64,000 bases of DNA from IMG/VR virus record IMGVR_UViG_3300012147_000001, positions 1 through 64,000 of that record. One strand, 5' to 3'. The notes under the pieces are model-generated. The model saw only the letters and a list, made by a program, of their open reading frames with translations, was not told where the DNA came from and ran no database searches. How positions within the stretch are numbered: the stretch's first letter is position 1; each line of letters opens with the position of its first letter. Source of the DNA: a virus. Positions 1 through 64,000 of the stretch are shown piece by piece. Position numbers and translations under genes: made by a program.

Positions 1-75
1 AAAGTACGTGCAGATGAAGCTTTAGTTAGAGAATCACAAGCTGCTTTAGGACAACAAAACGCTAATCGTAGATAG
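1..75 (+). CDS. 3' end of an unidentified late gene
   Basis: An open frame enters from the left edge and ends with TAG at 73-75, giving 24 residues rich in Ala, Gln and charged residues. It lies in the late operon directly upstream of the virion RNA polymerase gene, the position of gp51 in phage N4. Too little is present to assign a function. Confidence 0.6.
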   Translation, partial: KVRADEALVRESQAALGQQNANRR

Positions 76-105
76 TCGATGACTATGTAAAATGTAATGT
101 GATAT

Positions 106-141
106 GCTCTACCTAATAATAATTTAGGTAGAGCTTTTTTT
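106..141 (+). terminator. Strong intrinsic terminator abutting the virion RNA polymerase start codon
   Basis: A perfect 11-bp stem (106-116 with 124-134), a 7-nt loop and seven T residues (135-141) form a textbook Rho-independent terminator. The last T is followed directly by the ATG of the next gene. The only AGG/GAG that could act as a Shine-Dalgarno lies inside the 3' arm of the stem. The element can therefore both reduce read-through into the polymerase gene and mask its ribosome site. Confidence 0.85.
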
Positions 142-3100
142 ATGGCATTAAGTGATGACAAACTTCAAAAACTTCAAATACAAGGTGGTTTAGCTACTAA
201 CAGAGTTACTGGTACTACTCGTACTCAACGTATAGAAGAAGAAGCTGCTAGAAAAAGACTTAGACTTGGTGACGGTAAAGCTGCCAATGTTGATGACTAC
301 GTAACATTAAATCCTTTTGCATCTCAAGAAGAAATACAAAATTTTGGTTTAGAGCGTAACTACCTAAACCAGAAACAAGAACTTTTAAAAACTTTAGAAG
401 CTAGACGCTTTGAGCAACACAATCCTTATGATTTTAGTGAATTAGCTGGTGATACTGCTAATTCTATAGCTAAAGGTGTTCTTGCAGCAGGTGAAGTAGC
501 ATATGGTGCTGGAAATTTATTATCAAAATACAACGTTCCTGCATTACTTTACAACAATTTAATAGCTGAAGAAGATGACGAACAAATTTCTTTAGATAAT
601 CTTACAGGTGGATTCTCACAAAACTTTGCAGAAAGTAGAAATATTCTTGACGGAATGTTGCAATCTGAAAACCAAACTGCTGATATGGAACGTATTGAAA
701 GATATGGTGCAGAGTTTACCGCTAAATCTGATGAACAAACAAAAGCTGAAATTGAAGCAGGTAATAGTGAGTGGTTTGCTGAAGCAAAAAACATTGGTCG
801 TAAAGCACTTGATACTGCTGAACGTTATTTAAGAAACCCTGCTGTTGTTGCTCAACAAGTAGTAGAAGAAGTTCCTTCATTAATAACAGCTGGTGCTATT
901 GGTAAAGTAGCAGCCACAGGTGTTGGAAAACAAGCTGCCGCAAAACAAGCAACTAAAAGAGAATTAAATGAAGTTACTGACTTATTAAAAAAACAAGATA
1001 ATAAAGCAGTAGTTGATAGATATTTAAAAAGTAAAGCTGGTAAAGAAAAAGTAGGTAGAGCAGCAGAAGCAGCAGGTGTAACACAAGCCGCTGTTGGTGA
1101 AGCTATGAGTAATGCCATACAAACAAAAGGTGAAATTCTTGGTTTAACAGAACAAGCATTAGCTGAAGGTAGTCCAGCATATAATGAAATGAGAGCCAGT
1201 GGTTTAAGTCACGAACAAGCTCGCATGAGATTATCAGAACAAGCATTTGATATTGTTGTTGGTTTAACATTACCACTAGCTGCTGTTTCATCTAAAGTAT
1301 CTGGTGCTGGTAAGTTAGAAGGTACGTTATTTCTTAAAGGTAGTGAGGTATCTAAACCATTTCTTAAAGTAGCAGGTGCTACTGCTATTGAAGGTTTAGA
1401 AGAAGCATTTCAAGGAGGTACAGGACAAGCAGTACAAAACTTTGCTACTCGTGAAACAGCAGACAGTACTCAATCGTTAACCGAAGGAGTAGGTGAAGCT
1501 ATCGGAGAATCAGCAGTAGTAGGTGCTGGTACTGGTGTAGCAATCACAGGAATAACTACTGCACCTGAAATATTTAGTGCTACTGCAAAAGATGTTAAAA
1601 AATTAGCTAATCAAGCAGATAAAGGAATTAAGCTTGCTGCTAATTCAATTGCGAAAGCAACAGACCCTAAAGTAGTTAAAGATGCTATTAAAAGTGGTAA
1701 TGCTAGTGAAATACTAAACACCGAATCTAAAACATATAATCCAGAAGATGCAATTAAAGTTTTACAAAGTCAGCAATTTTTTCCTGTTAAAGAAGAAAAT
1801 GAAAGTGATACTGATTTTGGTACTCGTTCTCAACGTTATATTGAAGAATTAGTAACACACGGTCAAAAATATGCATTAAGAGTAATGGAAAAAAATAAAG
1901 ATTTAGACCCTACTAGCAAGGAAGCTATTAAAAATATGAGCGACCTTAAAAGAACTACACAAATAGTTAATGGATTAAAAGCTCAAGTAGGTATTAAAGA
2001 TTTTCGTGGTGCTATTGCTGCATTAAAAACTGACCCTGAAAACGCTGCTGCTGTAAAAGAAATTTTGCTTGGTTCAATGCAAAGCGTAACTACTAGTCCA
2101 ATATCAGTAGAACAAGCTCAAGAAATTATTGATTCAGGTGAGTTAACTGAAAATGAAATAAAAAAAGCTAAAATATTTATAAAAAGTAAAAACAATCAAA
2201 GTGAAGTCAGTAATGCAATTAAAAACGGTGATAAAGGTAGAATTGGTTTAAATCAACATACTGAGCTAATCACTAGTACTGTAGACCAAGGTGATAAAAA
2301 AACTGCTAGAACTTTGCTTAATAATTTAAGTAAATTTAATAAATCTCAAAATGATAAAGCAATTAAAACTAGACAGGCTTTTGATAAAGTTAGAAACAGT
2401 GATAACCCAAATATAGCAATAAACATTAGTGGTGATACTTGGAAGTTTAATATTACTAAAAAAACTCCAGAAAGTTTTATAAACAATATTGAAACAGATA
2501 ACCAAGCAGTAACTGAGACTTTTAAAAGCTTAAGAGACTATGCTGTTAGTGTATTTATTGAAGGTAAAAATAATAATGTTCGAGCTGAGAATACAGGAAG
2601 CACAGAAAGCACAACTACTGACAGTACAAGAAGCCAATCAACTGATGGAGTTTCTAATAGAAACGAAACAGAGATACAACCAGACAATAGAGTTTCCAGA
2701 GAATCTGGAGTTTTTGTTGAACAAGATGGAACTGGTACTGTTGAACGAACAGCTAATGACAATGCACTAAGCGAAGGTGAACAAGCACAGACGACTGCAA
2801 CGCAGGAGGATAGTGCGGGTGAGCCTGAAGCTAATACACTAACACCTTTTAATAAAATAATGGGTGAAAGTGGTAATAATGATTCTGTAAACCAATTACA
2901 AAATAGTATTCAAGAGTTTGAAACTTTAGATAATTTTGAAAGCGTTGAAACTCTTGAAGAAGAAGAAGCTCTTGAAGCTCAATATATTACTAATATTGAA
3001 AACGTTATTGAAAGTGTTAAAAACGTAAACACAGATAACTACGGTCAACCTATTAAAGATATGCAAGCAGACATTATTAGTCAGCTAGAATTAGGTATGC

Positions 3101-6100
3101 AAGATGTTGCAACAGATGTTGTAGAAGAAGCTGCAAATTTTGTTCGAGAAATTAGAGATATTGATAACAGTAATTTACCATTAACTCAAAAAGGTAATAG
3201 AAATGCTCAAAATCAACAAAGGAATACAGAAACGCAGACGACTCCAGAACAAACAACGTTGCAAGAGGAAAATCAAGAAAATACTAATAGCGAACCAACG
3301 GGAAGAAGAATTAATCCAGACAACTTAAGAACTAATTCAGTAGGTGAAACTATTGAAATTGAAGGAGACCCTGTTAATTCTAGTTATTTAACTAACAAAA
3401 TAATGAACAGTCGTATTGGTAAATGGTTTAGAGCCAAAAAGAAAGTATCTGCCTTTAACAAAGTAGACAACTTTTTTGATAAATACGACACAATAGAAGG
3501 TCTTAATGATGAAGACAGAGTTAATCTTGCACGAGTAAAAGTATTTGTGCAAAAGTTTGCTGACACTGTAGATAGTGTCGTAGGTATGAAACCTGAAGCA
3601 GGTTTACAAACTCACTTGGCTCAATTGTTAATGAACGAAGGTAGTACAACGTATAAAGACGGACTAGACCCTAATGTTATGAATGCTATCGCATTAGGTG
3701 CATTTAATTGGATTGGTTCTCGTGGTAGACAGTCACTTACAAGAACTGAAAATGATATTAGAGAAACAGTTGGTGTAGATGACACAGTAACTATTCCACA
3801 AGATGTTGCTAATTTTTATATAGATAAAGGTATTCCATCGTTTTTAGTAGAAGCTGAAATGGGTAAATACATTGCTGATGTACTTGGATTATCAATTGAC
3901 CCAAATTCAGAAGCTCCTGTAGAAGCCAGAGAGAAGCTAGAATTATCATTAGGTGGAATGGCATACCTAACATTAGAAAAAATGGGTATGATTGAAACCA
4001 GAGATGATAAAGGTAAATATCTATACACTACTGCACCTAAACAAGATGCTATAGATGGTTTTTACCAAGAAAAAACTTCAAAAGGTGCTTTAACAGATTT
4101 TAGACATACTAAACTAGTTGAAAATAATCGAACAGCAAGTCTTGAAAACTTGTTTACTGCATTAGCAGAGCCATTTGAAAAAATGCTTGAAATTGATTAT
4201 CAATTTAAACAACCTTCTTTTGAGCCAAAAACAAAACCTCCTACCATGAATAATAGAGGTAATACTAAACTCAGTAATTCACAAAAAGAAGGTATAGATA
4301 AATACAACAAACGTAAATGGAAAATGAATCCATTGTTTGTTGAGATGGTAGAAATTCTTGGTGATGATGTATTACGTGATGTTATGGGTTATGACTTTTC
4401 ATTAATAAAAAATACAAAAACAGGAAAAGTATCAAGTAACAAAACACATGCTGTAAACCTAGCTGGTGCAGAAGGTAAAAACAACGGTATTGATAGAAGT
4501 TTAAATAATCTTAAAAACTTTGTTAATCACCTTACTGAAAAAGGTTTAGGTTACGTAAATCAAACTTTTCATTTTAATACAGTAGTTGATAGTACGGGTC
4601 GTAACCGTATGGATAACAAACTTATTAATCCACAAACAGATAAGCTTCATCGTAATTCTATGATTATGGAAGGATGGGATTACAGTGTTAATAATATAGA
4701 AAGTAGAAACTTTTTTAAATTAGCAGTAGCTCAAGCATTTGGTGTGTCTATTGATAAATTATCAATGGAAGAGTCTTTAAAACAGGTAAATAATTTATTT
4801 GATTCTAATACTGTTGAAGGTAGATTAGTTCAAAATGCTGTACAAGCTATTAGAAAATTACGCAGTACTGAAGCCAAAACTGAAGATGAAATAGCTAAAT
4901 ATCGTAAAGCAATTCAAACTGTCGTTAATCCTAAAAAATATGGATACCATAGTGCAGACGTAGGTGGAGAAGGAGCACATACTTTAGCTGGTTTAATGGC
5001 TATGGTTGATTATTCAGCAACAAAACCTTTTAATGCTAATTTATCGTTAGAGATTGATGGTTTAACTAATGGAACTGCATTAGCACTTTTAATGTTTGCT
5101 CCAAGTAATCAAGCAGACCAAGATACTTGGTTAGCACGTACTGGTATATTCACCAATGGAATGACTTCTTTTGCTCAATACAAAGAGCAAATACAAGGTG
5201 CTCAAGACAACTACGAAGCATTAGCTAGTAGATTAAGTGATAACTTAACAAAAGGTATTGAAGGACAATTATTTGATAATTTTGGTAAGCAATTACTTAA
5301 TCAAGATTTAATAAAAGTAATAAGACCTATTGGTAACATATTAGCTAAACTAAATAATAAAAATATGGTTAAGTTTGGTTTAGTACGTTCTGTTGCTAAA
5401 AACCCAGTAATGATAGGTAATTACGGAGCAGGTGTTACTAAAGTAGTGCAAGAATTTAGTCAGGAAGTTATTAACAATTTTTACGACACAATAGAAACTG
5501 CTGTTGCTGATAATGATTTTGCAAAGTTAGTACAACTTAATGATGAATTAAGTAGAGTAGTTTTGGGTGATAACTACAAAGGAAATGGTGTTGGTTTAAT
5601 TTACATTGATGGTAATGGAAATCCTCGTGGTAAAAATTGGAAACAAGCTGCATTAAATTTTACATTAAATTCTGAAGACAGTAATAAATTTAGACTACAA
5701 GTGACAAGCACTTTTGGTGCAATTATGCGTTTGTCTATGGAACAAGAATTTGGTGAAATAAGAGAAGAACGTAGTAAGTTTAATACTTTAATAAATGCAC
5801 ATAATGCTTTATTTAGAGCTGCTTACGACACTGAAGTTGAAAAAGCGATAGCTGAAAATTCTGAAAGTATTTTAACGTTTAAAAAGAAACAAGAAATACT
5901 TAAAAAAATTGCTAAATTTAAACCTGAAATTAAACATGTTCAATCAGAAGATATGTTTGACCAAATGCCAGTAACAACTGAAATTAGAGTTGATAGTAGA
6001 AATGCTGCTCAAGCAGTAGAAGTTCCAAAAGTTAGCGATAGTTTGCCTAATTCTCCTATTGGAAATAACTTAAGAACTTATGCACAAACACAAACTTTTA

Positions 6101-9100
6101 CAAGCAATGGAGCTAAAGGAACTGTTTACGCAGTGCAGTCAACTGAGTCTGGAATAGTAATTGAAGTACTTAAACAAGATGCACCAGTTTTACAAGTTTA
6201 TGATGGTTTATTGGTTAATCCAAATAACGCAATTGAAGTAGCTCAAATAGCTAACAAAGCAACAATAGATTTAAGTAAAAAAGGTAACTTATATAAAGAT
6301 TTAGCTAACAGTGTGCAACGTGCTATTAGAGGTTTACCTAATGAATATTTAGAACTAGCTAATATTTATCTTAAAGATGAAATTAATCATGATTCTAAAA
6401 AAGAAACTCCAATGGATGTTGTTAAAAATGCTTTAATTAATACTGTAGCTATACAACAATCTAGAGCAGATTTATACGGAAGAATAAAAGCTGTTAATCA
6501 ATATGCATTTCCTAGTGGTGAACATAGTTTATTAAATGAAACTGAAGAAACTAATCAAAGTTTAGTAAATGATTTTGTTTTAAATATTAAAAACAAAAAT
6601 GGTGTATTAAATTCATCACCAGAAGGTGAAACACCTAATGGCATTGAAAAATTAAATACTAAACTAAATCTTAATAATATTGTTGGTTTACTTAATAGTG
6701 CAAGAAGCTCTAGTACTACTAAATCAAGTAATGGTCATTTTGCTTATTTGCAGGAGCTTCTAGGAGACACATACAACGGTTTTATTACTGAGCTTAAGCT
6801 TAAGGTATCTGAATCAAATGCACCTAACAGCGGTGTATACGATTTCACTGCTAAAGAAATTAGAACCAACGTAAACACTGGTCATAAACAAAGCCCTACT
6901 GAAATGGGTCAAGATGAAATCTTAGCTCACGAAGTTGTACATAGTATTACTAAAAATGCTTTAGAAACTAATAATATATTAGCAAACGAAATACGTAAGC
7001 TAATGAAACAAGCTAAAGCTAAAATTACCCCAAAAGATTTTGAAGTAAATGGTTTAAGTTCAGAAGAAGCTTTAATAGCTTATAACTACATATTTGAAAA
7101 CCCGAATAAAACTATTAAAGGTTACTCTGTTGGTGTACACGAGTTTGTTGCTTATGGTTTAACAAATGAACACTTTATGAATTTGTTAAGAGATAAAGTA
7201 GATACTAATTACAATCCTAATGGAGTAGAGAGTACTGTTGTTGGTAAGCTAAGAGCATTTTATAGCAAAATGGTTAATATGTTTTCTGACAAATTACGTA
7301 AAACAAATAATTTAACAGCAGATAAAAAATTACTAGAACTTACTAGACAGTTAATGCAAAACGAATTAAATGCTAAACAAAGAATAGTAAATACCAGTTT
7401 AGTAGAGAAATTTGAAGAAGGCACTAAAACAGCATTATTGTCTTATATTCAGCGTCCAATATTAGCATTACTTAATGCTGACGTATTAACTAGAAATACT
7501 GATAATAAGTTATTAACTGTGGCTCAAGGTCTTGCAGCAATAGGTCGTATAACTGCTACAGGTCAAGTTGGGGAATTTAGAAAACAAATAAACAAAGTAA
7601 TGAATAGACTTGGTGCGACTGAAAATAATTTATTAATTGCTTTAATGAATGAAATTCAAGGTAGAACTGACGAAAATAATCGTTTTTACGAGCTTGCAAG
7701 AGAAGCACGTAAGCTTATTGACCAAGCAAGAGCAGATACTAGCGTTAATATAAAACGACACGTTAGAAAGCAATTTGGAAAAGAATTAACCAGCGATGAA
7801 GAAAAATCTTTAACAAGAGTATTACTTAAAACTGATTTGTCATCTCTTACTCAAAAGTATGGTGCTGAGGATATTCATAAATTAATTACAGACACTGATT
7901 TTTTAACAAGAGAAATTAAAAAAACGCATCAAGAATTAAGACAGTTTGGTAATAATACAAGATGGTACATTAGACAAGCTCAGTCACTTGGTCATTTTAT
8001 GGTTAATAATCAATTTACTGAAAGTTTTGGTTTAATGAATGCACATGCTATATCAAGAAAAGTTGGTCTTAATAGTTCAGTACCCACTAATGCAAGCCAA
8101 GCAGAACCAATAATAGATAGATTAGCTACTTTAACTGCATTACGTGTTACTGCTAAAGAATATCCAGCAGACATGAAAAGAGCAGTTACTGTGTTTGAAG
8201 AAGAATTTACACGTAGTAGTGACCCAGAAGAAAATGGAATCATATTTACTTTAATGAATCATGTTGATTATAAAAAACGAGCATCAGAACAATTATTTAA
8301 TAATAATCCAATGCTTGTTGAAAAAGGTTACATAAGAGAGATTTATAATCCTAATAAAAGTTTTAAAGTAGCTCCAACAGCAGACATCGAATTAATGGGT
8401 AAAGATGGTTTTACTGCTGTAGGTACAGTAGGTAAAGATGCATCTGACCCTAATACAACTTCAATGACTATGTATGTGACTGATATGGGTGCATTAGCTC
8501 CTTGGCAAGCTGGAGGTGTTTCTATCGCAGGTATGACTAATAAAGGTACTAAGTATTTTAATACTGTGGCTCAAACTACAATACCTAATTCACATAAAAC
8601 AGCAGTAAATGCTACAAATACTATGAAACAAAATAAATTAAAAGATGCTCAAAATATTTATAATGGAACAGCAAAAACACAAGCTAAAAATTCATTAGTA
8701 CCTTTGCTTGATGACCAAGGTAACGTAAGTGATTATAGATATGTGATGCAAGAAAAAACTAAAGATTTGTTAGATGTTAATATTCAATTAAGTGATGTAT
8801 TAGGTGCTATGGAAGGAAATATGAAATCTAAAGTGGCTGGTACTGAAATTAACAGTAAGTATGTGGAAGCTCTTGTAGAAGACTATAACACCAACTTTAA
8901 AACAGACCCTGAAAGATATGTGTTTGTTGGATTAAATTCTGACAGAGCAGACTTGGAAGAACTGTATAAAATGATGCCATCAGATATGAGAGCACAAATT
9001 AAAGCAGCAACAGGACAAGATGGTATTTTTGTAAAACAAGATATTGTTAAGTTAGTTTTTGGACAACGTAAGTTTAGTATTCCTCATTATTTTAGAGAAA

Positions 9101-10095
9101 AACAACGTTTAAATGATTTAAATGGTAAGTTAGGTAATATGTATTTATCAAAAGTATATAGAACTCTTGGCTCACCTAAAGCAGCTCATATAGAACAAAG
9201 CTGGCAAGAAGTTATTTCATTTGTAAAAGACACTATTGTTGTAAAAAGCATAGTAACTTTATTAGCAAACATTGCTAGTAACAATGTGTTGTTATGGTCT
9301 ATGGGTGTTGGATTTAAAGACATTCTTGTTCAACAAGAAAGAGCTGTTAAATTTGCTGAAAAGTATCAAGAAGATAAAGAAAAAATTGATGAAATTAGTA
9401 GAAACATTGTTGTAAATCAAAACAAAAAAGGTAATAGAACAGCTTTAATAGCAAAGCTTCAAGCAGAAAAAACTAAATTAGAAGATGAATTAATAACTAA
9501 TCCTGTACATGATTTAATTGAAGCAGGTGTTTATCAATCTATTATTGAAGATATAGATATGCTTGATGATGAATTTTCTTACTCAACTAAACTAGAAGAT
9601 TGGTTAGAGCCTGTAACAAGTAAAATACCTAAACAACTTAAAACTGTTGGTAATACTGTATTAATAAATCAAGGTACTCCTCTTTATGAGTTACTAAGAC
9701 GTAGTACACAGTTATCTGATTTTGCAGCTAGGTTTGCATTACATGAACACAACAAAAATAAAGGAATGGATGCTAAAGATTCAATTAACATGGTAGTAGA
9801 TACTTTTATTGATTACGATTTACCAACACATAAAGGTATTGAATATTTAAATAGTATGGGTGGTATTTTCTTTACTAAATTCTTTTTAAGAATACAAAAA
9901 GTAATATTAAATACTTTAGTAAACTCACCAGCAAGGTTTATTGGATTATATGAATTACAAGATTTGTTTGGTGGTTTATCTGACATTACTGATTCTTTTA
10001 TACTTACTAAAGACATTGGTTTTATGTTTAAAGACCCGATTGAAGCTTTAAGTGGATATTTTGATACACACCCATTAATACAATTACTTAAATAA
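142..10095 (+). CDS. Virion-encapsidated DNA-dependent RNA polymerase (N4 gp50-like), 3,317 aa
   Basis: Giant single-subunit RNA polymerase of the N4 vRNAP type, packaged in the capsid and injected with the DNA to transcribe early genes. The T7-like core is visible: the T/DxxGR motif at 1483-1487, motif A Asp1639 in LEIDGLTNG, motif B Arg1749, Lys1753 and Tyr1761-Gly1762 with exactly the T7 spacing, and motif C Asp2021 in QVYDGL (Tyr in place of the usual His). Spacing between these residues is close to that in N4 vRNAP. The core is flanked by about 1,470 N-terminal residues, including a Ser/Thr/Glu/Asn-rich linker around 810-1090, and about 1,300 C-terminal residues. The C-terminal part carries HEVVH (2263-2267) and a later HEF (2333-2335), resembling a zincin metalloprotease site. 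It is the last gene of the late operon and converges on the replication genes. ATG 142 is chosen because it directly follows a terminator. Confidence 0.93.
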   Translation: MALSDDKLQKLQIQGGLATNRVTGTTRTQRIEEEAARKRLRLGDGKAANVDDYVTLNPFASQEEIQNFGLERNYLNQKQELLKTLEARRFEQHNPYDFSELAGDTANSIAKGVLAAGEVAYGAGNLLSKYNVPALLYNNLIAEEDDEQISLDNLTGGFSQNFAESRNILDGMLQSENQTADMERIERYGAEFTAKSDEQTKAEIEAGNSEWFAEAKNIGRKALDTAERYLRNPAVVAQQVVEEVPSLITAGAIGKVAATGVGKQAAAKQATKRELNEVTDLLKKQDNKAVVDRYLKSKAGKEKVGRAAEAAGVTQAAVGEAMSNAIQTKGEILGLTEQALAEGSPAYNEMRASGLSHEQARMRLSEQAFDIVVGLTLPLAAVSSKVSGAGKLEGTLFLKGSEVSKPFLKVAGATAIEGLEEAFQGGTGQAVQNFATRETADSTQSLTEGVGEAIGESAVVGAGTGVAITGITTAPEIFSATAKDVKKLANQADKGIKLAANSIAKATDPKVVKDAIKSGNASEILNTESKTYNPEDAIKVLQSQQFFPVKEENESDTDFGTRSQRYIEELVTHGQKYALRVMEKNKDLDPTSKEAIKNMSDLKRTTQIVNGLKAQVGIKDFRGAIAALKTDPENAAAVKEILLGSMQSVTTSPISVEQAQEIIDSGELTENEIKKAKIFIKSKNNQSEVSNAIKNGDKGRIGLNQHTELITSTVDQGDKKTARTLLNNLSKFNKSQNDKAIKTRQAFDKVRNSDNPNIAINISGDTWKFNITKKTPESFINNIETDNQAVTETFKSLRDYAVSVFIEGKNNNVRAENTGSTESTTTDSTRSQSTDGVSNRNETEIQPDNRVSRESGVFVEQDGTGTVERTANDNALSEGEQAQTTATQEDSAGEPEANTLTPFNKIMGESGNNDSVNQLQNSIQEFETLDNFESVETLEEEEALEAQYITNIENVIESVKNVNTDNYGQPIKDMQADIISQLELGMQDVATDVVEEAANFVREIRDIDNSNLPLTQKGNRNAQNQQRNTETQTTPEQTTLQEENQENTNSEPTGRRINPDNLRTNSVGETIEIEGDPVNSSYLTNKIMNSRIGKWFRAKKKVSAFNKVDNFFDKYDTIEGLNDEDRVNLARVKVFVQKFADTVDSVVGMKPEAGLQTHLAQLLMNEGSTTYKDGLDPNVMNAIALGAFNWIGSRGRQSLTRTENDIRETVGVDDTVTIPQDVANFYIDKGIPSFLVEAEMGKYIADVLGLSIDPNSEAPVEAREKLELSLGGMAYLTLEKMGMIETRDDKGKYLYTTAPKQDAIDGFYQEKTSKGALTDFRHTKLVENNRTASLENLFTALAEPFEKMLEIDYQFKQPSFEPKTKPPTMNNRGNTKLSNSQKEGIDKYNKRKWKMNPLFVEMVEILGDDVLRDVMGYDFSLIKNTKTGKVSSNKTHAVNLAGAEGKNNGIDRSLNNLKNFVNHLTEKGLGYVNQTFHFNTVVDSTGRNRMDNKLINPQTDKLHRNSMIMEGWDYSVNNIESRNFFKLAVAQAFGVSIDKLSMEESLKQVNNLFDSNTVEGRLVQNAVQAIRKLRSTEAKTEDEIAKYRKAIQTVVNPKKYGYHSADVGGEGAHTLAGLMAMVDYSATKPFNANLSLEIDGLTNGTALALLMFAPSNQADQDTWLARTGIFTNGMTSFAQYKEQIQGAQDNYEALASRLSDNLTKGIEGQLFDNFGKQLLNQDLIKVIRPIGNILAKLNNKNMVKFGLVRSVAKNPVMIGNYGAGVTKVVQEFSQEVINNFYDTIETAVADNDFAKLVQLNDELSRVVLGDNYKGNGVGLIYIDGNGNPRGKNWKQAALNFTLNSEDSNKFRLQVTSTFGAIMRLSMEQEFGEIREERSKFNTLINAHNALFRAAYDTEVEKAIAENSESILTFKKKQEILKKIAKFKPEIKHVQSEDMFDQMPVTTEIRVDSRNAAQAVEVPKVSDSLPNSPIGNNLRTYAQTQTFTSNGAKGTVYAVQSTESGIVIEVLKQDAPVLQVYDGLLVNPNNAIEVAQIANKATIDLSKKGNLYKDLANSVQRAIRGLPNEYLELANIYLKDEINHDSKKETPMDVVKNALINTVAIQQSRADLYGRIKAVNQYAFPSGEHSLLNETEETNQSLVNDFVLNIKNKNGVLNSSPEGETPNGIEKLNTKLNLNNIVGLLNSARSSSTTKSSNGHFAYLQELLGDTYNGFITELKLKVSESNAPNSGVYDFTAKEIRTNVNTGHKQSPTEMGQDEILAHEVVHSITKNALETNNILANEIRKLMKQAKAKITPKDFEVNGLSSEEALIAYNYIFENPNKTIKGYSVGVHEFVAYGLTNEHFMNLLRDKVDTNYNPNGVESTVVGKLRAFYSKMVNMFSDKLRKTNNLTADKKLLELTRQLMQNELNAKQRIVNTSLVEKFEEGTKTALLSYIQRPILALLNADVLTRNTDNKLLTVAQGLAAIGRITATGQVGEFRKQINKVMNRLGATENNLLIALMNEIQGRTDENNRFYELAREARKLIDQARADTSVNIKRHVRKQFGKELTSDEEKSLTRVLLKTDLSSLTQKYGAEDIHKLITDTDFLTREIKKTHQELRQFGNNTRWYIRQAQSLGHFMVNNQFTESFGLMNAHAISRKVGLNSSVPTNASQAEPIIDRLATLTALRVTAKEYPADMKRAVTVFEEEFTRSSDPEENGIIFTLMNHVDYKKRASEQLFNNNPMLVEKGYIREIYNPNKSFKVAPTADIELMGKDGFTAVGTVGKDASDPNTTSMTMYVTDMGALAPWQAGGVSIAGMTNKGTKYFNTVAQTTIPNSHKTAVNATNTMKQNKLKDAQNIYNGTAKTQAKNSLVPLLDDQGNVSDYRYVMQEKTKDLLDVNIQLSDVLGAMEGNMKSKVAGTEINSKYVEALVEDYNTNFKTDPERYVFVGLNSDRADLEELYKMMPSDMRAQIKAATGQDGIFVKQDIVKLVFGQRKFSIPHYFREKQRLNDLNGKLGNMYLSKVYRTLGSPKAAHIEQSWQEVISFVKDTIVVKSIVTLLANIASNNVLLWSMGVGFKDILVQQERAVKFAEKYQEDKEKIDEISRNIVVNQNKKGNRTALIAKLQAEKTKLEDELITNPVHDLIEAGVYQSIIEDIDMLDDEFSYSTKLEDWLEPVTSKIPKQLKTVGNTVLINQGTPLYELLRRSTQLSDFAARFALHEHNKNKGMDAKDSINMVVDTFIDYDLPTHKGIEYLNSMGGIFFTKFFLRIQKVILNTLVNSPARFIGLYELQDLFGGLSDITDSFILTKDIGFMFKDPIEALSGYFDTHPLIQLLK

Positions 10096-10099
10096 AAAA

Positions 10100-10127
10100 A
10101 CACCCCCAAGCCGAAGCAAGGGGGTGT
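10100..10127. terminator. Bidirectional terminator between convergent late and replication operons
   Basis: An 8-bp GC-rich stem (10100-10107 with 10120-10127) has A residues on its left and T residues on its right (10131-10135), so it can stop transcription from both sides. It lies between the stop codon of the virion RNA polymerase gene (10095) and the last gene of the leftward block (10138). Confidence 0.85.
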
Positions 10128-10137
10128 ATATTTTTAG

Positions 10138-10371
10138 TTAAAGTTTTTGGTTTAGTTTTTCAGCTTCTTGAAGCTTTTCACGTAACCGCCAGACGTATTG
10201 CATAGCATCACCAAGTTCATCAATAAGATGACTACACCATTCAACAGAATTAAGGTCTTCTCTGTCCATTGTGACACCATATTTATTAAATCCAAGGTGA
10301 CTGCGACTATCAAAGTAATTTTTGATTTCGCTAGTTACCCGAACTTCTGGACATGTATTATTTTGGTTCAC
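10138..10371 (-). CDS. Small phage protein, MazG-like motif
   Basis: A 77-residue protein containing a KYG...R.DL...EW..HLIDELGDAMQYVWRL pattern, seen in many small phage proteins that resemble all-alpha MazG nucleotide pyrophosphohydrolases. The E..DE..DA residues would be the metal-binding helix. It is the last gene of the leftward block and overlaps the gene before it by 14 bases. The activity is inferred only from this pattern. Confidence 0.6.
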   Translation of the reverse strand: MNQNNTCPEVRVTSEIKNYFDSRSHLGFNKYGVTMDREDLNSVEWCSHLIDELGDAMQYVWRLREKLQEAEKLNQKL

Positions 10372-10552
10372 TTATAATTTCCCTTAGTTTTAATTCATTG
10401 TAATAAACAAAAAAACCAGCATTATACATAGCTAATCCATGTGAACCATCTTGACAAGATTCCCAGTGCTCACATCGTTTACTAATAAGGTCACATTTAT
10501 CTTGAAGTTCTTGGTTTGACATTGCAATTGCTTCATTTTCTCTATTTGTCAT
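10358..10552 (-). CDS. Hypothetical 64-aa protein
   Basis: No recognised family. It is hydrophilic with three cysteines and overlaps both neighbours by 11-14 bases, typical of translationally coupled phage genes. The first Met and Met11 are both possible starts; the overlap favours the first. Confidence 0.6.
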   Translation of the reverse strand: MTNRENEAIAMSNQELQDKCDLISKRCEHWESCQDGSHGLAMYNAGFFVYYNELKLREIISEPK

Positions 10553-10772
10553 GTTCTGTTCCTACTCTTTTTTTATATTCTGTCATAAACTGTGTATCAG
10601 CTCTTTGAGCTAATTCTATAGTTTGACCTCGACCTGTCATTATATTGGAACGACAAGCTACATAACCACCTTCAGGGTGTTTTTCAAAATGAATTGTTTG
10701 TCTGAATGTCCAATCAAATTGTTGATAGGGAGATAATTGATTCCATACGTTTACATGTATTGGATTAATCAT
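10542..10772 (-). CDS. Hypothetical 76-aa protein behind a structured leader
   Basis: No recognised family; rich in aromatic, His and Arg residues. Its mRNA would start with a 138-base untranslated segment holding three hairpins (10797-10901). An AAAGG lies about 7 bases before the ATG. It begins the last three-gene overlapping cluster of the leftward block. Confidence 0.6.
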   Translation of the reverse strand: MINPIHVNVWNQLSPYQQFDWTFRQTIHFEKHPEGGYVACRSNIMTGRGQTIELAQRADTQFMTEYKKRVGTEHDK

Positions 10773-10910
10773 AAAAATACCTTTAATAAAAACTCCTTAC
10801 AGTTGACACTGTAAAGAGATAACTTCGGAGAAAGTTATTAAAAAATGCTTTTATTTAATACTGTAGGGAATCACCACAAAACCTACAAAATAAAAGCATT
10901 TATTGATAAC
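10773..10910 (-). promoter_or_regulatory. Structured 5' leader: three consecutive hairpins
   Basis: On the minus strand, in transcription order: a perfect 14-bp inverted repeat (10888-10901 with 10843-10856) enclosing a second 5-bp stem (10882-10886 with 10863-10867); then a 7-bp stem (10832-10838 with 10819-10825); then a 7-bp stem with a 4-base loop (10808-10814 with 10797-10803), followed by GGAG and a T-run. This much ordered structure in a tight genome suggests a cis-acting RNA. I do not recognise a known riboswitch class. Confidence 0.55.
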
Positions 10911-11198
10911 TTACTTTATTTTATTCCATTCAGTCCAGTTAACAGCACCAAGACGTTGTGTACGATACAATGATTCAATAATTTCAATTCCATCAGATTC
11001 TTCAATAGTAGCAAGTTTTACCATACATTCAGCATGATACATGTGCATTCCTTGTGTAAACCAATAAAATGCTAAACAATTACAAGCAGCAACATCCATA
11101 GGAATGTTTTTATGTTTACAACTATCTAAATGTTCTGGTGGATTCTCTTGAAAAGCTATTTTAACAACTTTGTTAAATAATTCTTGAGTAATAGTCAT
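10911..11198 (-). CDS. Hypothetical 95-aa protein with Cys/His residues
   Basis: Unrecognised. The central part has Cys and His residues (C..KH......CNC...HMYHAEC) that could bind a metal, but no standard finger spacing is clear. An AAGGAAT motif precedes the ATG by about 6 bases. Confidence 0.6.
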   Translation of the reverse strand: MTITQELFNKVVKIAFQENPPEHLDSCKHKNIPMDVAACNCLAFYWFTQGMHMYHAECMVKLATIEESDGIEIIESLYRTQRLGAVNWTEWNKIK

Positions 11199-11223
11199 AA
11201 TATTCCTTAAATTAAAAAGCCCA

Positions 11224-11415
11224 TTACTGAGCTTTTTGTTTTTGTTCTTTAGACCAAGCTAAATATTGTTGAGTTATAATAGCAGCAAATAAAATAACAC
11301 CAACAACAACAGCTATAATGGCAATGATTGGCATAATTAAGGTTAGCGATATAGCTAATACCCCAATTACACAAATCATACTAAAGATACCAAGACCTTT
11401 AAACCAGTTTAACAT
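11224..11415 (-). CDS. Small membrane protein, 63 aa
   Basis: Almost the whole protein is hydrophobic: two adjoining transmembrane segments at about residues 8-30 and 28-48, followed by a charged Lys/Gln-rich tail. Its start overlaps the last base of the preceding gene's stop codon, so the two are probably translated together. Function unknown; it could be an inner-membrane effector. Confidence 0.65.
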   Translation of the reverse strand: MLNWFKGLGIFSMICVIGVLAISLTLIMPIIAIIAVVVGVILFAAIITQQYLAWSKEQKQKAQ

Positions 11416-11861
11416 TAATCAAAAATACCATTTTTTTCTGGCACTGGTACTAGTTCTGGTTCTGGTTCAAAAGATAATGCTGCTGCATTGTTTAAATTTA
11501 CAGAATCGTCTTCTTCTTCTTCCAAATCAGGTTCAGATTCAATTTGTCCTAAATCGGATTCAGGAGTTTGTACTGGCATACAAACTTCTTCTTCATTAAA
11601 ATCTTCTTCTGATTCACTAGTTTCTGGTAAATCATTAGACGATTGAACTGAACCTGACACCGTTGAATTAGCAATAATGCTAGGCTTTTCTTGAATATTA
11701 ATTGTAGCTGTTACTTCTGGTACTGGTTTGTCAGCAGACTTACGCCCAACAATAACAGTTACATCAATTTCTCTGCCACCAACACACATGTTTAAATCAG
11801 TAGCAAGATATTGAATTAACGCTTTTTTAATAGCGTTAGTATTTAATGTCATAGTAATCAT
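11415..11861 (-). CDS. Acidic 148-aa protein of unknown function
   Basis: Residues 1-55 look folded; the rest is a low-complexity tail very rich in Glu, Asp, Ser and Pro with long acidic runs. The chosen start (11861) has an AAAGGA Shine-Dalgarno; an upstream in-frame ATG at 11945 would overlap the RuvC-like gene and encode an unlikely Leu-rich extension. Acidic tails are common in DNA mimics and SSB-interacting proteins, but that is only a possibility. Confidence 0.7.
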   Translation of the reverse strand: MITMTLNTNAIKKALIQYLATDLNMCVGGREIDVTVIVGRKSADKPVPEVTATINIQEKPSIIANSTVSGSVQSSNDLPETSESEEDFNEEEVCMPVQTPESDLGQIESEPDLEEEEDDSVNLNNAAALSFEPEPELVPVPEKNGIFD

Positions 11862-11871
11862 GGTTTTTCCT

Positions 11872-12444
11872 TTATATAAATAACATTGATTTTTTAAAAG
11901 TTTCAGATTTAACACCAGCAACAATAGCTGCAAGTGCGTCTGCACAGTGTTCGTTTTTATTTAACATTTTACCTCCACGCTTTAACCAATCAGCTTCAGG
12001 TAACATTTTAGTAGCCCAATCAAGCATTTCTGCTTTAGTGGCTGTCTTAGTTTTACATGCTGCCATTTTAAGTTCAGTTGGAGATAGAATAAAAATAGGA
12101 ACTTCGACCCAAGCAAATAATCCAACACAAATACCATAAGAAGCCATAGCTCTAGCAGTTTGAGAACCAACTGGCATTTCAACAAACACAAAATCAACGT
12201 CTTTTAACATACGCTTAAGAAAGTTTTTATGTAGTTTGGCTCTAGCCAAATCTTCTTCGTTTTTTCTTGATATTTTTGATTTGTTTGGAACAGTTTCTGA
12301 TAGTTCCATGCTTAGATATTTGAAAGCTTCTACTCTACAACTATCACTTAAATTAAGTGTCAGTTGCATTTTAATAGCTCCAAAGTTAGATAATGAAGGG
12401 TCTAATCCCAAAACGGTGTAATGCTTAATTTTGGCTTTTTGCAT
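11872..12444 (-). CDS. RuvC-like Holliday junction resolvase
   Basis: A 190-residue protein of the RNase H/RuvC fold. The N-terminal strand reads VLGLDPSLSNFG with the first catalytic acid at Asp15; a second motif, FVFVEMPVGSQ, supplies a Glu; the C-terminal NEHCADALA supplies the last Asp, as in RuvC. Expected to cut branched DNA made during replication and recombination before packaging. It follows SSB but is separated from it by a terminator. A ruvC-like gene beside ssb is usual in N4-like phages. Confidence 0.82.
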   Translation of the reverse strand: MQKAKIKHYTVLGLDPSLSNFGAIKMQLTLNLSDSCRVEAFKYLSMELSETVPNKSKISRKNEEDLARAKLHKNFLKRMLKDVDFVFVEMPVGSQTARAMASYGICVGLFAWVEVPIFILSPTELKMAACKTKTATKAEMLDWATKMLPEADWLKRGGKMLNKNEHCADALAAIVAGVKSETFKKSMLFI

Positions 12445-12452
12445 ATTACTCT

Positions 12453-12480
12453 AATAAAAATGGGAACATTAAGTTCCCAT
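12453..12480 (-). terminator. Intrinsic terminator after the SSB gene
   Basis: Minus-strand 8-bp stem (12473-12480 with 12460-12467), 5-base loop, then a T-rich run toward 12453. It lies between the SSB stop codon and the RuvC-like gene and would cut expression of the last genes relative to SSB. Confidence 0.75.
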
Positions 12481-12509
12481 ATTAGTTAATATAATTGACC
12501 AAATCAAGC

Positions 12510-13298
12510 TTAATGGTTAGGTTCGTTGTCTTTACTACCAAATAAACTTTCAGTTGGTTGATGACCTTGACCGCCAGCAGATTTAGCTTCACCAGCAAAA
12601 GGACTAGCACCAGTTTTAGGAGCGTTAGGAAGTTCTTTATAGTTGTCTTGAACTTGACCTTGGTTTTTATTAATCCATTTTTTAATAAAAGCAGCTTCAC
12701 TTGGAGAATCAGCAGTATGTGCTTTAATTTCTGTTTTGGTTTTTGAAGTTTCAAAATCAAAATATTTATTAACTTCATTAAAAACACGTTCTTCATTAGT
12801 TTTAACGTAATTAGAACCTTGTTTAACAGTTTTGTTTTCACGAATTTTAAGCAAACCAACTTTAACTTGCTTGCCACGAAGCTCAGGATAAACTGTAACA
12901 GATGTTGGTACTTCTTTTTGAAGTATTCCATCATACAATTTAATAGTAGCTTCTTGTGAGTCTAATTGAGTAAGACTCTTGTTTAATAACAGGTCAACCA
13001 TAAAGTCTACATGCGAAAATCCAGGTAATGGGAATTTTTTACCCTCTTTTTCGTAGTATGGTTTATTACCTTTAGTATCACCTGATGTAATGTACTGTCG
13101 GTCAGTGTGCTTACGACCGTCTTTATCTACCAATACTGTCATAAAACCAAGAGCACCACTTTTTGATTTAAGTGTATAAGCAAGTTCTATACGATAATCG
13201 TAAACATTACTGTCTACAGCACCTGTACCACCAAGAACATCTCTTTCTTCAGTAGTTTCTGTTCCAGCCATTTCTTGTTGTAAATTTGATAAGGACAT
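12510..13298 (-). CDS. Single-stranded DNA-binding protein (N4 gp45-like)
   Basis: A 262-residue protein directly after the RecA-like ATPase and ATPase-primase genes, the N4 gp43-gp44-gp45 order. It has a beta-rich core and a flexible Gly/Pro/Ser-rich C-terminal tail with a few acidic residues, the general SSB plan. In N4 this protein coats ssDNA in replication and recombination and also activates host sigma-70 RNA polymerase at late promoters. Assignment rests on order, length and tail rather than a signature motif. A GGAG ribosome site precedes the ATG. The hairpin at 13337-13353 lies just upstream. Confidence 0.78.
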   Translation of the reverse strand: MSLSNLQQEMAGTETTEERDVLGGTGAVDSNVYDYRIELAYTLKSKSGALGFMTVLVDKDGRKHTDRQYITSGDTKGNKPYYEKEGKKFPLPGFSHVDFMVDLLLNKSLTQLDSQEATIKLYDGILQKEVPTSVTVYPELRGKQVKVGLLKIRENKTVKQGSNYVKTNEERVFNEVNKYFDFETSKTKTEIKAHTADSPSEAAFIKKWINKNQGQVQDNYKELPNAPKTGASPFAGEAKSAGGQGHQPTESLFGSKDNEPNH

Positions 13299-13336
13299 TT
13301 TATGTCTCCGTTGTTTTTAATTTTTAATTCAAATAA

Positions 13337-13353
13337 ACCCTACGAAGTAGGGT
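13337..13353 (-). terminator. Hairpin between RecA-like ATPase and SSB genes
   Basis: A perfect 7-bp stem ACCCTAC/GTAGGGT with a triloop (TTC on the minus strand, GAA on the plus strand) followed on the minus strand by TTTATTT. It resembles a weak terminator of the ATPase gene. Its triloop also resembles the early-promoter hairpins, but the TTARTG flank is missing, so I class it as a terminator. Confidence 0.6.
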
Positions 13354-13354
13354 A

Positions 13355-14083
13355 TTAAGGTTTGTAGTATTCTTCTAATCTGTCAAACACTAACTGCAAG
13401 TCATTATCTACGTAGATTTGGTTTCTATTCCACATAGCTAAAGGTGCTCTCATACGCTCATTTACAGTTTCTTTAGTTAAACGAGTTTGAAAGCAGTGCT
13501 TAAATCCTTCTAATTGGTCGTCTTCAGTAATATTTAATTGAGGACTTTTTTGACTAAGTGATTCAAGTTTAGATACATTAACTCGTTTAGTACTAATAAC
13601 ATTTGAAAAGTAAGATTCAATACCTTGAGCCATAAGAGAACCTTTAACTTTAACTAAAGTTTCAGTTACCATTTCACCTTCATTAAAAATGTCAGCAGTG
13701 TGAGCTAATATAGCAATTTTTTTATTAGTCTTAGCAACATACTGTTGCATAAGTCTTTTCCAAAATTGAGCATAATCACCCCAAGCAGAACGACCATCGG
13801 TAGCAGTAATAACATAAGTTGATTCATACATGTCCATTAAAAAAGTAGCAGTATCAATAATAATACCGTCAAACTTATCTGCATTTTGGTTCATGTAGTC
13901 AAACGCTTCGTATACTTGCAATGGGTCAGTAATATTGAAAGATTTAAATGTGTTTTTAAATGGCAAAGCTTTGTTGTTTTCGCAATTAAGATACATCCAA
14001 CGTTCTTGGTTTTTTAAATTACGGAGACACATGCTTTTGCCAGTGCCAGTTTTACCTGACACCAAGACAAAATTATTATTCAA
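13355..14083 (-). CDS. RecA-like/Sak4-type ATPase (N4 gp44-like)
   Basis: A 242-residue P-loop ATPase: Walker A SGKTGTGKS at 9-17, Walker B in KFDGIIIDTATFL at about 72-84, and a following KIAILAHTAD strand. This is the compact RecA-fold seen in phage Sak4 recombinases. Likely role: loading or strand annealing with the adjacent SSB in phage recombination and replication. Its start overlaps the ATPase-primase stop by 4 bases. Confidence 0.8.
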   Translation of the reverse strand: MNNNFVLVSGKTGTGKSMCLRNLKNQERWMYLNCENNKALPFKNTFKSFNITDPLQVYEAFDYMNQNADKFDGIIIDTATFLMDMYESTYVITATDGRSAWGDYAQFWKRLMQQYVAKTNKKIAILAHTADIFNEGEMVTETLVKVKGSLMAQGIESYFSNVISTKRVNVSKLESLSQKSPQLNITEDDQLEGFKHCFQTRLTKETVNERMRAPLAMWNRNQIYVDNDLQLVFDRLEEYYKP

Positions 14084-16254
14084 GTTATATTTCCTCTTTT
14101 TAAAATAGCTTTAGTTGCTGATGAAAGAATAGTAGATGCTAATTCACTTTCAGTTAAACCATTAGGTAGTTTAGAGTTAAGTTGTTTAACAGCACTTTGT
14201 ACTTCATCATAAGACTTATTAGCGTCTACAAGCATTAAAGCATATTTGATTAATTGATTACTTCGATTACCTTCACCAGTGTTATGAACAAACCAACGTT
14301 CTACATTTGAAAGATTTTGTAAATCTGTCATTTGAGCTTTAAGTTGTTCACTTTTGCTTGTTTTAGGAATAAACAACAAAGCATTTAACATCTCACCATT
14401 GAGATTTTTATAAATGTTTTTATCGTTAGTTAACCATTTACGAGATGGTTGAAAAGTTGTTTCATCAGTTGTTATTGGCAACCAAGAAGATACATTTAAC
14501 ATAAATTGTCTATATTCTTCTTTAGTAAGCTTTAACGTATGACTAAGAGGTAATATTATTCTAAAACGGTCTTCGCCATTTTTTTCACCTTCAACTAAAC
14601 CATGACTTTTAGTGGTATATAAATAATACTTAAAGTCAGATAAAAACACTTTAGTTTCATCTAACGTAGCAGTACCGTCTACATCTAACACAACAAGATT
14701 AAAACCTTGGATTACAGATTCATCATTGCGATAGTTTTTATGCATGTGATGATTAACCCAATTATATGCTGGCATGTTAAACAACATATCTAGTTTATTA
14801 AAAGCAGCAAACTCTGGTTTATAGTTTTCTGCAAAATCCTGACTGTGAGCTAATATCATTTTAGTTAAGTCAGTGACTTGAAGCTTTTCACCTTTAAAAA
14901 ATTCAATACCATCGTTAAATTGACGCTTAATGATTATATTGTTTTTGTAACCCCATGCTGTAGCTAAAGTAACAATCTCTTGTTTTTGGCTTATTGAGCC
15001 ACGATAAAAGGGTAAATCTTCTACAAGGTCAACATTTGTAACTTCATGAGTAACATTTGAAATATACTTAGCAAGTTTTACGTAATTGCGGTCACGAGTA
15101 AGTATTTTAGCAAATTCAACACCTGATTCTTCTGCTCGTTTAAGTGCAGGTAATAAGTGCTTCATAAGAATTTGATAAGAACCGTCAGCAAAAGCATAAC
15201 CACCTGCTAATTTCATAGCTTTAAAATATCGGTGACTAATTTCTGCTTTAAGTATTTCATCATGTTCAGAAAGCTTGTCAGCTTTTTGTTCACACATCAT
15301 GCGATACTTAATCCACTCAAGAGCAACATCTTTATCCATGACTAACTCAGCGTTAAAGTGAGTAATATCAGCCATACGCTCAAAAGAAGCAGCAAGCTTG
15401 TGTAAACCTGTAGCTGAAACTGCATTAGTGGCAGCAATGTAAGCTTCTTCTGGTGTCATATCTACACGCTTATTAGTGCGAGCAGTATACGAAAATAAAC
15501 ATCTACGAGCATAACCAGTTTCAAACATAGACATTAATTCTTCTTCAACTTTACTACCATTTAGTAATTTAGTTGGAGTACCTAAAAGCATAAGATTGGT
15601 GGGAGTTTTACCTTCTATTTCTTCACCACGAATATTTTCATTAGTGTTTTTTGTAAGTTTTGGTTTAATTTTACCTACATCAAACAACTCTAGAAAAGCT
15701 GCTAAAACTTCTTGGTTACTTAATAAATTAGAACCAATTTCATCAATTTCCATGCTTACAGCACCAGCACCACACATCAATAGTTTTTGACGCATTTGTT
15801 TTACTGCTGGAGTAGTAGCACTATCAAAATTAAATACAAACGTACCTAAACGTTCAAACTCAGCGTTAATTAACTTAAGTTCATCATCTGGGTCACGACC
15901 TTTTTTCTTAGCACGAATTGCTGCTAGTTTTGCCAAGTTTACTTCTGCAATTTCTGGTAAAACATCTTCAATAAACCTTGTTCTAAATCCTTTCATAACG
16001 GATTCTTCTATGATGTTTGTTGAGTGACCTTTACCAGTTCCTGACGGTGCAAGTGCTATTGCATACATGTTGACAGGTATAAGACCTCTATCATGCGTTT
16101 TGATATTTATACGCATAACAGAAGCCATTTTACACAGGTTATAATCAACTAATGTACGAAAGAATGATGCACTTGTACTTTGGGTTTTTTCACAAAGAAA
16201 TGTAACTAAATCCTCTGCTTGCTTGAAGTATGGCTCTTTGTTTAAATCAGCCAT
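14080..16254 (-). CDS. ATPase fused to primase-like domain (N4 gp43-like DNA primase)
   Basis: A 724-residue protein in the position of N4 gp43, annotated as DNA primase. The N-terminal half is a P-loop ATPase with Walker A APSGTGKGHS at 69-78 and an EIDEIGSNLL acidic strand near 190, resembling DUF3987-type helicase domains. The C-terminal part has LDVDG (Asp524, Asp526), YTTKSH and DRFRIILPL (562-570), matching the DxD and basic motifs of archaeo-eukaryotic-type primases found in phage and plasmid replication proteins. The order, ATPase first and primase-like domain last, is the reverse of the common primase-helicase order. A GAGGAC ribosome site precedes the ATG. Confidence 0.8.
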   Translation of the reverse strand: MADLNKEPYFKQAEDLVTFLCEKTQSTSASFFRTLVDYNLCKMASVMRINIKTHDRGLIPVNMYAIALAPSGTGKGHSTNIIEESVMKGFRTRFIEDVLPEIAEVNLAKLAAIRAKKKGRDPDDELKLINAEFERLGTFVFNFDSATTPAVKQMRQKLLMCGAGAVSMEIDEIGSNLLSNQEVLAAFLELFDVGKIKPKLTKNTNENIRGEEIEGKTPTNLMLLGTPTKLLNGSKVEEELMSMFETGYARRCLFSYTARTNKRVDMTPEEAYIAATNAVSATGLHKLAASFERMADITHFNAELVMDKDVALEWIKYRMMCEQKADKLSEHDEILKAEISHRYFKAMKLAGGYAFADGSYQILMKHLLPALKRAEESGVEFAKILTRDRNYVKLAKYISNVTHEVTNVDLVEDLPFYRGSISQKQEIVTLATAWGYKNNIIIKRQFNDGIEFFKGEKLQVTDLTKMILAHSQDFAENYKPEFAAFNKLDMLFNMPAYNWVNHHMHKNYRNDESVIQGFNLVVLDVDGTATLDETKVFLSDFKYYLYTTKSHGLVEGEKNGEDRFRIILPLSHTLKLTKEEYRQFMLNVSSWLPITTDETTFQPSRKWLTNDKNIYKNLNGEMLNALLFIPKTSKSEQLKAQMTDLQNLSNVERWFVHNTGEGNRSNQLIKYALMLVDANKSYDEVQSAVKQLNSKLPNGLTESELASTILSSATKAILKRGNIT

Positions 16255-16311
16255 AGCTGTCCTCTTTTGATTGGTGGAACTTATTAATATAACTTTTTAA
16301 ATGGGGTTTAG

Positions 16312-16770
16312 CTATTTTTTATTAAAACTTTCAGCAGTTCTTTTATAGCTAGTAAGACTTTTGTTTAAATTAAAAATAGCATTTAAAATATTGGGAATAT
16401 CTGCTTGTTTATTAACTGAAAAGCGAATAGTTTCACCAACATGATTAGAAATTAATAAAGGTACATCTACGTCTTTATTAGTGGAATTACTCTTAAAATC
16501 ATTATACTGTCTAAAAAAGTCTTGTATTATCTTAGACTGAGAATGAGTAAACTTTGTTAAGTCTCTTCCACGAGAATCTATTACTTTTAATTCAGTTGGA
16601 GTAATTAAAGAATTTGCAAACTCTCTTTCAGATATATTTCTACGCAACTCGTTTGAAATTTTAGATACTTTAAGAATTTTTAATCTTTCACGTTCGTCAT
16701 ATTGACGAAATAAAACAATAAACATTATTATTAAAGCAATAAAACCAACAACCATTAAAATTTTTTCCAT
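16312..16770 (-). CDS. Membrane-anchored 152-aa protein
   Basis: One N-terminal transmembrane helix (about residues 4-21, MVVGFIALIIMFIVLF) followed by a charged soluble domain without recognised motifs. Start 16770 has a perfect AAGGAG site 6 bases upstream, so the ten upstream codons are left out. It lies inside the replication block, so it might tether a replication component to the inner membrane; this is speculative. Confidence 0.65.
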   Translation of the reverse strand: MEKILMVVGFIALIIMFIVLFRQYDERERLKILKVSKISNELRRNISEREFANSLITPTELKVIDSRGRDLTKFTHSQSKIIQDFFRQYNDFKSNSTNKDVDVPLLISNHVGETIRFSVNKQADIPNILNAIFNLNKSLTSYKRTAESFNKK

Positions 16771-16780
16771 GACTTTCTCC

Positions 16781-17779
16781 TTATAACTCAAGTTGTCCAC
16801 TTAAAATTAAGCGGTCTTTTTGTTTACACAAAGGTGCAGCTTTACAATACTTACAAGCTTTCACTTTGCCAAGTACTGTTTTAACTATTCCTTTGTTTCC
16901 GTCTTTTGCTAACCGAAGGTTAGCTTCAGTGATGTTATCAAAGTTTTTTGTAGCACGAGCTGTTTTAGCTGGGTTTGCGTAATATTTCCACACATCAGCA
17001 TCTTTCCATAATTCTTCTGAAGTACATTCAGGAAGTTGGTGTTCAGGTGCTTTACGATACAATTCTATTTCATTAAAACGGTTATCAATAAATTGCTTAG
17101 TTTTAAATTCACTCATTAATGGAAAAAATTTACTATCAATAGCGGTAGCAGGATAATCAGTACCTACTCTAGAAGCCATCCAATCACCAAACAAAAAAGA
17201 TATTCTAGTAGTATCTTCTAGTATTTGGTCAGGAAATAAAAATCTATAACAACTACCTTGTTTAATGTAGTAATCGTCATTAACTCCTGATGTTATTGCA
17301 TAAGTTTTAGTAAATTTAAAATCTTCTAATTGACCATCAAAATTAAAATCATATTGTCCTGTAAGACTGTACTTATTATTAATTTTTACTGTTCGTCTTT
17401 GTTCCATATAAAGTTTAAAAGTATCATTTAAAACTTCTTCTGGAGCTGGGTTAATTTGTATTTCTTTACCCACTTTAAGAGGAATACCAATATTCACTAA
17501 TAACTCAGGTAAAGCATTCGAGTTCCAAGCATCTTCAATAGCTTGGTGAACAGATTGACCTACTCTTGCATTAAACAAGCTAATAATATCAGGTTGAGTT
17601 TGTTGGTTTGGAGGAAGAAGCATAGCTCTTCTACCTAAAATAATCTGTCTTACTGGTTTAATTATTTCAGTAACAGAAAAAGTATAAGGGTCAGATACAG
17701 CAGAGTGGTTATAACCATCATGCAAAAGCCAAGCAGCAAGTGAAAGTGGTAAATTAAAGTTGTTAGTGTATTTATTCAT
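16781..17779 (-). CDS. PD-(D/E)XK nuclease with C-terminal Cys cluster (RecB/Cas4-like; N4 gp42 position)
   Basis: A 332-residue protein. The nuclease core is visible around residues 143-160: GQYDF gives the first metal ligand, and LEDFKFTK gives the (D/E)xK pair. The C-terminal ACKYCKAAPLCKQ cluster resembles the cysteines that hold an Fe-S cluster in Cas4/AddB-type nucleases, although only three cysteines are seen here. Likely a DNA exonuclease in recombination or end processing. It overlaps the upstream gene by 8 bases. Confidence 0.78.
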   Translation of the reverse strand: MNKYTNNFNLPLSLAAWLLHDGYNHSAVSDPYTFSVTEIIKPVRQIILGRRAMLLPPNQQTQPDIISLFNARVGQSVHQAIEDAWNSNALPELLVNIGIPLKVGKEIQINPAPEEVLNDTFKLYMEQRRTVKINNKYSLTGQYDFNFDGQLEDFKFTKTYAITSGVNDDYYIKQGSCYRFLFPDQILEDTTRISFLFGDWMASRVGTDYPATAIDSKFFPLMSEFKTKQFIDNRFNEIELYRKAPEHQLPECTSEELWKDADVWKYYANPAKTARATKNFDNITEANLRLAKDGNKGIVKTVLGKVKACKYCKAAPLCKQKDRLILSGQLEL

Positions 17780-17987
17780 TTGGTTTTCCTAGAATTACAA
17801 TAGGTTTTTGTGGTTTACGAAGTGTAACTAGTCTTAAACAAATTATTGCAATCCAAAATGCAATAATATCTGCAAAACCAATCATTAAAGACAATTCAAA
17901 CATTTCATCTATACAAATAATGAATGCTATTGGTATACAAATTATTGCAATACAAATAACAAGTATTCTAGATAAAATATCTAGCAT
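17772..17987 (-). CDS. Small membrane protein, 71 aa
   Basis: Two long hydrophobic helices (about residues 3-25 and 31-52) and a short basic tail. Coupled to the downstream nuclease gene by an 8-base overlap. No family recognised. Confidence 0.6.
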   Translation of the reverse strand: MLDILSRILVICIAIICIPIAFIICIDEMFELSLMIGFADIIAFWIAIICLRLVTLRKPQKPIVILGKPNE

Positions 17988-18005
17988 AAAATTTTACTCC
18001 AAAGT

Positions 18006-18347
18006 TTAACTCATAGGTTTAGCTAAATAACCATCGTTATCAGTGTAACCACCAGTATACTCAACAAAGTTTTTAGCATCACGTAAAAGAGGAGGTGTTC
18101 CAGTTTCTTTGATTATTTCTTCTCTATACAACTTTATTGCTGCAATTTTTCTTAAGCCAAAAAATCTATCATGCCAATTTGATGTTTTAGCACCCTCTTT
18201 AAGCATTTCAACAAACATGCGAGGATGGAGAGCAGCAAGAGCTTTACCAGCAGCTTTGTAATCAAGCTTTTCTCCAACAATATCTATCATCATTTTGATA
18301 GTTTCTTCATCGTAAAGAACTTTTTTAGTTGGTAATGGCATTAGCAT
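18006..18347 (-). CDS. Conserved-looking 113-aa protein of the replication block
   Basis: A soluble alpha-helical protein with KAAGKALAALHPRMFVEMLKEG and WHDRFFGLRKIAAIKLYRE segments. It lies where N4 has small genes gp40-gp41 between the polymerase and gp42. Function unknown. The start overlaps the HNH gene by 23 bases. MLMPLPTK has two Met codons; the second is equally possible. Confidence 0.65.
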   Translation of the reverse strand: MLMPLPTKKVLYDEETIKMMIDIVGEKLDYKAAGKALAALHPRMFVEMLKEGAKTSNWHDRFFGLRKIAAIKLYREEIIKETGTPPLLRDAKNFVEYTGGYTDNDGYLAKPMS

Positions 18348-18648
18348 TTTTTCTCATACGTTTGTTACGTAGTTTGCAATTGTGTTTAGGGGTAACTGGT
18401 GTAAGGTGCTCAGGGTTACAACAAGCACGATTACAACATTCGTGGTCTAACTCTTTCTTTTCGATATTTCCACCGACAAGAACAAGGTAAACAATTCTGT
18501 GAGTAACAGAGCGAATACCTTTAAAGTAAGCACGTTGGTAGCCATTAGATGTTGGGTCTTTACCCATGTAGTTCCAGCAACCAGTTTCTTCACATGGCTC
18601 AATACGTTTAGCTATATGATTTGGAAGTTTATTAATTAAATGAATCAT
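18325..18648 (-). CDS. HNH homing-type endonuclease
   Basis: A 107-residue HNH nuclease: an N-terminal GCWNYMGKDPTSNGYQRAYF segment, THRIVYLVLVGG with the first His, then ELDHECCNRACCNPEHL containing the second His, the metal Cys residues and the last HNH residue. This is the stand-alone phage HNH class related to intron and intergenic homing enzymes. It follows the DNA polymerase gene and is preceded by 198 bases of non-coding DNA, a typical place for a homing element. It may move by cutting phages that lack it. Confidence 0.85.
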   Translation of the reverse strand: MIHLINKLPNHIAKRIEPCEETGCWNYMGKDPTSNGYQRAYFKGIRSVTHRIVYLVLVGGNIEKKELDHECCNRACCNPEHLTPVTPKHNCKLRNKRMRKNANAITN

Positions 18649-18846
18649 TGGGAGATTTCCTTAATAAGATTTGAATAAGCCTTGCACTTAATCGAGTGAC
18701 ACTACATTCACTTCTGCGATTATCACTTGTCTGCGTCAACTTTTTGTTGAATAAATGGGCTTCGCACCCAATTGTCTAGCAAATTTTCCCACCTACACCC
18801 GTAAGTTTGGCCTTGTAGTCTCTATCAAACACAAAGGGAGCTGGCT
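18649..18846 (-). other. Structured non-coding segment between DNA polymerase and HNH genes
   Basis: No reading frame is convincing, and G+C is visibly higher than in nearby spacers. The minus strand can form several stems, including TGGGT/GCCCA around 18765-18779 and an AGTGA/TCACT pair around 18699-18713, and holds a GACTACA (about 18815-18821) that could pair imperfectly with TGTAGTGTC (about 18701-18709). These features and the adjacent HNH gene suggest a mobile-intron relic or other structured RNA, but I could not fold a full group I core. Confidence 0.4.
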
Positions 18847-21480
18847 CTAGATAGCTGCGATTTCTTTATCAAGTTGCTTTTGTCTTGCGACTATAGCAAA
18901 CTCGGTAAGTTCTTTCGGGTTGAACATTCCGTTAGGAATGACAATTTCATTTTTCCAAGAAGGATAGAAGATACTTAAATCACCACCTAATTTAACAGTG
19001 TCATGTTGTATTTCAGGTAGTTCTTGCCATTGAACACACTCTACTAAATTCTTGTTCATCCAAGCTACTAGCTTTGGGTTATCATCAATAATAAAGTATT
19101 GTGCATCGTGAATATGAGCAATAGGCCAGATTGCTAGTTTCCATTTAGAAGCAAGCACTCTTTTCTTAAACTCAATAGCAGCACGATTGTTTAACATACC
19201 GTAACCTTGACCTAACGCATTACCTGCGGTTCGACCTTCAGCTATAGCTTCGTATGGAGTGAATCTACTATTCCATAAACATTTACCAATGATAGGAGTT
19301 CGTACCTTCAAACCAAAAGCGGTTTCAACATATCCAGTTTGCGATGCAAGTTCTAGTTTAGCTTGAATATACTCAATTGAAACTTTGTATAAATCCAAGA
19401 AACTATTCTCAATAGACTTGGCTGTTTTTTCATCGAAGCCACAGTTAGTCATTAGAGTCTTGTATGTACCTTGATAAGTTAATGCAAAAGTTGGTGCTTT
19501 ACTGTCTTGTCTTACATCTTCATAACGTTTTTTTATAGAATTAATACTTTCTATTGTGTTAACAATATCAGGTAGTCTTTCTGGAAAATATTTAAAAGCT
19601 CTTAAACAATGACCATCATAACCATCACTGTAAACTTTTAGTTTTTCAGGGTCTTTAGTTGTTAATGCAGATATATAATCTTCAAGAGAATTAAAATCTA
19701 ATCCAACCATAAGTTTATGTTTAGGAGCTATAAAACAATCTTTAATAAGTTTTGCATAAGTAGAACCAGAAGGTATTTGCTGCAAGTTAGGATTGCTACA
19801 CGACAAACGACCAGATACCGTACCACCTACATTAAAGTTACCCATAAGATAATAGGTAGCTGAAACTTTGCAGTAGTAAGCATCTTCAAACGCTGGAATA
19901 AACGATGTTAATATTTTAACAGCACTACTAAATTCAATAATTGTATCAAGAATATCTTGGATTATTGGATTAGATGTATGATTTTTAAGTTTTTTAAGTG
20001 TTTTAACACCTGCTGCTGGTAAACCTGTATCTGTTTTATCTAACACAGGTAAATCAAGCATTTCGTACAAAAGTTCAACTAATTGATTAGATGAATTTAT
20101 GTTAATTTCAAATTTAAAAGAATCTGAATGAAGAGGTAAACTTTTCTTTTTCCATTTATTATGTAACTCATGATAAAGAGTACATCTTTTAAATTCTGTA
20201 AAACGTTTAACATAAATGTTTTTATTTATTTGTGTGTAACAATTATTAACAATTTCACTTAATACAGATTTAGCATGTTGAACTTTTACCATGTTTATTG
20301 GCATACCATGAAGTTCAGCTTGCATTAGTACATCAACAGATGGTTTTAAGATTGTGTTGTATATCTCTAATTGACCGTCAGCAACCATTTTAGGGTAGTA
20401 AGTGTCATAAACATACCAAGTACTTAAAGTATCAACTAAATTGTACTGTAGTAGCTTTTTAGTGGGTATTTTAGAGATGTCTTTTATATCGTCATCTTCT
20501 AAAGCATAGTTACCTGCAAATGGTAAAGCCAAAGACTTAAGACCAAGTTCGTTACCAGCACATGAGTTAGTAGCCAAGTAAGCTATAAGCTTAGTGTCTT
20601 CAAACCTAAAAGAGTTAGTAAACATCTCAAGACCTAACAACAGTGCTTCTTTCTTTGAATGGTCAGACTCCATAAGCAATTCCCAAATGAGAATTTTTGC
20701 ATCATAACTAATATTATGCCAAATAAACTTTTTCTTATCCTTTATAAGAAATTTGTAAAAGAACTTTTTTAACAATTTATAAATGCCATAATGTTTAGTA
20801 TTACAATGTCTGCTAACTAAAAAAGCACCACCGTTATGCTTATCCCATGCAAATGAAATAGAGCCTATGCCAGCTTTGTAGTGTTTAAGAGAATATGCTT
20901 CTATATCACAAGAAAGCACATTGTACTGGTGAAGTGAATCTAAAAATGATTCAATTTCTATTTCATCATTTGGATAACAAGCTGAATGAACAATGTCATC
21001 AAAAAGTACTGAACCATCAAAATAACCAGCTACTGCTTTATTAGACAGTGCTATCTTGTCTTGATTTTTAGTGTCATAGAATACAGTTCTGTAGTTAAGA
21101 CTAAGAACTGCTTTAATCTTTTCAAAACCTTTAAAGGTACAGTCACTTACAGTACCGTATGCATGTCCTGTTTTCTTTGCATTAGTCAGTACTTTGTAAT
21201 AAGACGAATCAGTAACAACCAGTAACTCACACTTAATAGTTTCACTTAAGAATGTAAGCCAAGGCTTAATAGTGTCATTTACTTTTGCTTTACCATTAAC
21301 AAAGTCAAGGTTAAGCGCAATAAAATCATCTAATGTAAGTTTTGGATTATTTTTAATGATTGGATTAATGTAATACTTAATAAGCTCGTCTTTATTTAAT
21401 GACTCTTCTTTAGAAAGTATTACTACTTTATAACTTTCTTGCATTAAACCAAATTGAACAAATTTGAGCTTACTAAGCAT
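18847..21480 (-). CDS. DNA polymerase, family A, with 3'-5' exonuclease (N4 gp39-like)
   Basis: An 877-residue replicative polymerase. Exonuclease motifs: Asp192/Glu194 in CDIEAY, Asp260 in WHNISYD and Asp350 in LVDTLSTWY. Polymerase motifs: TVSGRLSCSNPNLQQIP (554-570), motif A LDFNSLED (Asp595, Glu600), motif B RQDSKAPTFALTYQG (Arg657, Lys661, Phe665, Tyr669), and motif C IHDAQ (His791, Asp792). No 5' nuclease domain is present; about 185 residues of unknown fold precede the exonuclease. Length matches N4 gp39. The upstream gene ends one base before its first codon. Confidence 0.95.
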   Translation of the reverse strand: MLSKLKFVQFGLMQESYKVVILSKEESLNKDELIKYYINPIIKNNPKLTLDDFIALNLDFVNGKAKVNDTIKPWLTFLSETIKCELLVVTDSSYYKVLTNAKKTGHAYGTVSDCTFKGFEKIKAVLSLNYRTVFYDTKNQDKIALSNKAVAGYFDGSVLFDDIVHSACYPNDEIEIESFLDSLHQYNVLSCDIEAYSLKHYKAGIGSISFAWDKHNGGAFLVSRHCNTKHYGIYKLLKKFFYKFLIKDKKKFIWHNISYDAKILIWELLMESDHSKKEALLLGLEMFTNSFRFEDTKLIAYLATNSCAGNELGLKSLALPFAGNYALEDDDIKDISKIPTKKLLQYNLVDTLSTWYVYDTYYPKMVADGQLEIYNTILKPSVDVLMQAELHGMPINMVKVQHAKSVLSEIVNNCYTQINKNIYVKRFTEFKRCTLYHELHNKWKKKSLPLHSDSFKFEININSSNQLVELLYEMLDLPVLDKTDTGLPAAGVKTLKKLKNHTSNPIIQDILDTIIEFSSAVKILTSFIPAFEDAYYCKVSATYYLMGNFNVGGTVSGRLSCSNPNLQQIPSGSTYAKLIKDCFIAPKHKLMVGLDFNSLEDYISALTTKDPEKLKVYSDGYDGHCLRAFKYFPERLPDIVNTIESINSIKKRYEDVRQDSKAPTFALTYQGTYKTLMTNCGFDEKTAKSIENSFLDLYKVSIEYIQAKLELASQTGYVETAFGLKVRTPIIGKCLWNSRFTPYEAIAEGRTAGNALGQGYGMLNNRAAIEFKKRVLASKWKLAIWPIAHIHDAQYFIIDDNPKLVAWMNKNLVECVQWQELPEIQHDTVKLGGDLSIFYPSWKNEIVIPNGMFNPKELTEFAIVARQKQLDKEIAAI

Positions 21481-21481
21481 A

Positions 21482-22042
21482 TTAAATACCTACTATTTCA
21501 GTTAAAAATCTATAACGGTCATATTGAGTTTTAAACGTTAATTTAAATTCATTAGCATAATCTAAATCATAGTTAGAAATAGTATGCTTTTTTGAAGATT
21601 TTGTTGAAAGATTAGAATTAAACTTAACATCAAAAATAATAATTAATTGTCTAAACATATCATCAAAAATTTCTTGAAAATCTTCAACAGTTTTACAAAC
21701 ACTAAGCATACCGTTTATTAAACCAGTAAACCGCATTTTATCCATGTCTATTTTATTAATTGATGCTAATAACTCTAAACTATCAGCAACAATATCAGGA
21801 TGTGGAGCACTTAAATTCATCCGTAATATGTGTTGTTTTTCAAAAGTTGAAAGGTCACTAACTGAATGAATAAAATTGTAATCATTAAGTACATAACCAC
21901 CTGAATTAGAGTTAATTAAAATACCATTACGAACAACAAGTTCGTCTGTTCTTTGTTGAATCCCTTTAAATAATTCAGTAAAAATATTATCAACAAGGAA
22001 CATTGAAAAATTATTTTTTATATATGAGTTAAATACTGCCAT
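21482..22042 (-). CDS. Hypothetical 186-aa protein between helicase and polymerase genes
   Basis: Soluble, alpha/beta, no motif recognised. It lies 2 bases from the helicase gene and 1 base from the polymerase gene, so it is part of the same replication operon; N4 also has a small gene (gp38) between its helicase and polymerase. An accessory role in replication is inferred only from position. Confidence 0.65.
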   Translation of the reverse strand: MAVFNSYIKNNFSMFLVDNIFTELFKGIQQRTDELVVRNGILINSNSGGYVLNDYNFIHSVSDLSTFEKQHILRMNLSAPHPDIVADSLELLASINKIDMDKMRFTGLINGMLSVCKTVEDFQEIFDDMFRQLIIIFDVKFNSNLSTKSSKKHTISNYDLDYANEFKLTFKTQYDRYRFLTEIVGI

Positions 22043-22044
22043 TT

Positions 22045-23340
22045 TTAATCCTTACAAATAAAAACTTTATATCTTGGTCTAGTAGTAGCTACATTTAAAA
22101 GACGATAAAACAACTGTGGATTAGTAATACCTAACATGTCAGTAAAATCTACTATTGCATAATCATAAGTACTACCTTGTGCTTTATGCACTGTGGAAGC
22201 CCACGAATGTCTAATGTCTAAAATAGTTTCACTTAAGTTATAATACTCATTCCAGTTTTTAGCATCTTTATACTTTTTTAAAATTGCATAAAATTGATGA
22301 AAGTCAGAAGGTACTGAAAATTGTGCGTTTCCTGTTTCCTGAAATAAAACATTTCTAAGCTTTAACCCACTATCAGTTACGTATTCATCACCTAATTTAC
22401 GAACAGTAAGTTTTTGTTCGTTACGGATAACACATTGACCAAAAGTATAAAATTTATTGGAAGTTACTTGCTGTCCTACATGGAAAAAAGTATCACCATA
22501 TTTGGCTTTACAAATTTGGTTATTGTAATCAACAACAACTTTATTTTTATAAGCTAAAATTTTAGTATCAAAATCGTTATCAACTAAATGGTGTTTAATT
22601 AATTCATCTAAATCAGCACGTTTTACAATTTCAAAAGTGTTATCAAATAACAATTGCTCAACGTTACCAGTGTCTATAGCTCTCTCAAAAGCCATAGAAT
22701 TTAAATGTATAGCTGAACCATTAGGATAACGAAAACGTTCTGTAAGCTCGTATACAGGAATATCTGGAGCAAATATTGGAGATGTACTCGAACCAACAGG
22801 CGTAGCCTGATAAAAATCAGCAATAAAAATAACGTTTAAATCTTTATCAAGTAATTGGTCTTTAATGTGTGACCACAAAATCCCATCAGTGTAACTGGCT
22901 TCATCAATAATAATTAATGAGTTTTTAGGAAAAGCCATACAACTTTGTCTTAGATTGCGACTAACTTTAGTTTGTCCTGTGTTGTAATCAGTAAAAACTT
23001 TAAGAGTAAGTAAACTGTAAATAGTTTTACAAGTAAGCAAACCAAATTCATTTTCTAAATTTTTAGCAACTAAATCAGATATTACTGCTAATGCTTTATT
23101 AGTAGTAGCACACAAAAAAACATTACTAGAAGACATTTTTTTAGTTTCTGAATCAATAAGACGTTGTATTTCATTAAACTTAAGAAAATGGCGTACTATC
23201 ATTTCAATTACAGTAGTTTTACCAGTTCCTGCTGGCCCTTGTATGCGAAGAGTTTGTTGTTTTGGGTTAGAAAACATTTGAGACAAAACAGGAGTTAAAT
23301 TAAGTTTGTCTTGAGATAATTTATTTAAGTCAAAAGTCAT
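22045..23340 (-). CDS. SF1 DNA helicase, RecD/Pif1-like (N4 gp37-like)
   Basis: A 431-residue superfamily 1B helicase. Walker A GPAGTGKT at 35-42, motif Ia region SNVFLCATTNKAL, DEAS box in SLIIIDEASYTDG near 140-150, motif III VIFIADFYQATPVG, motif V HKAQGSTYDYAIVD and a C-terminal ATTRPR (motif VI arginine). It resembles Dda/RecD enzymes that unwind 5'-3'. It probably drives the fork together with the adjacent DNA polymerase. ATG overlaps the preceding gene's stop. Confidence 0.9.
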   Translation of the reverse strand: MTFDLNKLSQDKLNLTPVLSQMFSNPKQQTLRIQGPAGTGKTTVIEMIVRHFLKFNEIQRLIDSETKKMSSSNVFLCATTNKALAVISDLVAKNLENEFGLLTCKTIYSLLTLKVFTDYNTGQTKVSRNLRQSCMAFPKNSLIIIDEASYTDGILWSHIKDQLLDKDLNVIFIADFYQATPVGSSTSPIFAPDIPVYELTERFRYPNGSAIHLNSMAFERAIDTGNVEQLLFDNTFEIVKRADLDELIKHHLVDNDFDTKILAYKNKVVVDYNNQICKAKYGDTFFHVGQQVTSNKFYTFGQCVIRNEQKLTVRKLGDEYVTDSGLKLRNVLFQETGNAQFSVPSDFHQFYAILKKYKDAKNWNEYYNLSETILDIRHSWASTVHKAQGSTYDYAIVDFTDMLGITNPQLFYRLLNVATTRPRYKVFICKD

Positions 23341-23717
23341 TAGAAAGGTCTATCCTCTTCGCCATCCAATAAAGTATTCATTGCTCTTAAATCTATATTT
23401 AAATGATGAGCAATTTTAATTCTTCTAAATTTAACAACATTAAGAGTTTTAATGGTTATTTCATTAAAAGAATGTACTTTAGGGATGGTCATTTCATTGT
23501 TATAACTTACATCTAATTCTTCACTTTTATGAAAAAGTTTCATAAAAGCTACTGCATCAGCGTATTCCATAACAATAGATTTGCTTGAGTGGGGTGATAA
23601 CGTAATAATAGCTAAATCGTTTTTTTCTTTTTCAAAAAAAGAAGACAACTCAGTACTTTTAATAAAGTCATCAAGTTTATTTTTAATTAATTCATTATCA
23701 GTTATTAATTCAGACAT
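23340..23717 (-). CDS. Hypothetical 125-aa protein
   Basis: Unrecognised acidic protein. Start 23717 is an ATG with GAG upstream; a TTG at 23729 is the only upstream alternative. Its stop overlaps the helicase start codon, so it is likely coupled to helicase expression. Confidence 0.6.
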   Translation of the reverse strand: MSELITDNELIKNKLDDFIKSTELSSFFEKEKNDLAIITLSPHSSKSIVMEYADAVAFMKLFHKSEELDVSYNNEMTIPKVHSFNEITIKTLNVVKFRRIKIAHHLNIDLRAMNTLLDGEEDRPF

Positions 23718-23718
23718 G

Positions 23719-23919
23719 TTATATCTCAAATTTTAAATGAGTTTCAAAAGCTTGAATCCAAGCTTTATGAATTTCGTTAATGTTCATATTAGAATGACCT
23801 TCTAATGCATATTTATAGCTTAATTCAGCTACTGCATCTATACGGTTTTCAGTGTTTTGAGTACGTTCTAATAAAGCATCGTTTTCTTTAATTAATTGTT
23901 CAATTAATTTCTGGGTCAT
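23719..23919 (-). CDS. Hypothetical 66-aa protein
   Basis: A short helical, charged protein. It overlaps the VWA gene by 20 bases and ends 1 base before the next start codon. No family recognised. Confidence 0.55.
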   Translation of the reverse strand: MTQKLIEQLIKENDALLERTQNTENRIDAVAELSYKYALEGHSNMNINEIHKAWIQAFETHLKFEI

Positions 23920-25129
23920 ATAGAATTACACTACCAAAGTCAGGTTTAAATCGGTCATTATCGTAAATAACCCAAATTACAGGAAAGTTAATTTTTTCTG
24001 GTTTATCATAAGGTCTGAAATAACCATCTGTAAATATAACAGCAACAACAGGAGGATTTTGTATCCAATGTTCTAATAAGGGATAAACATTAGTTCCACC
24101 AGTATCTTTAAATTCAATACCATCTAATGATTGATAACGGTCTACTTCTTTAATGTCTGAAATTTCATGATGCCATTGAATAATTTCAGTAACTTCAGGA
24201 CTAAGAACAGATTTAATTTGTTCAATTTCAGATTTAAAACAATTAAATTGTTGGTCACAAACAGAACCAGAAATATCAATACCACATGCAAGCCTTCCCA
24301 TACCTAAAGAGTATAAACTAGGAATAATTAAATCTGGCATATAACGTTTGTTTGGACGTTTGTATGAATAATCATCACGCACTAAATCAAACATATAATT
24401 ACGTAGTAAAGTAGCCCAATCAACTCTTGGATTCACTAATTCTTCAATACGTTCTGCAACGCTACTAGGTACATCTTCAGTTGAACCATCAGCATCAGGA
24501 TTCATTTTAGAAGCAACAGATGCTTTAACTAAAAGTTCATCTATTTTTTGCTGTATTTGTTCTTTGCTTAACGCACCTTTAGGAGCTGTAGCACCTTTAC
24601 CAACTGAAGGAGTGAAATCAGGTTGAAAGTTGGGATTTTGTGTATTGTTTTTCATTAAATCATTATAGATTTGCTCAGTAGTCATATTGCTATATTTAAC
24701 GTTACAACAAGCATTTTGAGGAATAGAATACCCTTTTTCTTTAAGCATAAGATTAATAGCATGGTCAGCAGCTTCGTTAAATGTTTTAAAACATGCACTA
24801 TTTAGTTTTGGGTCTTCATCATATCCTGCTAAATCGGTATAACGTGTAATATGTTCAAATGCTACATGCCATGTTTCATGAGCTAATAAAAAAACTCTTT
24901 GTGGTGCAGTAAAATCTAAAAAGAAAGTTGGATTAATACGTAAAGTAACGCCATCTACATTTGCTGTTGGTACAGAAGCATCCCATTTTAGTTTTAAGCT
25001 AAAGAGCATAGTAGTAGTAAACACACTTTTTTTAATAGAAATAAGCTGTAATTTTGCTTTATCTAAAGCAGCATTAGCTTGTTTTAATACTTCAGGTGCA
25101 ATTTGCACTTCTTGCTCTTTGTCAGACAT
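23900..25129 (-). CDS. VWA-domain protein with metallopeptidase-like N-terminus (N4 gp25-like, DUF2201 type)
   Basis: A 409-residue protein. The N-terminal domain has HETWH at 84-88 (zincin-like HExxH); a charged linker spans about 165-230. The C-terminal VWA-like domain has MIDAS motif DISGS at 285-289, a GGT near 340 and FTDGY near 370. Such proteins pair with MoxR-type AAA+ ATPases, and the partner gene lies two genes upstream, as gp24/gp25 do in N4. Expected to be a substrate-binding or chelatase-like adaptor; the phage role is unknown. The HExxH hints at proteolysis but is often inactive in this family. Confidence 0.85.
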   Translation of the reverse strand: MSDKEQEVQIAPEVLKQANAALDKAKLQLISIKKSVFTTTMLFSLKLKWDASVPTANVDGVTLRINPTFFLDFTAPQRVFLLAHETWHVAFEHITRYTDLAGYDEDPKLNSACFKTFNEAADHAINLMLKEKGYSIPQNACCNVKYSNMTTEQIYNDLMKNNTQNPNFQPDFTPSVGKGATAPKGALSKEQIQQKIDELLVKASVASKMNPDADGSTEDVPSSVAERIEELVNPRVDWATLLRNYMFDLVRDDYSYKRPNKRYMPDLIIPSLYSLGMGRLACGIDISGSVCDQQFNCFKSEIEQIKSVLSPEVTEIIQWHHEISDIKEVDRYQSLDGIEFKDTGGTNVYPLLEHWIQNPPVVAVIFTDGYFRPYDKPEKINFPVIWVIYDNDRFKPDFGSVILYDPEIN

Positions 25130-25130
25130 A

Positions 25131-25346
25131 TTAATTCCTTAATAATTTTGTTCTATGATGGGGATAAGCAAAAGGTATTTCATACATCATTATGTTGTTA
25201 ATTTTACATCTAAATGTTGTTACGTTTTGCTTATATAAATAATCGTCAATGATTTCAGTAGATTTAATCGAAACTGGTACATACAAATCTGAGCACCAGT
25301 TTGATAAATCTAAATCAGCATCTTTTAATTTTTGATAAACATTCAT
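25131..25346 (-). CDS. Hypothetical 71-aa protein between ATPase and VWA genes
   Basis: An unrecognised small alpha/beta protein. Its start codon overlaps the final base of the ATPase stop, and it ends 1 base before the VWA gene, placing it inside the MoxR/VWA operon. Confidence 0.6.
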   Translation of the reverse strand: MNVYQKLKDADLDLSNWCSDLYVPVSIKSTEIIDDYLYKQNVTTFRCKINNIMMYEIPFAYPHHRTKLLRN

Positions 25347-26392
25347 TAAAAAAGTTTTTTAGCGTTAACATCCAACCATTCAATAAAAGCTAGATTGCTT
25401 TTAAGTTCTGGCTTGTTAGCACCAATCTTTTTAATTGCTGAAACTTGATGTTCTACAGGTAAACGTTCTACATATTTCATAACATCTCTAATGTTAGTAG
25501 AAGTTGTTCTGTCACCAATAACACCAGCAACAGCAAACATTGCACTTGGTTCTTCAGGAATTGGTGCAGTAGTAGGATTTAATTCAATTTGTTCAAACTT
25601 AACTAAATCTTTATAAATTTCTAAAAATGCACGAAACTCAGTACCAACACCTTTGCCAACAGTACCTGCATAAAGTGGCATCCATTCATAATCATGAGCA
25701 TTAGCACCTTTAGGTAGCTTGCGAATTACTTTACTTAAAAATTCTATTGTACGAGAACAAGCAAATGTTTTATCTGAATGAGAAGGGTCAAAAGAATTTA
25801 ACACACTTGGTTTGTGCTCAACATAAGCAATAACACGAGAATCGTATTTAGCATTAATAGCAAATTCAATCCATTCTTGTGCATTGGCTTCCATTTCAAA
25901 ATGAACCATACGAGATTGCAGTGCAGTAGACATTCTAGATGCAACAGCATTATCTTTAATACCGTTACCAGCAGCCATTATAATGACTTTTGAATGTAAC
26001 TTATGCTCACCTACCATTCTATCTAAAATAAGCTTATATGCAGCCGCTTGAATAGCAGGAGGTGCAGCAGTGATTTCATCTAAGAACAACAACCAACCTG
26101 CTTTACCTTCAGGTAATTCATCTAAACCTTCCAATGGAAAAATTGAAGGTGGAAGATAATCAGCTCTTTTTGTTTGTAAATTTGGAGCAATAAAACCTGT
26201 TAAATCAGTTGGGTCAACAGTACTTAATCTAAGGTCAATCATTTGTAAGTTAAAATCATTACAAATTTCAGCACCTATTGCTGATTTACCAATTCCCGGA
26301 CTTGAAGTAAGCATTGGACATAATCCAGACATTAAAACAGGTAAAATTGCACGTTTTGCGCTTTTAGGTGTAATAGAATATTTGATAGCCAT
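25346..26392 (-). CDS. MoxR-family AAA+ ATPase (N4 gp24-like)
   Basis: A 348-residue AAA+ ATPase. Walker A SSPGIGKS at 30-37, Walker B LLFLDEIT (Asp105, Glu106), sensor 1 in IIMAAGNGIKDNA, and arginine-finger candidate in SRMSTALQSRMVHFE. The best match is the MoxR group, whose members use VWA partners to remodel target proteins; the VWA gene follows. A GGAAATTACC sequence precedes the ATG. Confidence 0.87.
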   Translation of the reverse strand: MAIKYSITPKSAKRAILPVLMSGLCPMLTSSPGIGKSAIGAEICNDFNLQMIDLRLSTVDPTDLTGFIAPNLQTKRADYLPPSIFPLEGLDELPEGKAGWLLFLDEITAAPPAIQAAAYKLILDRMVGEHKLHSKVIIMAAGNGIKDNAVASRMSTALQSRMVHFEMEANAQEWIEFAINAKYDSRVIAYVEHKPSVLNSFDPSHSDKTFACSRTIEFLSKVIRKLPKGANAHDYEWMPLYAGTVGKGVGTEFRAFLEIYKDLVKFEQIELNPTTAPIPEEPSAMFAVAGVIGDRTTSTNIRDVMKYVERLPVEHQVSAIKKIGANKPELKSNLAFIEWLDVNAKKLF

Positions 26393-26452
26393 GTGGTAAT
26401 TTCCTTTATAAAATAAAAATAGCTACTACACATTAATGCAGTAGCATTGAGA

Positions 26453-27532
26453 TTAATCTTCTGCTAAACCAATAACTTTATAACTACAAGTACGAGCTTT
26501 TGTGAATTGATAGTCTGGTGGGATAGCAACAAAGTCTTGAGGACGTACTACGACCTTAACAATAATACCACTGCTACCATAACCACTTGATTGTAAATAC
26601 TGCTTGGCACAAACATGTAATCCATGAGAACAAGTTTGCTTATAATCAGCATTAACTTCACTTCTACGCATTGTCACAGTGTCACCAATATTATTTGGTA
26701 TTTTGCCACTGTAGCAATCAGTGAAATCAAGATTAACACGCTTATAGCATTCAACATTACCTTCAGGGGTAATAGTAACGCCAGCATGTTTAATTAGCTT
26801 CCACAAGTGAGTAAATATGTGGTGAGATGGTGTCATCATAAGGTTTTCATAGAAACGCAACATGTGTTCTATTGGTTCATCACGATTAAACATGTCAACA
26901 ACGTCTTCAACGATGTCATTTTTAACAACAGAACCATTAAAAATTAAACCATGCTCACTAACAACAAAACCACCAAGACAAAGACTTTTCATTTTATGCT
27001 TTAGCGACATTTTTTCTAAAGCAGCATCATAGTCAGCCACCGCAAGGTGGTGTATTATTTCATCATAGTTTTCGTGAGAGTGTTGTACAGAAATGGTTTC
27101 ACCATCATCCAGTAACACGCTAATGAAACGTTTTTTGTCTACTGTCCAAGATATTATTTGAGCAGCTTCAACGACAACACCAGTAGTTTTTACTGGCTCT
27201 TTGGTAGGTGTCATTTCAGTGTCTGAGTTAGACAACTCACGAGTTTCAACTTCAGTTTCAACAGTAATATTGGACTGAACTTTTTGTTTTTCAACATTAG
27301 CAGTTTCAACTACTTCTGGTTCAGGTGTTAACTTGGTTTTAGTAGAAGCTGGCACATGTTTAGCTTGTTTTAAGCCAACATCGTCTAAAACGCGATTAAG
27401 AGTACGTAAACTAGTGTCAAATTCTTCTGCAAACTTAGTTTTGTTTACAGGAGCTTTCAACAAGCGTTTTTCATACTCAGCAATCATTTTTTTATTACGT
27501 ATTTCTATTTCAAGTTCTTTAGTTGTTTTCAT
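26453..27532 (-). CDS. rIIB-like protein
   Basis: A 359-residue protein. The N-terminal 50 residues look like a helix-turn-helix (NKTKFAEEFDTSLRTLNRVL). A low-complexity Thr/Glu/Val linker follows. The C-terminal 220 residues carry the rIIB pattern, including a HHIFTHLWKLI segment, TPEGNVECYKRV and CSHGLHVCAKQYL near 300-330. T4 rIIB with rIIA blocks host and prophage exclusion systems; N4-like phages often keep both. Its start overlaps the rIIA gene by 14 bases. Confidence 0.8.
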   Translation of the reverse strand: MKTTKELEIEIRNKKMIAEYEKRLLKAPVNKTKFAEEFDTSLRTLNRVLDDVGLKQAKHVPASTKTKLTPEPEVVETANVEKQKVQSNITVETEVETRELSNSDTEMTPTKEPVKTTGVVVEAAQIISWTVDKKRFISVLLDDGETISVQHSHENYDEIIHHLAVADYDAALEKMSLKHKMKSLCLGGFVVSEHGLIFNGSVVKNDIVEDVVDMFNRDEPIEHMLRFYENLMMTPSHHIFTHLWKLIKHAGVTITPEGNVECYKRVNLDFTDCYSGKIPNNIGDTVTMRRSEVNADYKQTCSHGLHVCAKQYLQSSGYGSSGIIVKVVVRPQDFVAIPPDYQFTKARTCSYKVIGLAED

Positions 27533-29864
27533 CAGTTACGATTCCTTTAAAGTTAAATTTTAATAATTGAATAACGATATTTTTATCAGTTACCCCATCA
27601 ACAAGTGTCAGAGTTGGTTTATTTTGTTTAATAATATCAACTCTTTTTGTGACACGTTTAGCAAGAGACTTACCTTCAGTTATAGCAATTCTCAAACTTT
27701 CTTTTGTAATAAACCTACTTGATAAGTATTTATGGTCTACTTCTGACGGAATAACATCAGGTAAAAACTTAAAGAAATGTTTGTGAACAATTGGATAAAT
27801 ATCACTTCTAGTTAAAACGCTTGCTAAACCTCTGTAAGAAACATTACTTTTGTATTCTTCGTATTTTCTGTACGTTAAATATTGAGCAGATAATTCGCTT
27901 CTTTGAGATTCAGTGATTTGAGTAGTAAGATTTTTAGTTAGTGTGTCGAAGACACAAAACTCTAGTCCATCTTTTTCAACTAGCTTTGTAGCGTAGCTTT
28001 GAGGTACTTTAAATACAGCAACGTTAACATCTAAATAAACACATAATGCTTTCATTAAATTATGGTCAGCCATACGATAATTATTATCGTAAATAGCAAC
28101 AAAGTAAGTTGGTTTAAAAACACCTTCTAGATATTTATTTTTGATTATATTGGCAGTTTTAAAAGAGTAAGTGCCACTAAAATCAATGTCTTTACATCTA
28201 CCATTACCTGAGTATGCAACTGTAGGAATTACTTTAGTTGGTTGATAAGTGCTTCCGCTAGACTGACGCGCTATACGTTCAGCTTTAGGAATATCTTCCA
28301 AATCAATTATTTCTACATTTTCATAATACTTTTCAAACACTGGTTTAAAAGTATCTATTTGAGCATCACTTAAACAAAGGTACTTATCAAAAGCTGCTTC
28401 ATGTTTTGTATAAACACTAAGTACTTCTTTTTCACGATTATAATAATGATTGTAATGCTGTTTAGCTCTGTACAAACCAGATTCAGGTAATTCTCCTTGT
28501 TCTGACCAATAACTTATTTTTTTAATATAGCTTGGACATTTTCTAACAATAGCAATGCTTTTGGATTCGCCAAATCTAAATCCAGTATCAGAATTACCCA
28601 TTTTTTTAGCTTTTTCACCTTCAGTAACAACAAAATCTATGTAGATGTCATCAACTTTTGCAGCTTCTTTTAAATCTCGTCTGAGATTATTATTAAAAAC
28701 TTTGTCGATTTCTGTAAGCAAAATAGGATTTTTTGAAAATGGAGTTTTAGACTTAATTTTTCTAGCTAAATAAGTCAACATACCTTCGTTAGGTGAGTTT
28801 TCCACAATAAAATTACACTTTTGAACAAAGGGTAAGTGTCTTGCTTTAAACGCAACAGTAACTGCTTTTCTTCTGTAGTGAGCAAACATACGAGACATTA
28901 ATGCGTTAAGCACATCATTAGTACGTTCTGTGTAATCTAAATCTTCTCTAGAAGGTTTTATGTCTACACTGTCAACTGGTAAGTCTAAAAGTAAAGAATT
29001 AACACCTGATACATCTTCAATCTTGTTTAGTGTTTCAGAGTAGTCACTATAAAACTCTGATGTAACGTTAATAGGATATACAACACATCCCATACGAACA
29101 GCAAGTGCATCATTAATGCATGACTCATAAACATTAACAGTAGTTTTTTTATCAACAAGATTACCTTCATCATCTGGTATACAGATAGTTGCAGTTACTG
29201 GAAAAGACCTAGCTGTTTCAAGGTCAAACCTGTACTCAAAATCTATTAAGTAATCTCTGTTCAAGATTGTTGGCTTAACATCAAATGCAGCAAGTTGTGT
29301 TTTAGCAGCATTATTGAAACGATAAAAGTCTTCTTCTTTAACAGGCACTTTAACTTCTACACCGTCAGGGTTGTCAGTAATATCTTCTAATAGAAGCTCT
29401 AATGGCGTAGTGTTCTGTAATGAAGAACTTTGGTAAATACGTCTAATACCGTCTTTGTAAGTGGTAATGAAAAACGTATCTGTATATGCAGCAGGTGATT
29501 TACCACCAACACCCCAACCACCAATAGAATTACTGGTTGAGTTTTTAGTTGATTCACCTAAGATACCATACACATTAAAAACTGTTTTGTTATCCATACT
29601 GCAACCAAAATCTCTAACTATAAAGTTTGGATTCATTTTTGAAGGTAGGGTAACGTGAAATGGTACTTCTGGTTTGCCAGCAGCAATGTGACCGTCTAAA
29701 GCATTAGTAGAGATTTCTCTTACAATAGCTTCGATTGGACGAATATAAAGACCTTTAGTAACAATTCTAAAAATAGTATTGTTTATTGTGGTTTTATGTA
29801 CATTAGATTCTATTGGTTTAGAACCACCTCTAATAGTTTGTTCTTTTGATATATTAAGTCTCAT
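27519..29864 (-). CDS. rIIA-like GHKL ATPase
   Basis: A 781-residue protein whose N-terminus has the GHKL ATP-binding fold: REISTNALDGH (about 46-56), VRDFGCSMD (about 79-87) and a glycine-rich GGWGVGGKSPAAY lid near 113-125. The rest, a long alpha/beta region, is typical of rIIA-like phage proteins. It overlaps and probably acts with the rIIB-like protein at the membrane or against host exclusion systems. Confidence 0.83.
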   Translation of the reverse strand: MRLNISKEQTIRGGSKPIESNVHKTTINNTIFRIVTKGLYIRPIEAIVREISTNALDGHIAAGKPEVPFHVTLPSKMNPNFIVRDFGCSMDNKTVFNVYGILGESTKNSTSNSIGGWGVGGKSPAAYTDTFFITTYKDGIRRIYQSSSLQNTTPLELLLEDITDNPDGVEVKVPVKEEDFYRFNNAAKTQLAAFDVKPTILNRDYLIDFEYRFDLETARSFPVTATICIPDDEGNLVDKKTTVNVYESCINDALAVRMGCVVYPINVTSEFYSDYSETLNKIEDVSGVNSLLLDLPVDSVDIKPSREDLDYTERTNDVLNALMSRMFAHYRRKAVTVAFKARHLPFVQKCNFIVENSPNEGMLTYLARKIKSKTPFSKNPILLTEIDKVFNNNLRRDLKEAAKVDDIYIDFVVTEGEKAKKMGNSDTGFRFGESKSIAIVRKCPSYIKKISYWSEQGELPESGLYRAKQHYNHYYNREKEVLSVYTKHEAAFDKYLCLSDAQIDTFKPVFEKYYENVEIIDLEDIPKAERIARQSSGSTYQPTKVIPTVAYSGNGRCKDIDFSGTYSFKTANIIKNKYLEGVFKPTYFVAIYDNNYRMADHNLMKALCVYLDVNVAVFKVPQSYATKLVEKDGLEFCVFDTLTKNLTTQITESQRSELSAQYLTYRKYEEYKSNVSYRGLASVLTRSDIYPIVHKHFFKFLPDVIPSEVDHKYLSSRFITKESLRIAITEGKSLAKRVTKRVDIIKQNKPTLTLVDGVTDKNIVIQLLKFNFKGIVTDENN

Positions 29865-29870
29865 TTGGAA

Positions 29871-30314
29871 TTATTCCTTTCTAAATAGTGATTTTTTTGG
29901 TTGCCATTTGTTGTATTCAGCAACACGTTTAATATCTATTTTAATTTCATCCCATTGTTCTTGTAGGATAGCTAAAGCTTGATGACATTGAACTTCATCA
30001 AACATAGCTACATGACATTTTTGGCGTTTTATTTTTAACGAATAAGCAAACCATTCATAAGCAACTTTTCGAGATTTAAAATGTTTATCTTTCCATAAAG
30101 GGTCAAACATCTTATGAACTCTGCTTCTTAATTCTCTAGTTGCAGCATCAGCTAAATTACCTAATGCATCTTTACTATCTGGATGGCATCCAACATAGCT
30201 GTTATGCTTTTTACACAAATAAAAGTATTTATTTGATAAGTCTGGTCTGTGTGGATATATAACATCACCAGTGACTAGTTTGCTTGGTTTATTGCAGGTA
30301 GGACATTTTGGCAT
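29871..30314 (-). CDS. DUF3268-type zinc-finger protein
   Basis: A 147-residue protein starting MPKCPTCNKPSKLV, followed by VIYPHRPDL, YLCKKHNSYVGCHPDS, LGNLADAATRELR and FDPLWK: the characteristic pattern of DUF3268 phage and prophage proteins. The two CxxC/CxxH pairs would bind zinc. Later, CHVAMFDEVQCHQAL closes the family signature. Function unknown. ATG overlaps the preceding stop. Confidence 0.8.
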   Translation of the reverse strand: MPKCPTCNKPSKLVTGDVIYPHRPDLSNKYFYLCKKHNSYVGCHPDSKDALGNLADAATRELRSRVHKMFDPLWKDKHFKSRKVAYEWFAYSLKIKRQKCHVAMFDEVQCHQALAILQEQWDEIKIDIKRVAEYNKWQPKKSLFRKE

Positions 30315-30610
30315 TATGTAATTCCTATCTTAAGCATAAAATAACTTCTAGACATTTCTTTAGCTTTATCGTCTAAATGCTTGGCTTGCTTGTACGCTTT
30401 AGAAGCAGCTCTATTCATTTTTTTATCGTAAAATGGTTTTTGTGTTTTAAGGTAAGTGTAAACTTTATTTCCATGTATAAACCTGCCACCATACGAAGCA
30501 AAACCACACACAGGACAATCATTTCTATAAGACAACCGTATATCATATATATATTCACAAGACGAACAGCAACGTATTAAAGCACGTTTTTGAGAAGATT
30601 TTTTAATCAC
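30314..30610 (-). CDS. Zinc-ribbon protein, 98 aa
   Basis: Two pairs of cysteines, CCSSC near residue 16 and CPVCG near residue 34, form a short zinc ribbon; the C-terminal half is a basic helix. Such proteins often bind nucleic acid or proteins. The first gene after terminator 30635-30652, it starts the zinc-ribbon/rIIA/rIIB run. Confidence 0.65.
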   Translation of the reverse strand: MIKKSSQKRALIRCCSSCEYIYDIRLSYRNDCPVCGFASYGGRFIHGNKVYTYLKTQKPFYDKKMNRAASKAYKQAKHLDDKAKEMSRSYFMLKIGIT

Positions 30611-30634
30611 AATTTATTCCTTTAGACGCAAAAA

Positions 30635-30652
30635 AGCCACCCGAAGGTGGCT
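30635..30652 (-). terminator. Strong UUCG-loop terminator after thyX
   Basis: A minus-strand 7-bp GC-rich stem (30646-30652 with 30635-30641) closed by a TTCG tetraloop and followed by a run of T residues. It ends the nucleotide metabolism operon. Confidence 0.88.
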
Positions 30653-30709
30653 ATAACTTGGCAGAAGTTTTAAACAGTTGGAAAGGAATTAACCAACAAC
30701 TCAATCATA

Positions 30710-30724
30710 ATCGCTGAAAGCGAT
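30710..30724 (-). promoter_or_regulatory. Possible fifth virion-RNAP-type promoter hairpin
   Basis: A 6-bp stem ATCGCT/AGCGAT with a GAA triloop (plus strand) right behind the thyX stop codon. Triloop and closing T-A pair equal those of the four upstream hairpins, and the minus-strand flank TTATGAT resembles their TTARTGRY, one base shorter. It would serve the zinc-ribbon/rIIA genes but sits ahead of the terminator at 30635-30652, so function is uncertain. Confidence 0.4.
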
Positions 30725-31543
30725 TTAATCAAGTGGAGGTTCAATTCCTTTTTCTACATAAAAACGATATTGTCGCCAAAAACTACCTGTAAAATTACCA
30801 GAACCACCTTTTTTAGTAACACGAGCAACATGTTCAAACGGACTTGCATGGATAACATCAGCATTAATTAATAAACCAAAAACTCTATTTACTTTATCAA
30901 TACTAGTATCTAGTACTCTGTAACTAACTTGAGCACAAGCAGTTACTGACATTTTAACTAAAGTTTTAATTGGATATTTTTCTTTATCATTTTCACTAAC
31001 GTAAGGTAAATGCCATTGACCCCAATCAAGTAATTCAGGTTTATTATTAAGCATGGCACGATTCATTTGATTAGCTAATTCTCTAATTTCTGGTTGTGCA
31101 TCTTTGTGAGCACGTAATGTATTCCAGTTATCCATTTTAGTAGTCGTCATTACTACTTTAATGTGTGTCCAAGGTTCAAGCATTCTGTTAGCTACTTGCT
31201 TATGTACACCAACACTTTTAAGCAATAAAGTAAGAACACTAACCATATAGCCAGTAAATTTCCAAATTGCTTTAGCAAAGAATTTACGTACTGAACCAAG
31301 TTCAACATCAGCTTGCATACCAGCTTGTTTTTTACCCCAATGAATTGGTACAGCCATGTTTGACCAAACTAATTTAATAGCTTTCATTATAGGTATGGCT
31401 CTACTACTTGCAGCATTACGAGAAAAATCTCTATGAGTCATAAACTCAGCATGAATAAATCTATGGTATTCAAGTTCAAAAGTAGTAATACGTTCACCTT
31501 TTGGATTAATACTATCTGCTATTATTCTTGCTCTTATTGTCAT
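30725..31543 (-). CDS. thyX: Flavin-dependent thymidylate synthase ThyX
   Basis: A 272-residue enzyme that methylates dUMP to dTMP using FAD and methylenetetrahydrofolate. The signature is HRDFSRNAASSR, a phage-type variant of RHRxxSxNxxSxR with the first Arg replaced by Thr. The LDWGQWHLPY and ACAQVSYR segments are further ThyX features. Together with dCMP deaminase and dUTPase it raises dTTP for the AT-rich phage DNA. Its ATG overlaps the deaminase stop. Confidence 0.92.
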   Translation of the reverse strand: MTIRARIIADSINPKGERITTFELEYHRFIHAEFMTHRDFSRNAASSRAIPIMKAIKLVWSNMAVPIHWGKKQAGMQADVELGSVRKFFAKAIWKFTGYMVSVLTLLLKSVGVHKQVANRMLEPWTHIKVVMTTTKMDNWNTLRAHKDAQPEIRELANQMNRAMLNNKPELLDWGQWHLPYVSENDKEKYPIKTLVKMSVTACAQVSYRVLDTSIDKVNRVFGLLINADVIHASPFEHVARVTKKGGSGNFTGSFWRQYRFYVEKGIEPPLD

Positions 31544-31998
31544 TACGTTTCCTTATCAAATTTATGTACGCGAACACCTGTAAATACGAGATGGTCAATA
31601 CCTTTTTTGTTTTTATATTCATTTAAATAATGAACATCGGTTATACCTACAGAAGCAATGGATTTTGCACACTCAATACAAGGTGCTGTTGTCACAAAAA
31701 GAACTGCTTCTTCTGGTGAAACACCTTCTCTTGTAAGCTTGTCTAATGCATTACGTTCTGCATGTATTACTTCAGGTTTGGTTGTTAAAGTACAAGTACT
31801 GTTACTCCAACTTTCGCTTTGACATTCATTATCAAAACCTGTTGGCATACCATTCCAACCAAGACCAATCATACCACTTGGCAATACAATTACCGCACCA
31901 ACTTTACGTTTTCTGTCTACAGACTCTAATGCAGCTTTCTCAGCTATGCTCATGTAAAAGCCGTCAAACTTTGGGTTAAAAGGATTGAATTTTTTCAT
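31543..31998 (-). CDS. dCMP deaminase
   Basis: A 151-residue zinc deaminase: HAERNAL supplies the zinc His and catalytic Glu, and TTAPCIECAKSI supplies the two zinc cysteines. It converts dCMP to dUMP, the ThyX substrate, and overlaps thyX. The protein starts only 4 bases inside the preceding gene. Confidence 0.92.
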   Translation of the reverse strand: MKKFNPFNPKFDGFYMSIAEKAALESVDRKRKVGAVIVLPSGMIGLGWNGMPTGFDNECQSESWSNSTCTLTTKPEVIHAERNALDKLTREGVSPEEAVLFVTTAPCIECAKSIASVGITDVHYLNEYKNKKGIDHLVFTGVRVHKFDKET

Positions 31999-32378
31999 TT
32001 GGTTTCTTCCAGAATTTTATTAATCCTTTCAGCAATGTCTTGCAGTACAGTAGATGGTACTGTTTGGTCATATGCAGCCCAAATGTTTATTCCTTTATCT
32101 GGGTCAATATTGCCATATGCGTCCATAACAGTACCTTCAAGTATTGTTTTAAGACAATGTTTTAATTTCATGTTTTCTTGTTCAATTATTACAATGCGCT
32201 TAGATTGTTGAAGTGCTTCTTTTTGAAGTCTATCAGCACGTTCACTAACTACTTCAAAAGAACCTTTATAATTACCTGCTTCTAGCTCAAGCTGTGCATT
32301 GCGTTTTTTTAAAGTTTCAATTTCACTCCAAGCTTTACGTTTTGCGTCAAACTCTTGTCCCCACGCTGTTTTAGACAT
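31995..32378 (-). CDS. Coiled-coil protein, 127 aa
   Basis: Residues about 15-65 form a strong heptad pattern (coiled coil), then a globular C-terminus. Start 32378 (MSKTAW) is preferred over ATG 32396 because AAGGA lies 8 bases before it. No family recognised; it is co-transcribed with deaminase and thyX. Confidence 0.65.
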   Translation of the reverse strand: MSKTAWGQEFDAKRKAWSEIETLKKRNAQLELEAGNYKGSFEVVSERADRLQKEALQQSKRIVIIEQENMKLKHCLKTILEGTVMDAYGNIDPDKGINIWAAYDQTVPSTVLQDIAERINKILEETK

Positions 32379-32418
32379 GATTTTTTCCTTTTTCATTTTG
32401 TTTACTCACAAAAAAAAA

Positions 32419-32434
32419 AGACCCCGAAGGGTCT
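32419..32434 (-). terminator. Strong UUCG-loop terminator after the dUTPase gene
   Basis: Minus-strand stem AGACCC/GGGTCT with TTCG loop, followed by nine T residues (32418 down to 32410). It separates the dUTPase from the downstream deaminase/thyX genes. Confidence 0.9.
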
Positions 32435-32448
32435 AAAGTGGGAGAAAT

Positions 32449-33102
32449 TTATTGTTTAATAGAAGCGTATGCAGCACCTAATTGATTATGTATAATTTCA
32501 TCAATGTTGGGGTCTTCCATATCAACATTGTTCATTATATCAACTAACCATTCGTTATCTTCACGACCATTCCATATTTTAATGTAACTGCCGTCTTTAT
32601 AACCATTTTGCTGTCTAAAAAAGTTTAATACATTTTTAGCAAGATACTGTTTATAAAGTTCATTAACAGGTAATAAAGCTTGTTCACATATAAAATAAAA
32701 CAAACAAGGACTAAACAAGTTAGCAGCAGCTAATCCAGCCATAAGTTGAAGATTGTTTAATAAAGTCATATTAGAGTAATCATATATGATTCCATCAAAT
32801 TCAATAAAAATGTCTTTATTTTGTAAAAATTGAGCACAATCTATTATTGAATTTTGGTCTTTTAAAACAAGTGTATGTGATAAACCAAAATGCCAAATAT
32901 CCACAAGCTCCATTTGTACTTGAGCCATGTCTGGTTTTTGTTTTTTCCACCATTTCCATCCATGATGGTCAATAGCTTCAACAGATTCAGCTAATATTGC
33001 TGTACACCAATTATTATTGGCATTAATCCAATTTGGATTAACTTTACAATTAATTTCATTTTGTAGTTGAATCATTTTATCTAGTTGTAGTTTAGTTAAC
33101 AT
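32449..33102 (-). CDS. Dimeric all-alpha dUTPase
   Basis: A 217-residue protein of the dUTPase_2/MazG-like family, hydrolysing dUTP to dUMP. AILAESVEAIDHHGWKWWK supplies the first EExxE-type metal motif, MELVDIWHFGLS the second (ExxD), the order known for dimeric dUTPases. A GYKDGSYIKIWNGREDN loop lies near the C-terminus. Start 33102 has an ideal AAAGGA site; the 18 upstream codons belong to overlap with the previous gene. Confidence 0.87.
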   Translation of the reverse strand: MLTKLQLDKMIQLQNEINCKVNPNWINANNNWCTAILAESVEAIDHHGWKWWKKQKPDMAQVQMELVDIWHFGLSHTLVLKDQNSIIDCAQFLQNKDIFIEFDGIIYDYSNMTLLNNLQLMAGLAAANLFSPCLFYFICEQALLPVNELYKQYLAKNVLNFFRQQNGYKDGSYIKIWNGREDNEWLVDIMNNVDMEDPNIDEIIHNQLGAAYASIKQ

Positions 33103-33442
33103 TTGATTTCCTTTTAAAAATTGACCAAAAAGATTTGGTACGTTTAAGTTCAGCAAGTTCTTTTTTAAGTGTTATTATTTCTTTTTTATTATTAAATATA
33201 GTTTTTTCATAGACGCAATTTACCATTTCTATTCTTTTAAACAAACTTGCATTTATTGGGTCAACAATTTCTTTAAAATCACTTAACTCAACAAATTTTT
33301 TTGTATCTTTTTTATAAGAGACACCCACAATACGTACTTTAAATGCTTCATTAGCTAAAGCTTTACGATACATTTCACTTTTATTCGTTAGTTCTATGTA
33401 TTCTGAAGTACTAATAGTTACTGTATTAAGGTTTTGAGACAT
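33092..33442 (-). CDS. Hypothetical 116-aa protein with C-terminal coiled coil
   Basis: Residues about 80-105 are Lys/Glu/Leu heptads, followed by a basic tail. Start 33442 follows GAGGAAAT; an ATG at 33457 is less likely. Overlaps both neighbours. No known family. Confidence 0.6.
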   Translation of the reverse strand: MSQNLNTVTISTSEYIELTNKSEMYRKALANEAFKVRIVGVSYKKDTKKFVELSDFKEIVDPINASLFKRIEMVNCVYEKTIFNNKKEIITLKKELAELKRTKSFWSIFKRKSNVN

Positions 33443-33644
33443 GAGATATTTCCTCATTTAAAGTTTTTTTAACTAATTCCATTCCCTGATGATAAAGAGC
33501 AAGACTTTTTCGAGAAATTAAATTATTTGAATTTTCTAATCCAAAAAATATAGTTAATGCACTGCTTTCAGCAGCACTGTAAGTAATTTTCTTTTTAACA
33601 GAAGCATCCATAAACTGTTTATGTAAAATACCTTTAGTTGCCAT
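33426..33644 (-). CDS. Hypothetical 72-aa protein
   Basis: A small basic helical protein, unrecognised. A GGACTATTT motif precedes the ATG, and it overlaps the next gene by 17 bases. Confidence 0.55.
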   Translation of the reverse strand: MATKGILHKQFMDASVKKKITYSAAESSALTIFFGLENSNNLISRKSLALYHQGMELVKKTLNEEISHVSKP

Positions 33645-33652
33645 AAATAGTC

Positions 33653-34249
33653 CTATGGTTTATCCAGTTTAGATTTATTTAATACTGGTTTATGTTGAAT
33701 TAAATTGACAGTTTCTTGTCGGCTTTTAATTTTTGATTGAACTTCTGTTTCCCATTTAGTTTTGTAATTCCATACATTATGTTTATCAGCAATTTTGCAA
33801 ATAGCTTCTTCTGATAATTCACAGTTGTATGGAAAAGCAAGCCAACCTGTATTAGCAACATGAAGTGAGTTTACATTTTCTTTCATAAAGTCAATGTGTG
33901 CAGTATTAAGAGCTGCTGCAAGGTCAGCTTGTTTAAGTCTACGTTTAGATAGCGGAATACCATTTTCACTGGCTAACTCTGGTTCACCTGTAACAATATA
34001 TTCTTGCTTTTTTTGGTCTCGACAAAAAACAATTAAAGTGTAATTCCAGAAATGAGGATAGTCAGTAATAAAAGATGCAGTAACACTGTTGGGTATAAAC
34101 AATGTTTGTTTTGGTATAGATAATACTTCTGCATTTTTCATATTACATGTAAACCAAACAGCTAATTTATTTCTTCTTAAGTAATTATCAGCTAGAACTG
34201 GTGCAGTTTTGTTTGGGTTATATTTTTTTGTTTTACGTTTTTTTGGCAT
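33653..34249 (-). CDS. Hypothetical 198-aa protein, basic N-terminus
   Basis: It begins with a Lys/Arg stretch (KKRKTKKYNPNK) and has an alpha/beta body with no motif I recognise. Start 34249 is preceded by TAGGAATAAAT; an upstream ATG at 34285 lacks a ribosome site. It is the first gene downstream of the RNAPII operon terminator. Confidence 0.65.
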   Translation of the reverse strand: MPKKRKTKKYNPNKTAPVLADNYLRRNKLAVWFTCNMKNAEVLSIPKQTLFIPNSVTASFITDYPHFWNYTLIVFCRDQKKQEYIVTGEPELASENGIPLSKRRLKQADLAAALNTAHIDFMKENVNSLHVANTGWLAFPYNCELSEEAICKIADKHNVWNYKTKWETEVQSKIKSRQETVNLIQHKPVLNKSKLDKP

Positions 34250-34380
34250 ATTTATTCCTACAATATTGAAGACTATCTGAGTCAACAGTGTTTAGGTACT
34301 CTTAGCCAAAATTAGCTATTTAGTACTTGTTAGTTACTAGGTTTAGTTTTATGAGTAAAAAAATAAATATACTCTCCAAA

Positions 34381-34401
34381 CCCACACTCCGAAGGAGTGG
34401 G
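34381..34401 (-). terminator. Terminator after RNAPII catalytic subunit gene
   Basis: The minus strand pairs CCCACTCC with GGAGTGTGGG (2-base bulge) around a TTC loop, followed by TTTGGAGAG. It lies 20 bases after the stop codon. The 137-base spacer to 34286 shows no gene and no clear promoter. Confidence 0.7.
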
Positions 34402-34422
34402 ATTTAGGTAGTATATAGGTTT

Positions 34423-35430
34423 TTATGACAAAGAATAGTTAGATTCACGAATTGATTGAGCCAAGTCTTGTGAGTACTTGTTAAATACTCCGTTAGTTCC
34501 TGCAATCTGATTTAATATATTCTGAATTACATTTGATTCAGCTAATTTAGCTAACTCATCTGCATATCCAATACGAATATCTTCTATATGGTTTGGTGAA
34601 GCCCAAAACGAATCATGAATAGTAGTCATTTCATATCCGCGAACATGTGCTCTACGATACAACTGACGCACAATATAAGCATCTAAACTGTGAACTACAT
34701 TAGCTGGTAAAGATAAATCAAACTCTTTAGCCATTTGCTCAGATGTTCTGAAAGTGAATGTAGCTTTATTTAATTCAGCTATTTCAACTTTTTTATCTAC
34801 CTTTCCCATTACTGGTACATACGCTGTATGACCATCAGGAAGCGTCCAAGTATAATCAAGAGCTTCTGAGTCCTGTAAGGTTTGAATATCCAACAACAGC
34901 CTGTAAGCACCTTTTAAACCAACTTGAAGACATTTATTAAATGCTTCTAATTCGGAAGTACCTTTACCAAACAACAATTCAGGTTGTTTAGTACTGTTGT
35001 AAAAAGCTGTCATTATTGGTTTCTTAAGCATGTCACGAGTTGTATTACAGCCATGAATTACATTCATATCATTGGAAATATCAAAGTAAATGTCGTTACG
35101 TTTGTTGTTATCAATGAGATTCACTTTAATAGCTGAGTCTTTACATCCAGTAACTGCTGACATTATTTGTATTCCAGAAGCTGTTGCATCTAAATTACAC
35201 ATAAAACCGACATTATTACCTTTTAATATTTCGTTATGTGCATTAATAGCTTTGGCTAAAAGCACAGATTCATCTGTACATTCCTCTTTAGCAAAAGCTA
35301 ACTGGTCTTTAAAAGACAATTTAACAAAGTTATCAGACCACGATAAACGTTCATCCCATGTTAATTTGTCCATTCCATTGGCGTTAGCCATACTAATCAA
35401 TAAATATTCATAAGGTGTAAACTTCTGCAT
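34423..35430 (-). CDS. RNAPII catalytic subunit, C-terminal part of T7-like RNA polymerase (N4 gp16-like)
   Basis: A 335-residue protein holding all three palm/finger motifs of single-subunit RNA polymerases: motif A CNLDATASGIQ (Asp81), motif B TRDMLKKPIMTAFYN with Arg132, Lys136 and Tyr144 at exact T7 spacing (Asn follows Tyr where T7 has Gly), and motif C TIHDSF (His272, Asp273). The N-terminal part of the enzyme is coded separately (36145-37077), as in N4 RNAPII, which transcribes middle genes with an ssDNA-binding cofactor. Two small genes lie between the subunits here. Confidence 0.93.
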   Translation of the reverse strand: MQKFTPYEYLLISMANANGMDKLTWDERLSWSDNFVKLSFKDQLAFAKEECTDESVLLAKAINAHNEILKGNNVGFMCNLDATASGIQIMSAVTGCKDSAIKVNLIDNNKRNDIYFDISNDMNVIHGCNTTRDMLKKPIMTAFYNSTKQPELLFGKGTSELEAFNKCLQVGLKGAYRLLLDIQTLQDSEALDYTWTLPDGHTAYVPVMGKVDKKVEIAELNKATFTFRTSEQMAKEFDLSLPANVVHSLDAYIVRQLYRRAHVRGYEMTTIHDSFWASPNHIEDIRIGYADELAKLAESNVIQNILNQIAGTNGVFNKYSQDLAQSIRESNYSLS

Positions 35431-35440
35431 AGTAAATTCC

Positions 35441-35917
35441 TTAACTAAAGTCGATAGCTTTTAATAATGCTTTTCTGCTATCAAGGTATTTAGTCCACTG
35501 AACAAAGACAAAAAATGCTTTATCAGTGTCTAATTCATGGGTAATTTTTAACGAATTAATTGCTTGTTTCCAATCAAATAAATCTCCTTGTCTTACATGT
35601 ATTTCTGTTAAAAATGGAAATAATTTATCACATTCTTCTTTTGAAACAACATCAGATATTTCACGTTCGTCCATAATATAACTTTTTAACACATTAGCTA
35701 ATTTGTCAGGTTCTTTTGTTTTCATAATAGTTTTCCAGTAAGTAACACTATGATTTAAAACATCAATAACATATCTTGCACAAGCAAAAACAAGTTCACT
35801 TTCTACGTAATGCTCATTCATTTTTTTCATACGTTTGATTGCTGTTTTCTTGTAATGTCTTTTGAGTTCAGCACGTTTGTTCTTACGCTCTCTGTTTTGT
35901 TGACTTTTATTAGCCAT
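35441..35917 (-). CDS. Hypothetical 158-aa protein between RNAPII subunit genes
   Basis: A very basic N-terminus (many Arg/Lys in the first 35 residues) then helices. Overlaps the 72-aa gene by one base and ends 10 bases before the catalytic subunit. Not a polymerase fragment as far as I can see. It could be an RNAPII cofactor or an insertion. Confidence 0.65.
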   Translation of the reverse strand: MANKSQQNRERKNKRAELKRHYKKTAIKRMKKMNEHYVESELVFACARYVIDVLNHSVTYWKTIMKTKEPDKLANVLKSYIMDEREISDVVSKEECDKLFPFLTEIHVRQGDLFDWKQAINSLKITHELDTDKAFFVFVQWTKYLDSRKALLKAIDFS

Positions 35918-36135
35918 TATAAATCCACCATTTTAGCAAGAAGTGCTCTGTTAGTAAGAAACTCACCATTCTTATCTATATAAGCTTGAATAAAATGAGT
36001 AGCGTAACCTTGTTCTTCTAAATAATCCCAAACTTGAAATAAACCAGCTTCTGGGTCTGTTTCATTTGGGTCATCTAATACAGCAATCATTGTATGATTT
36101 ACAAACAAGGTTTGTACTTCAGTTAATTTAACCAT
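35917..36135 (-). CDS. Hypothetical 72-aa acidic protein between RNAPII subunit genes
   Basis: Unrecognised; contains NHTMIAVLDDPNETDPEAGLFQVWDYLEEQGY. Lies 9 bases after the N-terminal RNAPII subunit, and its stop overlaps the next start. Confidence 0.6.
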   Translation of the reverse strand: MVKLTEVQTLFVNHTMIAVLDDPNETDPEAGLFQVWDYLEEQGYATHFIQAYIDKNGEFLTNRALLAKMVDL

Positions 36136-36144
36136 CTAAATACC

Positions 36145-37077
36145 TTAACTACGTTCTATAGCAATATGTTCTTTATTTGCTAAATTAATTAATGCTTTTT
36201 TATACTCAGTTGATTGAATGTTGACATGATAACCTTGGCTGTACATACGACCACGTTTATCAAATCTCCAAGAAAACCAAAACTCATTACCTTGTTGTAT
36301 CAACAGCTCATAAACCTTTTTACTGCTGTTTTTCAACAGTTGAAAGTTCTTAACTTTTTCTACAGTATCCAACTCTTTTGTTGGGGTTTCTTCGTAGTTA
36401 TTAAGTATAAAAGTATCTAATTCAAATTTAACAGAATTAGCTATATTTAAAGCATCTAAACCTAGTGGCATATTGTGATGGTTATGAGACTTTAGTACTA
36501 CTGATTCAGCTATTGGATTGATATATCCAGAGCTAGTATTACTTTCTATCTTGTTAGGTGGACAAATCATTGGTGGTAAATACATAGTATCTGTAATGTA
36601 TTGTTCTGTATCTAAGTCCAACTTCCACCTGCTTTTAATCATTAAAGAACCAGTTTCACTAGTCTTAGCAGATATAATGTCATACAAATCACTATAAGCA
36701 CCTAAAGCTATTAACTCACTTGCAGTACGCACAGCATCCATGTGGTTAGAATATCCCTCAAGTCTACGTGCTACATACTCTACCATTCCATGAATAGGTA
36801 CAGGATTACCTTGGCTTGTTTTCATAGCACCAACAGATATATAAGTCATAACATCTTCAGTATTGTTAAATTCACCTAACGTAAAACACCTCACAGCTTT
36901 ACTGTACCAATAGTTTCTGTACTTGGCTTTGTAGTCTAGCACTTGAGCTTTTAATAGCTTTAAAGTTGGTGCTAGGTCTTCACATTTACTTAAATCTTTC
37001 CAAATACGAGTATTAATTTCACGTTTAGCGTACTTATCCTCGTTTACTATTTGGCTCAATACTTTAATTTGATTCAT
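36145..37077 (-). CDS. RNAPII N-terminal subunit (N4 gp15-like)
   Basis: A 310-residue protein equivalent to the N-terminal and promoter-contacting part of T7-like RNA polymerases. Near its end it has the T/DxxGR element FDKRGRMYSQ (273-277) and KKALI.LANKE, which in T7 RNA polymerase directly precede motif A. The protein ends there, and motif A begins the other subunit, so the split is at the same place as in N4 RNAPII. First gene after terminator 37116-37133. Confidence 0.9.
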   Translation of the reverse strand: MNQIKVLSQIVNEDKYAKREINTRIWKDLSKCEDLAPTLKLLKAQVLDYKAKYRNYWYSKAVRCFTLGEFNNTEDVMTYISVGAMKTSQGNPVPIHGMVEYVARRLEGYSNHMDAVRTASELIALGAYSDLYDIISAKTSETGSLMIKSRWKLDLDTEQYITDTMYLPPMICPPNKIESNTSSGYINPIAESVVLKSHNHHNMPLGLDALNIANSVKFELDTFILNNYEETPTKELDTVEKVKNFQLLKNSSKKVYELLIQQGNEFWFSWRFDKRGRMYSQGYHVNIQSTEYKKALINLANKEHIAIERS

Positions 37078-37115
37078 ACTGTCTTACCTCCATTAATATA
37101 ATCAAACAAAAAATA

Positions 37116-37133
37116 AAGCTCCCGAAGGAGCTT
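37116..37133 (-). terminator. UUCG-loop terminator upstream of RNAPII
   Basis: Minus-strand stem AAGCTCC/GGAGCTT with TTCG loop and T-rich run after it. It lies between the 90-aa early gene and RNAPII, so RNAPII expression needs read-through or its own promoter. Confidence 0.85.
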
Positions 37134-37137
37134 AAAT

Positions 37138-37410
37138 TTAGAAAGAGATGTCTGAACCATCGTCTTTTGTAGCAACACGAATAGTGATTTTACCTTTAAC
37201 TTCAATTTCACCATTTTTAGATGCTTTTGCCTTGTTAACAAGACTACGTTGAAGCTTACTACCTTCTTCATACAAAGGATTGAATGCTTGATAACGATGT
37301 GCAACACCATTACTATCAACAAAATCAATGTTTACATAAGCATCACATTGCTTTTTGTTAGGTTTAGCCGAATAACCACCATTATTTGCATTTTCAACTT
37401 GTTGAGCCAT
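37138..37410 (-). CDS. Early 90-aa protein directly upstream of RNAPII
   Basis: A beta-rich small protein (YVNIDFVDSNGVAHRYQAF, PLYEEGSKLQRSLVNKA, KITIRVATKDDGSDISF). Comparable small genes precede RNAPII in N4-like phages. AAGGATTC.. GGAGG sits at the ribosome site. It is the first gene behind early promoter hairpin 37469-37481. Function unknown. Confidence 0.7.
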   Translation of the reverse strand: MAQQVENANNGGYSAKPNKKQCDAYVNIDFVDSNGVAHRYQAFNPLYEEGSKLQRSLVNKAKASKNGEIEVKGKITIRVATKDDGSDISF

Positions 37411-37468
37411 TTTTTGAATCCTCCAAGGATATTAAGACACGAGCAAAATTGCTCTAATATGTCATTAA

Positions 37469-37481
37469 GGCGTGAAACGCC
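37469..37481 (-). promoter_or_regulatory. Early promoter hairpin for virion RNAP (P-A)
   Basis: Plus (template) strand GGCGT-GAA-ACGCC: a 5-bp stem and 3-base loop. Minus strand continues TTAATGAC after the stem. One of four hairpins with different stems but the same GAA loop, closing T-A pair and TTARTG flank. N4 virion RNA polymerase recognises exactly this shape. It lies 59 bases before the 90-aa gene. A GAGCAA/TTGCTC hairpin starts the predicted transcript. Confidence 0.75.
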
Positions 37482-37539
37482 AAGAACTTGGAATGTTACG
37501 CAGATATATAATTCGAAGAGAGAATGTGTTTGTGTAAGA

Positions 37540-37569
37540 GTTTTAAGAACCGATAAAGGTTCTTAAAAC
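37540..37569 (-). terminator. Terminator after the SLOG gene
   Basis: Perfect 12-bp inverted repeat (37540-37551 with 37558-37569), 6-base loop, T-rich toward the minus-strand 3' side. It ends the upstream early unit just before promoter hairpin 37469-37481. Confidence 0.75.
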
Positions 37570-37579
37570 ATTAACGTAA

Positions 37580-38071
37580 CTAGTAATTCAGACTATTCAA
37601 TTTAGCAATTGATTCCCTAATACTTTGCTCACTTTCATGAGTAAACATAATTACTCCACTGTAATCATATACAAGTACAGGTTTATCCTTTTTAATCATT
37701 GCCACTATCATGTTTTTAGTTCCACTACTTCCATTCCATACAGCAATTAATTTATCAGCAATATCAGACATTAATCTATTACGATTAAAACCTGCTAGTT
37801 TGTTATATGGTTTACCATTACGTATTGCCATTTTTACTGGATTATCCGCGGTACTACAAATGTCATCCCACTTAGCTGGAAACTCATCCACACCTACTTC
37901 AAAAGAAATTAAAACATTACTAAAAGTAGTATCAGCACCTATAGCTCTACCACTAATTCCAGTCAACTCATGAGCTGGTGGAAGAAAGTGATTACTGTAT
38001 GCATTATGAATAATTCCTTCAGCTATTTCTTTATTATAAAAATCTCTACCACCTGCAAATATTACTTTCAT
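37580..38071 (-). CDS. SLOG-domain (YspA/DUF2493-like) protein
   Basis: A 163-residue Rossmann-like protein starting MKVIFAGGRDF, with TGISGRAIGADTTFSNV and AGFNRNRLMSDIADKLIAVWNGSSGTKNMI: the pattern of SLOG superfamily proteins (YspA, DUF2493), which bind nucleotide-derived ligands. SLOG domains act as sensors in Thoeris and other NAD/nucleotide-signal defences; a phage copy in the early region could bind or hydrolyse such a signal. The ligand is not evident. Confidence 0.82.
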   Translation of the reverse strand: MKVIFAGGRDFYNKEIAEGIIHNAYSNHFLPPAHELTGISGRAIGADTTFSNVLISFEVGVDEFPAKWDDICSTADNPVKMAIRNGKPYNKLAGFNRNRLMSDIADKLIAVWNGSSGTKNMIVAMIKKDKPVLVYDYSGVIMFTHESEQSIRESIAKLNSLNY

Positions 38072-38074
38072 AAA

Positions 38075-38464
38075 TTACTCCAATTGTTCTATTTCAGTAT
38101 AAATACCTGTTGTTTTAGCTAAACCAGTAACACTTTCAATTGAATGTTTTAAGTCCTGTAAATCAGGCCATTCATTGCAATCAATTCTATGGTAAGTAAT
38201 TGGTATCCAGCATTTCTTGTGCCAATCACAATGAAAAGGTAATAGCTTGATACCATTTACATCAGAGTACCAAAGCCCATCATTATTTATGTAAACAAAG
38301 AATGTTTTATTGACAGGTTTAGGTACACTAATTTCACCAACAACAAGTAAATGTTTATTATGCTGTGAATCAATATAATCAAAGTTCTTAATAGCAGATA
38401 TGTAACTAGAGTTAATCATAACGTTTGGAAGTTCAAGCACCTCCTGTATGTATTCTTGAATCAC
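38075..38464 (-). CDS. Hypothetical 129-aa protein
   Basis: Unrecognised. Aromatic-rich middle (YINNDGLWYSDVNGIKLLPF). Overlaps the 138-aa gene by 32 bases, and both proteins end in a similar TTGLY/TTGIY segment, so they may be distant duplicates. GGAGG precedes the start. Confidence 0.6.
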   Translation of the reverse strand: MIQEYIQEVLELPNVMINSSYISAIKNFDYIDSQHNKHLLVVGEISVPKPVNKTFFVYINNDGLWYSDVNGIKLLPFHCDWHKKCWIPITYHRIDCNEWPDLQDLKHSIESVTGLAKTTGIYTEIEQLE

Positions 38465-38849
38465 CGTACTCCACCTTATTTTCTAAATACAATCCAGTTG
38501 TATGAATTAAATCAAGCATGTTTAAAAGCTTGTTTCTAAGCATACTTAATTCAACATCTCTTTTAGCTTCATGAACACTACAACATGTAAATGCAAGACG
38601 AGATTGTAAATGGTTTCTACTATTCCAAGGAACAAACATTACATCGTTACCATTTGGATAGTAAAAACCTCTTGTATTGCAAACACCGTATTTTGTTGGA
38701 TGTCTCATTAATTTACCAAGATGTAAAACACCATTTTTAGCTTCTGCCATAAAACGACTGTTGTAATCAAACTCATAAAACTTTACAACGAAAACATTTG
38801 GACATTTATTAAGATTACCAACATATTGACTTATTAATGAACCTAACAT
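38433..38849 (-). CDS. Hypothetical 138-aa protein
   Basis: Unrecognised early protein, with RGFYYPNGNDVMFVPWNSRN and CCSVHEAKRDVE segments. See the neighbouring 129-aa gene for a possible weak relation. GAGG lies 7 bases before the ATG. Confidence 0.6.
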   Translation of the reverse strand: MLGSLISQYVGNLNKCPNVFVVKFYEFDYNSRFMAEAKNGVLHLGKLMRHPTKYGVCNTRGFYYPNGNDVMFVPWNSRNHLQSRLAFTCCSVHEAKRDVELSMLRNKLLNMLDLIHTTGLYLENKVEYGDSRIHTGGA

Positions 38850-38858
38850 TTTTACCTC

Positions 38859-39059
38859 TCAATCTATTAACGAACACTCGCCATTACTGGTTTGTATTCT
38901 GTTTCTTTCAACGCCATTATTAACATACTCAGTTACACATTCAGACTCTGCTTTATACAACTCAAAGTCATTTATAGCTGTAACAACAAATAAAACAAAC
39001 ACCATAAAAAACATGGCACACAACGCAAATGCTACTGTATTTCTAAATGAACGTTCCAT
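38859..39059 (-). CDS. Single-pass membrane protein, 66 aa
   Basis: Basic N-terminus, a transmembrane helix (about residues 8-28), then a soluble tail with two cysteines probably in the periplasm. Function unknown; early membrane proteins may modify the host envelope. Confidence 0.65.
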   Translation of the reverse strand: MERSFRNTVAFALCAMFFMVFVLFVVTAINDFELYKAESECVTEYVNNGVERNRIQTSNGECSLID

Positions 39060-39099
39060 AAATACTCTCCAACAGATAGCGAAGCTATCAATAATAAAA

Positions 39100-39117
39100 A
39101 AGGGCTAAAAAGCCCTT
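39100..39117 (-). terminator. Terminator overlapping the stop of the 51-aa gene
   Basis: A 7-bp stem AAGGGCT/AGCCCTT with a 4-base loop, followed on the minus strand by TTTTTATT. The 3' stem includes part of the stop codon region of the upstream gene. Confidence 0.75.
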
Positions 39118-39271
39118 AGAAATAACCTGATACTTGATGTGCATAAACACCTCTGTTAAATGCACTCTCAAATAACTGTCTTTGTACCAATGTATCTCTT
39201 AAACCATACTCTTTAAGAAACTCTTGATACTCTTTTTCTAGTATTTCATTTGGATGAAAGCTATCGCTCAT
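39116..39271 (-). CDS. Short 51-aa early protein
   Basis: A complete small frame with ATG at 39271, starting MSDSFHPNEILEKEY and ending VSGYF. It overlaps the macro-domain gene by 11 bases, GAGG lies upstream, and a terminator follows. Mostly helical; function unknown. Confidence 0.6.
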   Translation of the reverse strand: MSDSFHPNEILEKEYQEFLKEYGLRDTLVQRQLFESAFNRGVYAHQVSGYF

Positions 39272-39749
39272 AATTTAACCTCAGTTTATAAACATAAAGT
39301 GAAATTGTTGGAGGTAACATTTCAAACAATTCCAACATAACATTCCAATCACCACCAGCCAATCCACAACACATGAACTCAGGTACTGCAATTTTAGTAG
39401 GTCTCATTCGTCCACTGTTTACAACAGACTTCATCAAAGCTATTTGCATGAATGCTTTAGCTATTGCACCATAATGAACATTTCTATTAGCACCACCAAT
39501 ACTACTTTGACCAATGATATTTAACACACCATCATGTTCAATAACATTACCTAACGAACTTGCATTAAAGTTCCATAACTTACAGAACTTATAATACTTT
39601 TCGTATGCTTCAGGAAACTCATGCTTAACTTGCTTGGCAATGCCAGCTCCCATCAATCCTTTTGTATTACAGCAATGCATCAAGAAATCAACATTACCGT
39701 TTTTTAATGCTTTAACAGCATCACCTTCTACATAAGTAATATTTACCAT
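39261..39749 (-). CDS. Macro-domain protein (ADP-ribose binding)
   Basis: A 162-residue macro domain. VNITYVEGDAVKAL opens the fold; CNTKGLMGAGIAKQVKHEFPEAYEKY is the ligand-binding signature with its GxG loop; YGAIAKAFMQIAL and CGLAGGDW complete it. Macro domains bind or hydrolyse ADP-ribose, its derivatives or ADP-ribosylated targets. In an early phage gene this could recycle NAD products or reverse host ADP-ribosyl signals. Start 39749 (TGATG overlap with the previous stop) is chosen over GTG 39752. Confidence 0.88.
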   Translation of the reverse strand: MVNITYVEGDAVKALKNGNVDFLMHCCNTKGLMGAGIAKQVKHEFPEAYEKYYKFCKLWNFNASSLGNVIEHDGVLNIIGQSSIGGANRNVHYGAIAKAFMQIALMKSVVNSGRMRPTKIAVPEFMCCGLAGGDWNVMLELFEMLPPTISLYVYKLRLNYER

Positions 39750-39952
39750 CACAATATCTCCAATATCTCAATTTCACCATCCATAAAATACAGACCTTCT
39801 GGAGTATTTTTAGTAAACACATCAACACCAAAATCATCTTTAATAGTGGCTTCAACAATATCACCCACTGCTATCTTTTCATTAAAATAACCACCAGAAG
39901 TTAACAACTTAACTCTGGCTTTTTTACCTGCATTCTTTCTCAATCTAAACAT
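39749..39952 (-). CDS. Small 67-aa beta-rich protein
   Basis: The sequence (ARVKLLTSGGYFNEKIAVGDIVEATIKDD..DVF) looks like an SH3/KOW-like small barrel. It has no recognised family. Stop and next start overlap as TGATG. GAGGA ribosome site. The hairpin 39965-39983 lies just before it. Confidence 0.6.
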   Translation of the reverse strand: MFRLRKNAGKKARVKLLTSGGYFNEKIAVGDIVEATIKDDFGVDVFTKNTPEGLYFMDGEIEILEIL

Positions 39953-39964
39953 AAAAAATCCTCA

Positions 39965-39983
39965 ACTCCCTATTACAGGGAGT
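39965..39983 (-). terminator. Hairpin before the 67-aa gene
   Basis: A 7-bp stem ACTCCCT/AGGGAGT with a 5-base loop; six T residues follow on the minus strand after GAGGA. It may be a terminator or a hairpin shaping the ribosome site of the 67-aa gene. Confidence 0.55.
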
Positions 39984-39990
39984 ATTTAAT

Positions 39991-40116
39991 TTAATCTTCT
40001 AATAACTTAGCTCTATGAGCTAGTATTTCATTGTATTTCTTTTCAAGACGCTCACGCTCAACATCACTAATAGTCGAGCTATAAAGCTGACGTTCAATTA
40101 TTTCTAACATATCCAT
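39991..40116 (-). CDS. Short 41-aa early protein
   Basis: ATG at 40116, TAA at 39991-39993. A single charged helix (MDMLEIIERQLYSS...). TGGAG lies 6 bases before the start. It is directly behind promoter hairpin 40145-40157. Possibly an anti-host peptide; no family known. Confidence 0.55.
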   Translation of the reverse strand: MDMLEIIERQLYSSTISDVERERLEKKYNEILAHRAKLLED

Positions 40117-40144
40117 AGCTAACTCCAGTATTAATTATCATTAA

Positions 40145-40157
40145 GCGGTGAAACCGC
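40145..40157 (-). promoter_or_regulatory. Early promoter hairpin for virion RNAP (P-B)
   Basis: Template (plus) strand GCGGT-GAA-ACCGC, 5-bp stem and GAA loop; minus strand continues TTAATGAT. Same layout as 37469, 40771 and 41181. It lies 29 bases upstream of the 41-aa gene and just after terminator 40175-40190. Confidence 0.75.
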
Positions 40158-40174
40158 ATTGTGTTAAATAAAAA

Positions 40175-40190
40175 GAGAGCCGAAGCTCTC
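40175..40190 (-). terminator. UUCG-loop terminator after the 78-aa gene
   Basis: Minus-strand stem GAGAGC/GCTCTC with TTCG loop and TTTTTATTT tail, 5 bases after the 78-aa gene. Confidence 0.88.
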
Positions 40191-40194
40191 ATGT

Positions 40195-40431
40195 TTATAC
40201 TTTACAAAACCATCCATCTCTTTCAGGAACACAATAAATATGTATCATGTCTCCATCAGAGCAAATATGAAGGTTCATATTACCTTTGTCATCTTCATTA
40301 GAAGACACATATTCACCAGATTCTTGCTTGATTTTAATCAACCAACGAAAGAATCTATGCTTTGTTAATGAGTGCTTACACATGAAAGCATCACACCAAG
40401 TACTAACCTCTTCTGTTCTACTATTTCGCAT
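40195..40431 (-). CDS. Hypothetical 78-aa early protein
   Basis: Contains TWCDAFMCKHSLTKHRFFRWLIKIK and an acidic middle, ends in IYCVPERDGWFCKV. No family recognised. Its start overlaps the 49-aa gene by 11 bases. Confidence 0.6.
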   Translation of the reverse strand: MRNSRTEEVSTWCDAFMCKHSLTKHRFFRWLIKIKQESGEYVSSNEDDKGNMNLHICSDGDMIHIYCVPERDGWFCKV

Positions 40432-40570
40432 GTTTAATCTCCCACAACATACTTCTAAACACTAAATAAAAGTATTTAACTTTATTATTCATTATCCAAG
40501 ATTCAAAACTACTACCGTCACTACACTGACGATTAATAAATCTAATTATTACTGGCTTTTTATTAGACAT
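40421..40570 (-). CDS. Short 49-aa basic early protein
   Basis: ATG at 40570, TAG at 40421-40423, GAGAG upstream. Basic and aromatic (begins MSNKKPVIIRFINRQ). Overlap with the next gene supports it as real. Function unknown. Confidence 0.55.
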   Translation of the reverse strand: MSNKKPVIIRFINRQCSDGSSFESWIMNNKVKYFYLVFRSMLWEIKHAK

Positions 40571-40770
40571 AATGACTCTCATTATTAATTAAAAGACTAA
40601 AGGAATTTGGGTGCAATTGAGTAAGGGAGCACGAAGACCTTTTAGAGTTTTAACTAGACTCTTAACTAGCTTCTTTGAATTTGGTAGAAGCACCAAGCAT
40701 ACGTCTATACAACAGCTTAAACATATTGTTCGTCAACAACATGAGTACAGTGAATCACCACTGCCATTAA

Positions 40771-40783
40771 GCCCTGAAAGGGC
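40771..40783 (-). promoter_or_regulatory. Early promoter hairpin for virion RNAP (P-C)
   Basis: Template strand GCCCT-GAA-AGGGC; minus strand continues TTAATGGC. Belongs to the four-member family. Around 200 bases separate it from the next gene (49 aa), the longest leader of the set. Confidence 0.75.
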
Positions 40784-40899
40784 ATAGTACTGATTAGTAC
40801 AGTATAGTAACAAGTAAGCTCCATAATAAAGATTACTAAGGTTATAGGTCTCTTATAACTCTCTATCTTGAGGTGTTTGTGTTAAATGTGTTGAATTTA

Positions 40900-40923
40900 A
40901 AACCTACCGTTTAGGGTAGGTTT
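40900..40923 (-). terminator. Terminator after the first early gene
   Basis: 9-bp stem AAACCTACC/GGTAGGTTT, 6-base loop, on the minus strand followed by TTAAATTC. It lies 5 bases from the 70-aa gene. Confidence 0.75.
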
Positions 40924-40927
40924 AGTG

Positions 40928-41140
40928 CTAAGACTTCTTAGCTTGAGGTTTAACAGTGAGGGATTCCATTAGAGCTACAGCTTCTAATCTCTGCTCCTCA
41001 CGTAGAATGTCGATGGCGTCTTCTGCCATCTCAACAGTCTTACGAGTTGTACGTGCAGCAACTACAACAACGTTTAAGGTTTCATCAATAGCTACTGATG
41101 ACTTGTCTAATACGTTACCTATAAATGAGAATATGTTCAT
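40928..41140 (-). CDS. First early gene, 70-aa protein
   Basis: Mostly amphipathic helix (LNVVVVAARTTRKTVEMAEDAIDILREEQ) with a basic tail. First gene of the leftward block, 41 bases behind promoter hairpin 41181-41193, so likely the earliest protein made. CGGAG ribosome site. No family recognised. Confidence 0.65.
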   Translation of the reverse strand: MNIFSFIGNVLDKSSVAIDETLNVVVVAARTTRKTVEMAEDAIDILREEQRLEAVALMESLTVKPQAKKS

Positions 41141-41180
41141 GATTAACTCCGAAGTTAGAACAAGGCAAGATTGCCACTAA

Positions 41181-41193
41181 GGGCTGAAAGCCC
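41181..41193 (-). promoter_or_regulatory. Early promoter hairpin for virion RNAP (P-D), first in the early block
   Basis: Template strand GGGCT-GAA-AGCCC, extendable by one A-T pair; minus strand continues TTAGTGGC. The predicted transcript start is followed by a GGCAA/TTGCC hairpin. It is the outermost promoter of the leftward block, as expected for the first DNA injected. Confidence 0.77.
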
Positions 41194-41398
41194 TGTGTAT
41201 GTTGAAGGGGTGGCAGTACCAGTAGTAGGTAGGTAGTGCATAGGGGGGGTGTGTTTTTGTTTTTGGGTTTAAAACAGTAAGTATTGCATTCATACTCAAA
41301 AATGAAATTCCATCTAATAACTTAATTTTTCGTTATAAAACAATGACTTATGTTAGTAAGTAATAAATGTTAAAAAAATTATTATATATTAAGCTCTT

Positions 41399-41412
41399 AA
41401 TGGCTCTGTGTG
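41399..41412 (+). repeat. 14-base direct repeat, copy 1
   Basis: The word AATGGCTCTGTGTG occurs here and again exactly 60 bases downstream; both are preceded by A/T-rich DNA and followed by GT-rich DNA. Could be a protein binding site at an origin or genome end. Confidence 0.6.
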
Positions 41413-41458
41413 AGGTTTTAATTGTTAAGTAGGGTGAATGTGTGAGTGTAAGGTAGAT

Positions 41459-41472
41459 AATGGCTCTGTGTG
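41459..41472 (+). repeat. 14-base direct repeat, copy 2
   Basis: Second copy of AATGGCTCTGTGTG, 60 bases after the first. Confidence 0.6.
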
Positions 41473-41786
41473 TTGGTTTAGTTGGTTTAATGTTATTTAG
41501 TAAAGCTTGCGGTAGCCCTTTCCTGTAACGAAGTGAGTATAGGAGTAAAAACAAGCTGTGGTTGTTTTTCTCCACTGCACGAGTGGAGGGAAAGCAAGTG
41601 AGAAGCGGATTGACTAATGACGCTTTGAACGGTCTTCTAGGAATAGGAGCGGAGCGACTATGTCCGTGGTTTTCCCAGTCTTAACTAGCTAGTCATTTGA
41701 GCAGGTGTCCGAGCCATGCTAATATGGCGACTTGTATACAACTAGACAAAAGAGTATGACTCAGTTTAAATAATGCTATATAGTGG

Positions 41787-41815
41787 TTGACAATCATACT
41801 TACTAAATGTGTAAT
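41787..41815 (+). promoter_or_regulatory. Sigma-70 promoter for the late block
   Basis: TTGACA (41787-41792), 17-base spacer, TGTAAT (41810-41815). A near-consensus host promoter directly upstream of the first rightward gene. N4 late genes are read by host sigma-70 RNA polymerase. Confidence 0.75.
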
Positions 41816-41839
41816 TATTATCAATACAGGTATCCATTA

Positions 41840-42178
41840 ATGCTAATTATGTCACTTACAGTGAACCAAAGATTTACTAAGATAGATAACAATGTAATAC
41901 ATGATAATAGGTTATCATCTAATGCAAAGACCATGTATTGCATAATGCAAAGCTTCCCTACAGGTAAACATGCGAGTAATGTTTATTTTATGAAAGCAAT
42001 GAAATTAAGCGAGCGTACTGTTACCAGAACACGTATGGAATTGATTAGAGCTGGTTATTTGGAAATAGAGAAAGTTAGTAAAAGAGAATATAAAGCGTTT
42101 CTTGGTACTAGCACAATTAGCGGATTAGAAGTTAAAAATAGGTACTATAAAGATGAACTACATTCTAAGAAAAGTTGA
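41840..42178 (+). CDS. Winged-helix-like DNA-binding protein, 112 aa
   Basis: The sequence NNVIHDNRLSSNAKTMYCIMQSF followed by MKAMKLSERTVTRTRMELIRAGYLEIEKV matches the helix-turn-helix/wing pattern of replication-initiator and DnaD-like wHTH proteins. Start 41840 is used because the upstream ATG at 41807 lies within the promoter -10 box and would precede the mRNA start. First late-block gene; may regulate late transcription or bind the genome end. Confidence 0.7.
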   Translation: MLIMSLTVNQRFTKIDNNVIHDNRLSSNAKTMYCIMQSFPTGKHASNVYFMKAMKLSERTVTRTRMELIRAGYLEIEKVSKREYKAFLGTSTISGLEVKNRYYKDELHSKKS

Positions 42179-42500
42179 TATGGGTAGTGATGCCTTAAAC
42201 AGAGTAATGACTGAAGCTAAGATTAGTAACGGTGCTAAAGTACTTTACACTTTTCTTTTTGGATTGCGTTCTGGCGAGATTATTAATAATGAAAAGCTTA
42301 TTAAAGATAATGTTGCTGTTAGTAGAGCTATGGTAAATAACTATAAACGAGAGCTTAAAGCACTTGGCTTACTGCACGAAAATAAAGATGGTGAATCTAA
42401 TATACGATTTATGTATCTTGGCTCGCTAGGTGTTAATGCTTTAGTTTATGCTAAAGATTGGAAACGTGTTGAAATAAACAATGATTTTGAAGATGAATAA
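42153..42500 (+). CDS. Second winged-helix-like protein, 115 aa
   Basis: RVMTEAKISNGAKVLYTFLFGL followed by DNVAVSRAMVNNYKRELKALGLL parallels the preceding gene, so the two look like diverged duplicates. The upstream ATG overlaps the previous gene by 26 bases; ATG 42180, one base after that stop, is the alternative. Likely DNA-binding. Confidence 0.65.
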   Translation: MNYILRKVDMGSDALNRVMTEAKISNGAKVLYTFLFGLRSGEIINNEKLIKDNVAVSRAMVNNYKRELKALGLLHENKDGESNIRFMYLGSLGVNALVYAKDWKRVEINNDFEDE

Positions 42501-42519
42501 ATTAAAGGAGTTTTAAATA

Positions 42520-42729
42520 ATGTTTAGATACCAATGCCATAAAATTGTAGATGCCAAACCAATGAGTAGAGGACAGTATAATGTCTATCGTGGTTGGAAA
42601 ATACCTGATAACGAAAACCCAAAAGATGAAGGTTTTCTTGTTGTGTATAACCAAGGTACTGAAGACCATTATGAGTCATGGAGTCCTAAAAAAATATTTG
42701 AAGAAGGTTACACAAGGATTTATAAGTAA
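42520..42729 (+). CDS. Small conserved phage protein, 69 aa
   Basis: The core SRGQYNVYRGWKIPDNENP, EGFLVVYNQG and YESWSPKKIFEEGY is a pattern seen in many lambdoid and N4-like phage proteins. Function unknown. GGAG ribosome site 9 bases upstream. Stop overlaps the next start (TAATG). Confidence 0.75.
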   Translation: MFRYQCHKIVDAKPMSRGQYNVYRGWKIPDNENPKDEGFLVVYNQGTEDHYESWSPKKIFEEGYTRIYK

Positions 42730-43133
42730 TGGCTGATATTACAATAAATACCGTTGTATTAGATGACTGTACAATTGGTGCGTTACAGTGCGGTAAGTTT
42801 AGGTGTTTTACTCTTGAATTACCTTGGATTAATAACGCAAATAGTATTAGTTGTATTCCAAGCGGTACGTATGATTACGTAGTACATCAAAGCCCAAGTT
42901 TAGGTAAAGTAATACACATTCTTGATGTTGAAAAACGAAAATGGATTTATATACATAAAGGTAATTTTAAACGACAAATTAAAGGCTGTATTTTAGTTGG
43001 TACAATGCTTAAAGATATTGATGGTGATGGTTCACCTGATGTTGGTAGTAGTGGTACAGCATTTAATAATTTAATGAATGCTATTAGTTTAAATGGCGGA
43101 ACAATAACAATTAACGGAAAAGGAAGAACATAA
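42729..43133 (+). CDS. DUF5675-family protein, 134 aa
   Basis: FRCFTLELPWINN, CIPSGTYDYVVHQSPSLGKV, WIYIHKGNF and IKGCILVG follow the DUF5675 pattern: a small beta barrel with conserved His and Cys residues, found in phages and near lysis genes. The conserved HxGN and GC residues could form a catalytic centre. No endolysin is evident elsewhere, so a cell-wall role is worth testing. Confidence 0.75.
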   Translation: MADITINTVVLDDCTIGALQCGKFRCFTLELPWINNANSISCIPSGTYDYVVHQSPSLGKVIHILDVEKRKWIYIHKGNFKRQIKGCILVGTMLKDIDGDGSPDVGSSGTAFNNLMNAISLNGGTITINGKGRT

Positions 43134-43134
43134 C

Positions 43135-43332
43135 ATGTCAGACCACGTAAAAAGAATGGAAATAGAGTTTAATGAATTAAATACAAAAATTAATGCATTA
43201 AGTAAGTTTATTCATCTAAAGAATGTATTTCAAACTTTAGATTATTTAGAACAAATTAGAATGATAAAGCAACTAGGTTTTATGCAATCCTATGCTGACG
43301 TTCTTAATACAAGATTAGAGGAAGCAGAATAA
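43135..43332 (+). CDS. Hypothetical 65-aa protein
   Basis: A helical protein with coiled-coil propensity (IEFNELNTKINALSKFIHL). Same family pattern appears in small phage proteins preceding Gp49-like genes. It ends with a TAATG overlap to the next gene. Confidence 0.6.
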   Translation: MSDHVKRMEIEFNELNTKINALSKFIHLKNVFQTLDYLEQIRMIKQLGFMQSYADVLNTRLEEAE

Positions 43333-43709
43333 TGAAAAAGTTACCTGACGCATGTTTAGTTGAAGAAGATGTTGCAGACACTACAATGAGTAATGATTTT
43401 GTAAAGTCTGGTTCAGTTTTTCCTAAAGTTAATCCTGAAAGTATTGCTGATTTAATGAGAAAAGTTGAATACGAAACTCACAGAGTTGGTACAACTAGTA
43501 CTATTGTTGCAACAGCAGTGCTAAATTATAAAGGCAGTACATTTACTTTGGCTCACGAATCTACTGCATGTGCTGACCCTCGTAATTTTAATCAAGAAAA
43601 AGGTGAATTTTATGCAATTAAAAAAGCATCTTTAGCTGCAAGAGATAAATTATGGGAACTAGAAGGCTATACTTTGTTTAAAGCACTAGCAGATAGCGTA
43701 AGTAAGTAG
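43332..43709 (+). CDS. N4 Gp49/Sf6 gene 66-like protein
   Basis: A 125-residue protein whose body, VEYETHRVGTTSTIVATAVL, FTLAHESTACADPRNFN, KASLAARDKLWELEGYTLF, matches the Phage_gp49_66 family widespread in tailed phages. It is a beta-hairpin plus helix protein of unknown function. Confidence 0.8.
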   Translation: MKKLPDACLVEEDVADTTMSNDFVKSGSVFPKVNPESIADLMRKVEYETHRVGTTSTIVATAVLNYKGSTFTLAHESTACADPRNFNQEKGEFYAIKKASLAARDKLWELEGYTLFKALADSVSK

Positions 43710-43750
43710 TACTATCGTTTAGTAAGTAAAAACAAATAGGAGAACTTACA

Positions 43751-44149
43751 ATGTTAAAAAGAGATTTATACGCAGTACTACACCTAGTATTAGCTACCAT
43801 TTTAACTACAGTGCATAAAGATATAACTAAAAATAGTACCAGCTATAAAAAGTTTTTAGAAACTCTCAATGCAAGGGTATTTGCTGCTGAAAGTGAAAAA
43901 GAAATTCGTATAGCTATAAACGAAATTAAGTTTTATCAAACGCCTATAGATAATGCTGTATTAGCTAATTTAATGTGGAAAGCGCGTAAATCATTTTATG
44001 AAAAAAACGTTGTAAGTGATGATGATGCTTCTGATGATGAAGGTGAAACAGAAGCTGATAGTGAAGGGGAAATAGATAATTCGGATTCAAATTCCGAAAT
44101 ACCAAAACCCCTAGCAAAGCCAAAACGAAAACCAAAATCTAAGGATTAA
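43751..44149 (+). CDS. Hypothetical 132-aa protein with charged tail
   Basis: Residues 1-85 are helical; 90-115 is very acidic (DDDASDDEGETEADSEGE), and the last 20 are Pro/Lys-rich. GGAGAA ribosome site. Unknown function. Confidence 0.65.
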   Translation: MLKRDLYAVLHLVLATILTTVHKDITKNSTSYKKFLETLNARVFAAESEKEIRIAINEIKFYQTPIDNAVLANLMWKARKSFYEKNVVSDDDASDDEGETEADSEGEIDNSDSNSEIPKPLAKPKRKPKSKD

Positions 44150-44157
44150 TTATTGTG

Positions 44158-44247
44158 ATGAATGGTAAGAAAAAAGAACCAATGAAACGAAAACCTGTTA
44201 CTAGTAAAAAACCAAGTAACAAAAAACCTAAAAAAGAAAAGTACTAA
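44158..44247 (+). CDS. Lysine-rich 29-aa peptide
   Basis: ATG at 44158, TAA at 44245-44247. About half the residues are Lys or Arg, with Pro-Lys repeats. It shares an operon with the acidic-tailed gene and precedes a terminator. No clear ribosome site, so reality is uncertain; it could be a DNA-condensing peptide. Confidence 0.45.
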   Translation: MNGKKKEPMKRKPVTSKKPSNKKPKKEKY

Positions 44248-44250
44248 ACT

Positions 44251-44285
44251 AAAGCCAGAGAACTTAAAACATTTTCTGGCTTTTT
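44251..44285 (+). terminator. Terminator before the terminase operon
   Basis: A 9-bp stem AAAGCCAGA/TCTGGCTTT (44251-44259 with 44275-44283), 15-base loop and T-run to 44285. It ends the first late unit. Confidence 0.8.
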
Positions 44286-44353
44286 AACGAGTAAGCTACG
44301 AGTACAAAGGGTTTGCGTAGCAATACCCTGCCAGTACGGAGTAGCGTAACGAG

Positions 44354-44382
44354 TTGACAAAATACGATTAAACCTATATAAA
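44354..44382 (+). promoter_or_regulatory. Sigma-70 promoter for terminase and structural genes
   Basis: TTGACA (44354-44359), 17-base spacer, TATAAA (44377-44382), 31 bases upstream of the terminase small-subunit candidate. It shares GTTGACA with the promoter at 41787. Confidence 0.78.
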
Positions 44383-44412
44383 ACCTAAATTGAATTAATA
44401 TAGAGCACTGCA

Positions 44413-45114
44413 ATGAAATTAGGTATAGAAACAGTTAAAGCAGCGTGTCCACGCACATTAAAAAACAATGTTACACAAGACCTTGTAGACAAAATTAATA
44501 ACATACATACCGACCCTTTAATACGTGAATCAATGCAAGAAAAAGCATTAGGATTTATTAACATATTAACTGAAGGAAGGTTTCGTATTGATGACTATTT
44601 GAATGCAGTAAAGTATGTTACATATAAAATATCAGATAGTACTAACCAAGAAGCTTACGCAAAAGCATTTCCACATCGCTATCAAAAATTTCTTACAGAT
44701 GGTTTAGATGCTAAAGCTATATCAGCCTATGTTGCTATGTACGCGAAGGGTAAGCTGGTTACTATGCTTCTTGAACGTGCAATGATTCCAAGTTACTTGG
44801 TTAATGCTGATAATTTCCAAAAAGCCATCAACACACAAGTTGAAATAATGCTTACTGCAAAAAGTGAGATGGTACGTATGCAAGCTGCTAACTCAGTAAT
44901 GACGCATACTAAAGCACCTGAAACAGCTAAGATTGACCTTAAAATAACAGACGAAACACAAAGTTCAGTTCTTGATGAATTACGTAAAGCAACACAAGAG
45001 CTATCACGTAACCAACGTTTAGCAATTGAATCTGGTCAAATGACAGCTAAAGATATTGCACATTCAAGAGTAATAAAAGGTGAAGCTGTAGAGGTTGTGG
45101 ATGATAGAAACTAG
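44413..45114 (+). CDS. Putative terminase small subunit (N4 gp69-like)
   Basis: A 233-residue, mostly helical protein directly before the large terminase, overlapping it by 14 bases. N4 gp69, conserved in Schitoviridae, holds the same place. Small terminase subunits bind genome ends; assignment by context, since no DNA-binding motif is certain. Confidence 0.65.
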   Translation: MKLGIETVKAACPRTLKNNVTQDLVDKINNIHTDPLIRESMQEKALGFINILTEGRFRIDDYLNAVKYVTYKISDSTNQEAYAKAFPHRYQKFLTDGLDAKAISAYVAMYAKGKLVTMLLERAMIPSYLVNADNFQKAINTQVEIMLTAKSEMVRMQAANSVMTHTKAPETAKIDLKITDETQSSVLDELRKATQELSRNQRLAIESGQMTAKDIAHSRVIKGEAVEVVDDRN

Positions 45115-46708
45115 TGACTACGCTCCAGTAAAGAAAAAAACAGTAGAAGATTATCTTAATGCAATTAATTATTCAGATATTGAAAATTATATTCCATCAG
45201 CGTTTGCATTAGAGTTTGTTAACTTTATTAAGTTAGTAAATGAAGGAAGCACAGAAAACCTTACTCCTGTTGTACACTATCGAATGATAGATAACTTTAT
45301 TGATGATAACGATTTAGACACAATTAATATGTGTCATCGTGGTATAGCAAAGTCTACTCTTAAAGAATACCTCATATTGTACATTGGTGTTTATGGTGGC
45401 TTACCTGAGTTTGGTAGAATACCTTACGGATTGTACGTATCAGATAGTATAGACAACGGTGTTAAGAAAATGCGTAAAGCATTAGAGTTTAGATGGAATA
45501 ACTCTAAATTTTTACAAGATTACATTCCTACTATTAAATTTACTGACATACGTTGGGAATTTATTAACATTGAGAATGTTTCTAGCGTGTTTTCAGCGCA
45601 TGGAGCTAAGACTGGTGTTCGTGGTACTCGTGAAAACAACTCGCGTCCTGTGTTAGCTTTACTGGATGATTTAATAGATGATGCTGATGCGCGTTCACCT
45701 ACTGTAATATCTCAGGTAGAAGATACTGTATACAAAGCAATTGATTATGCACTTCACCCAACTAAAAGAAAAATTGTATGGTCAGGTACACCATTTAACG
45801 CTAAAGACCCTCTTTACAAAGCTGTAGAATCAGGTGCTTGGAATGTAAATATTTATCCTGTTTGTGAGAAGTTTCCATGTACTAAAGATGAATTTAGAGG
45901 TTCATGGGAAGACCGTTTCCCTTATGAATTTGTGCTTAAGATGTACACTAAAGCTAAATTATCTGGCAAAGTAGCAGACTTTAATCAAGAAATGATGTTA
46001 AGAATTATGTCAGCAGAAGATAGATTAATCGAACCACATGAAATGAAATGGTACAACAGAGATAAATTATTATCCCTTAAACCATTATTTAATTTTTACA
46101 TTACTACCGATTTTGCCACTAGCGAAAAAACAGGAGCGGATTTTAGTGTTATATCTGTATGGGCTTTAAATTCTAACGGTGATTGGTATTGGGTTGATGG
46201 TATTTGTGAAAAACAACGTATGGATAAAAACATTGAAGACTTGTTTAGATTAGTACAAGAGTATAATCCAGAGTCTGTAGGAATAGAGATTAGTGGACAA
46301 CAAGGTGGATTTATACCTTGGATTCAAGAGCAAATGATGGTTAAAAACTGTTTCTTTAATTTAGCATCTGATAAAGCTACCAATCAAGCAGGATTACGCC
46401 CCACAACAAATAAGTTTCAAAGATTTAATGTTGTTTTACCTTGGTTCAAACAAAACAAAATGCACTTTCCTCAAGAAATGAGAGAAGGTAAATGTATGCG
46501 TGAATGTGAAGACGAATTAATGTTAACAACAGTAGATGGTTTTAAATCTAAAAATGATGATTTTATAGATACAATAAGCCAACTAGCTCAGTTAAAAACT
46601 TATAGACCTTCAAAAAATAATCAAGGAGTTGGTGCAGCAGATGATAATGGTTTATGGGAAGATGATACAGAATATGAATCAATATCCATAAGTTCTTATA
46701 TTGAATAA
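45101..46708 (+). CDS. Terminase large subunit (N4 gp68-like)
   Basis: A 535-residue packaging motor. ATPase: Walker A-like CHRGIAKST (78-86), Walker B VLALLDDLIDD (184-194), coupling motif WSGTPF. RNase H-like nuclease: YITTDFATS (Asp337), VGIEISGQQGG (Glu near 397) and NDDFIDTISQ near 500. ATG 45101 has GAGG upstream; TTG 45095 is the only earlier option. Packages DNA into the prohead. Confidence 0.93.
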   Translation: MIETSDYAPVKKKTVEDYLNAINYSDIENYIPSAFALEFVNFIKLVNEGSTENLTPVVHYRMIDNFIDDNDLDTINMCHRGIAKSTLKEYLILYIGVYGGLPEFGRIPYGLYVSDSIDNGVKKMRKALEFRWNNSKFLQDYIPTIKFTDIRWEFINIENVSSVFSAHGAKTGVRGTRENNSRPVLALLDDLIDDADARSPTVISQVEDTVYKAIDYALHPTKRKIVWSGTPFNAKDPLYKAVESGAWNVNIYPVCEKFPCTKDEFRGSWEDRFPYEFVLKMYTKAKLSGKVADFNQEMMLRIMSAEDRLIEPHEMKWYNRDKLLSLKPLFNFYITTDFATSEKTGADFSVISVWALNSNGDWYWVDGICEKQRMDKNIEDLFRLVQEYNPESVGIEISGQQGGFIPWIQEQMMVKNCFFNLASDKATNQAGLRPTTNKFQRFNVVLPWFKQNKMHFPQEMREGKCMRECEDELMLTTVDGFKSKNDDFIDTISQLAQLKTYRPSKNNQGVGAADDNGLWEDDTEYESISISSYIE

Positions 46709-46758
46709 AATAGAGTAGACGCATATACTGGGTCTTATTACATTTAAGGCTCTTTAAT

Positions 46759-47472
46759 ATGAAACTAACAGAAGTATTCGACCAATTACGATATGGTACT
46801 CTTAAAGGTCAAGCAGTATCTCGTGAAGGTGCTCAAATTGAAGAAGGAGATTACCCTCGTGTAATTGTATGTATTAACTCTGCAATGAACATACTTTATG
46901 GAAGATTTAAATTAAAGTATAGTGAAGTTCTTATTAGGTTAATTGCTAAAAAGTATACATATGAGTTGCATTCTGATTTTGCAGAAGCTAACACAACTTC
47001 AACACAATTTACTCGTTGGATTGTTGATAGTGAAGAAATTCCTTTTTTAGATGACATAGTAAGAATACATGGTGTTACTGCTGACGATGGTACTCAATTA
47101 CCAATTAACGATAGCAGTGATTGTATGAGTGCAATGACACCTAGCTATAACTCAATTCAATTACCTCCTGAAATAACTGACGTACTCCAAAGCGTTAGTA
47201 TTACTTACGAAGCAAGTCCTAAAGCTATTCCAGCAAACTCTACAACTGCACCAGAAGTTACTGAAGTACGTATTCCAGATACTATGTTAGAGTGCTTATG
47301 TTACTATGCAGCAGCTAAATTTATGGAACAATCAACTGCTCAAGACAAAGTTGCAAAAGCTCAAGAATTTTTAGCTAAATATGAGTTGAAAGCTAGTGAG
47401 TTAGAACAGTATGGTATGGTAAATGTTGACTACACTAGTAAACTTAACGTGGGGAATGACGAATGGCCTTAA
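46759..47472 (+). CDS. N4 gp67-like virion/neck protein
   Basis: A 237-residue protein next to the large terminase, as gp67 in N4 (a minor virion protein). Helical C-terminal half with MLECLCYYAAAKFMEQS, reminiscent of head-tail adaptor proteins. Assignment by position. Confidence 0.6.
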   Translation: MKLTEVFDQLRYGTLKGQAVSREGAQIEEGDYPRVIVCINSAMNILYGRFKLKYSEVLIRLIAKKYTYELHSDFAEANTTSTQFTRWIVDSEEIPFLDDIVRIHGVTADDGTQLPINDSSDCMSAMTPSYNSIQLPPEITDVLQSVSITYEASPKAIPANSTTAPEVTEVRIPDTMLECLCYYAAAKFMEQSTAQDKVAKAQEFLAKYELKASELEQYGMVNVDYTSKLNVGNDEWP

Positions 47473-47846
47473 TTAACAGTGCTTTTAAACGAATAAATAA
47501 AGAACCCTGCAATGATTCAGTAACTAAACTTAAAAGCTTTGAATTACCTGACCCAAGAGAGTTTGATTTATTTGTTGTTAAAGACGTTCCCCAACAATAC
47601 TTAATTGACCAAGATGATAGTAATAAATACTTAGTATTTAATGTTGCTGGAAACGGTATTTTACGTATACCAGACAACATGTATCGTGGTACTGCACTAA
47701 TATTTACTAATATTGGGGTAGGTGGTATAGAAATAGTATTTGATGGTTTAGAAACAGCTAGAGGAACGCTTCTTATACAAGATGTTGATGGTTTTATGAC
47801 ATTAGTAAAAATTACTGAAACCATTTGGCAATGTAGTGAGCGATAA
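47463..47846 (+). CDS. Hypothetical 127-aa structural protein
   Basis: Beta-rich, no recognised family. Overlaps the gp67-like gene by 10 bases and is 2 bases from the next. Probably a tail or neck part. Confidence 0.6.
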   Translation: MALINSAFKRINKEPCNDSVTKLKSFELPDPREFDLFVVKDVPQQYLIDQDDSNKYLVFNVAGNGILRIPDNMYRGTALIFTNIGVGGIEIVFDGLETARGTLLIQDVDGFMTLVKITETIWQCSER

Positions 47847-47848
47847 TA

Positions 47849-48964
47849 ATGCACAGTGTACTGTTTCACATATCACCACCTACTAGACTTTATGAGTTAG
47901 TTGATTTAAGGGTTACTGATATTTTATCAATATGTAATCCACTAGTACAACTAGACATTAGCTATAGTTTAATAGCATTAACATCTAAAACACCTACAGA
48001 AGACGATGTTAGCTTTTTTTGGGAACAAATAAGTGGTACTCCTGTATTAGAGTTAGTTAGTGAAACTTCACCAAGACCTGCTGTATTACTAAGTTCTGAT
48101 ATATTAGATGATGTCGTGTTTAAGCTTTATATTGATAAAGACACTGAATATGAGCAATCAATAACTACAACAATATTTAGAACACCCACAACTACAGCAA
48201 CACCTTTACCACTAAATAATGAATTTACTTTATTACCTTATGAGAGTAAAAGCTTACAAGTTAATGCTCCTAAGTATGTTGGATTACCTTTATTAAATGA
48301 TTTAAGAAAAATAAATATTAATGTAGTACCAGAATTAGGTAACTTAAAAACAACTCAAATTACTGATGCACAAAACATTGAAGAATTTACAGTAATAATA
48401 AATAATCCATTAAATTTAAAAACTAATAAACATAAAGTTAATAAAATAGAAGCACGTAATCCACTTAACGGTCAATTATTAGCTGCTAGTAATTTTAAAG
48501 AAAATTTAATTAATATTCCAAAAAATACTGTAAATTTTTATCTTTCATTTGAAGTTATTTTAAATTTTTATAATGATTTAATACCTAATAAAACAATATT
48601 TTTTAATGATAATCAGGTAAGAAATTCGTACTTTAGTCAATACACACAAGAATTAAAATACAAAACAATATATGTTACTGAATCTATGTTTATAACTAAT
48701 AAACAAGATAAAAATAATATAAATAGTACAAATGAACTTTTAACTTCGTTACCACAAACACTTTTAAATATTACAAATTTAAGAACAATACAGTTAAATA
48801 TTCCAGCAATAAATAATGTTAATATTGTTAAACAAGTATTTAAACCAATATTTTTATTAGTACTTACAGGAAACTTAAAAACAATTAAATTAACTAACCA
48901 AACAAATAATTTACCTATAAGCTTAAATATTACAAGACTTTCAGGAATCACAATCGGTGGATAA
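47849..48964 (+). CDS. Hypothetical 371-aa tail protein
   Basis: Beta-rich, Asn/Thr-rich, AT-biased codons. Middle resembles an Ig-like domain (TEDDVSFFWEQISGTPVLELVSETSPRPAVLLSSD). Its stop TAA is 1 base before the chosen start of the large appendage gene. Likely a tail appendage adaptor. Confidence 0.6.
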   Translation: MHSVLFHISPPTRLYELVDLRVTDILSICNPLVQLDISYSLIALTSKTPTEDDVSFFWEQISGTPVLELVSETSPRPAVLLSSDILDDVVFKLYIDKDTEYEQSITTTIFRTPTTTATPLPLNNEFTLLPYESKSLQVNAPKYVGLPLLNDLRKININVVPELGNLKTTQITDAQNIEEFTVIINNPLNLKTNKHKVNKIEARNPLNGQLLAASNFKENLINIPKNTVNFYLSFEVILNFYNDLIPNKTIFFNDNQVRNSYFSQYTQELKYKTIYVTESMFITNKQDKNNINSTNELLTSLPQTLLNITNLRTIQLNIPAINNVNIVKQVFKPIFLLVLTGNLKTIKLTNQTNNLPISLNITRLSGITIGG

Positions 48965-48965
48965 A

Positions 48966-51900
48966 ATGAAAAAAAACTTTTATACAATTGAAAAATTCAA
49001 ACAAACTTTTGATTCTGAAGGTAAAGAAATATTAACTAAAATAAATGCAAACAGTACAGAAGAAAATATTGAAGTAAATAATGAAATTAATGAATTTATT
49101 ATGCACCATTTTTATTCATCTTATTCAGTACTAGAACTTATTTCAAATACTGATATTCTTAAAGGAAGAATTGCAGTAACTGCTTTTAAATTAGGTGCTC
49201 AAGGACATAGAAGAAACAGAACTCTTAGTATGTGGAATTATAATCCAACAAGTAATTTTGACACTGCCCAATCTATGGTAGTTGGTGGATTAATTAATAA
49301 TAGTGAAAATGCAGAAGAATCTGGAACAGATGTAGTAGTACAAACTTTTAAAAACGTATTTTCACCTCCAATCAGTGAAGCTAGAACAATTAATAGTTTA
49401 ATTCTTTCTAAATTTATTTTTACTAATAGCTCAGATAATACTGTTTTTAGTACAGCTATTTTAGATACACCTTGTATTCAAGAAACAGATGAAGTTCTAA
49501 TAATAACGTATCGTTATGTTTATGATAAATTGGCTATGGCTCAAACTAATCAATGGTATGACAAAAACCCAGATTATTGTTTAAAAATGGCTGATGATAT
49601 TGGAAGACTTTTATTAATTCCAGACGGAAATAAACATTGTGTATATGGAAAAGTTAGTTCAGTAATTTTTAATAGTATTAGTGCTGTTAAAGAAAATAAT
49701 CATATTTTAGCTACTACATCTTTAGCTAATACTTCTTACGATATTCTAACAGACACAAAATTAAATTATAGAGGAGAGTTTTGCGAAGTTATTAGTTTTA
49801 ATATTGCAATTAATAGTTTTGTTGGAAAAGTATTACATTCAAGTATATTAAATTCAATTGTAAATTTTGATAGAAGTATAAACACATTTAGTTTTGATAG
49901 TTTTCATTTTCCAACATCTGAAATGTTATTTAGAAGACCTTTAGATACTGTTGTTCAAAACAGTTTTAATAAATCTTTAAACTTAACTGATGATTTTTCT
50001 GCATCAGTAACTCCCTTTTTTGATGTAAACAACCAAGCTAGTTCTATTGGATTAATTCAATTGTCAGAAGACTTTACCAGTGGTGATACAAGTTACATTA
50101 AAAAACCTGCATTAGCTGAATTAATTAGAGTGCATGTAACTTCTGCGGGTTCAGCATCAACTGCTGAATATCGAGTATCAAAAAGATTAACAGCAGGTTA
50201 TCAAAGGTCTTCAAATTGGGATGGAGACAAAAGTAGTATAGTTTTAACAGGAAATTATAATGCTGATTTTGGTATGAGTGAAGGAGTTACTCACTTAGAT
50301 TTTAGTAATAAAACAGATGGTTTTATTCACACATTGTCTCAAATGAGATTGGGATTAATTTTTGGTTTAAGTATTGGAGAAACTATGACTTTTTTAAGGT
50401 CACTATCTCTAAGACATGATGGAATACATATTCACTCACTTAATATGAAAGATAACAGATTTCCTATTAAAATAGACTCAACAACTTTACCTACTTTTTT
50501 AGCAACTGATTTAAGAGGTGTTTGTGCAGCAGAAGATGGAACTATATTTGCTGCATGTAATAACACTGGTTTATGGAAATTAACTAGAAATCTTGGAGAC
50601 ATGGCTGCTGATATGATAGCTACCCGCATAACTAATACAGGAGCTACTGACGATACTTCGTGTCGTGCAGTTAACTTTGGTCGTTATGGAAATAGATTTA
50701 ATTCTGATGCTCGTATGGTAGCGTTATTTGGAAATGAGTTATGTGTTTCTGAGAATGGTGGAAGTAGTTGGACAATGTATAACGCTAGTTCAACACCAGC
50801 TTTTAATCCTTCATTTGGTATATATAATGAAATAACAGGAATTGTTATTCATCCACAACAACTTGAAGTAATTATAACAGGAAGACAAAGCACCACTTTA
50901 AATGTATTAAATGTTCGTGTAGTTACTACAAGTATAAGTTTAAATACGCCACATAGAAATTTTTTATGGAACGGTACAACAGGAACAATTACAACTAAAA
51001 ATGAAACATTTTTAAGTGACCCAATTGCTGAAATGTATGGTAGTGGGAATAATATATTTATCCCATTAAGTAATGGAACAAATGAAAAATGGTGTGAACG
51101 TTTAATACAAGGTACTAACGAACAGTTAAAAGTATTTAATAATTTTAGTTCTTTTATTAATCTTGATGGTTCTGGTTTTAAGAAAACATGTGTTGCTTTT
51201 GTTTATGACGAAATAGCAGATGAATCAATGATGTTTTATGGTGATTCGGATAATTTTATTTATGATTTAAGTTTTAATTCTGTTAATTATTGGAAAACAA
51301 ATACAACAAGTGCTAATACCCGTTTTATGAGTTTTTCTCCTAATGATAATGCTGCAATATGTTTTATATATAGGGGAATATTAATAGCTTCAGGGTCAAT
51401 GAATAGTGTTAGAGGTACAAATTTAGGTGATAACACTACAACCAATGACGAAATATTAGAATCATATATGTGTTTAATTACCGCATCTTTTGGTAACAAT
51501 GATTATTATAAAAATAACAGATTAAATTATTGGTATAATTATGGTTGGGATGGTAATAATTGGGTATTAGATGATATTACCAGTAAAACTGCTTCATCAA
51601 ATACAACAGAACTTATAGAAGGTTTAAGTATTACATTTGAAGATGACAGTGCCGCAGCAGGTAGTGTATTAAATTTTGTAGAAAATGATGCGTCAGATAC
51701 TCATGTATTTGATGGAATTGTAAAAGACGATTTTACTAACTTTAATTATTCACAAATAGCTTTTCATGCTCCTACTGTTGTAGGAAACACTTTTACGCCT
51801 TCAATTATTCCTGCAAATGGCGCAGGTAACAGAAAAGTACCAATATCAATTAATTTTTCTAAGTTAAATAGTAGAGGTGTAGTAAACACTGAAGACCAAT

Positions 51901-52847
51901 ATACTACATTTAGTTATGATTATATTTTTTCTGGTTTAAATGGATTTAGAAGGTCTTTTGCTCCTGTGGGTACTGGCTTTTCAAGAATAGGTGAAATATT
52001 ACCTAAAAATGTAGATTTTTTGTATGAATTTAAATTAGGGATAGTGTTAAACGAAGGGCCGAATTTTAATAATACAAATTTTACAGATGAAGAAACTATA
52101 CCTATGTTATGTTTAACACAAAAAGGTAATACAACAGATTCAATAATTTACGCATCAGAATCAGACGTAGGTTTACCTTTTTTTGGTATACGCCCTAATT
52201 TTAAATTTGATGACCCAGATGCTATTTTAATTCATGTTTATTACAATGGTTTAACTTCAGTAAGTCAAATGGAAACAATTGTAATAGAAAATTATAACCC
52301 TAAAAATGATGTTTTTGGTTTTAGAAATTCTGGAGGTATATTTACTTTTGAAAGAAATGGTGTAGTTATAGATACTCCGAACAATCGTATTGCTAATAAT
52401 GTTACATCTTTAACAAATTTAAACGTTTCTTTAATTCATTATGCAACAGGATTTATTAGCGGGTTTTTAGGTAATTATGCTGGGAATAATATAGGTAATT
52501 CAATAGAATTAAGAGATATGTTTATTACTTATAATGACCAAAAATTAATAAGCAAAATAGGTACACCGTTTCAAGCAGAAAATGGGGGTAATCCTGAAAT
52601 ACCTGCTACGGGTAGTTTTGCTAGTGATTTTGGTAAAGTTTTAGGTATTGAATATACCCTTAACGCATCTAAAATAATGATAGATGGTGTAGAAGCTGTT
52701 ATTATTAAAGACTACCTAACAACAGTACCATTACAAGGTCAAATATTACTTTGTGAAGGTACTGGTGAAATAACGTTTAGTCCCGATGATGCGGGTAAAA
52801 CAATTACAGGTGATTGGCGTTATATCCCTAGATTAAACCAAAGATAA
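48966..52847 (+). CDS. Large tail appendage/receptor-binding protein with Asp-box repeat, 1,293 aa
   Basis: The largest late protein apart from the polymerase. Around 480-720 it has a beta-propeller look, including SENGGSSWTMY, an Asp-box (S-x-[DN]-x-G-x-[ST]-W) of sialidase/BNR propellers. The rest is beta-rich with many Asn/Ser/Thr. N4 has large appendage/sheath proteins (gp65, gp66) here. Likely binds host surface glycans. ATG 48966 after GGTGG is favoured over GTG 48957. Confidence 0.75.
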   Translation: MKKNFYTIEKFKQTFDSEGKEILTKINANSTEENIEVNNEINEFIMHHFYSSYSVLELISNTDILKGRIAVTAFKLGAQGHRRNRTLSMWNYNPTSNFDTAQSMVVGGLINNSENAEESGTDVVVQTFKNVFSPPISEARTINSLILSKFIFTNSSDNTVFSTAILDTPCIQETDEVLIITYRYVYDKLAMAQTNQWYDKNPDYCLKMADDIGRLLLIPDGNKHCVYGKVSSVIFNSISAVKENNHILATTSLANTSYDILTDTKLNYRGEFCEVISFNIAINSFVGKVLHSSILNSIVNFDRSINTFSFDSFHFPTSEMLFRRPLDTVVQNSFNKSLNLTDDFSASVTPFFDVNNQASSIGLIQLSEDFTSGDTSYIKKPALAELIRVHVTSAGSASTAEYRVSKRLTAGYQRSSNWDGDKSSIVLTGNYNADFGMSEGVTHLDFSNKTDGFIHTLSQMRLGLIFGLSIGETMTFLRSLSLRHDGIHIHSLNMKDNRFPIKIDSTTLPTFLATDLRGVCAAEDGTIFAACNNTGLWKLTRNLGDMAADMIATRITNTGATDDTSCRAVNFGRYGNRFNSDARMVALFGNELCVSENGGSSWTMYNASSTPAFNPSFGIYNEITGIVIHPQQLEVIITGRQSTTLNVLNVRVVTTSISLNTPHRNFLWNGTTGTITTKNETFLSDPIAEMYGSGNNIFIPLSNGTNEKWCERLIQGTNEQLKVFNNFSSFINLDGSGFKKTCVAFVYDEIADESMMFYGDSDNFIYDLSFNSVNYWKTNTTSANTRFMSFSPNDNAAICFIYRGILIASGSMNSVRGTNLGDNTTTNDEILESYMCLITASFGNNDYYKNNRLNYWYNYGWDGNNWVLDDITSKTASSNTTELIEGLSITFEDDSAAAGSVLNFVENDASDTHVFDGIVKDDFTNFNYSQIAFHAPTVVGNTFTPSIIPANGAGNRKVPISINFSKLNSRGVVNTEDQYTTFSYDYIFSGLNGFRRSFAPVGTGFSRIGEILPKNVDFLYEFKLGIVLNEGPNFNNTNFTDEETIPMLCLTQKGNTTDSIIYASESDVGLPFFGIRPNFKFDDPDAILIHVYYNGLTSVSQMETIVIENYNPKNDVFGFRNSGGIFTFERNGVVIDTPNNRIANNVTSLTNLNVSLIHYATGFISGFLGNYAGNNIGNSIELRDMFITYNDQKLISKIGTPFQAENGGNPEIPATGSFASDFGKVLGIEYTLNASKIMIDGVEAVIIKDYLTTVPLQGQILLCEGTGEITFSPDDAGKTITGDWRYIPRLNQR

Positions 52848-52858
52848 GGTAAATTAAT

Positions 52859-53515
52859 ATGTCACTTAACTTAGCTCCTTGGGTAAAAGAATCCTGTTCT
52901 ACTATTGGAACAGGGAGTTTATTACTTACAGGTAATACAACATCGTTTATTTCTTTTGCTACGGCAATGAGTAATGGTGATAAAGTTTACTATTCTATAT
53001 TAGATACTAATGGAAATAGAGAAGCAGGTATTGGAACTTTTGATGGTGTTAATACCATTACCAGAACTACAGTAACTGCTACTCTAGTTTTAGGCAGCTA
53101 CGATGAAACTAATCCTACTCCTTTACCTTTAAGTGGTAACTCAGTTGTAATATGTTCATTAAACGCAACTGCTTTTGAACAAGTATTTAATAATCTAAAT
53201 TTTGATTATGGTGGTATAAGTTCAGGTGAGGTTGTTGCTTCTGGTTTTTATATTTCAGAAACTGAAGCACAATTTTATTTACCATTTACTCATGTTACTC
53301 GACCTGTAAGTATTACAACAAATGTAGCCAATGGATTTGATATATTTACATTTACTGGTTCAGATGAAGCTAATGTTACTCCTGTTTTTAATGGAGTTTT
53401 ATCATCTAATAAAATAGCAGTACTAGACATTGCTGGACTTACAGGTAAAACAGTAGGTGCATCTATAAGTTTAAGAACTAACAACGCAAATTCAAAAATT
53501 ACTGTAAACTTTTAA
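52859..53515 (+). CDS. Tail fibre-like protein, 218 aa
   Basis: The N-terminal 85 residues (ESCSTIGTGSLLLTG, FATAMSNGDKVYYSI, REAGIGTFDGVNTITRTTV) match a domain at the start of many tail and fibre proteins. The rest is an Ig-like beta domain. Probably part of the appendage. Confidence 0.75.
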   Translation: MSLNLAPWVKESCSTIGTGSLLLTGNTTSFISFATAMSNGDKVYYSILDTNGNREAGIGTFDGVNTITRTTVTATLVLGSYDETNPTPLPLSGNSVVICSLNATAFEQVFNNLNFDYGGISSGEVVASGFYISETEAQFYLPFTHVTRPVSITTNVANGFDIFTFTGSDEANVTPVFNGVLSSNKIAVLDIAGLTGKTVGASISLRTNNANSKITVNF

Positions 53516-53580
53516 TATTATAAAATTCAATATCATAGGTATACTTTAAAATTTAATGAATTAAACTACGGTAAATAAAA

Positions 53581-53988
53581 ATGTTTAATGGAATGCAAAT
53601 GCTTACTACGGAAATATTAGGAATGCTATTTGGAGCTGGTGTAGCAGGTGCATGGTTCTGGTACGACAAAAAGAAAACTGATAAAGAAATTGAAGACCTT
53701 AAAATTAAAAATGAAAAAGGAGTAGAAAAGTTACAAACAGAGTTAAAGGAAATTAATATGACAATAGTTAAACATACTAGTATTCACGTAACTGAAGAAA
53801 AATCTAGACAGATAGCTGAAGAAATATGTGGTCGTATTGAAAAAGATGTTACTGAAACTAAAACTATGGTGCAATCTATGATGCATCAAGTTACTAATTT
53901 AGCTTCAACTTTACAAACACACACAGCAGTACAGAGAGCACTACAAGAGCAAAATTTAATAAGTAAACCAGAACCAAACAAAAAATAA
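53581..53988 (+). CDS. Membrane-anchored coiled-coil protein of the lysis region
   Basis: One TM helix (about residues 9-26, ILGMLFGAGVAGAWFWY) then a long coiled coil (35-60 and 85-120). Similar proteins lie next to spanins and holins. It could be an antiholin or holin; the single TM suits a pinholin/antiholin role. Confidence 0.6.
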   Translation: MFNGMQMLTTEILGMLFGAGVAGAWFWYDKKKTDKEIEDLKIKNEKGVEKLQTELKEINMTIVKHTSIHVTEEKSRQIAEEICGRIEKDVTETKTMVQSMMHQVTNLASTLQTHTAVQRALQEQNLISKPEPNKK

Positions 53989-53998
53989 TGGAATTATT

Positions 53999-54442
53999 AT
54001 GATAGGAACAGTACTAGGATTTATAAAAAACTATAAAGGCATTACAAGTGTTTTTGGTATTTTAGTTGCTGTTGGTTCTTTGTATGGTGTATATGTTAGT
54101 GTTAAAGCTGATTGGTATGAACAAGGTGTTACTGATACTGTAAGACAATATGAACTAAAAGTTATTGGTTTACAGCAAGCGTACAATAGTCAGTTAGAAA
54201 CAGAATTAAAAAATTATCGTAGTTCAATGAATAAAAATTTTGCTAACGAACTCAATAGAATTAAAACAGAAAAAATTGTTGAAACTGAAATCCAAAAGGT
54301 AATTGAATATGTTGACCGAGAAATTGAAATACCTGTTGCTTGTGACACTGTCCCTGTTAACTTTAGTCGGTTGCTCAACGAGTCCATCACCACAATCAAC
54401 AATAATGCAATCACTAGCAGCGTCAACAATTCCTCAAATTAA
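53999..54442 (+). CDS. i-spanin (Rz-like)
   Basis: A 147-residue protein: N-terminal TM (about 15-33), then a periplasmic coiled coil rich in Lys/Glu/Gln with YVDREIEIPVACDTVPVNF near the end, the common Rz pattern. With the o-spanin it fuses inner and outer membranes during lysis. The o-spanin gene is embedded in its 3' end in another frame. Confidence 0.85.
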   Translation: MIGTVLGFIKNYKGITSVFGILVAVGSLYGVYVSVKADWYEQGVTDTVRQYELKVIGLQQAYNSQLETELKNYRSSMNKNFANELNRIKTEKIVETEIQKVIEYVDREIEIPVACDTVPVNFSRLLNESITTINNNAITSSVNNSSN

Positions 54443-54665
54443 TCAAGAGTTACTTGTAATACCTATTAGTAAAAGTCTATTAACTTCTTGTAGTGTTTTA
54501 TACCCTTTACAACAGTTTAATGAACAAGATTCTCTTAACATCTTATATCAAAACTTTTTATATAATTTAGGTCAAGTTCGTAAATGCTACAGAAAAGACG
54601 AAGCACTAATTAAAGAAGTTATTAACCAAGAAGAGAGCTTCCTTGAAAAAACTAGAAACCCTTAA
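54309..54665 (+). CDS. o-spanin lipoprotein (Rz1-like), out of frame within Rz
   Basis: A 118-residue lipoprotein starting at ATG 54309 inside the i-spanin gene in a different frame. Signal peptide with lipobox LVGC, Cys22 lipidated, followed by a Ser/Pro-rich mature part. It extends 223 bases beyond the i-spanin, longer than most Rz1 proteins. Upstream TTG 54303 is less likely. Confirms a Gram-negative host. Confidence 0.85.
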   Translation: MLTEKLKYLLLVTLSLLTLVGCSTSPSPQSTIMQSLAASTIPQINQELLVIPISKSLLTSCSVLYPLQQFNEQDSLNILYQNFLYNLGQVRKCYRKDEALIKEVINQEESFLEKTRNP

Positions 54666-54915
54666 AAGCTTTTTTTCACATACTTCCCTCAGAGAAATAG
54701 CACACACTCTTAACTGTTTTAATATAATTGAAATAGCCGTCATTGCTTGGTTTACTTACGAAATTCATCTTATGCTTACGTGGTACAAAACTATCATGAC
54801 TGTTGAGCATTTTAACGGTGTAGCTTATTGGGGTGCAGTAGCTGGGATTATTACTGTAATAATAGGTGCATTTAAGTTTATAAACGACACTCTTAAAGAA
54901 CATAGAAAAAGTTAA
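54643..54915 (+). CDS. Putative holin, two TM helices
   Basis: A 90-residue protein with TM helices at about 27-47 and 60-80, a short hydrophilic N-terminus and a basic C-terminus: the class II holin plan. Starts at TTG 54643 (AGAGAG upstream) and overlaps the o-spanin gene by 23 bases; no suitable ATG precedes the first TM. Would open the inner membrane. Confidence 0.65.
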   Translation: MKKLETLKSFFSHTSLREIAHTLNCFNIIEIAVIAWFTYEIHLMLTWYKTIMTVEHFNGVAYWGAVAGIITVIIGAFKFINDTLKEHRKS

Positions 54916-54961
54916 ACTAATAGCCTATACTGCAACACACAGCATTGTTTAGGAGCATAAA

Positions 54962-55399
54962 ATGAGTTTTAGTGAGTTTGGATTTGGAGAAACTACTTTT
55001 TCAAATGACCTTTCATCAGGTGCTACTTCACCAGTGTCCAACCAGTTTGTCTTGGCTCATGGTATTGTTGGTTCACTAACAAGAAACTTTACTTTAAACA
55101 ATGCAATAATTAACGGTGTTGAAAAAGATTTAATACTTAATAATGTTCTTAACGGTATTGCAGTAAGAGACTTTATTTTACTTAATTCTTTAGAACAAGG
55201 TATATCTAAAACATTAGTACTTAATAATAGTATTGTAGGTGGTTTAGTTAAAAACCTCACATTAGACTATGAAACCACAGATAGAATTTTTACAGATTTT
55301 GAGTTGCAATGGACAGTTACACCTAGAATTGACCCTATTGTGATTTACAACAAAATTAGTGTTAAAAAAAGTGCTAAATTACTTAAAATAAGAGGTTAA
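54962..55399 (+). CDS. Short-repeat structural protein, 145 aa
   Basis: Residues about 35-100 hold five tandem repeats of 13-15 residues with consensus G-[IVL]-x-K-x-[LF]-x-L-N-N-x-[IL], a probable beta-solenoid or fibre shaft. Good AGGAG ribosome site. Part of the tail module after lysis genes. Confidence 0.6.
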   Translation: MSFSEFGFGETTFSNDLSSGATSPVSNQFVLAHGIVGSLTRNFTLNNAIINGVEKDLILNNVLNGIAVRDFILLNSLEQGISKTLVLNNSIVGGLVKNLTLDYETTDRIFTDFELQWTVTPRIDPIVIYNKISVKKSAKLLKIRG

Positions 55400-55404
55400 T
55401 TAAA

Positions 55405-55896
55405 ATGTCAGTATTATCAACAGATATTAAATTATTTAAATCAGCTAGTGGTGCTGCATTAAGTTTAGGTGGAGCAATAACAGCTACTGAAATTGTTTCA
55501 AGCACCTTAAACAACTTATTTGATATTGTTTCTTCAACTGAATCTAGAGATGGTGATATTGAGTATCGTTGTTTTTATGTAAGAAACACAAACACATCTT
55601 TTACTTTACAAGCTGCTGCTATTCAAATTGTTTCTGATACAGCAAGTTTAACTACACGTATTGCAATTGGTTTGGGTAGTTCTTTTGTTGGTGGTGTTGA
55701 ACAATCTGTAGCAGATGAAGAAACTGCACCTATTGGAGTAACTTTTACAAACGTAGAAGGAAATGTTTTAAATATTGGAAATATTCCACCAAATTCTTTT
55801 AAAGCTGTTTGGGTAAGAAGAACAGTGAATGCTGGTACTGCTGCTGCAACAAGTGATGCAAGTACTTTAAGAATTACTGGCGAAACTACCGCTTAA
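55405..55896 (+). CDS. Tail/virion structural protein, 163 aa
   Basis: A beta-sandwich-like protein; DGDIEYRCFYVRNTNTSFTLQAAAI is a motif of small structural proteins shared by diverse tailed phages. Spaced 5 bases after the previous gene. Confidence 0.65.
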   Translation: MSVLSTDIKLFKSASGAALSLGGAITATEIVSSTLNNLFDIVSSTESRDGDIEYRCFYVRNTNTSFTLQAAAIQIVSDTASLTTRIAIGLGSSFVGGVEQSVADEETAPIGVTFTNVEGNVLNIGNIPPNSFKAVWVRRTVNAGTAAATSDASTLRITGETTA

Positions 55897-55908
55897 GTGG
55901 AGTAAAAA

Positions 55909-57693
55909 ATGGCATTTTCATTAAGCGGTTCAACAATTACACAGACAGGAACAGACACCTCTCTCGATGGTATTGAATTATTATCGGGCGTTACTCGCAT
56001 AACAGCTAGTGGTCTTAGTTTTTACATTTTAAATACTCGAACTATTCGTGTAGAAGGAACTTTAAGTATTGACCCTGAAATAGAGTCAATGATATTTATA
56101 AATTACGGAAATGGTATTACATTTGATGTAAGAAGTGGAGGTGTTTGTAATTTTGGACGAGAAATAGATATTGGTGCATCAGTAAACCGATTTAGTTCAG
56201 GCACTATAGCGTTGTTTACAAGAAACAGCGATAGCGAATTTGATGAAAATCGTTCAGACCTTTACGTTAGAGGTGGTGGTACGCTAAATTGGTATGGTGG
56301 TACTGTAATATCTAAACGTATTTTTGCAATTTACGGAACACTTAATACTTTTTCTCAAAACTGTGAATACATAAATCAACATACAGGAGAAACACAAATA
56401 CGACAACGTTCAAACACTACTAACGTACAAGGTCTAGTTACTAGGGGATGTTTTTTAACACTTATTAATAACCCTGTCGCTTGGAATGGGTGGAAACCGT
56501 TTGATACTCTTAACCAAGCAATATCATCTTCAAATTCTACACCAGATAGGGTTTGGTTAACACTAGCAGGGTTTGACCCATCAGGTGTAGCAGGACAACA
56601 AATTGCTTTTTGGTCTGACGTGTGGATTAGATTAATAAATAACGCAATAGGTATGTCATTAGTTGCAGGTGGTAATAATGACGGTGGTGCAAATAGTGGT
56701 ATTTATGAAATACGTCAAAAAGTAGCTATAACTACTAAAAATCTTGCAGGTGAAAACTTAAATGCTAAGTATTTTACCAAAGATTTTGATAATGGTAATC
56801 GTGTAGACACCCAAATAAATAACAACCCAACTACAATTCCAGATAGAATTTACTCTGGTATAACAACTGACGGTGTAGCTACAATAGATGATGACGGTGG
56901 AGTTTTAATTGGTGTTATATGGCGCGATATTGGCGGTGGTAGTAGATTTCAAAATGTCGAATACGATTATCGCTGTAGAGCAAATAATGATAGTGACGTA
57001 TTCACCTTTTTATTTTGTGAATATAATTATTTATTACAGCAAGCTGATTATGTAATGAAGAGCACTACACCTATTAACGTAAATAGAGTGTTTTTTATAG
57101 ACAGGTCACTAACAGAAATATCAAAAACAATTGTAGATGTTTACTCTACTATTGATAATGCTAACCAGTTCTATGATAGAGCCAAGTCATTCCTGTTCGA
57201 TAACTTTGCAGGTGAGAGCGAAACAATAGTCAATCGGTCAGGAACATTGATTGATGCTGGTAGTAACAACATTATCATTGATGCCACAACAGGTTCAGCG
57301 TTTGCTTACGATGGTTCAACTATCACAATCAAAGCATCAAACTTTGTGGGTGACTTGCTAACTACAGGCTTAATTACGTTTAGTAATGGCTCAACAATAA
57401 GTGGCACATACACAGATACTAACGGCACAGTAGCGCCTAGCGCACAGCTAACCGTAGCAGTGAATCAAATTGGTTGTGATGTTGTAATACTAGAGTCAGG
57501 AACAGATACAGTGTTAGCAAGTGTAGATGCTCAAGCAGGTAACAGTTTTGTGTGGAATTATTCAGGAGCACAGCTCATAGATGTTGGAATAATTAAACAA
57601 GGATTTGTAGTAAATTATACTTACGGTTTTCAGTTAACTGGTGCAAGTACTACGTTGCCAGTTACATTAATAGTTGATAGAAATTATTCATAA
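55909..57693 (+). CDS. Tail appendage protein, beta-helix-like, 594 aa
   Basis: Gly/Asn/Thr-rich beta-strands in regular order (GTLNTFSQNCEYINQHTG, GTLSIDPEIES) suggest a right-handed beta-helix up to about residue 430; the last 120 residues look like Ig-like beta-sandwich. Codon usage becomes less AT-biased after about 57130, suggesting a separate origin of the C-terminus. Probably a tail spike or fibre. Confidence 0.65.
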   Translation: MAFSLSGSTITQTGTDTSLDGIELLSGVTRITASGLSFYILNTRTIRVEGTLSIDPEIESMIFINYGNGITFDVRSGGVCNFGREIDIGASVNRFSSGTIALFTRNSDSEFDENRSDLYVRGGGTLNWYGGTVISKRIFAIYGTLNTFSQNCEYINQHTGETQIRQRSNTTNVQGLVTRGCFLTLINNPVAWNGWKPFDTLNQAISSSNSTPDRVWLTLAGFDPSGVAGQQIAFWSDVWIRLINNAIGMSLVAGGNNDGGANSGIYEIRQKVAITTKNLAGENLNAKYFTKDFDNGNRVDTQINNNPTTIPDRIYSGITTDGVATIDDDGGVLIGVIWRDIGGGSRFQNVEYDYRCRANNDSDVFTFLFCEYNYLLQQADYVMKSTTPINVNRVFFIDRSLTEISKTIVDVYSTIDNANQFYDRAKSFLFDNFAGESETIVNRSGTLIDAGSNNIIIDATTGSAFAYDGSTITIKASNFVGDLLTTGLITFSNGSTISGTYTDTNGTVAPSAQLTVAVNQIGCDVVILESGTDTVLASVDAQAGNSFVWNYSGAQLIDVGIIKQGFVVNYTYGFQLTGASTTLPVTLIVDRNYS

Positions 57694-57704
57694 AGGGTTT
57701 TAAA

Positions 57705-59051
57705 ATGGCTAAAATAACTAGTAGAGCAGGTCTTAACGTAGGTACTGAAATTATAATTAATGAAGCTAATAAAACTTTTTCATTAGTTGAAGCAGGTAAT
57801 CTCAATGCTAAAGATGGTGTAACAATTCAAGCAATTTACAGTAAGTTTGTTGACCTTTGGGCTACAGCAACATACCAAGATTCACCTTTTCCAATGAACG
57901 CACTAGATGCATTATCTGGTCAGTATTTAATAGGTATTGATGCAGGTGGTAATGCAAACGGCTGGAGACCACTTAACGATACTACTCGTCAAATAATGCG
58001 AGATGGTGGTTGGGAAGAGTACGATGAAAATGGAGTACTATTAAGAGTTTATGCTGGTTTAGTTGGATTAGGAAGTGTTAGTGCTGGTGCTCAATTGTAT
58101 TACCAAACAGAGCCAACTAGTGCTCCTGTTAATTTTACTTTTGAAGACCAAGCAAACGAAGGTATACAAGTATTTGGTAACGCTGCTAACGGAAATTTTG
58201 ATAATCGCACATTCTTTAAAACATTTGTTCGAGAGCAAGGTAAAAGTTTTAGTGATTCTGTATTAGCAGACACAGGTAAAACAACTACTGGCGCATTTAT
58301 AGTTAACATGCTTTTAAGTAATTCAGATGATTTAAAAATATCTGATTTAGATAGTGAAATGACTAACGCACCTTATAATAATATTACTGTTGAATATTTT
58401 GCTAGTAATCAGTCTCGTACAATTGGTGGAGTAGCTTACAACTTTGATGTAATTATTGATGGTAATAATGCAACTCTTGAAGAGATTTACACAAAAACAC
58501 AGTTTTTGTTGCGTCAAAGTACTGATATTGATTCTGGTGCTGGTACTGTTATTGGTCAAACAGCAGATTTACTTTGTCAATTTGTAGGAGAGACATTACA
58601 AACTACTAGTGGAGTGTTTATAGATAATATTCAATCTGCTGATAGTAACCGTATTATATTTAATGATGTTACTGGTACTGATAGAATAAATCCTTTTGAA
58701 TCGTCAGGAGTGTTAAACTTTAACGCTATACTTGTTGGTGCTGGTTCTAGTTATAGATTAATGTACACTGCACCCGCAGGTACAGGAAACGATTACGGAG
58801 AAGCTGGAGCTATTACCGTTAATGATGCTAGTGGTAGTCCTATTACTGGAATTATTTCTTCTGGTTCAATTGGATTTACATTTGATTTTGATGGAGATGC
58901 TGTTGGTGGAACTGCTGGCACTGATAAAGTAGTAACATTGATTGGTATTCGTCCTAACAGTTCTAAATTTGCAGTTGCTGAAGGTTTGTTAAATCGTTCT
59001 AAAGGTATAACTTTATCTTTAGTTGCAGAAGCAGATAGAGCTTATTTGTAA
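57705..59051 (+). CDS. Tail structural protein, 448 aa
   Basis: Begins MAKITSRAGLNVGTEIIIN with WRPLNDTTRQIMRDGGWEEYD, a pattern of large conserved proteins coded ahead of fibre connector genes in several phage groups. Beta-rich; no enzyme motif. Likely part of an appendage or collar. Confidence 0.65.
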   Translation: MAKITSRAGLNVGTEIIINEANKTFSLVEAGNLNAKDGVTIQAIYSKFVDLWATATYQDSPFPMNALDALSGQYLIGIDAGGNANGWRPLNDTTRQIMRDGGWEEYDENGVLLRVYAGLVGLGSVSAGAQLYYQTEPTSAPVNFTFEDQANEGIQVFGNAANGNFDNRTFFKTFVREQGKSFSDSVLADTGKTTTGAFIVNMLLSNSDDLKISDLDSEMTNAPYNNITVEYFASNQSRTIGGVAYNFDVIIDGNNATLEEIYTKTQFLLRQSTDIDSGAGTVIGQTADLLCQFVGETLQTTSGVFIDNIQSADSNRIIFNDVTGTDRINPFESSGVLNFNAILVGAGSSYRLMYTAPAGTGNDYGEAGAITVNDASGSPITGIISSGSIGFTFDFDGDAVGGTAGTDKVVTLIGIRPNSSKFAVAEGLLNRSKGITLSLVAEADRAYL

Positions 59052-59059
59052 GGTAAAAA

Positions 59060-60964
59060 ATGATTACTTTTGACCCTATTAATAAGATTATTCAATTAGA
59101 CAGACTTAACGTGTCTGAGCGAGAGATATGGACAGCTTATGTAGATTGGGCTGTTCTTAGCGACAATTTAAAATATGGGGTTGGTTTAACTCAATTAGGA
59201 GGAAATGCTCCTGTTGCTTTATATGTTTATTTGGATTTAGGTTGGAAAATTAGACCTATAGAAGCTGATGGTGTAACTAACATTACAGGTAATTTACTTA
59301 CTGAAGATGGTTCTTCACCTGTTACAGCTACTATAGGTAATTTTAATATTTTAGTTAATTTAGTTACACCTGTACAAGCTTCAGCAATAGAAGTTGGTGG
59401 AGGTACTCAACTTAGTCAAGTACTAGCTGCTATTAATGCATTAAACAATTTTAACCCAGTTACTGATGTAGTTAGTAAAGTATCTTTAGTAGATGTAACT
59501 ACTGACCTTACTAATGGTTCTTCAGGCGGCTCTAATGGAGCTACAGCAGCAGAAATAGTTGCAGCAATGCAAGACGTAGCAGATGACTTTAAAGCTGATG
59601 TGAGTAACCTATCAGTTGATTTAACACCAGTTCAAAATGTAGTAAATGCAATATTACAAGACACAGACGAATTACAAAGTAATCAAGGTGATTGGGTTAC
59701 AGGACAAGGAACAAATGATGCTGTTACTTCATTAGAAATTGCTAATTTACGTATTGAGTTATTAGGAGAACATAATGCAACTCAACAAGTATTAAGTAAT
59801 TACGCTATAGACTTAGCTCCTATTCAAACAACAGTTGACGCTATATTAGTAGATACTAATGAATTACAACAAAACCAAGGAAATTGGATAACAGCTACTG
59901 GTTTCTTAACTAACTCATTAATGACTAATCTTTACAACAATCTTGTAAATAAACACAATCAAACACAATTAATGATAGACAACATTAATATACCAGCATC
60001 CTTTACTATTGTTGAATTGCACGATGGATTAAATAGCTATACAAACAAAAATGCATATAAAGCTGATGTAAGTACTTTAAGTAATAATGTAAACGTAGTA
60101 AGAGTTAATGGTGTAACAGTAACTGATATTAATGATTTTAAAGCTGACGTTAGTAGTTTACCAATTAATTTAACTCCTGTTTTAGATGCAATAACAGCTC
60201 TTAATAATTTTGACCCTGCTAACGATACTGTAGCAAGAGTTACATTAGTAGATACTACAACAGTAAATACTGATATGAGAGGTACTGATAACGCTAATAC
60301 TGTAGAACCAGACAATGTTAGTATTGCAAGTATTTTAGAAGACACTAGTGAGCTTCAGTTAAATCAGGATAATTGGTTAACTGCAACAGGGTTTAGCACA
60401 CACAATGAAGATGATGTAGTAACTAGTATGCAAATAGTTGCTGATGATTTTAAAGCTAATGTTAATAATATAACAATAGACACTAGTAGCATTGTTAATC
60501 AATTAAACGGTCAAATACTTGACTCAATTAAAGGTTTAGGAATACAAGCTCCACCACCTGCATATACACAAAATTTTGCGGTTACAGCAGACGGTTCTGT
60601 AATATTAGAAGCACCTAATCCTGAAAGCGTAAGTACTGATACGGAAAATGAAATGAAAAATTATACTTATAGAGATGTTGCTGGTTTACACTGGCCTGAT
60701 GCTAGTGCAGGTGAAGATACTTACTACGCTATTGATTTAACTGGTATTGGATTAGATGAAGGTGACACTGTTACTTCTGTTGATTGGGTTTTACCTAATA
60801 CAATTACTTCTTCTGACAGTTATCTTAATAGTGATGCTAGTGAAGCACATGTTAAACTGGCAACACCCACTTCAGGTACGTACAGAATTTGGGGCGAAAT
60901 TAACAGCACTGATTTAAGTAAAACATCTAAAAATCGTGTACGTATTATATTAAAAGTAGTTTGA
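59060..60964 (+). CDS. Tail fibre/connector protein with ELQxNQ repeats, 634 aa
   Basis: The N-terminal 100 residues (REIWTAYVDWAVLSDNLKYG, GWKIRPIEADGVTNITGNLL) match a domain common in diverse phage tail proteins. Three copies of ILxDTxELQxNQxxW follow (near residues 197, 264, 428) among coiled-coil and DFKADVS repeats, so a trimeric shaft is likely. The C-terminus is a compact beta domain. Confidence 0.7.
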   Translation: MITFDPINKIIQLDRLNVSEREIWTAYVDWAVLSDNLKYGVGLTQLGGNAPVALYVYLDLGWKIRPIEADGVTNITGNLLTEDGSSPVTATIGNFNILVNLVTPVQASAIEVGGGTQLSQVLAAINALNNFNPVTDVVSKVSLVDVTTDLTNGSSGGSNGATAAEIVAAMQDVADDFKADVSNLSVDLTPVQNVVNAILQDTDELQSNQGDWVTGQGTNDAVTSLEIANLRIELLGEHNATQQVLSNYAIDLAPIQTTVDAILVDTNELQQNQGNWITATGFLTNSLMTNLYNNLVNKHNQTQLMIDNINIPASFTIVELHDGLNSYTNKNAYKADVSTLSNNVNVVRVNGVTVTDINDFKADVSSLPINLTPVLDAITALNNFDPANDTVARVTLVDTTTVNTDMRGTDNANTVEPDNVSIASILEDTSELQLNQDNWLTATGFSTHNEDDVVTSMQIVADDFKANVNNITIDTSSIVNQLNGQILDSIKGLGIQAPPPAYTQNFAVTADGSVILEAPNPESVSTDTENEMKNYTYRDVAGLHWPDASAGEDTYYAIDLTGIGLDEGDTVTSVDWVLPNTITSSDSYLNSDASEAHVKLATPTSGTYRIWGEINSTDLSKTSKNRVRIILKVV

Positions 60965-60971
60965 GGTAATT

Positions 60972-63152
60972 ATGCAAAACCAATTAGCCAAAGAGACTAA
61001 TCAACAAGAAGTACAAATAGATGCTCTTGGATTAGAAAATAAATTTGAGAATGATTGGGCTAATCCTCCTACTGTTGCTCAACTTAAACAGGAAATGGAA
61101 GATGCTATTCCTACCCACAATTTACAAGTTCAAAAAATTGATGCGTGGATTGATAATTTAGAGTCTAAAAAAAAGAAAGTTGATGCTAACAAAAATAAAA
61201 AAGCAAAAACTAAATCAGAGTACAAGCCAAGACTTATACGCAAACAAGCGGAATGGCGTTATCCATCTCTTACTGAACCTTTTTTAAATACTCCTGATAT
61301 GTTTGAAGTTAGTCCTACAACACACATGGACAAGCCTCGTGCAATTCAAGCAGGACAAATGATTAACTACCAGTTTAATAACAAAATAAACAAGGTAGAT
61401 TTTATTGATGAATTAATTCGTGCATTAGTAGATGAAGGTACTGCAATAGTTCGTACTGGTTGGGATTATCAAACTAGAACTGAAAGTAGAGAAGTTCCTA
61501 AAATAATTTATGAAATTACTGATGACCCTCAGTACATTCAAAGATTGCAGCAATTAATACAAGTTAGTCAACAAAACCCTGAAATACTTGACCAACTTAG
61601 TGAAATGGAAAGAACTGCTTTAGAACTTACTATGGAACAAGGTGAACCAGTAATAGGTATTGCTACTGGTGAAATGATACAAGAAGAATACGAGTTTGTA
61701 GTACGTGATGCACCATCTTTAGAAGTATGTGATTACCGTTCAGTAATTATTGACCCTACTTGCAAAGGTGACATGGAAAAAGCTAACTTTGTAATATATA
61801 AATTTGAAACCTCTAAGAGTGAATTACAGTCTACTGGTTTGTATAAAAACTTAGATTTAATTAGTCTTGATGATTCCAGCATATTAAAAGAATCTGATGA
61901 AATTATTGATGAATTAGAAATTAATAATTTTAATTTTAGAGATGAACCACGTAAACGTATTGTGGCTTATGAGTATTGGGGTTTTTGGGATACTAAAGCT
62001 GATGGTATTGCTAGACCTATTGTTGCTACTTTTGTTGGTAGTGTAATGATTAGACTTGAAGAAAATCCATTTAGTCATGGTAAATTACCATTCGATATTG
62101 CACGTTTAATGCCAAAACGTAGAGAAACTTATGGTGAGCCAGATGGTGAATTAATTGAAGATAATCAAAAAGTTGTTGGCGCATTGTCTAGAGGTATGAT
62201 TGATTTAATGGCTAAATCTTCTAATGGACAAACAGCTTATGCTAAAGGTTTTTTAGACCCACTAAATCGCAGACGAATGATTAATCAAGAAAGTTATGAA
62301 TTTAATCCTCAAGCTCCACCAGACCAAGGAATATTTCAACACAAATACCCAGAAATACCTGCTAGTGCATACAACTTAGTTCAGATGCATCAAAACGAAG
62401 CAGAGAGCTTTACTGGTGTAAAAGCATTCGGACAAGGACTTAACGGGGATTCTCTTGGCTCAAGTGTAGGAGGTATACGTTCTGCTTTAGATGCAGCAGG
62501 TAAACGTGAGATGTCAATTTTAAGAAGAATTGTTGCTTGTATGAATCGTGTAGGTAAAAAGATTCTTGCAATGAATGCACAATTTCTTGATGGCACACAA
62601 TTTGTAAGATTAACAGACGAAAACTTTGTTGAAATTAACCCAGATGATATTACTGGAGAGTTTGATTTAGTATTAGATATTAGTACCGCAGAAGCAGACA
62701 ATGAAAAAGCTTCTGAGTTAGCTTTTATGCTACAAACTATGGGTAACAATGCACCATTTGAAGTTACTAAAATGTTGTTAATGGACATTGCTAGATTACG
62801 TAAACTACCTAATTTAGTTAAAAAATTAGAAGAATGGAGTCCACAGCCTGACCCAATGGCTGAACAGATGAAGCAAATCGAAATGAAAATTAGAATGGCT
62901 GAAGCTGTTGAAATGGAAACTAGAGCTAAGAAAAATCTAGCACAAGCAGAAAGAGATTTAGCAAATGCTCGTAAGATTGGTTCTGATGCTGACATGAAAG
63001 ATTTAGATTTTGTTGAACAAGAATCTGGTACTAAACATGAACGTGATAGAGATTTAATGAGCCAACAATCTGAAGGTAATATTAAACATGCGTTAGTAAA
63101 AAATCAGTTAGAAATGCAACGAGATAAAGAAAAGAGTAGAAATACTGTTTAA
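60972..63152 (+). CDS. Portal protein (N4 gp59-like), 726 aa
   Basis: Length and motifs fit the N4 94-kDa portal: WRYPSLTEPFLNTPDMFEVSP, LVDEGTAIVRTGWDYQTRTE, LPFDIARLMPKRRETYGEPDGELIEDNQ and a long helical C-terminus with coiled coil. Twelve copies would form the DNA channel. GAGG ribosome site. Confidence 0.9.
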   Translation: MQNQLAKETNQQEVQIDALGLENKFENDWANPPTVAQLKQEMEDAIPTHNLQVQKIDAWIDNLESKKKKVDANKNKKAKTKSEYKPRLIRKQAEWRYPSLTEPFLNTPDMFEVSPTTHMDKPRAIQAGQMINYQFNNKINKVDFIDELIRALVDEGTAIVRTGWDYQTRTESREVPKIIYEITDDPQYIQRLQQLIQVSQQNPEILDQLSEMERTALELTMEQGEPVIGIATGEMIQEEYEFVVRDAPSLEVCDYRSVIIDPTCKGDMEKANFVIYKFETSKSELQSTGLYKNLDLISLDDSSILKESDEIIDELEINNFNFRDEPRKRIVAYEYWGFWDTKADGIARPIVATFVGSVMIRLEENPFSHGKLPFDIARLMPKRRETYGEPDGELIEDNQKVVGALSRGMIDLMAKSSNGQTAYAKGFLDPLNRRRMINQESYEFNPQAPPDQGIFQHKYPEIPASAYNLVQMHQNEAESFTGVKAFGQGLNGDSLGSSVGGIRSALDAAGKREMSILRRIVACMNRVGKKILAMNAQFLDGTQFVRLTDENFVEINPDDITGEFDLVLDISTAEADNEKASELAFMLQTMGNNAPFEVTKMLLMDIARLRKLPNLVKKLEEWSPQPDPMAEQMKQIEMKIRMAEAVEMETRAKKNLAQAERDLANARKIGSDADMKDLDFVEQESGTKHERDRDLMSQQSEGNIKHALVKNQLEMQRDKEKSRNTV

Positions 63153-63156
63153 AATG

Positions 63157-63190
63157 GTTAATATAGTCAATGTGATTACACTATATTAAC
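63157..63190. other. AT-rich hairpin after the portal gene
   Basis: Perfect 11-bp inverted repeat GTTAATATAGT/ACTATATTAAC with a 12-base loop, in the short portal/109-aa spacer. No T-run, so not a typical terminator; it may stabilise mRNA ends. Confidence 0.55.
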
Positions 63191-63205
63191 TAATTAAGGA
63201 ATCAA

Positions 63206-63535
63206 ATGTCTGAACAAACTGAAATAGAAGTTACTGTTGAAGCTCTTAAAAATGATGTGTCTATTAGAGACAGTCTTTATCGTTTACTAAGTAACGAAGA
63301 TTTTAAAGTTTTAGTAATAGAAGGTTATTTAAAAAATGAAGCAGTACGTAATACTAAAATATTAGGTGATGCAAACATTCGTGCTAATCAAAGAGCTTTT
63401 GATTCAACTATTGATGAACTTAAAGCTATTGGTTTACTAGATAACCATTTTCGTACCATTGAGATTGTAGGTAATAAAGCTGAAGAAGATTTAGCTGCTT
63501 ACGAAAAAATGGAACTAGAAGACGATTTGGAGTAA
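63206..63535 (+). CDS. Hypothetical 109-aa protein (N4 gp58 position)
   Basis: A helical, acidic protein between portal and scaffold-like genes. AAGGAAT ribosome site. The sequence VLVIEGYLKNEAVRNTKIL..N.RAFDSTIDELKAIG is typical of small phage proteins preceding the head module. Function unknown. Confidence 0.65.
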   Translation: MSEQTEIEVTVEALKNDVSIRDSLYRLLSNEDFKVLVIEGYLKNEAVRNTKILGDANIRANQRAFDSTIDELKAIGLLDNHFRTIEIVGNKAEEDLAAYEKMELEDDLE

Positions 63536-63541
63536 TAAAGT

Positions 63542-64000
63542 ATGTCTGAAGACAACAACACAGAAAATACTCAAGAACCAGATTTTCTAAATTTGTCGGA
63601 TGATGAATTTGAAAGATTTGGTTTATATCCTCCTGAATCTCCTGCTTCTGAAGACGTAGAAGAATCTTCTGATAATACCGAACAAGAAGATACTTTAAAC
63701 GAAGAAGAACAAAGTGACGAATCTGAAGTTGAGTCCAACCAAGGCGAAGCCGAAGGTTTGGACGTAAACGAAGGTGAGGAAACTGACCAAGAAGAATTAG
63801 ATACTGAAACTTCTGATAATGAAGAAGAAGACAGCACTGACGATGAACCTGAATCAATAAAAGCTAGTGCTTTTTATAAAGCATTAACAGCACCTATTAA
63901 AGCTAATGGTAAAATGGTGTCAGTAACTAGTCCAGAAGAAGCTATAAAGCTTATTCAAAAAGGATTAGGTTACAATGCTGAAATGGTTAAGTTAAAACCA
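63542..64000 (+). CDS. Scaffold-like/N4 gp57-like protein, 5' part only
   Basis: 153 codons before the window ends. Residues 1-105 are extremely acidic (Glu/Asp/Ser), then KALTAPIKANGKMVSVTSPEEAIKLIQKGLGYNAEM, a pattern at the start of large head-module proteins of N4-like and other podoviruses. Function probably in head assembly. Its 3' end and the capsid gene lie outside. Confidence 0.7.
   Translation, partial: MSEDNNTENTQEPDFLNLSDDEFERFGLYPPESPASEDVEESSDNTEQEDTLNEEEQSDESEVESNQGEAEGLDVNEGEETDQEELDTETSDNEEEDSTDDEPESIKASAFYKALTAPIKANGKMVSVTSPEEAIKLIQKGLGYNAEMVKLKP

Follow-up and report, generated by a model that had tools for sequence, protein, structure and literature searches.

An N4-like phage with a giant virion RNA polymerase

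The window, a stretch of 64,000 nt, covers the greater part of the 72-kb record IMGVR_UViG_3300012147_000001, which belongs to a schitovirus (N4-like phage). The record has the genome characters of Schitoviridae: a size of about 70–80 kb, a virion RNA polymerase (vRNAP), a two-subunit RNAPII, an N4-type primase, a portal protein and an SSB. The vRNAP gene (142..10095, + strand) encodes 3317 aa, matches PHROG 2206 (E 3e-126) and, as in N4, specifies a protein without any cysteine. The protein combines the giant size typical of these enzymes (about 3,300–3,500 aa) with the N4 mini-vRNAP fold. A vRNAP profile built without N4 matched the N4 mini-vRNAP at E 1e-80; a PDB profile search whose profile included N4 itself was excluded from the evidence. 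We modelled the polymerase core with AlphaFold from window positions 3448–6363, and the best match of the predicted structure was 3c3l (Z 28.1, 852 residues), the structure of the N4 core in complex with the P2 promoter. The catalytic motifs of single-subunit RNA polymerases (DxxGR/TxxGR, A, B and C) are present as DSTGR, EIDGLTNG, RSVAKNPVMIGNYG and VYDGL, aligned with those of N4. Both RNAPII (middle polymerase) subunits are encoded leftward, subunit 1 at 36145..37077 (− strand; phrog_2166, N4-like RNA polymerase, E 7e-71) and subunit 2 at 34423..35430 (− strand; phrog_2051, E 1e-97).

A family of hairpins in the early region

Four hairpins, each with a perfect 5-bp stem, a GAA loop and a T:A loop-closing pair, lie on the + strand between predicted minus-strand early genes, and thus on the template strand, upstream of a Shine-Dalgarno sequence and ATG. 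All four had been listed in the initial annotation, which also placed them in the early region facing early genes, and both observations are confirmed. Hairpin 1 (41181..41193, GGGCT-GAA-AGCCC; flank CACTAA, 41175–41180) has a predicted RNA start at 41175, and the leader would extend 35 nt leftward to the ATG at 41140 of the first early gene (70 aa; 40928..41140, − strand). For hairpin 2 (40771..40783, GCCCT-GAA-AGGGC; flank CATTAA, 40765–40770), the leftward RNA is predicted to start at 40765 and to have a longer leader, 183 nt to the ATG at 40582. Hairpin 3 (40145..40157, GCGGT-GAA-ACCGC; flank CATTAA, 40139–40144) would start an RNA leftward at 40139, before a 41-aa gene (39991..40116, − strand) whose ATG at 40116 has a GGAG ribosome-binding site. 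Hairpin 4 (37469..37481, GGCGT-GAA-ACGCC; flank CATTAA, 37463–37468) lies upstream of the RNAPII genes; its predicted leftward start is 37463, and the next ATG, at 37410 with a GGAGG, opens a 90-aa early gene (37138..37410, − strand). Beyond the stems the minus strand reads TTAATGAC (37469), TTAATGAT (40145), TTAATGGC (40771) and TTAGTGGC (41181). Judging by the divergent gene blocks, the genome end may lie at about 41.3–41.8 kb.

Terminator-like stems precede three of the hairpins. These are an intrinsic terminator of the upstream unit, GAGAGCTTCGGCTCTC-TTTTTATT (40175..40190, − strand), 17 nt before hairpin 3, a 12-bp stem (37540..37569, − strand) 58 nt before hairpin 4, and a 9-bp stem (40900..40923, − strand) 116 nt before hairpin 2. 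A scan of the region found 14 sigma-70-like sites, fewer than expected by chance (28.9 in shuffles), and none above any hairpin.

The stems differ in sequence and remain paired, as had been claimed. In a comparison of these within-genome copies, 20 of 20 stem cells are paired and both sides change in three of the five stem pairs; neither the outermost G:C nor the T:A that closes the loop varies. Sliding the partner strand by 1–3 columns reduced pairing to just 30–50%. Hairpins with a 5-bp stem, a GAA loop and at least four G+C occur four times in the 72-kb record; the same search found none in 100 dinucleotide-preserving shuffles of the record, nor any when the early region was shuffled 500 times. 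The pattern CAYTAA-N5-GAA has eight copies in the window (shuffle mean 2.45, never eight), of which the four in the early region are all paired and the other four unpaired.

A probable fifth hairpin and a putative short RNA after thyX

Immediately 3′ of the thyX stop codon is another hairpin (30711..30723, + strand; TCGCT-GAA-AGCGA), T:A closed and with a TTA flank, which is probably a fifth member of the family. The 30-nt block that holds it is identical in a related contig, L164. Transcription from this hairpin to the terminator GCCACCTTCGGGTGGCTTTTTT would yield a putative RNA of about 77 nt (30630..30706, − strand); its counterpart in L164 would be 90 nt long, with a 5′ stem that is different yet paired. 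This site was missed in the initial annotation.

Comparison with the N4 promoters

N4 P1, which we located at position 90 of the N4 genome (NC_008720), has been studied as the oligonucleotide GTTGC-GAA-GCAAC (PMC12633501). N4 promoters demand a C:G closing pair (−9C:−13G), −8G and +1C, and a loop with −10G, a purine at −11 and −12A, that is, template 5′-GRA-3′ (PMC4496689). Typical of such promoters are also a low copy number close to the genome end that enters first, extrusion driven by supercoiling, activation by SSB and starts resistant to rifampicin. Like P1–P3, all four hairpins have a stem within the 5–7 bp range, here 5 bp, and a 3-nt loop on the template strand, and occupy the early-gene position required of N4-type promoters; in both phages the sites number three or four and precede the RNAPII genes, here near the presumed genome end. 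The initial annotation held that loop and flank were unlike those of N4 hairpins. For the loop this does not hold: the template loop, GAA in four of four, is exactly that of P1. The TTA of the flank is also common to P1 (TTATGGA). In addition, the RNAs of P1 and P2 have a 5′-terminal stem, and such a stem is predicted at three of the four sites here.

Three features differ from N4. The closing pair is T:A in all four hairpins and the fifth site, whereas N4 has C:G; the −8 position is G, G, C and C (37469, 40145, 40771 and 41181), where N4 has a fixed G; and at the N4 spacing for +1C, 4 nt below the 5-bp stem, the template has A in all four. A template C occurs one nucleotide further in each hairpin and is the predicted start, so that the first G of the RNA would lie 5 nt below the stem rather than 4. 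Since the hairpins break these N4 sequence rules, this vRNAP probably reads a somewhat different hairpin code. Thus the suggestion of a new specificity loses the loop as its ground, and is kept alive by the T:A closure, the free −8 and the extra spacer nucleotide.

Among the N4 residues that contact the hairpin, the column of W129 is F, Y or W in 30 of 43 sequences, G in this vRNAP and A in that of contig L073 (core 40% identical; contig without the early region), a mapping of low confidence. At the other hairpin-contact columns (K114, R119, D901 and R904) the alignment to N4 is unstable. Loss of the aromatic residue was considered as a determinant of hairpin type and rejected: contig L134 has S in this column and yet C:G-closed hairpins, so there is no simple link between the two. 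D901 to N as the cause of T:A closure was dropped, the outcome having varied with the alignment used.

Hairpins in related phages

The nearest sequenced relative is Alteromonas phage vB_AemP_PT15-A5 (OP481051). It has sites at matching places with a template CATTAA or GATAA flank, the loop being GAA at two of three sites and AAC at the third. Hairpin 4 has an orthologous site there, and the gene after this RNAPII-proximal site is homologous to the 90-aa gene (36% identity, E 2e-17). In contrast to the hairpins here, the PT15-A5 sites have a C:G closing pair and just two Watson–Crick pairs around the loop, followed by two G–A oppositions, and they fold poorly under standard DNA parameters. The initial annotation had named a lack of paired stems at these positions in relatives as grounds for refutation. 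PT15-A5 goes half way towards this: its sites are in the same places, with a flank of the TTAATG type and mostly a GAA loop, yet do not have five Watson–Crick pairs.

A search of the phage collection gave no close match at the DNA level, protein-query searches of viral contigs gave no close relative with the early region, and GTDB genomes gave two distant loci only; L012/L164 has the thyX site and ends before the early region. None of the other early regions of schitoviruses that we examined has a repeated T:A-closed family. In a count over schitovirus early regions, intergenic C:G-closed GNA hairpins were on the template strand in 44 cases and on the opposite strand in 7, which indicates that the hairpin class is real in the family. 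Hairpin promoters have been predicted in LIT1/LUZ7 and Pectobacterium CB1 (PMC3715699, PMC6027278), where, as here, they are early sites (three predicted) with 4–5 bp stems and 3-nt loops. The Pseudomonas-type loci that we examined differ in being C:G-closed, with TGNNC stems and 6-nt spacing.

Probable function of the hairpins

By far the best reading is that the hairpins are early promoters of the injected virion RNA polymerase, a variant of the N4 kind, and we consider this very probable. The promoter interpretation of the initial annotation is supported as to vRNAP promoters facing early genes in an N4-like phage, without the loop difference that it had included. By analogy with N4, the DNA would be supercoiled by host gyrase as it enters, the inverted repeats would be extruded, and the vRNAP would bind the hairpin on the template (+) strand. 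RNA would then begin a fixed distance below the hairpin, copying the leftward early genes toward the RNAPII subunits. Such a promoter would combine an N4-like 5-bp stem and template GAA with T:A closure, a free −8 and a spacing of 5 nt from the stem to the first G.

Other origins of the hairpins fare less well. RNA elements in the 5′ leaders of transcripts from another polymerase, such as protein-binding or stability hairpins, would suit the position between terminators and start codons; as RNA, each would fold into a 5-bp stem capped by a UUC loop. This is improbable: template-strand GNA triloops are a known vRNAP target, the TTAATG flank is kept where the N4 start lies, sigma-70-like sites are depleted and lacking above the hairpins, and an Rfam search gave no match. 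Still less probable are double-stranded operators, for a repressor or as RNAPII middle promoters, that are palindromic by coincidence. The fixed flank and loop do resemble a binding site; however, such an operator needs conserved half-sites, whereas here the half-site bases vary freely and pairing alone is kept, and all hairpins but one are outside the middle and late regions. That the hairpins are intrinsic terminators, or palindromes due to chance, is hardly credible, although the stems are short and GC-rich and two scanned as terminator-like on the + strand, because there is no T-run in the gene direction, the true terminators are located elsewhere and the shuffles contained no such hairpins.

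For the promoters themselves, the question is how much the deviations from N4 mean. They could be ordinary N4-type promoters, with T:A closure, free −8 and spacing reflecting neutral drift and recognition unchanged. The P1-like loop and TTA flank fit this, and stem-to-G spacing does differ between family members: it is 4 nt in N4 and Pollock, 5 nt in a number of contigs and 6 nt in phages of the Pseudomonas type (from a list of 43 sites, some of them doubtful hairpins). Perfect 5-bp hairpins are also few or absent in many schitoviruses, which suggests a loose code. Against drift, T:A is fixed at five of five sites and kept in L164, whereas template-strand sites in other early regions comprise 44 C:G-closed and 4 scattered T:A-closed ones, and closing-pair mutants of N4 lose extrusion (PMC4496689). 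We regard drift as rather unlikely. A further reading, less likely than not and offered tentatively, is a distinct code in this phage and its relatives, with T:A-closed GAA hairpins, no −8 contact, a longer ruler and a vRNAP without the loop-stacking aromatic of N4, that may also drive the short terminated RNA after thyX.

Among enzymes that read extruded DNA hairpins the vRNAP has been studied best, and to our knowledge nearly all rules for such reading derive from one phage. With naturally different hairpins and a naturally different polymerase to go with them, it can be tested directly whether the closing pair, the −8 contact and the spacer ruler are rules of the DNA or of the enzyme. Family-wide, predicted transcripts with a 5′-terminal stem-loop are commoner than chance; if confirmed, this would be a common design of these early messages.

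Genome, Host and Early Region

The full virus record comprises 72,003 bases, of which the window covers 1-64000. The record's first 123 bases (window 1-123) recur as its final 123, and it therefore probably represents a closed assembly of some 71.9 kb. The gene set includes an N4-type primase, portal, terminase, SSB, the two subunits of the middle polymerase RNAPII and a 3317-aa virion RNA polymerase (vRNAP). Among sequenced phages, Alteromonas phage vB_AemP_PT15-A5 is the nearest, with 66% identity in the primase, 70% in the portal and 65% in RNAPII subunit 1. As this phage infects Alteromonas and the gene order is common to both, an Alteromonas-like host is likely. We also identified a direct repeat, TAATGGCTCTGTGTG, at window 41398-41424 and 41458-41484, in the divergent region beside the early genes, where it faces the late genes.

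Covarying Hairpins Upstream of Early Genes

Direct reading of the + strand reproduced exactly the sequences and positions of the four hairpins (41181, 40771, 40145 and 37469) reported in the initial annotation. In each, CA(T/C)TAA precedes a stem arm of five bases, a GAA loop and the matching second arm. The outer G:C pair and the loop-closing T:A pair are constant, and the three inner pairs vary on both sides without a single break, bearing out the earlier claim that pairing is kept despite stem changes. Hairpins of this kind (5 bp, GAA loop, at least four G+C) occur four times in the 72-kb record and never in 100 dinucleotide-preserving shuffles of it; 500 shuffles of the early region also yielded none.

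Every gene in 34.4-41.1 kb points leftward, thus the + strand is the template and carries the GAA loop, as the template strand does in N4. The leader to the start codon is 35 nt for hairpin 41181, the first of the series, which has no terminator-like stem above it. For 40771, 40145 and 37469 the leaders are 183, 23 and 53 nt, and terminator-like stems lie 116, 17 and 58 nt above. A clear GGAG or GGAGG precedes the start codon of three of the four downstream genes. Sigma-70-like sites are depleted between 36.0 and 42.2 kb (14, versus 28.9 in shuffled sequence). The RNAPII genes sit just below hairpin 37469; in N4, promoters P1 and P2 precede genes 1 and 2, respectively, and P3 precedes the RNAPII genes. 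Given the sequence, covariation, strand and context of the hairpins and the polymerase encoded, we consider it highly likely that the four are early vRNAP promoters, which would extrude, bind vRNAP and set the start sites; their recognition may be altered.

The Virion RNA Polymerase and Comparison With N4 Promoters

A vRNAP-core profile built from the window core and 39 environmental relatives, with the N4 row left out, recovered the structures of N4 mini-vRNAP with E 1e-80. Modelled with AlphaFold (mean pLDDT 84), the window core best matched the N4 core with the P2 hairpin promoter (3c3l, Z 28.1, 852 residues), followed by that with P1 (3c2p, Z 27.7), with an rmsd of 3.5-3.6 for the two over 852 residues. 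The window vRNAP has the motifs of single-subunit RNAPs and, over all 3317 aa, no cysteine; cysteine is likewise missing from the PT15-A5 vRNAP and the 2,342 N4 residues examined.

The claim that loop and flank differ from those of N4 does not hold, as N4 P1 (template strand GTTGC-GAA-GCAAC, sense flank TTATGGA) has the same GAA loop and TTA flank. In N4, a C:G loop-closing pair is needed for extrusion, and -8G and +1C, the fourth base below the stem, were also found to matter (PMC4496689). In contrast, the window hairpins all have a T:A closing pair, the -8 base is G, G, C and C (at 37469, 40145, 40771 and 41181), and the template base at the +1C place is A in all four, with C one base later. 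The hairpins are therefore outside the strict N4 promoter definition, though they very probably work in the same way. The column of N4 W1126 (mini-vRNAP W129, the loop-stacking residue) is aromatic in 30 of 43 aligned vRNAPs, Gly in the window vRNAP and Ala in one environmental relative (L073). One contig (L134) has Ser there, yet its hairpins are C:G-closed. Across these 43 sequences, alignment of the remaining N4 contact residues to the window vRNAP was unstable.

Hairpins in Other Schitoviruses

We compared several named phages and 42 environmental schitovirus contigs that include early regions. Between genes, their C:G-closed 5-bp GNA hairpins number 44 on the template strand versus 7 on the other, a bias that shows putative hairpin promoters of this kind to be a family trait. 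Perfect 5-bp hairpins are few or absent in several of the genomes. Outside the window, four T:A-closed template-strand hairpins were found in this set, none repeated within one genome.

PT15-A5 has three counterpart sites (L011 28370, 34623 and 35108) that resemble the window hairpins in place and flank (CATTAA-GGAGC-AAC-GCGAC, CATTAA-AGAGC-GAA-GCGAC and GATAA-GGAGC-GAA-GCGAT). The genes after the RNAPII-proximal site are homologous in the two phages (E 2e-17), and both leaders there carry a short AGCA...TGCT stem. At the PT15-A5 sites, two Watson-Crick pairs surround the loop and two G-A oppositions replace the outer pairs; two sites have the very stable GCGAAGC core and the third has the loop AAC. 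Standard DNA energies predict no stable hairpin at these sites; in PT15-A5, then, either the stem is held together by G-A pairs or pairing is less important.

Predicted Starts and 5′-Terminal Stems

N4 and Pollock have a spacing of 4 nt from stem to G, a few contigs 5 and Pseudomonas-type phages 6. Taking the first G below the stem as the predicted start, 24 of 41 schitovirus sites give an RNA with a 5′-terminal stem (at least 4 bp, nucleotide 1 or 2 paired), compared with an average of 10.3 and a maximum of 17 in 300 shuffles, an excess somewhat inflated because some sites are related copies. The 24 include two promoters with known starts, N4 P1 and P2 (positions 90 and 557); three of the four window RNAs have such a stem (starts 41175, 40765 and 37463). 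Shifting the start by +1 or +2 lowers the count to 12 and 6; a shift of -1 gives 27, because pairing of nucleotide 1 or 2 is allowed. The excess supports the 5-nt spacing predicted for the window hairpins. A limited literature search found no mention of a 5′-terminal stem-loop in these RNAs, which proves nothing; it may be a general feature of schitovirus early RNAs.

A Fifth Hairpin After thyX

A fifth T:A-closed hairpin with a TTA flank (TCGCT-GAA-AGCGA, window 30711-30723) lies directly 3′ of the thyX stop codon. It looks like a further promoter of the same class as the four, driving a putative short RNA, or possibly a promoter-resembling 3′ RNA element of thyX; PT15-A5 has nothing similar after thyX. 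An Rfam match to an sRNA family is weak and below threshold (22.6 bits, cut-off 51.4), and we do not count it as evidence. Window 30630-30723 spans the hairpin and the putative short RNA. The 30 bases CCACTTGATTAAATCGCTTTCAGCGATTAT, which include the hairpin, are identical in an environmental relative of the same phage type (L164, primase 76% identical), and their surroundings have diverged. A conserved intrinsic terminator follows after about 77 nt in the window and 90 nt in L164, and the predicted RNA has a 5′ stem of differing sequence in both.
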